Positions 1-64,000 of a DNA stretch of 64,000 nt are shown here, piece after piece. Made by a program: the position numbers and the translations under genes. Position 1 is the first letter of the stretch, and each line of letters begins with the position of its first letter. The notes under the pieces are model-generated. The model worked only from the letters and a program-made list of their open reading frames with translations, ran no database searches and was not told the DNA's origin. Source of the stretch: Onthophagus taurus (taxonomy: Eukaryota; Arthropoda; Insecta; Coleoptera; Scarabaeidae); contig NC_091971.1 of the NCBI RefSeq assembly GCF_036711975.1, positions 8,377,501 to 8,441,500 of the forward strand, written 5' to 3'.

Positions 1-3000
1 TAACTTCATCTGCAATTGAAACATCTTTAGAAAATCGATTAAGAATATTTCCGGAAAGATTTTGGTCAAAAAATGACATTGGTGCTTTTAAGATTTTCCA
101 AAATGATTTTTTATGTAATTTGTTATTCGCGGCTCCACACATTATAAACATTATAATAGCACCAACAAAATTTAATAATGTTGCAATTCCTAAAATTGCC
201 GAGTACATAATTGGAACCAAAGCCTTTTTCTTTTCCAAAATAAAGAATTCTGTTGTATTTGTTGTTCCGTTATTTTTCATAACTGTTATGCCTTCTTCGA
301 TGTTAATCCTAAAAATTAATTTTTAAATAAATTTTAAACAAGAAATTTTGTTTAATGTACCAATATGATAAGAAATATTCAAAACCACTTGAAAATATTT
401 GTCCACAAACACAAATTATGAGAAAGAATGGAATACTTTTCCACCCCCCGGCATAAGAAAACATTTTTTTATAAACTTTCCAAGCAACTTTTCCTTCTTG
501 TTTATGTTCAGCATACAATTTAGAGGGTGCACCAACACTCATAGCTGATTGTGTAAGTAATTTTGTTGTTTCGGAATCATCGGAATCATCATATTGCGGT
601 TCAACAACTTCAAAGTTTTCATCTTTAGCACCATCCTCAACAAAATCGCTTCCTAATTCAACACCTTTCTTATCTAATTCAGAGAAAGTTCCTTGATGTT
701 TAATAGTTCCATCTTCCATAACAGAAATGGAATCAACTTCTTTTAAAAATTGCACTTGATGCATTATAATAATAACTAATTTGTCTTTAAGAAATGATTT
801 TAAACAACTTTGGAAAACGTGTTTACTAACGTTTGCGTCTAAAGCAGATAAAGGACTATCCAAAAGATAAATGTTAGCATCTTTATAGATTGCTCTAGCT
901 AAATTAACTCTAGCTTGTTGTCCTTTACTTAAATTTAAACCTCGATCGCTTACTAAAGTTCTATCACCGCGTTTCATTCTGTCTAAATCTCTAATTAAAC
1001 CGCAAACACTTAAAACTTCTTTATATCGTTTTTCATTGAATGGTTGTCCAAATAAAACGTTTTGTTTTATAGTTCCTGGAAACAGCCAAGGATCTTGCGA
1101 AGCATACGAAACGGTGCCGTTTACTTCTAATTGCCCATCAGTTATCGTTAAGTCATTCAAAACCATTTTTAATAAAGTTGATTTTCCACAACCAACCTCT
1201 CCAGTCACAGCATGAATACCTCTCTTTAAATTTAAATTAACATCCTTCAAAACAGGTTTTTCAGGTAAAATTTCAGCCGTAACATTTTTAGCGATTACTT
1301 CGGGTTTATCGGTGATGATTTTTTTGGTTTGGACGGTTTCTTTCGCTAATAATAAACTTTTAATGCGTTTAATCGATGATTTTACTTCGGCGATTTGGGA
1401 AATTCCAATTGGTACGGTTACTGTAATGATGTGTTGTACTGTTGAGTAACAACTTTGTATTACGAAAGCTTTTTCTGCGGTTATACTGTCATTGAGGTAA
1501 ATATATGTAATCATGCAGATGTAAAAAGAAATTTTTGTGCTCATTCCACCAACTGTTAAAGCTATCATTTTCACGTAATAAGTTACTTTGATTTTACCAA
1601 TTTCGCTTCTACAAAAGAAATTAAATTAATGTTGTGTTGTTTTAATGAAAAGATTTTGTTACTTTCTAATGGAATCCACTAATTTTTTGAAATATTTCTC
1701 CCAAGTATAAATTTTAATGATTTGAATCGTCGATAAGATTTCTTGTAATAAACGAATTCTTTCATCGGATTTAGCTAATGTTTTCATTTTAATTTTCATG
1801 GTTATTTTAGCCAAAATCACTAAACATAAAATTTAAATTAAATAAATTAATTATAATGAGTTTTGACTTACTTTGTAAAGGTGAAACCAACAATAAAAAT
1901 CCAACTCCCGCAATAGCGGAAAGTTGAATTTGTCTATACATAATATAAGTCATTATAAATAATTGGATAATTCCAATCCAAACGTCGTTTCCAAACTGCA
2001 TCATATGTTCGAATAATAACACATCTTTAGTCATTAATGTAACAATTTTTCCATTTGTTACTTCCGCCAAACTCGAAGTTGTTAATTTTAACGATTTTCT
2101 ATAGATTAGGGAACAAATCGAAATTCTTATTTTATGAGCTACTTGTAGCAGGAGTAATTGATATTGGTGGTTGAAAAATGCTAAAAATATTAAAAGATTA
2201 AATCAATGTTGTTACATGAATGTATTTTTGTGTTTACCATTTAGCAATAACATTCCAATTAAAACTCCTGCATAAAAAAATGCATCATCTTTAGTTAATT
2301 CTGAACCAGGACTGAAATAAGCTACCAAGCGTCCTGTAGCTAAAGGTTTAACGATCCTAAATAAAAGAGTGAATAAAAATTAGCGATTTTTTTTTGATTA
2401 TCAAATATTGTTTTTAATTACTACTAATTATTATTGCATTAAAGAATATTGTGACCTAACTAATATGGTAACTAAATCAAGCGAACAATGGCATATTTAT
2501 AAAAGCAATCAAGAAAAGAAGTATATAGGATGGAAAAACAAATCATGAACTTATAGAGAGGATGTTCATTCCTTCTGAAAAATGGAGAACCCGCAATACC
2601 TGACATTTGTTGGCAGTAAAGGAGCATTTGACAGCATTTTGAAAATTATTAACTTTATAAAGCCACTATATCACGTCGCAAAATTATTAAATTGAAATGT
2701 ATACCCGCAACTTGGAACGTGGTTAATCTATATGTTACCTAAGGCAGGTAAATCGCCCTATGACTTCAAATCATATAGACCATATCACTTCTGCTAAAAG
2801 TTTTCAAACAATATGTAGAAACCTTAACAGCATATATAACCAACAAACTCTTTAGGGTTAAATAAAGGAATATGCAGACTTAAAGGAAGTGTAAGAAGGA
2901 GTACCTCAGTGAAACATGCTGTATGTCCTGTATACCAGTGATATATCACCAGATAACACTAGCTACGTTCGCAGACGATACAGCATTGCTCGCAGTGAGA

Positions 3001-4441
3001 GCAAACGTGACATCTACCAGTCAAGTATTACAGACAGCCAGCTATACATGTGAGTGGACCAAAAGATGGAAGATAAAATTAAATTAATCATTTGACTATT
3101 AAAAAATTAAAGTTATATCATATAAATGGCTAATAGGAAGATATTAAGAGAACCATATCCAAGTAATAACCTAACGGAAAAGGAAGAAACCGAAAGGTAC
3201 GCAAAGAACCACGAAGAATCCCACCACCTAAATGAAAATGCAAAAGTATTTCAACTACTGGATAAACACTTAGTGTAGTGACGTATAAAAAGCAGAATAT
3301 TATATGGAGTGAGAGTGCAGTTATTGTTACAAAGAAATAAAAGAAACCACTGGACTAAATTATTTTAGAGTCTATCGTTGTTGTAAATTGTAAGAATTTA
3401 GATGTATATTAGTTTTAATTGTAGTAAAAAAAATTTCTTAATCTTACATGATTGTAGTTCTAACAACAAATTTGAGCAACCCATAAAAAATCATTAAATT
3501 TCCATATCGCCTCCATAAAACGGAAGTAAAAGCCGGCTTCTTCTTGACAGCTTCAATTTCCCATTCCTTTTCCAATTCATCGCCTAATTTGTTCGATTTA
3601 AAGTCATTTAATATTTCATAAACATCATCTTCAACGAGTTCTTTTTTTAAACCTTTCCGAAGAATAGGAAACGCATATCTAAAAAATTAATCAAAACATA
3701 AATTAATACCAACAAAAGTAATTTTGATCGGGTAAACAATAGTAGAATTAGTTGTAAAACGGGATTTGTTTTATCTAACCTTATAAAACCACGAATTTCG
3801 TTTATAATGGGTTTAAATCATTAATGTCATAAAATTTAAGGAGATACATAATCGATTTGGGATGGTTTAAATTTTTTCAGTTGGTTTGTTATCAGATCAT
3901 AGAATTTTTGTTTAAAGATTTTTTTTGATAAATCTATAAACTATTAAAGAAATGAAAATCAATAACTACATAAAAAATTGATAATCTTATTAAATTCAAG
4001 TATTATTAACTCAAAAATTAATACGTATTTTTGAAAATGCTTTATTTGATTGAAAAGGTAATAAAGTTTGTTCGTCAAAATTTCAAAAAGATGCTTTAAG
4101 AATTCAATTTTGGAGACAATTATTTTAATAGTTCTTTGTAGAATCAGACATTTGTAGCATCAAAAGAAAATGTTTGTTTAAATGTTGATGTTTATCAAAC
4201 AAAACGAATTTATTGCATTTATTTAATATTGATAATAAAAAAATTCTACTTATAATAAATTTTGATACGTCAATAATATTTTGATAATAAACGATTTTAT
4301 TAAAATACTAATAAACATCGTAATTTCGATATTTTCACTCAAAAATAAAAATAATTTTACTTACAAAAAGGTTATTAACGAGAAGATGCCAGCTCTAGCT
4401 TTCGGATTAACATCCCTTTTTCGTTCGCTCCCTTGAAACAT
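1..4441 (-). CDS. ABCC4/MRP4-like ABC transporter, copy A (3' part outside window)
   Basis: This is a full-type ABC exporter of the ABCC (MRP) subfamily, expected in the plasma membrane to pump organic anions and conjugates. Exons read on the minus strand: 4365-4441 (ATG at 4441), 3448-3678, 2238-2356, 1872-2180, 1663-1819, 361-1608 and 1-308. All are joined by GT-AG introns with frame kept, giving about 816 residues. The remaining TMD2, NBD2 and stop lie left of base 1. TMD1 carries the MRP4-type segment SLAEVTNGKIVTLMTKDV. NBD1 (exon 361-1608) has Walker A GEVGCGKST, signature LSKGQ (canonical LSGGQ) and Walker B IYLLDS, without the catalytic Glu, as is usual for ABCC NBD1. TMD2 starts with FLSYW split across the 361/308 junction. 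Orthology to vertebrate ABCC4 is by overall style; substrate is unknown. Copy B lies 3.6 kb upstream in the same orientation. Confidence 0.9.
2520..3370 (+). mobile_element. Degenerate jockey-type non-LTR retrotransposon fragment in an intron
   Basis: It lies antisense inside the 1.1 kb intron (2357-3447) of ABCC copy A. Broken reading frames on the plus strand give reverse-transcriptase motifs of jockey-clade LINEs: LPKAGKSPYDFKSYRPY from about 2735 (the LPKPGK...SYRPISL motif) and LATFADDTALLAV from 2959 (the FADD catalytic box), followed by a WTKRWKIKLN segment. Stops and frameshifts separate the blocks, so it is inactive. Ends were not resolved; I see no clear poly(A) tail or target-site duplication. 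Confidence 0.7.
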
Positions 4442-7400
4442 GATGATGAAGATCACGAATCATCAACTAGTTCAGAATAAGCAGAAACATCGGTTGATAT
4501 ATTGACTTGGTTTGAATAAAATATCTAATCTCGACGATTATCAACACAGAAGGCTAAAAAAATTCGAACACACCAAGTAGGAGATGCCATAATGTTTATT
4601 GTTCCCTTTAAGCCTATAGTCTAATTGTGTGTGGTCTGGTTAATTTTTTTTATCGAACGTTTTATTTATTGTTCGAAATTTTGCCCCGTAACCCGATCTA
4701 ACTTAAAAACGTGTGGTTTAATTAATTTATCAATTTATCACTGAGTTGTTAATGGGGACAAGAATGATAACGAATAACGTTTTCTTTATTCTTTTAAAAA
4801 AGAGGAAGAACAAAACATTGATTGCTTGTGCAGAATCAATGGTATAAATAAAATTGAAATCGTTTTTATTATCTTTGTTTACTTACTTATTATTAGTTGA
4901 GATTGTTTTTGTTTCTCTCTTTTCTCTTCCTAATTGTCTTTCAGTAATATAAATCAAAAACTTGTTTTACTTTTCCTTTTTATATAAAATAATAGGATTT
5001 TATTCCACACTTGTTTATTTAAATTTGGATTTAATTTAAGATTTAAATTACGATTAAATTAGGATTTTAAGTTTTATTGTAATGTTATAAAACTATAAAA
5101 TGAACTATTTTTGGATCTTTCACAATGAAAGTTTAAGAACAATCTTTGTGAAGACGTCAAAGGAACTGGGTATTTGTTCCTTAATCAGGATGTGATGCAA
5201 AACTTATCCAATTTATGGTATTATACGTGTGACACAGTTACAAGAAAATAGGATTTATTAAAATATAATAATCTCGATTAATTAACGATGATTTATTTGT
5301 ATTCACCTAATCTTAATATCAATAAATTTTTTTAATATTCTATCAAATCATCGTTTATGTACGAAAAAGTTTTTTTTTATAAATAATTTTTATGTCTCGA
5401 TTAATCTTCAATAGATAAGAAAATTTTTATGGATTTTCGATGACAAGACACAGAACCCAATTGCGCGTGTCATCAATTTATATCCGAACTTAACTTAATA
5501 ATGGTGACAACTTAAAAACATTGAAATAAGAAATAAATGAAAGGATAGATAACGATTTACTATAGATTACTTTTTGTGAACTTCAATACGATGTAGTTTT
5601 TAAATTTTAAATCTAACAATCTAAATCCAAAGATTAAAATAACTAAATCCCAAATATTTTACAGTAGGCAATTAAATATGAGAATAAAAGTAAAATTGCA
5701 CTGTCACATTTAATACTAGTATCATAAATTATAAAATCTGCCATAAAATAATAGTGCGTCTCTTTTAACATAGTCACCTTTAATCAGCTCATTTAAGCTG
5801 TAATCATAATTTTAAAATTTTTTATTAATTTCATTGTTTACTATGTATAAGTGAGTACAATAATAGCGTTAAAAGTTATGAGATGTAATAATTTTTTAAG
5901 GTAAAATAAATATTGAAAAGAAAATTTACAAACAACCTTCGCCGAGATCTGTTTTGAAAATAACAAAGTCTGAGAGGTTGTTTTCGTGGTCATATTGCAA
6001 ACACATCGTATACTTGCTATCTTCAAACATTCTCTCGGTCGTGTTTTGACTCAACAATAACGAGGTATAATGAGTTATAATTTAATCAATACGAAAATGT
6101 AACGTAATTGTATGTTTAATAAATAAAGAAAATATTTATCTAAATATATCATTCTAAGTTATACCTCTTTCTTAAATTATATTAATTAACAAAGTTAAAG
6201 ATGCTGTATCACAGTATTTTTGTATTTATTAAGTTTACATGGAGACAATAAAAACCGCGACTTAGTTAAATTTCTGCACTGTTTAAAATAAAAAGTTGTG
6301 AAAAGCATGTCCAATAAAAATAATGTTAACTAAGTATGAACAAGAAATTTTGTTTATTATTTTTTCCTTATTTATTTAAAACTCTGCAAAATAGATATAC
6401 AAAGGTGAGAAAAGTACGCTTACGCATTTCGTGAATAGATTCAATTAGTAGTTTTACAGAGTCAAAGGTAGAAGAAAAAATGATTCCAAATTATGCTTGG
6501 AGTCTGTACGAAAATATCTAAGACCTCATTACAAATTTGACCATTGTCCTTAACCTTTCCTCGATGAACCTCGTTGCACAATTCACCCAAACTGTAGTCT
6601 CATTGTAGACCTGAGCCACGTCTTCACCCCCTCTAAAACTGCTTTCAATGGAATAAATCGTTGGTGAAAAACTAATCGTTGAAGTTTAACCATCAAATAT
6701 GCTGGATTTGCGGAATATAACATGCTGGTGTCTTACTTCCTTTAAATTGACTTGTTAATGAACACATTTCGTTTAATATCCTACTTTCAACCTTTCTTTG
6801 TCTTCCTTTTCTACTTGTTTTAGACCTGTTGGTCTGTTGAGTTTGAAATTCGTAGTTGCAGTGACGAAAATAACTTGAAATTTAGGTTAATGTACAAAAT
6901 AATGAGAAAAAACAATAATACTTATGTGGAATATACACAATAATCAAAACATTTTAAAAGTAATTAAACGAGACATAATGTTATCTAAATAATTTTTAGA
7001 GTATAAAATTGCACTAACAATAAATACTCATAAACTAAAAGAATACTTAAAATAAATAATACTAATACAAATTTTGTAAAAGCTGTTGGAAATACTTTTT
7101 TTTTTATTTTTGACTGCGGCCATGTGAGGGAGGAAATAACCTCAAGCGAACAAGACAAAGATGTTGCAAGCTAGCCAAAGAGACCGAGAAGAATGTTCTT
7201 CGAAGAAACGCCCCCCGCCAGATTCCGGAGAATATGAGGAGAGGGGTTTTAGTGGGTCGGGGCCCCACACTATCTGGTCATCCAACATCCCAGGCCAGAC
7301 GTCAGTTTGCAGATTGAGATTGCGTTGGGTTCGGTTAGACTTGTCAGAAGTCAGAAAGAAGTTACGGATGCCATAGAAAGAATACTACTTTGAAGTGAAA

Positions 7401-8021
7401 CTGAGCGGGGCACATTGCGAGGTTAAAGAATGATCGATGGACCAAGAAAATTATGGAGTGGAGACCAAGATGACAAATTTAAGTGATATTCACACTAACG
7501 ATACAAGTTGCTCAAGTAATTATGGAAGTATTACAGTGTTTTATATCAGGAGAAACTCATTTGTCAGAAAATGATGGATTTATTCCGAACGGGTGCTTTC
7601 TCCTGTGAAATAAGCAATTTCGCAATTATTTCGTATACAAATTTTTTACCATGCCTACTGAATTACTTTGCCAAATAATGCACGAGGTACGATCATTTTC
7701 TCATCGTTGACATTCTCTGGGTGTTTAGTTCCTACATTTGCAACATCATTCTGTTCATTTCCAGAAACGTTATTTCCGCGTTTTTAAAATGTCAAAACAA
7801 TTTCTTCGTCAAGTGTCTACGCACAAGTCACATACTACACCAGTTCCAGAAAGTCTGGTTGATCTTCAAATAACAGCACCAAATGGCAGGGAAGGCATAA
7901 ATTTTGAATATTTTTATGATTTTTTACGTCTTTAAATATAAAAATATAAAATACAAAACAAATACAATCAATTTCAAACAATTTTATTAACAAATTTAGT
8001 CTTATAATTGTATGTTTTTAT
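4442..8021. other. Spacer between the two ABCC genes
   Basis: 3.6 kb of mostly AT-rich DNA between the start of copy A and the stop of copy B. Scattered open frames of 60-70 codons have no recognisable domain. A GC-richer block at about 7120-7450 stands out from its surroundings but encodes nothing I recognise. The 5' regulatory region of copy A should lie next to 4441, but no clear TATA box was identified. Confidence 0.5.
7983..7988 (-). terminator. Poly(A) signal of ABCC copy B
   Basis: AATAAA on the minus strand, 34 nt past the stop codon at 8022. This is the expected position for a short 3' UTR. Confidence 0.6.
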
Positions 8022-11000
8022 TCAAGAATCCATTTCCCAATTTCCTTGTGACACCATTTGATAGAATCTCGATTCGTAATCGTCCATTAAAACTTGCGGA
8101 TCATCAAATTCAACAACATTTCCATCCGAAATGACCATAACCCGATCTGATTTCATTACGGAGTGTAATCGATGAGCGATAGTTAATGTGGTGCAATTAG
8201 AAAATTTCGTTTTTATTGTATCTTGAATAAGATTGGCAGTTTTAATATCGATGTTAGCGGTTGCTTCGTCTAATACTAATATTTTATTTTTTCTTAACAA
8301 GGCACGTGCTAAACATATTAATTGTTTTTCGCCGGCACTAAAATTAGAACCACCTTCGTTTATTATACAATCCAATTGACCGGGAAGGCTTTCGATCGTT
8401 GATTTTACGTTAACCACGTTTAATGCTTGCCAAATATCAAAATCGCTGTATAAAACGTCCGGATCTAGGTTGCTTTTTAACGTTCCCGAAAATAGAACCG
8501 GATTTTGAGGAATAACCGAAATTGAAGATCTAACAAAGTTTAATTCAACCACATTAATATCAATGTCATCGATGTATATTGAGCCTGATTCGATTGAGTA
8601 TAATCTTAATAAAGTTGAAATAATCGAAGATTTTCCAGCACCTGTTCTTCCTATAATTCCTATTTTTTCACCCGGTTTTATAGAAAAATTAACTCCTTTT
8701 AAAATTAAATCGTTCGTTTTTGGGTATCTTAAACAAACATTTTTATATTCAATCTTTCCGCTTGAAGGCCAATCCGTTTTTGGTGCGATTCCTTGAGTAT
8801 TTTCGATTGGCACTTTTGTATATTCAAGGACACGTTCGACCGAGGTCATTTGGTTTTCTAATTCGGCCCATTGACGAATTCCCCATTGTAATAAACCGGT
8901 TAAACCTAAAGCTTGTGTTATTGCCAATCCAACGTTTTCAGCGGCCGTCGACGATGCAAAAATAATAAAACTTAACGTTATTGCTGTTAAATATAATGCG
9001 CATAACATGTCTAAAAAGAAACCGAACGCTCGATTTGTTGTCATATACATATAATAGGTTGAATAATGCAGATTTTGATGCTGATCGAATTGTAATGTTA
9101 GGATATTTTCAGCTTTGTTAGCTCTGATTGTTGTTAATCCTTCCAAAGATGCATTTAAATGACCAACAACAGGACTTCGAGCTAAAAAATAAATAAATAT
9201 TTTATAACAATTGTAGTTGATTGGTAAATATTAAAGTGGGAATATTTACTCATGCTATCTAATCTCTTTAAACTTCGACTTGTTGGTAAATAATAATGAC
9301 GGACAATAAATAAAATTATTCCAAAAGCAAGTGAAAGAATTGCGAAAACTAAGTTGACTTTTAAGATGAGTACTAATGATCCAATAAGTACAAAAAGAAT
9401 CTAAAAAAAAATTTAATTTAATTTATTTTTAAGTTATGTTTCAAAACTTACTCGAAGACACTCAAAGAAAATGTAAGGTATCATTTCATCAATGGTAGCA
9501 AAGTCTTTTGAAAACCGATTTAAAATATTCCCCGAAAGATTTGTATCAAAAAAGGACATTGTAGCTTTGACGATATTTGAAAATGTCGCTTTGTGTAGTT
9601 TTAGCGAAGCTCTACTTGTCAAAGAGAAGTATAAAAATGCTTTTCCAGTGAGAATTATGGCTGTTACGGCTAAAATGATCGAATACAACATTGGAATTCG
9701 AGATTTTTTTAAGGTGACGTCTTCATATTCGCTTAAAATCGTTGCGTTTGAATAATACGTTTCGTTTTTTATGAATTCGGAAAGTCGGTTGTAATCTTTT
9801 TCAACGCCTATCCTAAAAAATTTCTATAAATTGATTTTATAATATACATACGACTATTACTAGAACTACCACTAGACTAGTCTTTTGAAAGTGTTTGACG
9901 TTTAATATGCCATGTTGAACCTGCCTGATCTGGTTCCTAGAACACCTAAACTTGCAACACATCTAGATAAAATTTACTATGGAAACGGAAGTTGCATAAC
10001 ACTTATCTTTTCTGGATGTATTGGTCATGAAGAAGACAGAATTGGCAGTGTATCGGAAGAAGACATACACAAATAGGTATCTATGGGCTGCGTTCCATAA
10101 CCATGAAAATTTAACGAAGGAAGATGTATTTCAAAAGAATGGCTACATTATGAGAGATATTACGAAGGGAAGATACGGTAAGTAATCACTTCTTGCGCAA
10201 GCTAAATGGGGATGAATGGGAGAGATGGTATTGCGAGGTAATCAGAAACGATGAGCATAATGAGGGGAAAGTTGTAGAGGTAGATACGAAAGGAAAGGAA
10301 GGAGTGTATGCAGAAGGGGTTGGTTGAAGACGAAAGCCGCATGCCGAAAGGCAGGTCAAAATTGCAACGTGGCATCGGAAACATCAAACACTTTTTCTTC
10401 TAGTTCTAGATCTACTGTTAGTTCTAGAGTTAGTTTTAGTTTAAATGGTTTTATAATTTTTTAGATCTTACCAATGAGTTATAAAATAATCAAAATAACT
10501 CCCACCAGCTTGCGAAATAGCGCAAATTATTAAAAGCGAGAACATTCCTTTAAAACCACCCGCATAACTTAAGTATGTTTTGTAAACTTCGTTTTTGACT
10601 TTTCCAATTTCTTTCTTTTCTCCATATAATTTAGGTGATTGCAAATTTTTTTCTGATTTTAATAAATAATCTGTTTCTGTAGCATCCTCGTTTTCAAGGT
10701 CATCATTTTCTTCAATTTTATCAATTTTATGTTGGTTCGAAGTTATTTCATCAATGTCAATTCCTAAATCAACATTTCTTTTAACAAGTTCCTCGTAATT
10801 TCCTCTATCTTGAATTTTTCCGTCCATCATAACAATAACTTCGCCAACTTGTTGTAAGAATTGTATTTGGTGGGTACAAAATATAACTAATTTTCCTTTT
10901 AGGAAGTCTTTGAAGCTTTTAAAAATTTGATTTCCAACGGAAGAATCAACGGGTGCTAAAGGGTTATCTAATAGATAAATATCAGCTTTCTTATAAAGAG

Positions 11001-12984
11001 CTCTCGCTAAGTTAATTCTTGCTTGTTGACCTTTGCTTAAATTTAACCCTCTATCATTAACCAAGGTGTTATCACCTTTAGAAAAGTTTTCGAAATCAAG
11101 TTTTAAGCAACAAATTTTAATCACTTTTTGGTATCTTTTTTCATCCATTATGGAACCAAATAAAATATTTTGCCGAATCGTTCCAGGAAATAACCACGGT
11201 TCTTGAGAAGCATAAGAAACCGCGCCGTTTACAGTAACATAACCATCATTTAGAACGATATCGTCAAGAAGTAATCTTAACAAGCACGATTTTCCACTTC
11301 CAACGGGTCCAGTTAAACCATATAAACCAACATGAAGATTTAACGTGATATTTTCCAAAACAGTTTTTGATTTAATCACGGACGCCGAAGCATTTTTCAA
11401 AATGATTTTAGGCGGCCCAGAATTTTCTGACGTATCTTTCACTTCCGGTGTTAACATGAAGGCGGAAATTCGTTTAATCGATGAGTATAAATCCGCTATT
11501 TGAGAAATTCCAACTGGAATGGCTACGGTTAAAACGGATCTTAATGAACCATAACAAGAAAGAATTACGAAAGCTTTTTCTGCTGTTATTCGATTCCCGA
11601 GGAGATAATAAGAAATTAAACAGACGAAAATTGAGCATCTTGTGCTTAAATCTCCTATCGTTAACATTGTTGCTTTTAAATAAAAGATTATTTTTAGTTT
11701 TGATATTTCACCTCTAAAAAATTTTTTTTTAAATTAAACTTAAAAATTATTTTATTAATTTACCTTCTTATAGCAAAAACACGCTTTGAAAAAAATATTT
11801 CCCAACAATAAGTCTTAATAATCCTTATGGTCGATAAAACTTCTTGGATCAATCGAATTCTTTCATCAGATTTAGCAGCTGTTTTCAATCGATTTTTTGT
11901 AGTTTGTTTTCCGACCCAAACTAAAAATCATCTCATTATGTAACAAAGTCAAAATTATTTTTTTCTATGAAATCCTTACATTGAAATGGAATTAACAACA
12001 ATAAAAATCCAACACCAAGAATTGCAGAAATTCCAATTTGTTGATACATAACGTAAGTCATTAAAGCGACTTGAATCACTCCAACCCAAATATCGTGAGA
12101 GAGTATAATTGAAAAATCAAATAAATTAACATCTTTACTAATTAACGTGACGATTTTGCCATTTGTCACTTCGATAAGTGAAGAAGTACTGAGTTTTAAT
12201 GATTTTCTATAAATTAATGAGCATAAACCGGTTCGAATTTTTTGTGCCATCTGAGTTAAATAAAGCATGTAACCATGATTGTAAATCGTTTGTAAAATTG
12301 TTATTCCGATTAAAAGAGTTGCGTAAATGTAAGCTTGCGATTTTGTTAGATTCGATTTTGTGTCGAAATATGCAACCAAACGACCAATTACTAAAGGCCT
12401 TGTAATCCTGGAAGGAAAATACTTAACTTATGCAACTTTATTTGAATTTTGTTTTATAAAGAAATGTTCTTACATAAAAGTTGTTCTTATAACACCTTGG
12501 ATTAATCCACATGTCATATATTCAACGCCAAATACTCCAAATAAAACTCTTAAAAGTGATGGCTTTGGGTTTTTTAATTCTTTTTTCCATTGATTTTCAA
12601 ATTTTGACCCTAATTTTTCTGATTCATATCCTTTTAAAAGTTCGTAAATATCATCTTCTTCTAATTCTTTTTTTATTCCTTTTTTAAATATTGGATAAGT
12701 AAATCTAAAAAATTAAAAACGGTGATGACAAACCGAATTGTTATTTTTTTCTAAAGTATTAGCAGGATTAAAGTGAATAGGTAATAAAAAGTTTTATTTT
12801 ATTGGAAATACTCTTTAAATAGATAATAATTTTTAATACAATAGGTTTTAAAAACATATAAAGCATTCTTTATGTTTTTTAGATTTATATTAATTTATTG
12901 TACTTACAGGAATAAAAGCATAGAAATTACGCCGGCTTTTTCTCTTGGGTTTGTTTCTCTTTTGGCGGTACATCCCTGGTACAT
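8022..12984 (-). CDS. ABCC4/MRP4-like ABC transporter, copy B (complete)
   Basis: Complete tandem paralogue of copy A. Exons on the minus strand: 12908-12984 (ATG at 12984), 12474-12704, 11980-12407, 11764-11920, 10472-11713, 9452-9812, 9250-9400 and 8022-9181 (stop). They sum to 3807 nt, 1268 residues, close to the usual MRP4 length. The order is TMD1, NBD1, TMD2, NBD2. NBD1 has Walker A GPVGSGKSC, signature LSKGQ and Walker B IYLLDN. NBD2 has Walker A GRTGAGKSS, signature FSAGEKQLICLARAL and Walker B ILVLDEATANID with the catalytic Glu, so ATP hydrolysis is expected mainly at the site using NBD2 Walker B, as in other ABCC proteins. Exon boundaries match copy A except that 11980-12407 is a single exon where copy A has two. 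Expected substrates are organic anions or conjugates; this is family knowledge, not shown here. Confidence 0.93.
9846..10445 (+). mobile_element. Penelope-like retroelement relic with CTAG-rich flanks, in an intron
   Basis: It sits in the TMD2 intron (9813-10471) of ABCC copy B. On the plus strand, 10021-10189 reads LAVYRKKTYTNRYL, which matches the VYRKPTHT.RYL block of Penelope-like reverse transcriptases. Just before it, LDVLV in the expected place is reached after a one-base indel near 10007. Both sides are flanked by CTAG-rich stretches (about 9850-9875 and 10398-10440) resembling the MITE interior at 38345-38649, so this may be a composite insertion. It is dead. Confidence 0.5.
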
Positions 12985-14906
12985 TTCGATTTGGTGTTAA
13001 ATCCAAAAAACGCCGAGCACATAGTCGAGCGAGAAGGGGACAAATAACAACTGTACATGCTATCCCAATCAAATTATCTTATCGTAACCTATCAATTATT
13101 GATAACGATAGCACAGTATAGATTTTAGATTATATCCCAGACAATATCATAGGTTCAAAATTGTTATACTCTTTTTAGTACACAATTAATTACCGGTTAT
13201 CTTAAAGTATGGTTTTAGCTTTTATGTATTATTCTCTAACAATAATTAAGTTGCCAAATTAAAAAGTTATTGACAATTCTTTAAAATTTTATCTTCATAT
13301 AAAATTGTTTCATTCTATTTCTTGAGTTTTAACTGTAAAACCCACCAAGTGCTTAGATGCCATTAACTAATTACATTATTAAACAATTACAGATAAAAGA
13401 AACTAATTGCGGGCACTTTTTTGGATCTCTTTTCATATTAAGTTATTAACCCACTTTGTATCATTCTTTGTTATTGTGGAATCTTATAATTCAACTTAGT
13501 GCGATCACTTTTAAAGCAGTCGATCAATTCTGATTAGAGTACTGTAGCGTGCTTATAGATGGGATGCTTTCTTTCTCTCTTTATTAACATGATGAATGTA
13601 TGCGTCAAAACTATGCCAAGCGACAATGTTGAATTGAATCTGCTGGAATATTATGCAATAGCAAAATGACCTGCTTATAGAAGACGAAGTGTAATTTTTG
13701 TAACCAAAGCTGAATGGGTTCCGTGCTTTTATCTATCAACAGATTTTCATCATGATCACTAAGAATTGTTGAACGTTATTTTTAGAATCAATTATACTTT
13801 CTCAATTCTTTCCAGCTGTTCGGAGTTTGACTTAGGCTAATAGACTAAAAATTTGATCAACGCATCCTAAATATTGAACAATCAGAGGAACTAATGCTGG
13901 ACTACAGCAAACAGAGGCAAATTGTAAAGTCAGCGAAGACCCAGTCCGATTTGTAATGCTACGGAGAGAGAGAGAGAGCTTTGCTTAGGCATTTTTACTG
14001 CTATACTAGTTTGATAACTTAACGATAATGATAACCCATTTGAGCTGCATTTTATGCAAAACTTCTGACAAGGCACCTGAAGATGGAAATGTCTCCGAAA
14101 CCAGTTATGTTAGGGTGCACCATAAGTTACCGTTTTATTTTCAAATTTTAAAGAAACCAAATATAAAACTGAAACCCTATAAAAAGAAAGTAATCTTCTT
14201 TCTGTTTTCTTTCTGTCTTCCATTTGGCATGAATATGTCATAACAAGAATAGAAGACAAAAGATTAGCTTTCTTTTTTAATCTTTCTGGCTTCTATGTGA
14301 CATAGACTTGATGGAATTTCATTCAGTTTTTATCATTATTTTTTTATGCATCCGAAAGCATTTTTTTCTGTTTAACCTTTATTTTAACTACATTCTTTGC
14401 TTTTTTTCATCAAGGATCAAAATTCTTATTTATAGAAAAGATCGGAAGAAAGAAGAACATAATTTTGATTTTTGTTTCTTAATAAGCTAGGAAAGATTTT
14501 CACCCCTTTGCTTTCACCTGGCTTCCATTAAAAGCAGCTAAAATAGTAAACAAAACAAAGACTTAATACCTCACACTTGGGTTTAAATATTTATAATAAC
14601 ATCAGAAATAAGACAAGGAAATCCACGTAAATGTTAGGCATAGCTCAATTAACCATTTTAAAGAACGTAATATATAATGTAAGCATAAAAAATATGATAT
14701 TATGGAATAAATAAAGAAGTATTTCTCAACAATTATCTAATATTAGTACATTTTTAAATTCCTTTAATTTTTAATACAATCTGTTAGAGATTTTAGAAAC
14801 CCCCTAATATAAGCTGTTAACAACAGTCGTTCACGAGCATTCGCCGGAGCAAGACGCTTTGTAAAGCGTCGCGACGTCGCCTCTGGATCACGTGGCTTCG
14901 AGCTTT
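12985..14906. other. Spacer between divergent ABCC copy B and TRIM45-like gene
   Basis: 1.9 kb between two divergently transcribed genes, so it should hold both promoters. A short (GA)n run lies near 13967-13977. Open frames at 14028 and 14308 are low-complexity, AT-biased and without domains, and I do not call them genes. Confidence 0.45.
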
Positions 14907-15131
14907 TATAAATAGAAACTGTTAAGTGTCGGATTAAAGCTGTCGAAGTGAATTCACTGTGGTGTCATTCCGAAATAGGCGTAGACTCTATAAATCTAAT
15001 AAAAAACCTCAACACTTCCTATTTTATTTAAATTTTACTCTTCAACTTGAAAAAAATCAAAAATAAAATGATGCGAAGGGAAAATGTAAACTTGCATTTA
15101 CATTAGTGTCTCGGGATTCGAAATAAGCCAA
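14907..15131 (+). promoter_or_regulatory. Possible TATA promoter and noncoding first exon of the TRIM45-like gene
   Basis: TATAAATA at 14907-14914 sits in a GC-richer block (14820-15000). A transcript starting about 30 nt downstream would meet a donor CCAA|GTAAGT at 15131/15132. The coding part starts after a pyrimidine-rich acceptor ending at 16021, six bases before the ATG. A noncoding first exon of roughly 190 nt is therefore plausible. It is unproven; the same block could be a decayed retroelement promoter. Confidence 0.3.
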
Positions 15132-16026
15132 GTAAGTATATTTTTTTAGTCTTTTACTCAGCTTCAGTTGTGTTTTCGGATTAGATGGTGCCAGTCCGAG
15201 ATGTTAACTCCGCGCGTTCAAGTAGATCGGATAAATTTAGCTTTGTAGAGAAGTTTAAAGTATGTGACAAATAGATTTAAATTTTAAATTGATAAATACA
15301 TAAAAAAATAAAGACAAAAATTAATTTTGATTTTTAAAATAATATTTTTAAATTTGGTTTATTTAAAAATGTATATAAAGGTCATTACATGTAAACATAT
15401 TGTTCTAGAAATAAATTTAGGTCGAGGATTAATTTAGAAAGATCTTTTTTATATAAAGTTTTTATTAAAAAAAAAGATTTATCAACATGTGTTAAACCTC
15501 TTGAAATTTAATCTGCAAAGTGTCCTTCTGCAATTTACGAATATGATGAAGGATACCAAACATAAGCTTTTAAGAGAGTTAATTACCCCAAAAGATTGAA
15601 GCTAAATGATCATATTTTAAGATAACCTGTAATTACTAAAATTATTAAAGAAAATTAGAATGTTCTTTGAGGTTAGTACCCTTTATAAAACATTCTGGTC
15701 TTTCAAATTTCACGCTACCAAGATCAAAATCACCACCCAAGAATAATATACCGTGTAAAATTTATCGGTTTGTTAGTTTTCGGGTTAATTGTTTGAACAG
15801 TGGTCTTATTCAAAGTAAAGATCTTTTGATGTTCTTCAAAAAGAAACTCGATGGCACATTTAGATTTCGGAATTCCGCGGCTAAATCAACGTTTTCAAGT
15901 TGAATAAGTGAATTAAGGTTTACGATTTAAACGATAAACGACCTGAATATAAATTGAAATAAATTATCTTAAAATAGATTTGTTAAAAGGTTTTACAAAC
16001 TATTAATGTTTTTGTTTTTAGTCTAA

Positions 16027-18899
16027 ATGCCGTCTAAAATAATGGAAATTGATCACATTTCGTACATATTCGGTAGTTTTGCTCGACGTCGTCAAAGTCA
16101 GAATGTCTCATCGACCAAAAGGAAATCAATAGAAACTCCTAAAGTTAATCACGATCGATCAAAATCGGCACCGCATAATGTAACTAAATCGGAAACTTCT
16201 TGTAATCGTACAAAAAGTTTTTGTAATATTTCATCGTCTCAATTAAACTGTCCGTTATGTCATCAAGAATTTTATGAACCAAGAATTCTTCCTTGTTTGC
16301 ACACATTTTGTATAACGTGTTTAAAACAATTAGAAGAACAAGCTTTCAATCAAATTAAAGGTAAGAATTTATTTATTCTTTTTCACTTCCGTTCTTTTTT
16401 TTAAGAAACCGTAAAAATTTTATCCTTCTTATGAGATTAGGGGTGAATAAAAACCCATATAACCGCAGTTGGTCGGCACGATTATCCAATTATTCCATTA
16501 CGAAAACTATTTACTGGCTTTGTGCATTATTACCTCCAATAAAAACATTTCTGACATTTTCTTTTCCATCTTTCTTTCTATTTTTTTTTAGATGATAGAA
16601 GAAGCACAGTCACTATCGATTCAAATAATAAAGAACGACGCACCACATCATCCAACGAAAGAACACACCAATCTACAACGATACAATGTCCCCATTGCGG
16701 ATCCGACCACCAATTACCATCATCTGGCGGCGTTAAATCGTTCCCACTCAATTATTTAATTCAGAATCGTCTCGTTTTAGCTGCCTTAAACTCGCAAAAT
16801 ACCAAATTATTATGTGATCTATGCACAGGAGATAATATTGTATGTTAATGACAAAAAATAATAAAAGAACATAAAATTTTTGTTAAAATTAGGGCTTTTA
16901 TTTTAGGCTTCATGTAGGTGTTCTCAATGTGCGTTGAGTTTATGTAAAAATTGTGCCGAAAATCATTTAAAACATAAAACCAATTTAAATCACGAAGTTT
17001 TAAGATTAGAAGATGCGAGAAAAAAAGGTATAACTACTGTGAGAAGACAAGTTATGTGTCCGAATCATAAAGATATTGAGTTATCTATTTTTTGTTCAAC
17101 TTGTTGCCAGGTAATTGTCAGGAGTTTTCCACATATCTTTTTCACATTAAGTATTTATTTTTTCAATACCCTTTTACAAGTCTTCGTTTACATTGAAACC
17201 ACTAATAATACCAAACATTCACTTCCTCAAATCGTTATTGCTTCCCGAGTATCCGTTTCCGCTTTGCAAAAATAAACTTTACACATTTCGAGATGAGCCA
17301 CATGGCCAACAAAATGGGTTTAAAGTGTTAAACTACAAAGACATAAATTATAATCTAAACTATTTTAAGGTTACTTGTCGAGAATGTTTTACGATGAATC
17401 ATAAAGGACATATAAACGAATCGATTACAAGAGCGGCAAAGATATACGCTTCAAACATAAAAATGGCGTTGGGAAAAACTAGAACTATAGCTGAAAGATC
17501 CTCGGGAACTTCGTTTAAATTACAGGCGACATCGCAAAGAATCGAAAATCATTGTAACCAAGTTCAGGGGGATATCGATAAGTTTATTGAGGCTTATATT
17601 AACGCGATCGAACAACATCGGAGAAAGCTTCATCAAGAAGTTCAGATTGCGAAGATTGAGAAAGTTCATAAAGTTGACGTTCAATTAAATGATTTGCAAA
17701 GGCAGTTACATTTGGCGAAAGAAATTTTAGCGTTTGCTGATGATTTATTTAGAGAAAGTAACGAAGTTGAATTTTTAACTTTAGTTAAACCGATTTTGAG
17801 AAGATTAGAAGTTTGTAATCAAATTCACATTCCTGAGTTACCCATTTCAGAAAGTTTACAATTTTTACCAGAAGAAGCTTCGCAAGAATCATGGAATTCT
17901 TGTCCTTTATACGGAGTTGTTACAACGCAAATTGTTTCACCATCTCATTGTTCACTTCTTCCAGAAGGTAAATAATTAATATTGTTAATTTCCCTCCCAC
18001 ATGTCTTCAATAAATTACCCTGCTTTCAAAATACATAATAAACAAAGTTGACACGTTGTTGTGGTTTTAATTTCCGTTTAGCATTTCACTTTCTGTCTTG
18101 CTTTTAAATTTTCCGTGAAGGGCATCGAAACTGAAGCGGAACAGAAGTGGTACAGAAGCGGAAACGCACGTGTTTTCTCGTTTTGTTGTGACGTGTGATC
18201 CTCTCTGCCAATAAATTCCAAACCGAGTTCCCCTTTTTTATTGCCTTCGTTCCCCTATTTCAAAACCCATTGCTTCTTACTTCGTTAACGAGACCCGTCT
18301 AAAGTAAATGGAAGACGAAAATTTACGACTCTTTTTTATGTTATAGGTCTACAAAACCTTCGAGTTGGAAAAAAAGCCGAAATTTTACTGGAGCTTTATG
18401 ATAAAACCAATACAGCGCTTCAACGCGGTGGCGAAGTTGTTTATGGAGAGGTGAAATATAAGGAACCCGGTTCAACGAAAACTATTAATATGCAAATTGA
18501 AGATAAGAAAAATGGAACTTATAAATTAAGTTTTATTCCTGATGTTCCAGGGAAATATTTTTTATCTGTAACAGTTAAAGGACAGCCAATAAAAGTAATT
18601 ATTACCAATAGTTTTGAAAATTAATTTGTGGTTTTTTCTTTTAGGACAACCCAACAATAATAATTGTTAGGCCATTTAGGCCTCATTATGGCACATATCA
18701 TTGTTGTAGTTTTTGCTCTAGCGGTGGATTAAAGGATGCTATGTGTGGGTGTGGTGGTAAAATGCCTGGTGGTTATAAAGGATGTGGTCATGGTCATGAA
18801 GGGCACCCAGGAAGGCGACATTGGTCTTGTTGTGGAAGCACTTTAGAACATTCAGAATGTCAAAAGAGGAGTTCCACGCATTATCAATTTACGTTATAA
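16027..18899 (+). CDS. TRIM45: TRIM45-like E3 ubiquitin ligase (RING, B-boxes, coiled coil, filamin repeat)
   Basis: A tripartite-motif protein, probably a cytosolic ubiquitin ligase. Exons: 16027-16360, 16592-16839, 16907-17110, 17370-17967, 18347-18594 and 18645-18899. They sum to 1887 nt, 628 residues. A Ser/Thr/Lys-rich head (1-74) is followed by a RING starting CPLCHQEF at residue 75 and ending CPHCG near 144-148, with a long insert before the last Cys pair, a TRIM45 trait. Next come B-box 1 (about 185-215), B-box 2 (CPNHKD...CSTCC...CRECF...HKGH, about 243-280, split by an intron), a helical BBC coiled coil (about 290-420), a filamin-type Ig repeat (about 462-544), and a Gly/His/Cys-rich tail with CGHGHEGHPGRRHWSCCG. 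The domain order and this tail are what I recall for TRIM45, hence the symbol. Its 3' end converges on the micro-exon gene. Confidence 0.9.
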
Positions 18900-18903
18900 G
18901 TGA

Positions 18904-18918
18904 TTTATTGTATTTATT
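18904..18918 (-). terminator. Two poly(A) signals of the micro-exon gene
   Basis: AATAAA occurs twice on the minus strand (18904-18909 and 18913-18918), 66-80 nt past the stop at 18984. Cleavage 10-30 nt further would fall inside the last coding exon of TRIM45, so the two mRNAs would overlap antisense. Confidence 0.5.
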
Positions 18919-18942
18919 TTTAAAAAGAAATGTATTTTAATT

Positions 18943-18948
18943 AATAAA
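18943..18948 (+). terminator. Poly(A) signal of the TRIM45-like gene
   Basis: AATAAA 44 nt past the stop. It is followed by the 3' end of the opposite-strand micro-exon gene, so the transcript should run into the latter's final exon antisense. Confidence 0.6.
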
Positions 18949-18983
18949 CTTAAAGAAAACGTTTTTGCTTTGATTATTTTTTA

Positions 18984-20649
18984 TTATTCATCATCGTCGT
19001 TGTCAGGCATTCGTCTATAAGTAGCCCTAAAATTAAATTTGTTATGGTAATTAATATTATGTAAGATTATAATGGAAATATTACTTATTTTTTTCGTCCA
19101 CCCTAAAATTAAAAATAAATAAATCGATTAGTTTATAAAATAAAATAACTTACTGAATAGTGTTGTCTACTTCATCAGATTTCAAATTTAAGGGAACATC
19201 ATTTAATCTAAAATTAATTAAAATCGTACAAAGTAATTATTTTAAATAAAATGATATTAATTTACTTAGAATTGTCTGCTTCATCAGATTTTAAATTTAA
19301 GGGAATACCATTAAGTCCACTTCTTAATCTAAAATTGAATTTTAAAGTCGTACAAATTAATTACTTTTTTGAAATAAAATTTTAATTTACCTCGCTTTAC
19401 CGTTATTTTTACGCTTCGCATTTCTTAATCTCATTACTGATTTGCTTATGGGGAGTCTACGAACAAAAATTAATGTGTATCATTTTATGTTTACATGTAA
19501 AAAAGAACTTACGGAATAGAAGGCAAAGATCCTGGATCGCTAAAAGTCGTTTTGGGTTAGAATAAATTAAAGTTTATGTGTAGCACAATAAATATTAATA
19601 ATGGAGGTGATGTTTCAAAAGTAATCTGCTAAACGAATATGCTAAATCATGTACATAAATGATTAAATAATTAAAAAATTGAAAATTAGTGTAGAGTCGC
19701 TTGAATTCGTCGTCTTAGTAACCGAGGTTGGTTGCGGCCGAGACGCTACAATCGAGATCGTCAAAGAAGAAAACAAGATTAACCTACATCAAGCATTTTG
19801 GATAATCGACGAAGGATGTTCATCTTTACAAGGTTCAGTTGATCCAAAAGCTACAACATAAAGTCAAGAATACTGGCACGATTGTAATAAGGTGTAAATC
19901 CAATCATTATTACAATATGAACGGAACTTTAGCGGAGTTTATGAGAGAGCCAATAATAGATAATGTAACGAGAAACGTTACTATAACTTCATTATCCTTT
20001 GCATACGAAGAACACCACCGTCAAGCCAAACAATTTAGCTGAATACTTTTGATACAAGTTGTATAAAAGAAACTAACTAAAGGAGATTGCAAAAATAAAT
20101 CTATAAGTAAAGTTAAAAACTTACGCATAAGAAGTTAAACCTAACTAAAAATAAAAGAAAATTAAATAACTAAATTTGATAAGACTTACATTGACGGAGA
20201 TATGTTACCACTAAAAGAAAGATGGCGTTAAAAAATAATTATAAAAAAAAGTGTAATAAAGTTACTTGAGAAAATCTGTTGGTGAAGGCATATCATCTCC
20301 TCTAAGAATTATAAAAAATGATAAATAACTTTGGGACATTCATATTTATAACTTACTCTGAATTTAAAACATAAAATTCTCTAAAAAGAAAAAAGTAAGA
20401 AAATATAGTTTTAAAACTGATTTTGTGAAGTTTTATACAAACCCATTTATAAAATAAGTTGTTCGACCTCTTAAAAGAAACCAATTTTTAATGAAATTTT
20501 AATAAAAAATTTTAAAGATAAACTTACGGTGCATCATAAACAGCTAAGCTAATAACAAATAAATAATTATTTTTTAAATCTAACATAAAGACATAATCTT
20601 ACACAGTTGAAATAATTCCAAAAATTATACCAACTTCCAGAAACTTCAT
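18984..20649 (-). CDS. Secreted micro-exon protein (12 exons, 148 residues), unknown family
   Basis: I do not recognise the protein family. Exons on the minus strand: 20603-20649, 20528-20548, 20443-20469, 20357-20380, 20266-20301, 20190-20210, 19513-19539, 19391-19456, 19266-19328, 19154-19207, 19085-19102 and 18984-19026. Lengths are 47, 21, 27, 24, 36, 21, 27, 66, 63, 54, 18 and 43 nt; total 447. Every intron is GT-AG and phase 2, and every internal exon is a multiple of three. Ten of the eleven introns are 51-62 nt. Exon 1 encodes MKFLEVGIIFGIISTV, a signal peptide probably ending in the LA of exon 2. The mature part is short-peptide modules (GRTTYFING, EFYVLNSE, GNISPSI, DPGSLPSIP), a basic segment with RLRNAKRKNNGKAR, two related exons with PLNLKSDE, and an acidic end (DNDDDE). 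It has no cysteines. Transcription is not shown, but 11 consecutive frame-preserving junctions make chance very unlikely. Confidence 0.85.
19266..19328 (-). repeat. Micro-exon 9, tandem duplicate of exon 10 (19154-19207)
   Basis: Exon 9 (63 nt) encodes GIPLNLKSDEADNS and exon 10 (54 nt) encodes DVPLNLKSDEVDNT in the same frame. Both begin ATTAA on the coding strand, and the flanking intron ends are alike. This is a local duplication of an exon with its splice sites; exon 10 lacks nine bases (three codons) near the start. Confidence 0.85.
19560..20160. other. Unidentified insert in the only long intron of the micro-exon gene
   Basis: Intron 6 (19540-20189) is 650 nt while all its sisters are 51-62 nt, so about 590 nt appears inserted. 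On the plus strand there are two overlapping open frames of 60-67 codons (19679-19861, 19839-20042) with GC content above the surroundings, which suggests the remains of a mobile element. I found no recognisable transposase or reverse-transcriptase motif and no terminal repeats. Confidence 0.4.
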
Positions 20650-20827
20650 TATAAAGTTTTTTTAAACTATACAAAATGGAATTTTCTAAAATGTAATCAA
20701 TAAATAACACCCACCGCTCATTATTGTCTGTTATCTGTTATTAAAATACAATAATTGGTCATAAAATGACATGCGTAAAAGAAACTCAAATCATTTCATT
20801 TTTTTTTTTTGTAATAATATTTCCATA

Positions 20828-20833
20828 TTTATT
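20828..20833 (-). terminator. Candidate poly(A) signal of the transmembrane pseudoprotease gene
   Basis: AATAAA on the minus strand about 510 nt past the stop at 21342, giving a 3' UTR that includes a (CT)n run near 21114-21127. It lies about 180 nt before the ATG of the micro-exon gene on the same strand. Confidence 0.4.
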
Positions 20834-21341
20834 TTTAATATCTCGTTACAAATTAAATGTAAAAATTTTTAACAGTAAAAATTAATATTTACAAGAGTCG
20901 CACGCCGCTTTTTCGCTTATTGGCACAATCAGACCCCAATGTGACTAGCAGCAGCAGCAAATCGACGATTCATTTCCTTAACCGTTGTATTAAGATTTTA
21001 ACTTTTAATTAAATCGCCTAAGACGGCGTGCTTTAACTTCACCGAAAATTATTAATCACGACACGATATTGAGATTTTCCTAATCTACACCATTTTTCTT
21101 TAAAAATACACTTCTCTCTCTCTCTCATTTTACTTTAGTTCATATACAATATTTACAATACAAAAATTTTTGTGTAGTTTTTTTTAGGTAAGTACGACGC
21201 GACCGAGTGAGTTTATCACAATAAAGTTCTTTTTCATTTTTCGATCTTGGCGTAAAACACTTCTAATTTAATATAAAAGAAAAGTTCGTTTTTAGGTATT
21301 TCCGGGATATTTTTATACAATTTTTTTTATGAATTTATTTG

Positions 21342-24300
21342 TTACGAAATTTGGAATGATTGTGATCCTATGGTGCTCGTAATCCATCGCCTTACATCAT
21401 CATTTATCGAAGAATAAAGAGCTGGATGTCTACTTCGTCCACAATTTCCATGGTGGCTTAATACCCCATGAAGCTCTAATTTACTTGTTGCTTCTGAGAA
21501 GCACATCAAAGGAGCTCCTTCGTCATTCTAAAACAATTTTATTTTAATTAATTTTTTAAATTTGATATTAATTATTTAAGTTATTACATAACATGGTGTA
21601 TTATCTGATTCGGTGTATCCAGCACAAATCTTCTCCTTGTTTAAGAAACCGTTGTAATGATCAGTTCCATTACACGTTGTTTGTTCAATTATAGGAACTG
21701 GTAGATAATGTAATTGTCTTTGAACGTTTGTTTCTATATTTTGAAAATCAAAATTAATTTGTGATAACAAATTTTTTTAATTAAACCTACCTCCTGGTTT
21801 ATTATATCCCCATCCGGCTGTTACACATAATTGTCTTTCTTCAATATCTTTTGCTGGAAGACAAATTGTGCTAACATTATTATTTATTACCAATGGAGAT
21901 TTTAATTTGATAAGAACCATATCGTTATTGTACTCGAATTGATTGAATTTTAACTAAAAAAAAAATAATAAAATTATAGTAAAACCTCGATATAATTGAG
22001 TACGCCTGAAGACGCACTGTTAAGATCGAAACTTTCTAGTTGTAAGTCTAGAGTTAGTTCTAGTTTTAGTTGTTATTCAGTACTAGATAGTTGTACATTT
22101 TTATTGTAGAACTAATACTAAATCTAGACTAGCAACAAAAAGATCTTACTTGAGGATGTGATATTATATCTTTAACAATTCCAATTTGAGTCGATGAATT
22201 ATCACCATTATTAAAATAAGGCGATCCTGCGTATACAACCCAATCTTTTACTGGAACATGTTTAGATTGTTGTTCAATCATACAAGAATAACTTGCTAAA
22301 ATCCACGATGGTGTTAATAAACTTCCGGTACATTGGATATTTAATTTTTTATTATATAAAAGCATAACGCTGGGCCATTGGGTTGTTGACGCTGAATTAT
22401 TTGAGATAATCCTAGCTTGGATATCTTGAGGTGTTGATGTTCCGCAAGCTAAAAATGATTTATTATTTCAAAAACATTTTTTTGTTTATTAATTCTTACT
22501 AAATTCCTGGCAAGTTATACTAATAACTTGATTACAACTTGAAGTTTCTTCTAATTGTGTTAAAATGTTTTCGGTGTATTCAATGATCGGTTTTAATCTA
22601 AAATATTTTTCGGTGAAATTCGCTGGGAAATCGACTTCTTCGGCGATTATCGCTCGTTCAAAACCCATTTTTTGGCAGAAAAGATTTGAGAAGGTACTGT
22701 TCCATCGATCCGTACAAACCGGAAGCCAAGTAGTGTTCATTGATTGTACCATTAGAATCGATTGATTCATCGTGGTGTTATCATCCATAATCGTAGCGTT
22801 TAAAACGTCGGTTTTAACACAATTCCACTCGTCGGAATGATCAGCACATTGTTCAATACCATCACATCTCCCAGAAATGTTAATACACCCACCTCCCATT
22901 GAACATTTAAATTGATCAATCGAACAACCTAAATTAAAAATAAATAAATAAGAAATTCCCCGTTAATTATATTAAACCAACCGCATAATTTTTCATCTTC
23001 CCCATCCATACAATCCATTTTTCCATCACATCTCCAAGTTAAAGGTACACAAGCATCTTGTTGAACACAATGGAATTCATCGTTTCTGCACGATTTTGGG
23101 TGGCAATTTCTTTCGTCGATTCCACCAGGGCATTGAGCTTTTCCGTCACATTTCCACGCCAAAGGAATACATCTTCCATTAATTCCGCATAGGAATTCGT
23201 CAAAGTTACATTTCCAATTTTCTTTGAATAAAATCAAAAATTAATTTTTTCCTATTTAAAAATGAATAAACTTACCACATTGAATCTCATCGCTTTTATC
23301 ATTGCAATTATAAATTCCATCACAAACTAAATGCCTTTTCAAACATTGTCCACTTGTACATTGGAAATTATTGGGACATTCCATTTCAATGCAACCTGTT
23401 TCATCGGAACCATCGGAACAATCATCGACTGAATCACATCGATCGCTTCTTGGGATGCAATAACTTCCGTCTCTTAACGAGGTTCCGTTGAGACATTGGA
23501 ATTGTCCGATTGGGCATCTTGAAAAACCGGTTAAACTAAATCCTTCAGTGACGGGTTTAATTTCTTCAACTTCAAATTGTTTATCCAATTTAGGTTTTTT
23601 GTCGTAACTCTTTTTCTCACCAAGTGATTTCTTTGAAGCTTTTTCAACTGAGTAATCAGAATATTCAAATTCATCTTCTTTAATTCCATCGTGATCATTC
23701 TTGTTATGAACGTTATTAATTTGATGATTAACTTTTTCTAAAACATTGGCATCTTCGTTATTGATGATATTAAGATTGTTAAAATATTCTAGATTGTTTA
23801 ATTTGTGATCATCATCTGATTTTAGTTCTTCGTCTAATTTGGTTTCTCCTTCCGGTTTTAATGATGATGAAGGAAGGGGAATAACTGAAAGGAAGGTTTC
23901 ATCGTCCCCTCCAGGTTGGATAATATCTTTAGGGGTGAATTCAACGTCATGGATACTTTCTGTCGTTTTTAAAAGAATCATTGATGGTGTTGTCACATCT
24001 TCGATTGATTCAGAAACAGCGTACATTCTCCTATTTGTTGTTACAGCGTTATCAAGCATCATAGTTGTTTCAGGAATTTCTTCGGATGTTGTTGTTTCAA
24101 AAGGAACGGTATCATTTTCGATTATATTAATAATTTCTGTTACAGTGTGAATTATTTCTGCATGAACCGTAGTCATATCCTCAATTTTGACGTTGTGGCC
24201 TCTTATTCCAACAGATCCTCCGTTTGGTTTCGTACTTTTTCCAAATGTTGTTGTTTCCATCGCCAATAAATCTTCAGCACTTGTTCCGCTTTCTATAATA

Positions 24301-27300
24301 TTGGAATCATTTAATTTTGTTGTTGTTAAGTCAAAGATAATTTGTGGGTTTGTTGTTTCTATCATTTCTGTTGATGTTGGAAAATTCTCAACCTCATTCG
24401 TTTCAGCTTTATCAATCAATTTTGTGGTCATTTCATCCATCATTGTTGTTGTTTCAACATTTTGTTCACTAATTGGTTCTGTAGTTTCAATATTCATTTC
24501 AGCATTAAAATCACCTTTAGTTTCAGTCTCTGTATTTATTTTTATGTCAGAATCGGTTTTATTCTCAATTTCATTTTCAGTTTTACTTTCAGTATCATTT
24601 TCAGTTTTATTCTCAGTTTCATTTTCACTTTCAGATTCATTTTCAAAAGATGAAATTGTTGTTGTTGGCAATTCATGTGAATCATATAATATTCCATAAC
24701 TAATAGTATCATCATTTTTGTATGAGTCAAAATATTTATTGCTATGAACATTATTGATAATGTACGGACTTAATGTCGTTTGTGTGTGGCTTTTAATTGT
24801 CGGTTCTTGCTCAAGTTTTTTTGTCGTTGTTTTTTCCTCAACCGCAGATAAAATTTCGTTAAAAGATAAATTTAAATCATTTTGCTGTTTAATTTCTTCC
24901 TCATGAACTTGGTTATCATCATCGGAATTTAATGGAACAACAGATAATGTTATATCCGTTGGATTAATTTCGTTTTTATTCGTTGTGTTCATTTGGTCAT
25001 TATCTAATCTTGGCGGAACTGTTATTTTAGGAACTTCAAAGTATTCCTTGTGGTCAATATCGTGCATATCAGAATGAATAATTGTATAATTTTCAATTTC
25101 CGGTAAAAATGGCGACATTTGTTCCATAATATGTTCATGATGATTTTCTTCATGATTATATTCAGTACTTGTCACATTTGATTCTTCAATTTGAGCAGAC
25201 TCAGTATGATTCATTTGATTCGCATTTTCAGTTTGGTTAGAAATAACACTAAAATCAGTGCTATTCTGCACATTTTCAACTTCATTGTTAATTAAAACTG
25301 TTGTAACGTATCCTTCGGTGGTTTCAGAACTTGTATTGATAAAATTAAAATTTTCCGTAGAAATTGTGCTATTATTAACATTCAAAACAATTCCATCGTT
25401 TAAATTTTCAAAGATATCTTCATCGTCCAATACTGGCTTAAATTCGTTTTCATTCACATCTTTTAGCGTAGAAACTGCTTCTGCCACAGCAACTTCCGTT
25501 TCGTTCAAATTTTCTTTAATTGTTCCAAATTCAGTCGTCATTGGAACATCTATGTCAGATGTTTTACCATCTCGTAAATGAAACTGTTGTAACGTGACTT
25601 CTGTCTTGTTTAAATCTTCTTCTCTTGATAATTGAGGAATTGTAGTTGTTTCCATTTCATCGTTCAATGTTGATAGTTCCGTTATTGATTCCATTTCTGT
25701 TGTTGTTTCTGTACTTTCATTCAAATTTGACATCGAAGAAACATCAACTGAAGATGTTAAAAGTTCTTCTCGAATTGTTGTCTGTGGAATTATTTCTTTA
25801 ATAAGAATTTCTTCTTGATTAACCGAAGGCTTTATTTCTGGTAAACTAGTTAAGATTTCTTCCATTTCCGTTGTGGTTCTTATAAGATTATCATCCTTTA
25901 ATGGAATTTCATCGTTAAAAACTACAGAATTAATTGATTCCGTTATTTCTTCCTGTTGTTTTTCTGTTGTTATTTCCTCTTTCATAATTATTACGGGAGG
26001 TATAACCTCCGGTTGAGTTGTTTCCATTACTGGTACTTGCATAGTTGTGTCTCGAGCTTCCGTAAGCATTACATCAACAGGATTTTGACTTGTTTCAACA
26101 GACGAATTTGATTTTGGTTGCTCAGTGTTTAAATTTTGATTAACGTCTTGAGATGGGAGCATCGTTGTGGGTTCATCCACGTCCATTGTTGTGGTTTCTT
26201 TTATTTCAGTATGAACTGGTAGTAGAAGTGGTGATGTTTCTTCATGTGATGGTTGTGTTGTTGGTTCTGGAGATGTTTCAACAATAATGTTAGGTTCTGG
26301 TGATGGCTCAGGTTCAGGAGAAGGTTCCGGTTCTGCTGTTGGCTCTGGTTCAGGTGATGGCTCAGGTTCAGTGTATGGTTCAGGTTCGGCTGTTGGCTCT
26401 GGTGCTGGTTCTGGTGATGGCTCAGGTTCAGGAGATGGTTCAGGTTCAGCTGTTGGTTCGGGTTCAGATGATGGTTCTGGTTCTGCTGATGGTTCAGGTT
26501 CTAATTTAATATTCGATTCTGTTTTAAGTTCAGGTTCTGCTGTAGTTATCACTTCAAGGATTGGTAATAATTCTACATGTGATTTATGTTCAGATTGTGT
26601 TTGATAATGTTGATCTTGTTCAGGTTGTGTCGTTGATTCAGGTTCCGAGTCATAAACAGATTTGGGTTGTGAGTCTACTTCATATACTAGCTTTGGCTCT
26701 GGTTCTGGCTCCGGTTGTGGCTCTGGTTGTGGCTCTGGTTCTGGCTCCGGTTGCGGCTCTGTTTGTTGACCTACTTCTGGATCTAACTCAGATTCAAGAT
26801 CAATTTTTGGTTTACGGTCATGTTCAGGTTCAGATTCAGATTTAGGTTCTGGTTCAGGTTCAGGTTCAGGTTGAGATTCAGGTTCAGGTTCAGGTTCAGG
26901 TTCAGGTTCAGGTTCAGGTTGAGGTTCAGGTTCAGGTTCAGGTTGAGGTTCAGGTTGAGATTCAGGTTCAAGTTTAGGTTCAGGTTCCGATTCAGATTCT
27001 GCTTCAGCTTCATGTTCTGCTTCAAATAAACCATGTTCATTCGATTTTGACGGTAACCCAACAGCACCTACACAAATAAAAGTTAATATAATCCTAAAAA
27101 TCATGAAGCAACCTTACCCAATTGAGGTTTATTTTCTGTTTCGACTTCATCTCCTGCATGAACGCATGATTTCATATCTAGATCAAGTTTTTCCCCAATT
27201 GGACACCCACAAACAAACGTGACTGTTGTATAATCGAACGAGCAAAACTTTTCACATCCATTATTACCGTGCTTACATACATCATGGATTTTTTTCGTTT

Positions 27301-29354
27301 GGACATCTTCGCTAAAGTGATAATCGCTTGTTAGATAACCGTTTCTTTGGTGAATATTGTCCATTAATTTTGAAGTTATTACATCTTCGTTAATTGGGTC
27401 CTTATTGACCCCATCGTCTTTGAAAACCCAAGCCACGCGATATGTAATCACAACACTACCAGGACTACAAGATAACAATAACAATTAGATAAATTATCTT
27501 CACCAATAATGATAACTTACGTAATATTTATAACTTTCAATTTGATATGGGAAGATCCATTTTTCAATTCTTTTTGGTCAAATAAAGCGTTTAATAATTG
27601 CGATTCGATGTTTTTAACAAGATCTTTGTGTTCTTGGCTATTTTCATCTTTTAGTGCATCTGAGAATTGCATGTTATCGATGATTATTTGTGATTCTAAA
27701 GCTCTAGGAACTAAAAAAAGAAATAAATTTCGATTAAAAATTATATTAAAAAGTTATTGTTATTATTACCATAGTGGTCTTCGTGTGCATCATGAAGTAT
27801 TTGTGGAATGCGACCTTTTGTATTCGTTGCTTCCGTTGGATCAGGATGGTTTCCGCTAAAATGTCTTGCTGCTACTTCTGAGTTTGAAGAATCCGGTCCA
27901 CCAATAACACCGACTATCAAAAAACAATATTAATTAGTATTTAATAAAAAAATTAATCAAATATTACTTTACCTGCAGCTAAAATACCAACAATAAGAGC
28001 GGCAGCAACAAGAGCTAAACAAATAGCCCAACACCAACACTTACTCCTCTTCTTATTGGATCTCTTATCCATGGTAACATAAAGTTTTTCCCCCCTGAAA
28101 AATGATAATTATTTATTGATTTCTCGAAGATATTTATTTTTTAATGATTAACTAGCGTGGCTGTTATTGTATCTGTTATGCTTTAGCTGTAGGCTTTAGC
28201 GCGCCAGCACCAACACCTTGTCACACCACCAAACCAGAAAGAAAAACGTTTTATATAACGTTTTTTTTGTATTGAATTCCAAAAGAGGCAGCATTAAAGT
28301 TAGGCAACCTAGAGCTGTGAACGCTTCCGTAAAAAGCTTATGGTGTGTGTGGTTTGAAAAGATATTGGTACCGTTGACGCTCTAAAGTGGTAAGCCACGC
28401 GGGATAGTCCACGATTCCGCGTTCTGGTCTGGTTAAGGAAAATCCATAGTCGTCCACTCCCGAAGATGAACCGACAGAATCAGCAAATGTGACGCTGTTT
28501 CGACTTTTTCTCGAAGAACTGAAAGTTACACGTTTTCAAAGAACACCAAAATAAAAGTTTAGGGATCGTTTCCCCTTCCCTAAATTAAACCGTTAATCAT
28601 AACATAGCAACCGGATGACTCAATAGATATTACAGGGGGCAGGTGCGTCTCTAGATTGTCTAACTTTAAAAACAATTTACCTCATGTATTTCCTATGCTC
28701 GTTCACAGGGACGAAATACTCATCATAACGTTTTCCTAACTCTATATCAGTCTCCTTTTTTACTGGAATCGTATCTAAACCATTCGATTCGAACTCATAA
28801 GCTCCGGTAACATCTTTACTATTTGGTTTTAAATTAACCAATTCTAAATTAACCGCTTCCGCCATCATCATCGATTCATCATTTTTCGTCGGCGTTAAAT
28901 CCAACGCTAACGTATTCTTTACGTCTCCATTATTATACGGCCTTTTTTCGTCGAATGTTGACCTCACAACACCGCCGTTTACTTCCTGTTTCATTGGAGG
29001 TTCATCGAATGCAAACGCCGGATTATCTAAGCCATTATGAGTCGACGGCGAAGAATCCATTGCGTTTAATTTTTTCGTACTGCTATATTTGTCGTTGTCT
29101 GGTTGTTCTTCGTTTATATTTAAATTTGCCGTCGATAAATAATGGGGTAGTTTCCTATCGGTTTCGTCGTAATTTACTGGTAACGTTATCTCGTTTTTGT
29201 GGTAATATTGGTTTTCTTCCGGTTTCGAATGACTAATCACTCGTACTTCACCGTTATGAATTGATTGATCGTGATGTGCTTCCATGGAACTTGTATCGGG
29301 TACGGAGGAATCTTGAGCTGTATCGCTCCCACCGTAACTACTATCTGCATCCAT
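21342..29354 (-). CDS. Type II transmembrane serine protease homologue (SEA, EGF, Glu-Pro repeats, 5 LDLa, SRCR, inactive trypsin domain)
   Basis: Thirteen minus-strand exons: 28681-29354 (ATG at 29354), 28372-28518, 27973-28094, 27770-27913, 27521-27710, 27118-27464, 23276-27067, 22982-23221, 22500-22928, 22150-22448, 21791-21953, 21588-21733 and 21342-21527. Total 6879 nt, 2292 residues. Residues 1-292 are cytosolic, the membrane helix is about 293-314 (after RSNKKRSK), SEA about 363-485 with GSVVI, EGF-like about 489-524, Glu/Pro and Ser/Thr-rich stalk about 545-1715, LDLa repeats about 1720-1925, a weak SRCR, then a trypsin fold. Catalytic His is replaced (WILASYSC), Asp is kept (YNNDM), Ser is replaced by Glu (NDEGAP for GDSGGP), and the activation site is ARIIS rather than RIVGG. 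So it is a non-catalytic homologue, probably a cell-surface binding or scaffold protein. Two donors (GTACCA, GTTGGT) are weak but needed for frame. Partner unknown. Confidence 0.88.
21977..22135. mobile_element. Partial pogo-type MITE in an intron
   Basis: It lies in the intron 21954-22149 of the pseudoprotease gene. It begins with AGTAAAACCTCGATATAA, the classic pogo/Tigger-like terminal sequence, and continues into CTAGTTCTAG-type repeats like those in the element at 38345-38649. The opposite terminal repeat is missing. Confidence 0.55.
26287..27010 (-). repeat. Coding hexanucleotide repeat giving Glu-Pro tracts
   Basis: Imperfect tandem hexamers (GAACCT on the coding strand) encode (EP)n with Q, S and K variants. 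They occur in three blocks: about 26820-26995 (most uniform), 26690-26760 and 26287-26510. They lie in the extracellular stalk of the pseudoprotease. The uniform block is likely length-variable between individuals. Long open frames in the other frames here are by-products of the repeat. Confidence 0.85.
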
Positions 29355-30966
29355 TTTCTATAAATAAAAAAAACATAATTGTTTATACATTTATATATTA
29401 TTTAAAAAATTGTTGCAAAAATTGGAAATAAATTTCAAATAAATTTACAAATAAGTTTACAAATTAGTTAACATATTTTTCATAATAACAATAAAGAATG
29501 TTGAAAAGAAATAACGGTAAAGTTTATGTAAATGTTGCAATCATAAATTCCTCAAGAAAACTAACTGTTTTTACAGTAAAGTGTAAACGAATAAGATTAT
29601 TCGTGAGTGTTATAATTAAAATGATACACAAACGCAAGGTCGTATCACAACTTCTCTTGTATAAGATGGAAATTTCTCTCGGTTGCAACCAAGAACCCGG
29701 GAGTCCATCGAGATTGTTACATCATCGTTGTGGAACAGTTAATCAGCAACTCGTTTTGCAATTGTAACAGAAACGACGTAGAAACTGTAATCGGCCTGGT
29801 TGGGTGGTAGGTTGGAATTTTGCCTGACAGAAAACTGGTTCTACACGCAATGTTTAAATGACAAATAAAGAACGATAGTTTGAACGAATACAGGGCAAAA
29901 CCGATCTATTTATGGCGCTACAATTTTCATCTTATGCGTTACAGGTATAATGACATAGTAGTCTAAATATTTTATTTTACAGTCATATAACATAATTTTA
30001 CATCGTAGAGATAAATCGTATGATATAATTTACGTTTTATTTTATCTTAAAATTCATTCTATCAAAATTTATCTCTCCGGATAAGATTTTTTTAAGTAGC
30101 TTCCTTTATTTGCTTTCCTATGGACTTCTTTATGTAGACTTCTAGTGCTCGATATATCTACTTCTAAACAACCTGGGTACAGTGCAGTGTTACAGTCAGC
30201 AGTATTAGTCATTCTTCTAGATACTAAAGTAAGACGTCTTACTTTAAGTTGTTTTATACTGGTAATATCTCAGTTAGTTCTTAAGATTTAAATTTTTACC
30301 TCACAATAATTATTAATACTAATTAAATACTAATTAAATTTGCTTTAAATTACTTCTTACTTCATGTTGATATCTCAATTAGATTTTGAGTTACAAATTT
30401 TTAAAGATTAATTACTTTTATCCTAACATTTGTAGTCATAAAAGAGTATATCATAATATGAGTCATTAACATTCAAAGATATGAATGATAATAGTATAAC
30501 CTAGACAGGATTTTGTTAAAATCTTTGAGTAGCATATCAAATTTTGATACTGAATTTAATAATTGTAAGTAAAATTGATTCTAATATAATGTCAAACCTA
30601 ACCATATTTTCCTTGAAACAAATCTATTAGTAAGTGTTTATTATGAATTAAAAGGTCGTATTTTGTAATTTCTCGTGATTCACGAAGCATAAACTGTCAA
30701 CCTCTTTATATGCAATTATTATAGTACCTTGATTATACATATTTAAAAAATGTTTAAGTTAATTACAATATAATTATGTTTCGTGTTGTAACATTGAAAT
30801 AAAAAGAATAAATGTGTAGTTTGTAATACGTATAAAAGATTCTATAACGACTTAAATCATTAAAGATTAATATCAATTCGATTAGGGAGATTCTAAAAGA
30901 TACGGTAATCTTTACGTTACAAAATATAATCTTGATTTTGTATTAGAAGTTAGTACAGAAACAACA
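29355..30966. other. Spacer between pseudoprotease and gustatory receptor starts
   Basis: 1.6 kb of AT-rich DNA between two divergent genes, presumably holding both promoters. It contains a perfect 22-bp palindrome at 30225-30246 centred on GACGTC. I see no exon in it; the open frame at 29498-29767 has no domain. Confidence 0.45.
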
Positions 30967-32250
30967 ATGCAGTGGTTCAAGAAAGAAAGTTGCTTAATTT
31001 GTGCATTTAAACCTGTGGTAGTCTTTCATTTTTGGGTAATTCCTTTTATGTATAAATGCGATCATAGAAATGGATATATTTTTTATCAACAAAAAAATTA
31101 TTTGATTTTATTATCGATAAGTTTATTCATTTCGCTCGTTACTTCGTTAATATTGGTTACAAAGGAATTATTCATAGAAAGATTAAGAATAACTGAGATA
31201 TGGATTAATACTCCTTATATAATTGGGGGATTTATTTATAGTTATATATTTATTCATATTTTTTTAAAACAACACTTAATAGCTAAATTATTGCAAACTG
31301 AATTGTATGAATACACGAATTATTTTAAGAATGATTGGTATTTGAACTGTTTAATTAACGATTTTCGGAAAGTTGTCTACAGAAGTATTTTATTTATAAT
31401 TGGATTTGTTTTAACTTATGAAATATCCTGCTATTTTTGCACTAACAGCATTGCGTTTTTAATATTAAACACCACATATATTTATATATTTTACGCTGGT
31501 AACACGACAATATTTTGCATTGGAATGATGGGAATATCAACTTTGAAATATTCTTATTTAGAAATCAAAATATTATTAAAAGACAGATTACGAGGATGCG
31601 ATTATATCGATGATGTTTTGCAAAAATTTGGTAGTTTTCGCACAAAAATTTATTTATATCAGGAACAACTTAATACATATTTGGCAAACGTCCTTCCTAT
31701 ACTTATACTAAATGGAATTTTAACAACAATTATGGCGTTTTGTGTAATTATTGAGTGCACTAATATAAAAGATTTTTTTTCTCATATGTTTTCGAGAAAT
31801 TTAATTAATTATTGTATGACGTTAATTTCTTTTGGTTTATGTGCTAATGTGTATAATACTGCGAATCAAATGGTAATAAAAAAACTGCATTTTTATGATT
31901 AACAAAATTTTTATTTTAGGATTTAGAGTTTGTTGCGTTTATAAATAAATTCCCGTTATCGAAATTATCACAATGTGAAATTGACAAAGCAAGTTAAAAA
32001 ATAAGAAAAATTAAGTAGTATTAATTTTATTTTTGCAGATTGAGCAGTTAATTTATCACATAAACATACAACCTTATAAAATAAGCTATATGGGAGGAGA
32101 AATATTATCATTAAAGACTATGACAAAAGTAAGTTAATTCATTTTCTTTAATAAAGTAAGTTAAATAATAAAATTGTTTTAATTTAGGCTCTTCAATACG
32201 GAATAACTTACACCATTGTTTATATTCAAATGTATTATTTCTATGAATAG
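30967..32250 (+). CDS. Insect gustatory receptor (7tm_7 family)
   Basis: Chemoreceptor channel subunit with seven predicted helices, in the membrane of taste neurons. Exons: 30967-31872, 31920-31988, 32039-32128 and 32188-32250. They sum to 1128 nt, 375 residues, the usual size. The last exons encode FPLSKLSQCEIDK, IEQLIYHINIQPYKISYMGG and TYTIVYIQM. The last matches the family signature TYhhhhhQF in TM7, with Met for Phe. The frame between exons 2 and 3 is kept only with a GC-AG intron: AAA|GCAAGT is the donor (31989), while the ordinary GT two bases on causes a stop. A poly(A) signal AATAAA lies at 32275-32280. It is a single gene with no tandem sister in this window; the ligand is unknown. 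Confidence 0.88.
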
Positions 32251-32754
32251 AAATTATTTCCATCAATAAAAATGGAATTACATAATTTAACTCATTTCTT
32301 GTCTTCTTCGTGAATTTCTGATGAAACGCCTTAGGTAATCTTCAACAATCAACGGAAAAACGATTGTATAACGCCGGTTATTACTGGAAAGTCTATTATT
32401 TTTGTTTTCACCGTGTTATTGAAGTACTTAATATAAGATGTTACTTAAGAAGTGTTGATAGAAATGTTATTACCAGCATATTTAAGTTATTATTGTATAT
32501 TCTTTAATTTAACGCTAAATAAAAATGCAATTTTAATTGAAGTTTTAATAAATTCTATACATTTTTAAACCAGTGCAATGACCAGACTTTTACCCTTGTT
32601 TTTTCACCTACTTTAGCGATCAATATCTTCACAACCGCTCGATAGAAAAGATTACGGTAAAGCTTGTTTTAATCACTAAACATTTCTATGTAACATATGT
32701 GAATTTGAATTTTTTTTTTAATCACTAGTTAAATGAAAAAAGTACCCGATTTTA

Positions 32755-32802
32755 GACGTCGCGCCTTTATTTTACTACATAAAGAAATAAAGGCGCGACG
32801 TC
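32755..32802. repeat. Perfect 18-bp hairpin
   Basis: GACGTCGCGCCTTTATTT at 32755-32772 is repeated as its exact reverse complement at 32785-32802, with a 12-nt loop. It lies 500 bp past the gustatory receptor. The GC-rich outer stem is unlike the local base composition. Confidence 0.85.
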
Positions 32803-34776
32803 CAGTCTGGAACAAACACCACCAGTATCTTTCCCGATTGTATTTTATCGAATACAAGGTTGTAATACCATTTCTTTTTGTAAAATTGAAATTGAAAAAT
32901 GATTTTTTGCACATCTGTTGAAATAGTTCCTAGTTTATTTTTTTAGCATTTATAAGAGAATTTTGTCTTAGAATCGCTAAGATTGTTGTACCATATTTAA
33001 TTACTACTGGAAAGTTTGGTCTGAGTCTAGCTCACATAGTACATATTGTTGGATGTTTTGACAAAATGTTTACATATGGGTAGTTTGTAAAGTCAGATTT
33101 TAGGGTGTTGGTTAAAATTGATTGAGAGTTGGTATCACCGCTGAAAACGTTCGGGTTAATTGCTTGCGCATCATAACAATTGCATGGCATAGATATGCAC
33201 AGATATGTTATGGCACAGATAGGTGTGACTTGGGTAGCAGTTATATTTCTTTTGTGTGCCCTCTGCTTGGAAAGATAAAGCATCTACTTTTCTTTTAGCA
33301 GTTAACGGCATTTATACTTTTTTGCCCCCTTTTTGGAGCTGGGGTAATTTTTAATTCATCTTGTTTTCATTATCATAGTTGATGATATAAAAGCAGAAAT
33401 TTAAATCTGTTCCATCCCTCTCTTTAGAAACACCAGTTTTTTTAAAAGAATTGGTATTGAAAACAGTGAAGATGAAATGTTTCTTCCGTTTCGTAGGCGT
33501 AATCCACTCCCCGATCTTGAATATGAGCCGAAGAACCGCCTGGTCATATACCATAAGAACGTGACAAAAGATCTCGGATATTTTAAAACCGGTTATCCTT
33601 GATCCTTGGGCGAACACAGCGGACCCTTAGCGAGTTGCGAAACTTCTCATTGCTCTTCGTAGTCACACCGGAGCCATATACCAAGCGACGATATCAAAAA
33701 AAAAATTATTAGCAACTAAATTGCTTGTAAGTTATTATAAAGTCATTTAATAAAGGATTTTATGTAGTAAGGTTTTAAAGCTTTCGTATTTTTAGTATCA
33801 AGGTTTTGATTTTATACCATTGAAAAATTTTTCTTGTACTTAATCTTGTTCGAGGTCAAAGAATGAAAGAAATTACAACCTTTACATTAAGTATTAATTT
33901 TCGAACACTCTGTATACAACAAAATTTAGCGATACTTTCTATATAAGATCGAACACGAAAGCTCGTATGTGAAGTCTGTCCAAAGCCTCTTGCGACACAT
34001 AAATTAAATCCAACGCCCAGTTAACTTTCTTCCGGGTGCTTTTTATTTATATTTTTTTGCTGGTCTCTTTCGATGTTGCTGGGCACGACCAGATGTTGTT
34101 ATTCCATCTGTTTATTATATGAAAAGTTATTTTCTAAATCATATAAAATCAATAACCCAACATAAAAATTGTACTCATTTGTAGACCAAATATTTTGAAA
34201 CGCAATATCTTAATCAATGAATCTTGATAAAAAAGCTAAAAAATAAACTTTAAACTCTTAAATCAAAAAATCGTAGCCACAATAACCACCAAGTTGATTT
34301 GACTTGTAGGTAGTTGACGTCAACTGAGAGCTAAACTTTGCAGTCTCAGCACGTTTTACGACGTCTGGAGCAAGCTAAGACGTTCGTCCGCCTACTCGCA
34401 TTTATTATGGCGGCGGCATTTATGACTATGGTATCGAGAGAGGTTGACCGTTTAAAATGCACATTGTCTAAAACGTCCGTTCGCGGTTCTTATACTACCA
34501 CAATAGGAACTTTTTGTAAAAATTATTAATCTCTAAAGATCGTTGCCCCCTTTGAAAGCGATTAGAAATCGCTTTGAAAAATTGAAACGGCCTTTATCTT
34601 GACTTGAACATTTCGTATTGGGTCGTAATATTTACGACGAAGATAATCTAGTGCCAAAGAACGATTTTCTCGGTGTATGAAAGAATGTTTATTGGAACAT
34701 TTCAAATAGAATTTGTGCAAAAGTCGGAAGAACGATTAAAACTTACGTAATTAGTAATTGCCTTAAGACGTGGTAT

Positions 34777-34836
34777 AAAAAGCGTTACAAAAAGCGTTAC
34801 AAAAAGTGTTACTAAAAGTGTTACAAAAAGAGTTAC
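34777..34836 (+). repeat. 12-bp minisatellite, five units
   Basis: Five adjoining copies of a unit like AAAAAGCGTTAC with substitutions (GTGTTAC, GAGTTAC). Noncoding. Confidence 0.8.
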
Positions 34837-36428
34837 GTGTGGTTGAAGGAAAAAGAATTAACAAGCGAACGGAAGTGTATTTCTTCCTATTAAGTTACTT
34901 TCAGTAACTTTCAATCGATTGTTGTTGATCATCTTTCATCAAGTTGAAAGTAAAACTTTCATTTTAACTATATATTAGAATTATCTAATAAAACTGAAAT
35001 ATTTATTAAAAATATTTTCGATTTCTACAAACCAGTCAGTCGATTATAATCCTTGACATGTGTGTTTCGGGGTTGGGTCAAAAAAGAAATTCCAGTTTTC
35101 GACAGACCCAGGTCATTTAGCTAGGTCGAACCATCCCTCAAGGCAAAGAAATTATCTTCTTGGGAGAGATTCGAAACTCACCGATTTTGTTGCTCTTCAC
35201 AAACAGGTGTCATCCTATATATTAACCGAAGGATAACTTACGGTTGTGGAATCCGATAACCAGAGCGTCCCCGTGTCTTAGAAAGGACACGAAAGGCTTG
35301 ATACATATGTATACGGGTTTTCGCATGGTTTTAAATTACCTAAATACGATCTTTAGAGAGTAAACTTACAACAGTTTAAACGAAAAGATTTTAAAATTGA
35401 GAGATCCAGATTTGGTGTTGTTACGTTTGGAAATTGTCGGAAATGAGTCGAATACCTATGTTTAAAGCCAATTTCAGATTCGATTTCAAACCGGGGGCTT
35501 TTGGACAAAAAAAGAAACACAACCTGGAGAAAGTGCTTTTTAGTGTATAGCAAAACCAGTTTTATGTAACATATATATATTTTTTTGTTACCAAATGTAT
35601 TGGGCAAATACTTTCTATAACCGTGTAGGATTATTTTTGTTGAAAAGTAAGTATGTAGTAATTATCGGTTGTATTAATTAATAAGTAATAATAAAATTAC
35701 TAAGTTTTTGTTGTTTTATTGTGTTCGATAATTTTTAAGAGCAATAATTTCTGTTCTTAAAGTCAATAACAATCAGATATACAGAGTTAAGCTTAAAAAA
35801 TCTCCACAATAAAGCTATGTAGGAGATAATGAATTGATTTGGCATACTATATCTCTATTAATTTTGGTTTTAAATGTTCTTTATTTCACCATTATATATC
35901 AATTCGTTCTTGAGATACTCTATCTCTTTATAAATTGTTAACATTTAAGACAACATTGTCGTTAATATCTAACGTAATATTTTTCCAACAGAATACATCG
36001 TGGAGACCTTATCAACAGTATAAACACCGCCGTTTAGCAAAATATAGATTAATCTGGTAAACATCAAAATGTGGGAAAGTTGCTGATCTTCTATGTTTTG
36101 AAACAAGATAACGCAGTAAACGCAGATAAGAACAGAGATTAAGATTTCCTTGAAATGATAGCAATCAAAGATGCTTTTCAAAGATGCCAAGGAGAAGAAA
36201 AGATAAGCTAACCCTTGTAGTAGGTGTAAATACCAGCCCTGACTAGAAGATCAAATCATTGCTTCCTTATCACTCAGACAACCTTCGAGCCCTTAACTCA
36301 CAGCAAATCGGTAAGGAAATTGCAGATTTTGTGTTGGACAAACCAGAAATCATGGGTTATCAAGCCCTTTGTGTGTTATGAATGAGTTAATTTGATAATG
36401 CCATTAAAAATATCTTCAAGAAAAGCAA

Positions 36429-36497
36429 CCGAACCCAATCCAACCCAGACCCAACCCAAACCCAACCCAAACTCAACGTAAACCCAAGCCAACCAGG
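36429..36497 (+). repeat. AACCCAA-type simple repeat
   Basis: Degenerate tandem runs of CCAACCCAAAC with almost no G on this strand. A weaker, longer version of the same composition lies at 48840-49170. Confidence 0.6.
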
Positions 36498-38333
36498 GTG
36501 TTTTTCATCTTGATGCCCTGAAAAAGTTTATATTCATATAAGTTCCCCTTAATTCAACACCACACCTATCCATGGGAGTAGAATATAATTTCAATAAAGA
36601 TTAAAGCTGAATTATCAAAAATTAATTAATTCTAAATGAGAAGACAAAACGGGCAATAACAAGGATTTAATTTATAAGCTTTTTTTTGAATACCTTAATG
36701 AAATGGCAATAAGTATCTCTCAAACGATGTGAGTATGTTCTAAAATTGTCAACATAATAAATGTAATATATCTTGATAAACAGTCTTTTGGAATCTTGTC
36801 ATGTGGAAATATGATGATTCGCAATAGCAATCCCATCAGACTTCTTCAAAACATAATCCATTTCATGATTTAACATCCTCGATTCAAAATACTTAAAATT
36901 GTAGAAACATAACATAGCTAGTCTATGGATGAAGACGATATCAATAAGCTTATAAAAAATAGAAGATATTATTTGATGAGACGTGCTTTATATAACACCT
37001 ATGTTTTTAGCACATATTTTATCATATCATTAATAAAAATTCTAAGAATTAGACTTTTTTCTGCAACTTTATCTCAAACCATTTATTGTGCCAATTATAA
37101 AGGAAAATTCCTTAAGAGCAAAAAGTGAAGGTTATTTCAACAACGTTCTTAACGGTATCTACATAACCAGAGTCAACCTTTCATCGTACCGGCATATCAA
37201 AAACATGTACCATACAAGTTGATCGTATCAAATCATAATTTTTATTTTTGCTGTAAGATTCATGTTTTTTGCATCGACCAACTTCCTTCCTTCAGCTTGA
37301 GCAATTATATCAGCAATGGGTTACTATGTCATGCGTGTTTAACGCCAAGGTAACAACTCCAATCAGTAAAATCAACGACCGCACAGCAAACGATCAGTTG
37401 TAAATTAAACGTAATTCGGATGAAACCGGATGTAGAACTACTTTTTTACGTATTTTTTTTTAGATAAAGGTCATCTATTTTGGTAAAACAATTTCGTTAC
37501 ACAATAAAGTTATTAAATAATTTTGTTGAATTTGGCTTGTTTTCTCAAGTTTTAGTGATATTTAGTAAACCACAAAATTGAAAAATCGCTTAAAAGGATA
37601 CAGTGATGTAATGATATACCGTAAGTTGTGAAAGTAAAGTAAACGGTTTACGTGTGACACGTAATAATTGTTATAAGACATTATTGTCGTTACAAACCAT
37701 TGTCTTCGTATATTGAATATAGATTAGTTACAGTGTAAAAGAAAAGTGAAACTGCATCGAAATACGAGGTCCATTATCATATACGGGTTTGTTGAATCTC
37801 GCTTTCATCTCTCACCCAACTTTTCTGATTAATATTTATGAATTCCATCAATGATTCGTTTTAATAGTTGAGGACGGAAAATCGAAAGTTGTCTCGGCGG
37901 TTTACACCCACTTTATAAAACCATGCATTAATTTTTGATAACCGGTATTTTAGAAACTTTAATAATTTTAGTATCGATTCGTAACCGAGTATAGTAATAA
38001 CTAAGATTTTGTTCTATTTTTTTTTCTTTCTTCGCTGTATCGACGCGGATAGAATATGCTAATTCGTAATTATCTTTAATTCGACATAAAAACAGGACAT
38101 GTCCAATTATACGGTCAAGAAATTGCGTGGTAAATTCAATCGGGGCTTGTGCTATTAATGGTAAAGATATTTTAAAAACATTTAAAAATCTTATAAGAAA
38201 ATAGTTACTTTGTAATCTTTAAATCAATAGATAAAGTATTTACGTAACTTCTTTTATATTTAATCTTCTTGGAAACAATCAAATCGATTATATAAAAATA
38301 AACGTTTTATTAGTTTCAACAAGTATAGTAAAC

Positions 38334-38661
38334 ATTTATTAGATACAGTAAAATCTATATAATGCGAACTAACACTAGACCTAGAACTAGAAATATTCGA
38401 AACTTCCTAGTTCTAGGTCTAGTGTTAGTTCTAGTTTTGGCTCAATTAACAATATGCAACAATCTAACGCTAAATAACAACTAAAACTAGAATTAACACT
38501 AACATTAGAACTAACTCTAGACCTAGAACTAGATACATTCGAGTTTAGCCGTCTTAAGAGACATATACGGCTAAACCCGCATGTTTTTAATTCTAGGTCT
38601 AGTGTTAGTTCTAGTGCTAGTATTAATTCGTATTATCGAGATTTTACTGTATCTAATAAAT
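38334..38661. mobile_element. Complete pogo/Tigger-type MITE
   Basis: Inverted ends CAGTAAAATCT (38345) and AGATTTTACTG (to 38649) bracket 305 bp and are flanked by TA on both sides, the pogo/mariner target. The inverted symmetry continues outward through ATTTATTAGATA on the left and its complement on the right. The interior has paired CTAGTTCTAGGTCTAG-like stretches that can fold back on each other. There is no coding capacity. Confidence 0.8.
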
Positions 38662-41600
38662 CTAATTAACGTCAATACAGCTTTATAATCCTTAAATAGA
38701 AAATCAATATCTTAACTCTAAGAAGACCGAACAAAAAGCAACCAGTATAAAAGACTAATTATTATTCTATTAAGGTTGCAACCATTATAGAAGCATCAAG
38801 AGGAAAAGAGAACGAATCGCTTTAGACTTTGGAGTCTCTGACGAGATTCACTGAAGATGCGCAGTCACGTGACTCAGGTTGAAAGTGAAATGCCGTTCTC
38901 TCGAATGCCACCGGTAAAGGTCGAATTTTTTCTTCAGATCTATGTCGCCGCAAGATTTCAACTAGTTGCTTATTGCGTATTAGTTATTTACGCGTTTAAA
39001 ATATTTTTGTTTTAATAAATAATAAAAATTTATTATATTAATCAATCATTTTTCACCTCAAACATTTCGAATATACTTCTTCGAAGATACTTCTTTAGAG
39101 ATACGTCTTCGAAGATACTTCTTCTTATTGGCACACCTCGTGATATTGCGGCAGTCAGCTTTCTATTCGTTTCATCCTCAAAGAAGAGTCAATTAGAGAC
39201 CACTGCTTAACGACGAATAATACTGTACGCAAATGTTCTTTTATGTTAAAGATGAACGGTTATAAAAAAAAGAAAGTGATGCTGATGATGAGGAAGATTT
39301 GTGGAAAGTTTAAATATTAGGTTTATGTAAATGTACAAAATATTTTCTTTTTAACAAAAATAAATTTCAATGAAATTCAATTAAGTAAAGAACGAAGATG
39401 GCCCCGTTACAATTCTTTCGATAACATGAAGTACCGTTGGTTGAGTAGGAATAAACATTTCGAGTTTGAAAATCGAATCATTACAACCATGCAAAACGAA
39501 GTTCTTCCGGACAAGTCTAGTGAAACGATCTAACGGACACAAACATCTTTTCAACATTTGCAATAAATGCCATCTTAGTGTTTGGGGCTTAAGGCTATTT
39601 CCGAATAACGGACCTTTCCGAACCATTCCCTGTTAGGGACAATAATAATACAGTTGTCCAGGGGCCCTCCTTGTACCATTAGCGAGAAGCATAAGTCGTG
39701 GGGGCCCTCCTTCGCGTCGAGTTCGTTCCAGGTTCATGTTTTACAGTTGTGCTTCTCGAAACAACCTCGAGGTTAACACACCATTGCAGACGTCAACATT
39801 CAACGTTCCTAATAAAAAAAATTTCTCACTTTACTTAAATCTTTTCTCGTTTGCATTATTTATTTGCGTTTAATATCGAAGAATCCTTGATCTAATTCAT
39901 AGATAGAAGCTGCGAATTGAAAATTGTAACAAGGTGACTAAAATATCATAAAAATACTCTTGTGAGGTCACAAATTTTCGCTTAAACTTAGCGAGTTATA
40001 CGAGGTTTAGTGTTAAATGATTAACACCTTTCGAAACAGGATCTCAACGACACGAAGTCAACCAATGAGTAATTCTTATGACCCTGACCATTTTTACTAA
40101 TAATAATAAAATGTAAAGGACAACATGAGAGAAAAAAATAAAAGAAATTAGTAATGTCAGGAAATTCCTGTGGGTATGAATGTAAAAGAGTGGAAGGTGA
40201 GCTCGGCTATTGTAAAACATTATTAATTAGTGTGTTAGATTAAATTTTGTACGCTTTCACAGCACGGTGTTGTTTAAATAATGATTATCGAGACTGTATT
40301 TTTTCTCATGCACCTTCTAAAACATAATACAAACCCCGACAATGATAATGAAACTATCTAATTTAATTAAGAGAAGATTCCAAAATTATGTTATTGTTCT
40401 ATGTAATTAGTGATTATTTAAAATATTTAAATAAAATAAAATATAATTAATCATTAATACTAATTAACCTTGTTTATAACAATAACTTGTATAATATAGT
40501 TGCATATACTGCAAAAGTCTTGCATGGATGTTTAGAATTAATTTTTATAATTGATATAAATCTTATGTCATATAGCCAGCAATATTCCTTTAGACGTAGT
40601 TTTATTTAATGATGTGTGTTGTCCATTTTCAAAAGTCTATCATAACCTGTAAATATCAGAAAAATTTAAAAGTTCTGCAGAAACTTATTAATATGATATC
40701 TCACTCTTCCCGCTCATTTCCATTAATATCCTATCCTAATAATTGATGTCACAAAATTAAATTAAACTGAAGACCTACAACATATGATATAATAAAATCA
40801 TTTTCGCCCTATACCTTCTCATTTCAACCAATATCATTTCACCATCTTGTTGGTTGTCGTTTCAACCATCTTGAAAGTCTTCCTTCATTCCTATGAAGGT
40901 TATTGTAGCATCACTTCTCTCTGACCTTTTGAAATAATTTTGGTACTACCTACTAAGTTTATAGGAATTTTTCCTATAAGATCAAATATCATATAGCTGT
41001 TCTCAAAAAAACATCAATCTTTGATGAGTTAACTCTCTTTAAATACTTCCAATATTGATTAAAAAATTACAATCTTTTAAATAGTTATTAAATATAATAA
41101 CATAATGTTCATATAATTTTCTATATCAATAACCGCAATCCTAATTCAGTAAATTCTGCAACCGGTCGGAATGTCATGGTTGATTGACTTGCGCAAGGTT
41201 CCGCACTTCGAAACCAACCAGGAATTTAGTGCAGAAACATTTTTTTTGCTCTTTCAGAGTTTCACTCGATGTATGGGCTGCTTTCTTGTTTTGGGCACGA
41301 CTCCATATCCGTATTATACGAAAAAGAATATCGAATATCTTTTCAACATTCTCGTAAAAGTTAAATTTCATCGTTTATTTTCTCGACGGTGAGATTCAAT
41401 TACGCGATTTTACACCTTTCACCACGGTTATTGTGCTCAAAAGAGCAGCATGTATTCACAATAAGCTGTAAAAGAATGTTCAAGCGTAGAGGAATCTCTT
41501 GTGTATGTACATAGACGACTTATTTATTGCTTAACACGTTCCATTTTTAACGGAAGGTACTTAAGTACTTCTCGTATAAAGTAAACGAGGTAGCTCCTTC

Positions 41601-44600
41601 GGTTCGTTTTAATCGGTTGTAGATCCAGCGAAACCGATATCCGGACGAGAACTTCGTCGGATAAACAAGTAGCAACCGGTTGCGTAATTGCAGAACCATT
41701 CATCACTTTCGTCGGCGCCTGGAGCGTGCCTCTAACAGCTCCTAATGCGCAATTTCTGCTATTTTCCAACTTCACCAACCCGTAATTACAATGCAATCAC
41801 CTTCACAAGAATGCGTTACAAAGAGGAAATTGTTGAAAAGTATCGTAAAATATGATAGGATTTCCTTCTAAAAATGTTATTCTCGATGCAAGATGTTATT
41901 CGCAAACACTAACACAGCAGAAAAAAGTAGATGCAAAAAAAACAAAGATTATTATTATCTTTTTTCAATGCAAAAAAAGTGAAACTATTTAAATACATGG
42001 AGGCGTTATCCTTCACATGTACTTTATGAAAGTTACGATTGTGATCATTACTAGGTAATAACAGAAAGTTGCTGTTTTAGTATTTCTTGTTATCTTCTTA
42101 AACCTAGTGAATCATTTAAATTCTCATTTTGCTAATTTAGTAATTAAGAAATCCTTAAGGTAAGCACTTTAATTACCAGTTTTTAACTTGACGTTTCCTT
42201 AAATAGCCACTCGCGGTTTTTGTGACTCAAACTGGAGTTCCATACCGTTCAAATCGCGTGGGTTGTCGATGATGCTGCAAAACGTAAAGTTCCACGGTAC
42301 GTGACTGTCACAGTCTGCTAAGCAGTTTTAAATGCACAAAGGGATACGCTACCGACTCCTTCTTCTCTCTATGTATATCTGATTATCTCGTATACCTCCT
42401 AAGAAGTAATTACCCCCCTTTTCAAACACGTGCCAAATGGTCTTCCTGCCATTGAAACTTCTTCTGTTCGTTATGTTAATGAGGAAAGAAAGCGAGAGGA
42501 GATATCATACAATATACGAATCATTTCGCTGTTTCTTCAAGAGTGAAACACTCACTGTTTGTAAGTGAAATGATTCGTTTAAGAATTTAAGAGGAAAAGT
42601 TTTTTTTCCTTAATAGGTTTCTAATTGTTTATTTTTTATGGAGCGTTATAAAGAGTAATGTTGTGAATTATGGCAAATTCTAGGTGGAGCTGACAACAAG
42701 CACCTTGAAATGTCCCAATATAATACAATGTACTGCGGTTGTGACCATGAGCGAGTACCAACCGGGCGACTACATACAGCTCGTTCATATACAACCACGT
42801 GTTGAATTCGACTTACGCCCACCAATAGGTTGACATTTCTGGCATTCTTCTACCTCTGACACTCCTTTGTGTGCCGCAAGAGCGACTCGACGTCAGAGGA
42901 AGGTACAGTTCGACGAAACAATGCTCTCGGTTACTGGGGAATGAGTCACCCCAATCGCATATAACCATTTATAATAAAATAGATAAACCATTACTTACTA
43001 TTATCTAAGATTTCTTTCTTTACAGACAAACCGATTTTGCATGCTCTCACAAACTAAATACTTCACCATCTAAAACCGGTTAGTAAATCTTTCTTAAGTT
43101 AGACTTACGCAAACTTTTTCTCATCGTTTTGCATGGATTATTGCCGAGACCGATCGGTCATTATCCTAGAAAATCTGGGGCTTCGACAAAATAAACGAAA
43201 GAGGTGCTGCTGAGTGATGCAGAGACGCAATCAACCAATTTCGCTTTCATCAAACAAGCTTTCTTGAGCAAACCGAGTCACGGTATTCAAACAAAACTAT
43301 GCCATTGTCTGTAAATCCTTTATTATCATTACAACATATCAGAATGCCTATTCAATGTACCAGAATCAGACGAATGAATAAAAGTTTTATATCCAAGATG
43401 TGGTGACTCAAAATTACCGAGAAAAAAGTATTATTCTTTTATATTTTTTAGTTTAAAATATGTCGTATGATTCATTTCGTAAAGATATAAAAAATCTTGG
43501 TGAATTTATTTTTATTGTGGGAAATTGTGAGGAATATGTGTGTTATTAATGTTCTGTTATAATTACACCTATAAATTTAGTTTTTGTTACAAACTCGCAA
43601 ATTCCTTTTTTTTTGTTATGAATGAATAAACTTTTAATGACTTAATAATGATTTGTATCCGTATCATGTACAAATTATTGTGTCAGAAAGGCTTAAATCA
43701 CGCTATTTAGGTGTCTATCTCGAATGATATGCGATTGTGTTTAAAGATGAGAAAATGCGTAAAGTTACTATTATAGCATTTTATTCATTTATTTTAGTTC
43801 AAAATGATATTTAGATTCAGTCTAGTATATCTAGAAAGGAAATGAAGTGTTCTTTGTGACTGATGAAGATGTTGACAAGCATGCAATTTTCTGGCTTTAT
43901 TTTAATATAGTTTTTACAACTAAACTAGTAGCAAATTTAAGCAGTTTTGACACTTTTTTACCTTTTCAGACAAAGATTTTCTCCAATATAGGTCGATAGC
44001 AAGATATATACCAAGAATCTTCATTACATTTGTTTCTTATTTTTATTCTTATTGCAAAAATAGATATAAACGTATACAACATTCCCCAGAAGCTAACAAA
44101 GAATATTTTAACTGCAATTAACATTTTAAGTTCTAAGAATAAAGAAAGATATAACTATTTATCAAAACATTTCAGTGGTTAATTTAAATTTATTGAGCAG
44201 TTTGCTTCCAAGAAGTGATGACTCAAAAAGTCTACAAACATCTTCTGCATTTCTATTTTATTTAAAACCATCGGTTGAATCTTATAAAATTCTAATTTTG
44301 ATGCTTTCTTGACTAGTTTAGAAATATATTTTTAATTGGTGTTAATTATCGTCTCTAAAATTAGAGGATTATTAAGTTACTAATTAAAGCAGGTTCGCAG
44401 AGAATTGCACTTTGAGGTTCAAGATGATTGAAAGCACTTTGAGGTTGGATATCCTGCCACCCCAACATTTTGAACATTTTGATATCTGATAGTTTGATGT
44501 ATAACGAACCGCATAATAAAACTGTAACCAATTTCCTGATCAAATTGTAATACCTGCAAATTCTGGAGACGGCTTATTATCGGCGTTGGAATTCCTAAAC

Positions 44601-47600
44601 TGTCTATGTTTTGACGCATATCACTAAATCGTAATAAATTCAATCTACATAAGAAATTGTCATATGGATAATGTTCCCAATTCAGCCGACTTTTCAAGAA
44701 ATTAGCTAGCAAAAAATTATAGGCGATAGGTCTATGCCAACCAATGCCTTATTGGCAGAACCCAACCTTAGACAAGTTTATGGTTGGGAATTCGCTAACT
44801 TTTAGCCATCGATACCATCAACTGCGGTGTTTGTGGTGTAGATCATCAGCGAAGAAACCAACGTCTATGATGAAGAACACGCACTCCATTTTCAAAAATA
44901 AATATTTTCACTTAACCGAAGTTTTTGCACCATTCTAAGTTTCCTCTGCGCATAAAACTTTTCACTTTTTGTTTCTTTTGTTGTATATCTAAACTTGCAG
45001 GCAGATTAGAAAATCCTGCACATTTTAGGATGGGCATAACATTCCGTTTCGTAACCAACAATATATGACGTTTAACGAAAATGATGAAAAACTTCATTTT
45101 GAAGCATTCAAACACAAACAAAAATTTATTTGTTTCCTTTTTACACTTCAACCATAAAAAATCTGCATAAATATTAAAATCAGGTTTTATATGGAGCACT
45201 ACCGCTCCAATTAAAAGCAGAATACTAAGGAAATGAATCGAAAGAAAGCGAAAGGAGGACTTAAACGATCATTTAACTGACTGGTTTTCTCCATTTCAAA
45301 GCAGAGTTTGCACTGTAAACTACAAAATAGGAAGTTTATTGGTGGATTGGAATAAAGATTCTACTTTACGGGTAAAACTTTTATATATTTTACCCCAACA
45401 ATAAGAATAAGTTTCGCTGAATACATTTAAAAAAGAGATTTCAATGATCAATAAGAAAACAAGTTTAAGGTTTTAAGTTGTAACATTTAACGTAAAGTGT
45501 TATATTTTCCGATAATATAACATTGTACACTCCTTAGAAATAAAATGAAAATCGATTGGTTGCGGTGATGAAACGAGTTCAGAAAAATTATGTAACGCGG
45601 TTATCTCGGGCACAAGCCGGCCTACAGGCTTCTGGCACGTTCTGTGTCGGGACACGTGTGTGTTAGTATAAGTCTGTATGTGTATATACAGCGCCGGTGG
45701 CCAATTCTGAACACATTGGCGATTGTCTACAAGCCAAGGCAGTCTGGTTTCGCTAGAATGAAAGTCATACGGCTGTTGATTTACTTTCGATATCCGTTCG
45801 AGTTGGTTCTCTAACGGTTTTTATTCTTAACTATTACAATTTACGTTCAATAAAACCACCGAGTTTAAAATTGCAAATTAATAAAATCAAAATCAAAACA
45901 ATAAAATCATTAAAAATATAAATAAAATAATAAAGCTTTTTTATGATAATTGTTAAAAGAAAATAAAAAATTACTCACGATTTGTTTTAGTTATGAGCTC
46001 TTAAATCGCTGTATTTCCGAAGCACTATATCATATTATACACTTATTAGATCCGAAAACCACAATTAATAACTCCAAATGTGAAATCTGTAATTAAAAAG
46101 AAATGTAAGTTTTTTCATTCTTAGTTTAAGTGAAAGTTTCTTAAGTACAAATAAAGAAAAGTAAACATTGAAGATGCTTGTGACACAAAAACTTGTATGG
46201 GGAAGATTGAAGAAACCTTCTAAAGTCAAGATATGCGTAAATTGCATGTTTCTGAGTTGAGCGTATACCGCAATCCTTCCTTATCCCATCTGGGAATAGC
46301 CAGATGGATCGGATTCTCATACACATCCCACTTTACGTCATAAGAACGACTTCGGTAAATTCTCATGCTTCTTAGTCTATTTTTACACGATAATAATTGT
46401 GGAGTAATTGGAAGAAAAGTAGGTGATGTAACAATGAAAGTTGCGTGTTTTAATTCAAAATTTATCGAGATGAAACTGCTTTATTAAACATGTTATTAAA
46501 AAATAATAAAAGAAAATAAAAAGAATTTAAGAAAGGGTGATTATATAAGAAAATTTTTGCACTTCCATGTCTTAAAGATGAAAAAAAAAACAAATTGGGG
46601 AACTTGAGAAAGTGAAATTGACCAATTTTTTTTTTTAATTTTGTGTTTTTTTGAAATATGAAAAGTAATTAATGATAATAAATTATTAATAAATTATATA
46701 CTCTTTCATTGTTAAAAATAATGTGTGGGTAAATGACAATTAAACATTAATTATAGTTAAATTTATAATTAATTCCTTGAAAAAATTCTTCATAATCGAC
46801 ACAAAAGAAGACCTGGAAACCTCTTCGTTTTAAATAGATAAATACAAGTCGTTAGGAGGCCAACGATAAATTAATATAATTGCCTACATCTACCATGAGA
46901 TAAATTGCCACATCTTTAAGATTTCTTAATAATGGTACTACTCTAATAATTAAACCTTTTTGAATCAAAACATTAGTATTTTATTATTTTTTAGTTTTTG
47001 ATTATTAAAAAAAATCCTCTTCGAATCAAATTAAAATAAAGTATCATCATTAAAAACTTTTTTAACATTACCAAAAAGAAGAAGAAAATTTATGATGGTA
47101 CTAAAAATACTAACATAAAATCCGTTTGTGGGGTTGAACACTGACACAAAGGCACTCTACTATATAAAAAATACGGGACACTTTAGGGTCACCACTTGAT
47201 GGTAGTCGCCAAAGAACTGACTGTACAGGTAACTTAGGTTCACCTGTTTGGTTTTGGTGGGGAAAACGGCAACGTTGGTCTGCTTTGGTGCTGCTGGCTG
47301 CTTGCAGAGAGTATACAGCTTTTACGAACGACCACGACGATGTCGACGAAACCAAGCAATATTCCACACATTGGAGACTACCTACTTTCGATCATTGGAT
47401 ATTCCGGGAGAGGTGCAACAAGTTGCAAAATTGACTTTTTGAAATTTTCCTATTAAACCATTGAATACTAATACATAAAAAAACTTTTACGATAATAAAA
47501 ATACTTTTAAACGTTTTTTTAATGATGATTTTATTCTATGACATGTTGAATATTTATCTCCAGACACAGTAGATACAAGATCGTTTAAAAGTCCAGTCGT

Positions 47601-50600
47601 CAAACTATGCGTGGTATCGGAAAACCCAGATGACATTGAAGCCTTAGAAATAACCAGTTGGACGTAATTTATAGCGACAATAACCGCCGAGTGATGTATA
47701 GTGATAATTCTTTCAAGTTTAAACGACGGAGAGAAACAATTCTTATCGCGCTCTTCATATCTTAATCGTAACGAGCAAGAAACACCACGTTAATTTACAT
47801 TTTTAATACACAAAAAAAAAAGTTTTACAACTCAGTTTTAATTCATAATCTTGAAAATGGGATTAACACGTTTTTATTTGTAAAGTATATTTGAGAATAA
47901 ATGAATCATCTGGGGACGTTATGGTCTACCTGTTGCGTCAAAAGAAGACGGTTGGGTAGCGGATGTAGACGCAAAACTAGGGTTTTGTTCTTTGGCCGCA
48001 GTGTAGCCCAAGGTTAATTCCAACCGACCGTTTGGATCTTTAATATTCGTTACGAACCGTGAACGAATGGTGAATACGAAAGGAACTTGACGATTTTAAA
48101 ACAATGAGATTGTTTTAAAAATTGGAAAATCTATTTTTTTCATTTCGACCTTCGAAAGCTTTCAATTTTACAATTTGTAAATACAATTTGTGTTTGAAAA
48201 ATAGTATTCATCATCAATATGTATCAATGTAAAACCATAGTTAAGAATTTTTTATATTTAATTACTTATCGTTATTATGTTCAATATTAAAATTATTATA
48301 AAATAATATGCATGAAGCAAATGATACTAAAAAAGAGGGCGAAAGAAGTTGTGATTTTATCAGAATATCCTTGAATTTGTTGCAGTTCATTTCTGGTACC
48401 AAATTAAGGAGAGCAGTTTGAGCAATATTTCAATAATAGGGCGTGAAGCGTTTCACTTTTGTAGTAATACCCACAAAAAATGTATATACTGAAGTTTCTG
48501 CTACAGTGTCTTAAAAGTACGATTCTTTGGAAAATCCAAGTGAATTGCAGAAGTGATTGATTCAGTGAGACTTCAAATAAATCTGCCATCTTTACTTGAA
48601 TTACTTGATTTTTTAGATATTGATCAAAGCTTGCCAAGGTTGAGCTGCAGCCAATGTAACTGATGCTTCTAGATAAAATTGCTTATTGTCAATCAATTTT
48701 TCCTTTAGAAACTTTCTAGCTTAGATTTACATTACTTCTTAAATTAGTTCTGGCCGCTTATAAAAGACTCTTAATCTAAAAACCATAAACCCTAATCCTG
48801 CCATAAACAAAGCAATCCAAGCTAAATTAATCTCATGCGCGCCAAACCGAATTCATATGATCCACAACGAAACCAAACTCAACCTAAACCACACATTCTA
48901 CATCACACAACCAAACTATACCGAATCCAGACTCAACCCAAACTATTTAAGTCAAGCCTTGATCGCCTATAGGGATTAGTCATAAATCAAACCCAACCTA
49001 TTCGCACTCAAAACTAGCCCCAACTCAATACGACCACACTGGAACAAGAACACAACGCATACCTAAGCCAGCTACAAAGTATGCACTATTTGTCTAATAC
49101 ACAACTAAACCAAACACCACCTTTCGAGACCAGATTCAATCTTAACCACGCATATCAAATAATCCACAACCTAACCCGTGCACTCAGATATTCTACCACA
49201 AATGTGGAAATCAGATAGTACAAAAAAGGAAATAGTTCACCAAATTGGAAATATTTAGATGAAGCTGTGTATTGTTGTAGATAGCTAGTTTGTGGTATAA
49301 ATAAAACTGCTAACACCTGGAGAGGCGTGGATGAACACAAACAATGCATTGGTAGTGACAGTTAATACAGTAGCTTCAATACAGAAAATAGTTACTATTA
49401 AACTTGAAGTATTGAATATTGTTGATTCGTGGAAGGACCTGAAGCTATCTACCTTGAATGTTAAACAACAGTGGCTAGATGAATTTGAAGAAAATTAGCG
49501 ATACCAGATTCTTTCAAATGCGGATATAGTTGTAGATGTAGTTAATATCCATCACAATGGCAGTGGATGTAAATTATCTAAAACTATTGGATATGAGTAG
49601 CTGTACCGACCTAGTTTACCTAGTATACTGTAGTTTGTAAAACAAAGCAGATTTTATGATTTGAGCTTTCATTATGAAAATCTCAAGATTCTTTGAAAAC
49701 CCATAATCAAAGCTTACAGTGGACAAATTTTTTAATCAATTGTCTAAATTCTTAATTAGTGTTAGTTTATGCTTTACTATTCGAAATTTGTGATGTGGAA
49801 AAATAAAAGCAAAAATTTTTGATTTCTTTTGAAAAAGTTCTTTAATTCGCTTTTTGATTCTAATCAAATAGATTAAAATAATTCCAGTAATAAATCGTTT
49901 TCTAGTTTAATTGCTCCATTAAATAAAACTTTATTGGTTTCACTTTTATTTGAAAATATTCAATTAATTATTTCTTTATAAGCTTATTTATTTCTAAAAT
50001 AAAAAGAAAATTTGATTGGTATTTTGAGAATTCACTACTGACACACAAACACTTTATTATCATTTGCCGCTCATTAATTATTAAATTGTAGGATAGTCGG
50101 ATAGTTTACGCAAGAACACCGTTGGCCAATACGTTAGAATGCCGATAGCCAACGCAGATATGCCCGGTTCAAAACGGTTTTCTTAGCCGTTTCATTTCGT
50201 AGAGACGAGAACCATCTGCGTGCTTGAAAGCTTATTGGTATAAGTACCAAATCGAAACGTGCAAAAAATGCCATTGTTTGTCGATATGCCACGCAACTTG
50301 GCAATTTAAAAAAATATATACTGTTCTTGGCGAACGGGCTTCGAAGTTATTAAGAAGTTAGGCTCGTATAGATTTGCGCAACAGCTTTCGAACTTTTACT
50401 CTCGTACCTGGAGGCGTGGTCCCATTCTAAAAGGAATGCGAGCAGTTTATAAAACAGATTATCGCATGATACACAAAAAATAAATTTCCCCATTTGTTCT
50501 ACTACTTAGAAATTTATTAACATCATTAAATTTACAAGAAATAAAAGATTGTTTTTCCTGTTTTCGATGTAAAGAGTTTTTTATGGCAATTATTAATGCA

Positions 50601-51564
50601 GATTATGATTTAGTTGTTTTTTTTTTCGCTACGAGTGGAAGTTTTTGAGATATATGCTTGGGTTGATTTTAGGAATTTTTCCATTAAAATGAAAGTTTTC
50701 TGACTTTCAGAATCGATATCTTTGCTAGTTGTGTAAATTCCATAATAAAACTATTTTATTCTTAATTAATTTTCGAATTTTAAAATTATCCAAATAGAGA
50801 TTTGAAATCAAATCAACCAAGATTCTAAATGAACTGGATTACCGCTACCTTAACCTTTTCAAAGGTTGTTGTTCAGCTTGTTGAGTTGCATGCAAAGCAG
50901 TAAACCACACTGGGAAAGAAATTTATGGCATCCGGCCAACTTCCGCTTAATTAAACGTTCCTCTGGCTTGCAATTAGCTTTATTCTGCATCAACTCTTTG
51001 TCTACGGGCCTCCAATTTTATTATGTAAACGTGATTCTACCTTCGAGAGTACTCAACGAAAGCTATTTTACATCTTTAAGATATGAGAAGAATAACCGTT
51101 AGATGCAATTTTTTTTCTTTTTTACCAACGTAAATTGTTCACGGAGACGGAAATTAATTCCTTATGCGCATAATTCTTCCAAGAATATGACTTAAACTGG
51201 TAATTTACATGAAGATATGTTTAAAAACAAAAGTTTTCATAATTGTTTTAACATTTATGAGGAGTAAGAAATTATTGATTTTTATGTTATAAATAATGAT
51301 TCACTTTATTGTTTTAACAATAATTAAATAAAATTAAAACAATCTCGTGTCTTATAAATGTTGTGTATTAACACAAATTAACACAATTTAAACAACTAAA
51401 ACTGATTTATTTAAAAATCTTATAACGTCTAAATAATCAACACTAAATTAAATACACTTTAAAAGTAGCTAAAAATGGGAAAAAACTTTTTTAAAAAGAA
51501 CCTTATGATAATAAGAAAAAAATATTTTTTTCCTGTTTATAAATATCGATATGAGAATTCTGAG

Positions 51565-54500
51565 TTATGCCACTCCGTGTAAAAATGGTGTATTTCCGTT
51601 TCTATTGTCTCGAACAGCTCCATAACTATAAGCACTCACGGTTACTCCATTAGCTTCTTTCTTAGGCCAAGCTTGGCTTTTGTAACTATTACAAGCTATA
51701 AGGCTGTTCATTCCAGCTGGTCTACTTCTTTCTATTGAGATTCCGTTTCCAATACTTCTAATACTACAAAAAACGAAATATAATTATTATCGTAATTATT
51801 AATAAATCATTTTTATTTTGTTTTATCGTTCAGATTTGTTCTGATTATAACTACATTAGTGAGTCATAATTAATTGGAGATTGGTTGGAAAACTTTCAAA
51901 GTGGTAAAAGGAATTATTTTGAAATCGAATGGCAACAACCTCTAAACATAAAATTACAAACTTAATTTGTTAACACAACAAATTCAAAAACAATTCTTAC
52001 TCAATTACAAAACAAAAAGATTTTTTTCCTTCTCTCATTCAAATCTAGAACCATACCAAATTTGTTTTCACCTTCAAAGGTCAACCTCAACTTTAAACTT
52101 ATTTCGAACCGACTATACATTTTCGAAAGGAATTGACGCCCACTTTTACATAAAAAGAGATTAACAACCTCGACGACATGCAACCGACCAATTTCATCGA
52201 TCATTTCGTTTCATTCGTTTTCTTTTCGCACGTTCTCTCATTCCCTCACCTTTATTTCTTCAAACCAACCCAATCGACACATTAAATTTATTTTATGTGG
52301 ATTAATAAATTTTAAAACCAACCACAAATCTTACCTTCTCGTGCTTTCCGCAATGCTGGTTACAGCCGATCGTACGCTACTCGCGATATCTCCATTCGAC
52401 ATTTTATCCGCGTCTTTGATTTCGACGTATTCTCGAGGTCTCTTTCCGAATATTATGAACATTGCTACAAATAACCCTACGAGCAAGTGTAAGCCAAAAA
52501 TGAACATTGTTGCGTTTCTAAATCCAACGCTATCGAATAAAATCCCGCTCACTGAAGGCCCTATAAAGGCTCCAAAAGCAAAAGAGCTGGTCCATAACCC
52601 TGAGATTAATCCGTGAGTTTCCAAATTGTTCTGAAAACCGTGAGTTCTAAAAGAATAGAGAATAATAATAGAAAATAAGCGGTTATTTTGCAATTTTTAT
52701 GTTGGTTTTGCGAAGGACGTTTGAATTAAACAGGATATTTATGAAATTAATCGCTTATTGTATATAATTACGAAGAAAGATAAAAAATTGATGTGGTAAT
52801 AATCGATGTATGTAACATTGATCGATTAAAATTTTAATTAGATCAAATATTTTACTTACATACTGGTTCTTAAAGCATCTGAAAATGATGCTACTAATTG
52901 AGCTCCAATTCCTAATCCATGAATTACTAATCCCAAAACTGTTACCCAAAGTACTCTAAAATCAATAGAAATTTATTGAGTTATAGGCAACCAAAATAAC
53001 ATTTCTTATTAGACTTACGTGTGTTGTTTAATAAATGGAGCTGGTCCAACCAAAGCAAAAGCTGTAGCAACCAAAAGTGTTCCAGTAAAAGTAATGAATT
53101 TGGGGTGAACGAAATTGTCACAAAGCCATCCCCAAATAGGTGCCATTAATGCATAAGTTCCACCGTTTATAACAAACATTATTCCCAAAATAACAGGTGA
53201 TAATCCAAATTGTCTTAAATGTGGTTCTAAAGTAGCTTGTAAAAATCCTATGGACATACTTGTAACCATTATACTTGCCGTTGATAATAAAACACCCGGT
53301 ATCTTTAAAACTCTAAATATAGATGCTAAAAAATTGTTTTAATTAATTAAATTTATTAATAATGATATTTTTTATTTACGTCCAGAATCTTCATCTCGCC
53401 CTTCGTTTTGTTTTGGAAGGACCAAATTTGTTAGGATAGCCGAGCAGAATAGAGCTCCGCCTAATACTGCGAAAGGTGTGGTATAACCACCAACTTCATA
53501 TAATAGACCACCTACAGTTGGACCTACGATTAATCCTAAACCAAAACAAGTTTCTAAACAAGCCTGAAATAAAAAGATTTAGTTAGAAATTAGTGTTGAG
53601 GTAGTTTGTGGTTTCCTTACAAATGTTGTTGCTACGTTATCTGGAAATTCTTTGGCAATTATAGCAAAACTTGCAGTTAAAAAGGAAGCATTTCCCATTG
53701 CTTCGATAATCCTTATGATAAAACTGAGTATGATAAAAGGATAATGTCCTTCTACTTTATCTAAAAGCCTAAAAAATTAAATTTAATTTATATTGTTTGA
53801 GTTAATTTTTATTTTTTTATAGTTCCACAAGTTTATAATTTTATAGTTTTGAATACAAGCAACAATAGGATATTCAGATTTTCGAGATCTTTTGGTTGTT
53901 TTTAGTAATTGTAAAAATTTTGATGTTGAGACCAAACCAAACAGTTTGCTGAGGAATTAGATTGTTTGAATCAGAAACTGGTTATAACCAATATCTTCCT
54001 CTTCTTTAGTGTTTTGGTCTTAACCAGATTATTAATAGATGATTAATGTACAAGTGGTAGAAAAACTAAAAACGACAAAACTAAAGAATGTAAAAAACAA
54101 GCTGTTGCCATACACATGTTTACGGAATGGGCAGCAATTTTTTATGATGTTCTTAAAACAAGCTTGAGATACAAAAATGCAGTTATTCCAGGAAGACCTG
54201 CAATTTCAATCAATAATGTGCCAGGTAAAACATGACTAAAATTATTTGTCATTAAACACCATGATATGAGCTTAAAATAAAACCGAGAATCTTGGAAAAG
54301 AAAAAGATCTTCTATGAAACAGAAATAATAACTTGTTTAAGGTTGCTTAAGGGTTGGAATGTTTAATTTTAATGCCATTTATAATTGTTTTTGATGACTG
54401 TACCTAGAAATGTACTTTTCCTGCTATTTTGCTTGCCATTGAAGTATATGAGTTTACTACTTTTCGTGCCACTGTTCCAAAAATATTAGGTATCATGACA

Positions 54501-55571
54501 CTATTTTAATGATCACTATAGTAATTTGTCAAAAAGTTTTTCTGTCACATTTTGGGTAAATCATGTAATACAAAATTATGGGAACTGATTATTGCTTTAT
54601 AGGAAATTTTATGGGGATTTGAAATCTAATTCAGATCTATGCACTTATTGTTGTAAAACCAAATCTCACAAATCTGATAATGTCATTGGAAAGTATAGAG
54701 GTTTTATAAACTTGTGTACTAATAAAAAAAAATTAATAAATACCCAAATAAAATTGCACAAATTCCCGTTGTATAAATCCCACCATTAAACATAAGTTTT
54801 GGTCCCAATTTATTAATATGTCTACCATATAAAGGACTAACGATAAATACTACCAATTCAAATATACCAAATACTAAACCATATTCTGTTGCAGAAGCGC
54901 CTTTTCTTTCAGCCTAAAAAAATAAATCAACATATTCATAAATCTTTTTAATAACTTTAATATTATATTAATCCTTGGTAAATATTTATGAATTAAAGCA
55001 ATTTTTGTCGTTTAACTAGAGATAAATCTGAGTTAATGCGTGAGTGTTAGGTCCAAAAGTTCAAATAATTCCAACAGAAGACATTAATTTTTTTTCTCTC
55101 GATCTCGGCGTCTTTGCTTGTCAAAATAGTTAGATAACGTCGACCATCCCGATAAAGGCAATTAGTATGTTTGCCCACATATTATCCCGTTTATCCAAAT
55201 GTCAAACACGATGCGCACTATAACTATTTCTTGCGTAGAGAATGATAACGTGTTATGTGTGCGTTTTTTAACGCATTAAGTATTGAGAAATTGTTTCAAC
55301 AAGAATTTCTTAATAACACAACAACTCATTTAATTTTCTTTATTAATTAGTCTAAATTTTAAGAATTAATAAATATTATTCTAAATTAACTAAAATCTTT
55401 GAGAAATTAACAAAATTTTAGTTTAATTAAATGATTTGAGTCAAAAATAGCTTTATAGATTACCTCTTGTGGATAAAATGGTGCTTGCAGAGAAACACAT
55501 ATTGCATTAAAAAAGTCCGCAATACCGATAACAATTAAAGTTAACCACTGTCTTTTACTAAAATTCACCAT
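51565..55571 (-). CDS. SLC18B1: SLC18B1-like MFS transporter (vesicular polyamine transporter family)
   Basis: Twelve-helix major facilitator protein. In mammals SLC18B1 loads polyamines into vesicles by proton exchange; the insect substrate is inferred. Exons on the minus strand: 55464-55571 (ATG at 55571), 54744-54913, 53621-53768, 53380-53563, 53019-53325, 52860-52955, 52335-52646 and 51565-51763. They sum to 1524 nt, 507 residues, slightly longer than the human protein. Features seen: N-terminal IGIADFFNAICVSLQAPFYP, the TM2-3 loop SPLYGRHINKLGPK, AILFGLLD, GLGLIVGPTVGGLLYEVGGY in TM5, and GLISGLW...GPSVSGILFD in the C half. These match my memory of SLC18B1 block by block. The C-tail is Ser/Arg-rich and cytosolic. 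All eight exons join in frame with GT-AG introns. Confidence 0.9.
53769..54743. other. Long intron 2 of the SLC18B1-like gene
   Basis: 975 nt, against about 50-200 nt for most of its other introns (intron 1, 550 nt, and intron 7, 571 nt, are also long). The middle (54090-54250) is GC-richer and may be an old insertion, but I recognise no element in it. Confidence 0.4.
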
Positions 55572-56967
55572 TTTTAAAAAATAATTTAACTTGTCCTTTT
55601 TAAATTAATTTAATTCTTAAATTGCACTTAACACTCCACGTGTAAACGTTGACATTAACACGAAGAGACAAACTTTTTGGCACTCGTCCGTTCGTTTTTG
55701 CGTTATCACAAGAACACACAATCGTCTGTCATCGAAAGAGTCGAAAATCGACGAGAACGACAGAGTCAACGATGAGATTCTTAGTTGAAGACGAAATTTG
55801 ATAATTCAGTGAGAATTAAATAGTTATTGTAGAAGAAGTCTCTATTGGTCATATTGGTTACTTTGTATTAAAAGCTTTAGTAAATTATCTTTTTATACTA
55901 GGAGAAATTGTTTCTATTGAGAATCGAGAACGATATGGAAATAATAAAGTAGTAAACGAGAATGAATAGGGGGCATTCAAATGAAATGTTGAAGTAAACT
56001 GTGGCCAGGGCTGGGTGTTGCAATTTCTTTTATTTACTCGACCCGGGATTGATAATGTCTGGGCTAATTAAGTGGATTGATAAAAGAAAAGAAAGCGTAT
56101 GGAACAGTTTGTTGGCGGTAAAATTGAATTTCGAGCGAGGAAAGTTCAAAGTTGATGGGGTTCATCTCTATTACTCACTGATAATGGTGATAATGTAATA
56201 AATCTGGAGCCATAGTCCTCAACAAATTTTCAAAAAATTTCTTTTTATAATTTTTAATTTTATATTTCAATAAATTGCCTAATACCCTAACTTTCCATTA
56301 ATGATTAATTAATATCTATTTAATCCCTATTAACCAATTGATAATAAAGTTCAAACTAATTAATATAATTTATAACAATTTCAGAAATAAATTTTTATTT
56401 TGTCTAACAAATTTAACCTTTGCTATTTTAATAGGATTTCATTTTATTTTTATTACATTCTTTTAACGGCTTTTTTATCATAATTATAATTAAATTATTC
56501 ATCATTTTCTTACCAATTAAAAAGTAATATCAACCGATCTTAATCAAGGCGAATATATTTAGTAAAAAAAGACACGAAAGATTATCTGTTTTTTCAACTA
56601 AAAATAAATCTCGTAAACAATAATTTCTCTGTATATAAAAAAATCGTACACAATATTATAAAAAAAGAAGCATTAAGAAACTACGATTAATTTAAATCAC
56701 TTTGCCTCTACAATAACATTAAAAATATTATTGAAAACAAAATCTTTGTACAACCCCAATTAATCATTCAAATGTCTAATAACAAATAATAAAGATAAAA
56801 GTTATCCAAAAAAGATTAGAATTAAAAAAATATTACGTATTAAGTAGCCAAACATTTTTTTTTATTTAAAAAAAAATCTGTACACTATATTATTTAAAAA
56901 AAATTATCACTCATAAACTTAATAAATAGAATATTCATTTAAATAAATTTTTAGTTAAAAAAAAATA
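55572..56967. other. Spacer between SLC18B1-like and takeout-like genes
   Basis: 1.4 kb, moderately mixed near the SLC18B1 start (probable promoter and 5' UTR, 55640-55800), then very AT-rich (56240-56960) as the 3' flank of the takeout-like gene. A minus-strand AATAAA at 56861-56866 lies about 100 nt past the takeout-like stop and is its likely poly(A) signal. Confidence 0.45.
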
Positions 56968-59900
56968 CTACGATTTTTCTTGTATGGGTTCATCTGGTAA
57001 CCAAACCCTAATTGGTAACCTTAAGAAAGCGTTGTTTAGGAAGTTCTTGAAGTGCCTTGCTATACTAAGTGAAGCAGCCGGTTTCATTTCGTTTATAATT
57101 TCGTCTGAGTTATTGTTTAAGAATTGATTCATGGCTTCTCCTATAACAAATAAATTGTACATGAAATAAATTATAATTGTAAATATTAAATTGTAAAGCA
57201 AAGTTATATAAATATTAGATGAACAATTTTTATAGGATGTAACTCCTGATGATTCTTCTACAATCCTTGTACATTTGTGAGATGCAAGAGAAAAATACTT
57301 AGTGTTATGGACATACATCTTCATGTTGTCAGAGAGGGTTACTGCAGTAAGTCTTAAAAACTTTTACAAGAATAGAGAATATCTCTCTTCATCTTATAAG
57401 AGAAGAAGAGTAATCGTATAAAAAGCGTGGTAAAATCTACGAGAAAAGGGATGTACTATAAATTATTTGTATCACTGATGCTTAACTTATTAAGGAAGAG
57501 ATTGCAGAAATAGTCTCATTCTCTAAACAGAGTTGGTAAGAAAATTTGTAGAAACAATGAAGATGATGCCATGGAAATAATAGAATATGCCAAATCATTG
57601 TTGTGTACAACATTGTTAAAATTGCTTCTGGATGTGACGTCTTGATTGGGGTTGGATACATCGTGGTATTGAAATCTTCTATATATAAGCAGGCTTACTC
57701 AGGCAAGGTATGAAAATAAGTAATTTATAAGTGAAGTAGTAAAGAGAAGGAAAGAAAATATTTTAATTCAATACATTACCTATTACATTTCCATGATTAA
57801 CTATGTCACGAACTCGAAAACGGCTTTTTTGTAATTTAAAATCAACGTTTAATTTATCAATTTTCATGTATTTTTCATTATCCTTAATTATTTCTTTTCC
57901 ATATATCCTTGCATAAGCATCTACGTTAACTAAACATAAAAAAAATAATAATGAAGTATAAAATAATAATAATCAATTTTTCATATTACCAAATATAGCC
58001 CAGAAATCTCCTTTAGAACGAACAGGGAACAACAAAACATTACCACTAACTTCATATTTTCCACGTATATCAATTTTTGGTAGTTTCATAGTCAAATCGA
58101 TGGTGTAATGTTTAACGTCCGCTCTGTAACCGAATTATATCATCATACATAATGTTGAAATATCTCGTTAATATGCAAAGAAGTTCTTGTCCTTGAATAC
58201 CTCAAATGTATGTCAAACCAAGAAGCTTTCGTTATAAATATTTTGCAAACGAAGAGCCCACCTACATCGTCACATATTTAAACCATAAATATCTTTATAG
58301 TCGCCTTTAGTTATTAATAACTTTGTTTCAAGTGTTTGAAGAAAGAGAATTAACAAGGTTAATAAACAAACACATTAACACTTACTTTATATTTGCTATG
58401 GAATAATTACTTGCACCATAAACGGTAATGTTTGTGAACAACGCTTTAATTCGAAACGGTCCCTGTCCGTTTTCCATGACAAGACGTTCGATTTCCAATG
58501 GATCTATACTGGGCACGTTGATATCTTTTAATCCACCTATTAAGTAGGGCCTTAGATGCTCAAAGGTTCCTCTTAAACATGTGTTAAGATTTGGATCTTC
58601 TCGGTAACACGGTAAAATATATTCAGCTAAAATAAATAAAAATCAATTTAATTTCATTAAATCATGAATTAACAAATTTGATTTCCTTAATCTTTATATA
58701 ATCGAAATAATCTTTTCCGAGTATCATTAAAGTTTCACTTTTCTGAACCCGTGAGTCTAGTACCGTTTCACTGCCTTCAAGTGGCCTATGATGCAATACT
58801 TTCTTCTTGCGTAATATTACCGCATCCAGAACTGTGTCAATATGTTACTAAGTTGTCTAAGTTTCCTTTACTCTTTTTAGCCGAAGAAAAGGAAACCGCT
58901 ATGCATGAGCATTAAGCAGAACACAGACAAAGAAATTGTTTATTTTACACGTTACGTAGTGTTATCTTGTCGAAAATGTCCAGGAAGAGGTCTGCCTTTT
59001 TTTCGCAATAATTTTATCGGTATTGTTAATTGTTATTACGCAATTTGTTAAACAAAATCGAAACAAAAGAAGCGTTATTATAGGTTTTTAAAGTTATCTA
59101 ATCCTTTAGAATTTACTAGGTAGGTGTTGTGTCCTAGATTTATTTGAATTGAAATCTTTGCTTTCTTCCTCATTCCAATAACAAAACGAACGATTTGGAG
59201 GTGTAAATATTGGTGAACAAATATGTTCTTTTATTTCAAAGGAAAATATTGTGTGGTTAATTCAAGGTTTTGAGGTTTGGTTGTTTAAAGATTTGTTTTA
59301 AGGTTCGCAGAATAACAAAAATGGTAAATCAAAAAGGTTTTTGGTTTCTTTAAAAATAGGTAGATCATGATTTATAACTGATTTGTATTTGTTATGTAAC
59401 TATTAAATTTAAAGTGTATGCAATAACTAAACTGCATATATAAAAAGGTTATAAATCACAACATTGATTTACAACTCTTTTTTTTATATTTTTGACCTTC
59501 TTTGTAATTTATGCAAATATAATAAATTATGCAACTTAAATTAAGTTTAATTGTTTTGTACGTGTTAGTTAAACATTTAAAATTTTATATTAATGACAAT
59601 TTAAAGGTGTTAATAATGAGAAAGTTTCCGGAAAAGTTTCCATCAATTTCTAATCACCTTTTAAATTAGGTTGCTCCACCAAAATTATGACTGGAAAATA
59701 TTCACAAAGTTAGTAAGTATTGCGATTTATTAAAAAGCAGAACGTACTAAATAATTAAAATTTGTTGATAAAAATATCATAGATGGCAGATTTAAGATCG
59801 CCCTTTAAAATGATATTTACCAAATTGATCCAGCTTAGCTACATTTTGAGAAATCAATTCTTGAACCTGCTCTTTATTTGACGTTTTCACTGAGAATTAT

Positions 59901-61780
59901 TGAGGTTTGCAAAAACAATCAGAACGTAGTAAATAAATACATTTTTTTTATGAAAATGTCACAGATTGAAGATTCAAGGTTGCTTTTTAAAATAATGTTT
60001 ACCAAATTGATCCAGCTTAGCTACATTTTGAGAAATCAATTTTTGAACCTGCTCTTAATTTGACATTTTCACTATTAAGGTTTGCAAAAACAATCAGAAC
60101 GCAGTAAATAATTGGATTTTTTTGATGAAAATGTTATAGATGACAGATTTAAGGTTGCCCTTTAAAATGATATATACCAAATTTATCTACCTTAGCTACG
60201 TTTTGAGAAATAAATTCTTGAACCTACTCTTTATTTGACTTTTCAACTGGAAATTGTTAAGGTTTGCAAAAACAATCAGAACATTACACTTTTTTGATGA
60301 AAATGTCATAGATTGCAGATTTAGGATCACCCTTTAAAATGATATTTACCAAATTTATGCAGCTTAACTTAGCATTTTGAGAAATAAATTCTTAAACTTA
60401 CACTTTATTTAATACTTCAACTGGGAATTATTAAGGTTTGCAGAAACAATTAGAACATAAGAAATAATTAGAATTTCTTGATGAATAGGTTATAGATTGG
60501 AGATAAAAGATCGCTCTTTAAAAAGTAGTTCACCAAATTGGTCTGTCTTAACACTGCTTCAAGAAAAAGAATTCTAAACATACTTTTCTTTTGAATATTT
60601 AAATAAAATTTTGAATGTGAGAGAAATTTAAAATCATTGGATGATCAATAAGAAAGTTTAGATTTAAAGAACTATAAAATTGAGAAGGAATTTAGTTTGA
60701 AACTAAAGAGAAATTCAGTAATTAATTCAGTATGTTTGTTTCCACAAAAATCTTTAATTTTTAAAATAATAGTTTTTAACTCTCAAAATTGATACAACAT
60801 CTAATAAAAAAATTGAAAAATATTTTCTAAATGACACCAATTTGTTGTATCATTTTCATCGCAGCGTGAATTTCATAAAAGTAAAAAAATGTAAAATAAT
60901 TGAAGCATTTCCACAAATACTCTACAAAAAACAGGATGAAACCTACACATATTCAACACTTTCTAAGTTTCTATACAATATATAACACCACAACTATAAA
61001 TTGTTATGTAATCATAAAAAAGTATAATTTAGTAATTGCTTAAACCAAAAAAAGGTCATAAATCACAAAAGTTGAATATTTACTTTAAATATAACAACAT
61101 TTATATGTATTTGTTTTGTTCATTAAAATTTATTTTATTTAAAAGAAATAGTTAATGACATAATAGTAAAAATAACTTATATAATCAATATTTTTTGGGG
61201 GCAAAGGTTGTCCCCTTTTATTGTTAGTAACTCTCCTAAAAAGACAAGAGCACTTTCCCTCAATGTCGTATGCTCAAAGTCGTGTTTTTACGTAATATTT
61301 TGAACAGATGACGAAAATGCCATCGAAAGATTGGGCAACGTGAAATATGTGTATACGCATCCTACTATAATTTCAATGCTACTTAATAATTAAAAGTAAT
61401 TTAAAAAATCCTGGTTTGGAAATATAAGCAGGATAAAAACAATTTATTTTTCAACTTATTATATTATTACTAAGGAAGTATGTATCCTTATTAAAACCCT
61501 CTTTTTGGATTAGAAGACTAATTTTGACAAAAAAATTAAAAAAGATAGACATAATAATCAAATGACCTTTTTCGAGTTATTTTTATTAGAGATAATTTCA
61601 AATCCGTTAAAAATTTTTTTAGCAAAAATTATTACGAAATTGAGATAAATAAGTAAGTAAATAAATAAATAAATATAAAGAGTACTTACGCGTTGTAATA
61701 TTTTTGGTACTTTCATCTTGTCCAAAAACGAATTTTGCTATCGTTAATAACAAAAGTAATTTAGGTTGTACAAGATGCAT
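56968..61780 (-). CDS. Takeout / juvenile hormone binding protein (JHBP) family, secreted
   Basis: A secreted carrier of small hydrophobic ligands; relatives bind juvenile hormone or act in feeding, circadian and courtship behaviour in flies. Exons on the minus strand: 61690-61780 (ATG at 61780), 58386-58626, 57990-58123, 57780-57929 and 56968-57140. They sum to 789 nt, 262 residues, typical for the family. The signal peptide is MHLVQPKLLLLLTIAKFVFG. The family cysteine pair is ILPCYREDPNLNTCLRG, followed by GLKDINVPSIDPLEI, the KLPKIDIRGKYEVSG strand block, and the C-terminal GEAMNQFLNNNSDEIINEMKP. At the end of exon 4 two GT donors lie seven bases apart (GTAATAGGTAATG); only the second (57779) keeps the frame. 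Intron 1 is about 3 kb and holds a tandem repeat array. Confidence 0.9.
59735..60630. repeat. Tandem array of about 175-bp monomers in takeout intron 1
   Basis: Five diverged copies begin near 59766, 59949, 60122, 60293 and 60478 (spacing 171-185 bp), with part of one more before 59766. Shared blocks include GATGAAAATGTCATAGATT, CCCTTTAAAATGATATTTAC, CCAGCTTAGCTACATTTTG and GTTTGCAAAAACAATCAGAA. The last copy is the most diverged. The monomer size is satellite-like, but it is a short array within an intron. Confidence 0.85.
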
Positions 61781-63194
61781 TTTAAATTTTTTCTTCGTTC
61801 TTCTTGTGTTGAATTGAAACTTTTATTTTTGGGTTAGTGATCACCTGGGACTGATTATGTGTTATTTTGAAAAGTGGACATGGAACCGCCAGTCGACGAA
61901 GTCGGAGAAAGTCCTCCTCTTCGATTTTATAACAGGGTGAGCACAGGTGGGAATTGTGGTAGGGGATTTCCAGCACTACCATAATTTTTTTTATACAGTT
62001 ACAATTTTATAAACCTACCTTGAATTATTTACAAATACTTCACAAAGCTGTTTATTAAAGACTTAAACATAAAGTAACAAAAAAATTAAACAATAACGAT
62101 TTCAACATATTTTTTAATTTTGATTTTTTGATTTAAAACTAATTAAAATAATTAATTTAAATTTTTTTTCTTAATCCAAATTAAATCTGAATTGTTAAAC
62201 CTAATTTAATTAATAAAAAAATTTAGAGGTCATAAAACGAATTAAATCGTTAATAATAAACAAACAATAAGATCGTCGAAATAATTACGTAATCATATCG
62301 TTTAAATCGCTTCCTTTCGTAGATTTTTTTATTACTTCGTTTCCTTCTCTGTTATTATTATTGCGAATGAGCGTTTTCGCTTAATGCAGTGACCTCTTAA
62401 CGTGCGCTTAATCTGTTTCAAGCTCTACAAATTAGGATGATTGATTCAGTGCCATACAAATTATTAACCGTCATGTTTTACAAAACCATTTCTAGGTAAT
62501 AATGTAAATAATGAAAATAAGTTAATTGGTTCTCTTTATGTTTAGAAACTTTTCCTTTCATACATGAACATTTATTAAAAGTAAAAGCTTCGATATTTGT
62601 AAAGTTAAAGAATATTTTTGTTAAGGTATTATGTATTGAGTTCTTAGGTAATCTACAATTTTTACAATTTCCTTTCTTTGCATTACCTGTTAAGATTTAG
62701 TAATTAAAAAGTTAATAAAAAGAATTTTACATGTATAAAGTGAGTGTAATAATTTACAATTTTAATTTACATTAATTCATATTTTTTTAGTGATTTCCTT
62801 AAATTTAATTTGCTACGTTAACTTTGTGGTTACAAATATGCAACCAACATTGATTGGACGCTTGGTTTCTTACTTTTAATTTAAGATTTAGTTTTTCAAA
62901 AACAAAATTATTAAAGTTTAAAACCAGAATTGGTCCTTAGGGTATAATACCTTTGGTTCTACCAAGTCTATAGCAAAAGATTTAACTGGATCCTCATAAT
63001 ATCTTAGAATTGAAGATAATTAAATTTCAAAAATAAACATAACGCCTATTTCACGTATTCACTCTTAGGTTATAGCATTTTTGGTTGAGGAGAACTTCGC
63101 ATTTGCTAATAACAAACGCACCTAAAAATGCGTCGTTTTCTTTTCTTTGTTGCTACAAACTCTTTCCAGTAATTTCTGTGTCTGGGTATATATT
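61781..63194. other. Spacer upstream of the takeout-like gene
   Basis: 1.4 kb, very AT-rich. It presumably contains the takeout-like promoter near 61800-61990, where the sequence is GC-richer. I see no further gene. Confidence 0.4.
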
Positions 63195-63730
63195 AGCAGC
63201 TGCTTCTCTAAAGAAGTCTCAAGCTTGGATCATCACTACCAAAGTATTATAAGAAATAATTTCAGAGTCTATATTTGATTCCTCTTCATCCGTACTTAAT
63301 TCATCAAAAGTTGCATTCAACTCTTCTGTGCAAAGTTCATCTTCGGATTTTAATAACTTATTTATATCATCAAGTTCTACATTTAATCCAAGAGATGTAC
63401 CTATCATCACAACTTCCTTTACAATTTCTTAAGCTTCATTTACTGCTGCATTATTTTCATAGAGAATTTCATGACATTTGTAGATAAAACTAATCTATAT
63501 AACCAGGGGCGTTATCCCGTGCCAAATAAGAGCTTTTATATGACCAAAGCTTTATAATTAAATTACCAGTAAACTCCCAAGCTCTCTTTATTGACTTTTT
63601 CTGTTTTAAATAGTGTTGGCAGAGTGATGAACAAACATAGGTTTTAATTTCATATATTCTAAGGAATTTACACTAAAAAGAAGTGTTACAATGTCTTCCA
63701 TAGGTTTATGACTTGGAAGGCGACGTTTCT
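63195..63730 (-). mobile_element. Decayed Tigger/jerky-like (pogo superfamily) transposase 3' part
   Basis: Minus-strand frames, with stops and shifts, read KPMFVHHSANT then KVNKESLGVYW (about 63590-63660). This matches the FVHHSENPRAFKGKNKNLLPVHW region of CENP-B/Tigger DDE transposases. It is followed by the typical acidic C-terminus (63219-63410) with ELDDINKLL and EELNATFDELSTDEEE. It is inactive. It could be a source lineage for the pogo-type MITEs in this window, but that is not shown. Confidence 0.6.
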
Positions 63731-64000
63731 TTTGTGACACATCTGATCTATATCTTTTTTGTGATTACCAAGTAAGGGATTAGTTTAAAGTGGTTTTTAA
63801 GTTAATCTTTATTTCTATAATATGATGAGTAATTCGCCCTCAATGTATCTAAATTGTTGAATTTCTTATTTATTTTATTAGCTTTAATAAATAAATAAGT
63901 AGATATGCAACTAACATTACATTAACATTCTTTGCTTTGAAATATATATCTGAGAGCAAAAGTGTAAAAGAGCAATATAGTTAACAATAAAATTTGCTAA

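Follow-up and report, generated by a model that had tools for sequence, protein, structure and literature searches.

Genes that encode secreted proteins in many very short exons have been described from schistosomes and from certain plant-feeding insects. According to PMC10526429, the exons of the micro-exon genes (MEGs) of Schistosoma are 6-81 nt long, and most of these lengths are multiples of three. Bicycle genes are described from aphids, phylloxerans and scale insects, and PMC9168663 reports none in three outgroups; in the same source, the non-aphid homologues also lack obvious CYC motifs. Here we describe a gene, found in the dung beetle Onthophagus taurus, that has a comparable exon design; membership in the MEG or the bicycle family is not claimed for it. 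The reading that we consider probable is that of a protein-coding gene of O. taurus, probably spliced constitutively, with an extreme exon design and a cysteine-free, apparently secreted product of 148 aa.

The DNA analysed (the window) is a stretch of 64,000 nt of contig NC_091971.1. When the gene was recomputed from the sequence, 12 exons were obtained on the minus strand between positions 18984 and 20649, with a total of 447 nt, that is, 148 codons and a stop (Table 1). All 11 introns are GT-AG introns of phase 2. The ten internal exons measure 18-66 nt and are multiples of three without exception, and ten of the introns are only 51-62 nt long. A preliminary description, made from the letters alone, had given the same exon number, total length, codon count, intron phase and exon symmetry, and every figure agrees. 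Its main claim, that an insect has a protein-coding gene made of micro-exons, holds as well: the host is a beetle, and the spliced 148-aa peptide is identical (100% over 100% of its length) to the NCBI entry "uncharacterized protein [Onthophagus taurus]" (P0001), the one match in a search of 5.8 billion proteins at E<=10 with 37 candidates. The entry comprises a single product with one member sequence and no isoforms. The gene is already annotated in O. taurus, though uncharacterised. As had been pointed out, lists of open frames miss exons of this length, but the gene did not escape annotation.

Table 1. Features of the micro-exon gene and its surroundings in the window
Feature	Position in the window	Strand	Remarks
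Exon 1	20603..20649	-	47 nt; start codon ATG and, by eye, the greater part of the signal peptide
Exon 2	20528..20548	-	21 nt; by eye, likely site of signal-peptide cleavage
Exon 3	20443..20469	-	27 nt; donor GTTTGT weak, score -2.8
Exon 4	20357..20380	-	24 nt
Exon 5	20266..20301	-	36 nt
Exon 6	20190..20210	-	21 nt
Possible alternative terminal exon of 4 nt (T TAG)	20141..20144	-	inside intron 6; predicted only
Intron 6	19540..20189	-	650 nt; the sole long intron
Exon 7	19513..19539	-	27 nt; acceptor weak, score -4.0
Exon 8	19391..19456	-	66 nt; encodes the basic stretch of the protein
Exon 9	19266..19328	-	63 nt; tandem duplicate of exon 10, with intron
Exon 10	19154..19207	-	54 nt; tandem duplicate of exon 9
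Exon 11	19085..19102	-	18 nt
Exon 12	18984..19026	-	43 nt; stop and acidic C-terminus
Poly(A)-signal-like hexamers	18904..18941	-	ATTAAA from 18941, AATAAA from 18918 and from 18909; sequence match only

Part of intron 6 (approximately 19716-19809) matches a repeat that is present in spaced copies on other contigs of the same genome (G000:C10:7581481-7584901, C11:32753320-32754087 and C2:5068772-5068814). The three copies on C11 are spaced 347 bp apart.

The structure was compared with chance by means of a chain finder, which joins an ATG exon, micro-exons of uniform phase and a stop exon, using generic splice weights. For phase 2 on both strands and a penalty of 3, the chain at the locus scores 31.2, and none of 100 dinucleotide-shuffled versions of the window exceeds 11.6; at a penalty of 4, the corresponding values are 25.2 and 8.1. 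In 264 kb of real sequence (the window and 100 kb on each side, both strands, three phases), the runner-up among 697 chains reaches 10.9, and a single chain besides that of the locus has at least five exons (score 3.7). Under standard settings, to which the shuffle comparison refers, the best chain at the locus contains five of the 12 exons (1, 2, 4, 5 and 6) and, behind another acceptor, a terminal piece of 4 nt that is absent from the annotated protein. Under relaxed settings, the best chain at the locus contains nine of the 12 exons, with a score of 38.0, the next chain having 18.2; these settings also produce chains with as many as nine exons at other places in the 264 kb. The full chain of 12 exons is not recovered by this simple finder with its generic weights, and several splice sites of the gene score poorly. 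The GC content of the exons is higher than that of the ten short introns (0.338 versus 0.165, Fisher p = 2.5e-10). The next best chain (10.9) lies at G000:C6:8472999-8475354 (+), probably in an ordinary gene; in the translation of its relaxed version there is a stretch that we take, by eye, to be serpin-like.

Comparison of exons 9 and 10 accounts for part of the uniform phase. The two exons are 84% identical over 51 nt, and the introns preceding them, 8 and 9, agree in 53 of the 55 bases aligned (z 6.8, 0 of 1000 shuffles). Indels between the exons measure 3 and 12 nt, all multiples of three; those between the introns measure 1, 2, 3, 1, 2 and 1 nt. Small as these numbers are, in-frame indels are as expected of coding sequence. 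The similarity shows that one exon-intron unit was duplicated in tandem to give exons 9 and 10 and the introns before them. Their equal phase follows from this event, since a duplicated unit copies phase 2. Duplication of this kind is one route to a uniform phase without selection for splicing variety. More of the gene may have grown by duplications of symmetric exon-intron units, the phase being copied each time. However, only one clear pair exists among the exon units and one among the introns, so duplication is not established as the general origin. Among 66 pairs of exon units, 9/10 stands out with a score of 78; the pair 8/10 is next with 39, random pairs (up to 1000) having 28 as their top 1% and 49 as their maximum, and this score may merely reflect introns 8 and 9. 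Similarly, just one of the 45 pairs of short introns, 8/9, is clearly related; the pair 8/10 (z 2.7, 11 of 1000) is lost on correction. An introner-type origin of all introns was rejected on the same count of one in 45. Intron 6, searched for further hidden phase-2 exons, yielded one poor candidate (score -2.7). Substitutions between exons 9 and 10 (6 of 51) do not clearly exceed those between the neighbouring introns (2 of 55; p = 0.15). Positive selection on the duplicate exons was rejected on these numbers, and they give little support to the fast evolution that had been proposed for the protein.

At the N-terminus of the protein, MKFLEVGIIFGIISTVLA is a signal peptide by eye, and exon 1 stops within it; the hydrophobic leader ends with LA, again by eye. 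The signal peptide would thus correspond to exon 1 and the beginning of exon 2, so that the earlier equation of signal peptide and exon 1 is right for most of its length but misplaces the likely cleavage site. The mature chain would consist, in this order, of a short N-terminal part, a proline-rich stretch, the basic stretch of exon 8, repeats and an acidic tail, exons 9 and 10 encoding two repeats of a PLNLKSDE type. It contains neither cysteine nor tryptophan. The basic stretch, KR and RR pairs, and the acidic repeats and tail are visible in the sequence, and the isoelectric point is 7.98 for segment 74-148 and 4.05 for segment 19-73. No Pfam family was found at E<=10, and a single PDB match (E 0.94) was taken as chance. 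AlphaFold2, run on the single sequence, predicted three low-confidence strands in residues 17-38 with a mean pLDDT of 47.6. The protein might, with low confidence, be largely unfolded; low pLDDT is weak evidence of disorder here because the prediction used one sequence.

With the Schistosoma MEGs of PMC10526429 the beetle gene shares a leader (by eye), a small product and short exons in multiples of three. In contrast, MEG introns are given there as 0.1-5 kb, versus 51-62 nt for ten of the 11 beetle introns and 650 nt for the remaining one. The general MEG motif of that source, which follows the signal sequence and includes a tryptophan, is absent from the tryptophan-free beetle protein; LFL, the mark of a motif variant in one MEG clade there, is absent from it by eye. 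PMC10526429 counts 35 MEG genes, versus one such gene found here, for which no isoforms are known. The suggested likeness to schistosome MEGs therefore fails on intron length and motif, while the short symmetric exons do match. The nearest known design is that of the bicycle genes, which, as portrayed in PMC9168663, likewise combine an N-terminal hydrophobic leader (in the beetle protein, by eye) with many small internal exons of the same phase and with orphan sequence. Unlike them, the micro-exon protein has no CYC motif and no cysteine, no paralogue of it was found in searches insensitive to diverged micro-exons, and its host is a beetle and not a plant-sap feeder.

For bicycle genes, a classifier based on structure only, a GLM with published coefficients and a cut-off of 0.72, is available (PMC9168663). 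Applied to the beetle gene, it returns p = 0.9989 if "phase 2" denotes the usual intron phase and p = 7e-8 if it denotes the GFF phase. The wording in PMC9168663, "start with codon position 2", permits the GFF convention. Because the convention is ambiguous, the result was counted neither way, and the classifier, whose outcome flips with it, was set aside as a test of membership. The match with aphid bicycle effectors in uniform phase 2, on which the preliminary description had relied, hangs on the same convention, and the CYC motif is absent. The case calls for caution with structure-only classifiers and phase conventions before homology is assigned to micro-exon genes.

Several other explanations of the locus were considered. 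Deep homology, which would make the gene a member of the bicycle effector family, could appeal to p = 0.9989 under the usual meaning of intron phase; under the GFF convention, however, the gene is "phase 1" with p = 7e-8, the protein without cysteine can have no CYC motif (although non-aphid homologues lack obvious ones too, PMC9168663), the search for paralogues in the species' own genome found none, and that source reports no bicycle genes from its three outgroups. We regard such homology as hardly credible. An annotation artefact, that is, a wrongly predicted gene with no real protein behind it, would be consistent with the result that the 37 candidates at E<=10 include no homologue from another species, yet it would have to explain the shuffle and 264-kb tests, the contrast in GC content between exons and introns, the in-frame indels between the duplicated exons, and the fact that the NCBI protein coincides exactly with the chain of the preliminary description. 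It is very improbable, and the micro-exon gene is very probably a real gene of rare architecture. The basic stretch of exon 8 makes a small-peptide precursor a serious rival. In such a precursor, the basic stretch or other segments would be excised at basic sites, and the acidic repeats would be spacers, which would suit the KR and RR pairs, the acidic repeats and tail, and the contrast in isoelectric point between segments 19-73 and 74-148. On the other hand, no dibasic pairs border the repeats (by eye), no Pfam family was found, and there is no homologue to reveal a conserved core, so that we consider a precursor unlikely.

The remaining alternatives concern splicing. The preliminary description envisaged combinatorial splicing, in which the skipping of symmetric micro-exons, in numerous combinations, would make the secreted protein variable. 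All 1024 subsets of the internal exons do keep an open frame, and exon 3 with its weak donor and exon 7 with its weak acceptor could be prone to skipping. However, uniform phase together with the absence of stops in split codons already yields this compatibility, which is therefore not evidence of use. In PMC9225289, splice sites across short introns are reported to tend to pair with the nearest partner, and for human genes, weak sites at short introns are connected, under intron definition, with intron retention (PMC1831480). By this reasoning, the introns of 51-62 nt point to splicing by intron definition: if the short introns are recognised as units, exons of 18-66 nt would be joined reliably without exon definition, and exons on the scale of 18 nt would mostly be joined constitutively. 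Failure of intron definition would typically appear as intron retention and not as exon skipping; here, retention of any single intron leads to a premature stop (11 of 11). Intron definition and the single database product speak against combinatorial skipping, and combinatorial diversity is, in our view, unlikely. A more limited variation would be a regulated end in a gene of two modules, in which use of a different acceptor within intron 6 would lead to a short secreted form (about 59 aa, exons 1-6) and the long form adds exons 7-12. Intron 6 is the sole long intron, the acceptor of exon 7 is the weakest of the 11, and the chain finder prefers an end at 20141..20144, but the database search gave the 148-aa form only; a regulated end of this kind seems quite unlikely.

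As to the function of the probably constitutively spliced product, we weakly favour a place in a gland or seminal secretion, of which it would be a lineage-restricted component. Among 45 accessory-gland genes of Catharsius molossus, 33 are secretory, and 22 of these 33 are novel (PMC8382682). This is again a dung beetle with lineage-restricted secreted proteins without known homologues, and its novel secretory genes make a seminal or gland role plausible, no more. Unlike the O. taurus gene, those genes were found by expression and in another species, and exon structure is not treated in the available text of PMC8382682.

Evidence for a recent origin is weak. No homologue outside O. taurus was found at E<=10 among the 37 candidates, in a search that is weak for micro-exons. 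Within the species' own genome, a DNA search with the exon 9/10 region returned no paralogue. A protein search at E<=10, which runs exon by exon and is insensitive to diverged micro-exons, returned five matches, three of them to exons of the gene itself and two weak ones (E 1.71 and 9.06); the scan for similar structures covered the 264 kb. As a control, the TRIM45-like protein of the adjacent gene was used as query; at E<=1e-50 it retrieved 56 proteins, itself among them. Among the names listed, the only scarab outside Onthophagus is Holotrichia oblita (382 aa, 61% identity over 68% of the query), and other beetles are 36-50% identical. Close relatives are thus scarce in the database, which is why absent relatives say little about the age of the gene. 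Assemblies of O. sagittarius, O. binodis and Digitonthophagus gazella are reported in PMC10942260 and PMC12902608. In the literature, a secreted micro-exon gene of a beetle was not found among the matches listed, subscription journals and bioRxiv being outside the scope. One speculative and, we think, improbable extension is that dung beetles, like aphids and schistosomes, independently evolved a class of secreted proteins encoded by same-phase micro-exons, which grew by exon-intron duplication and serve in a contest-driven secretion, the present gene being the first recognised member and the others being hidden because they share structure and not sequence. If it is true that a beetle reached the micro-exon secreted design independently, this design, known from aphids and schistosomes, would be a recurrent outcome, and one open to study in a beetle kept in the laboratory.

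The neighbourhood in the window contains several other genes. Tandem open frames for ABC transporters occupy 309-12379 (-), with PF00005 in both of the two scanned. A 311-aa open frame at 30967-31902 (+) resembles insect chemoreceptors by eye and has no Pfam match at E<=0.001. The TRIM45-like E3 ligase gene at 16027-18899 (+), whose protein is named as such in O. taurus (P0002), and the micro-exon gene are arranged tail to tail, their coding ends being about 84 bp apart (by eye). Just upstream of the micro-exon gene and on the same strand, approximately 21100-27104 (-) appears to be one mosaic gene, with a 1282-aa open frame of Pro-Glu-rich repeats and LDLa, followed by LDLa and SRCR/hepsin-SRCR and, by eye in the translation, serine-protease-like pieces at its end. 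Its product resembles a protease of the corin/hepsin type.
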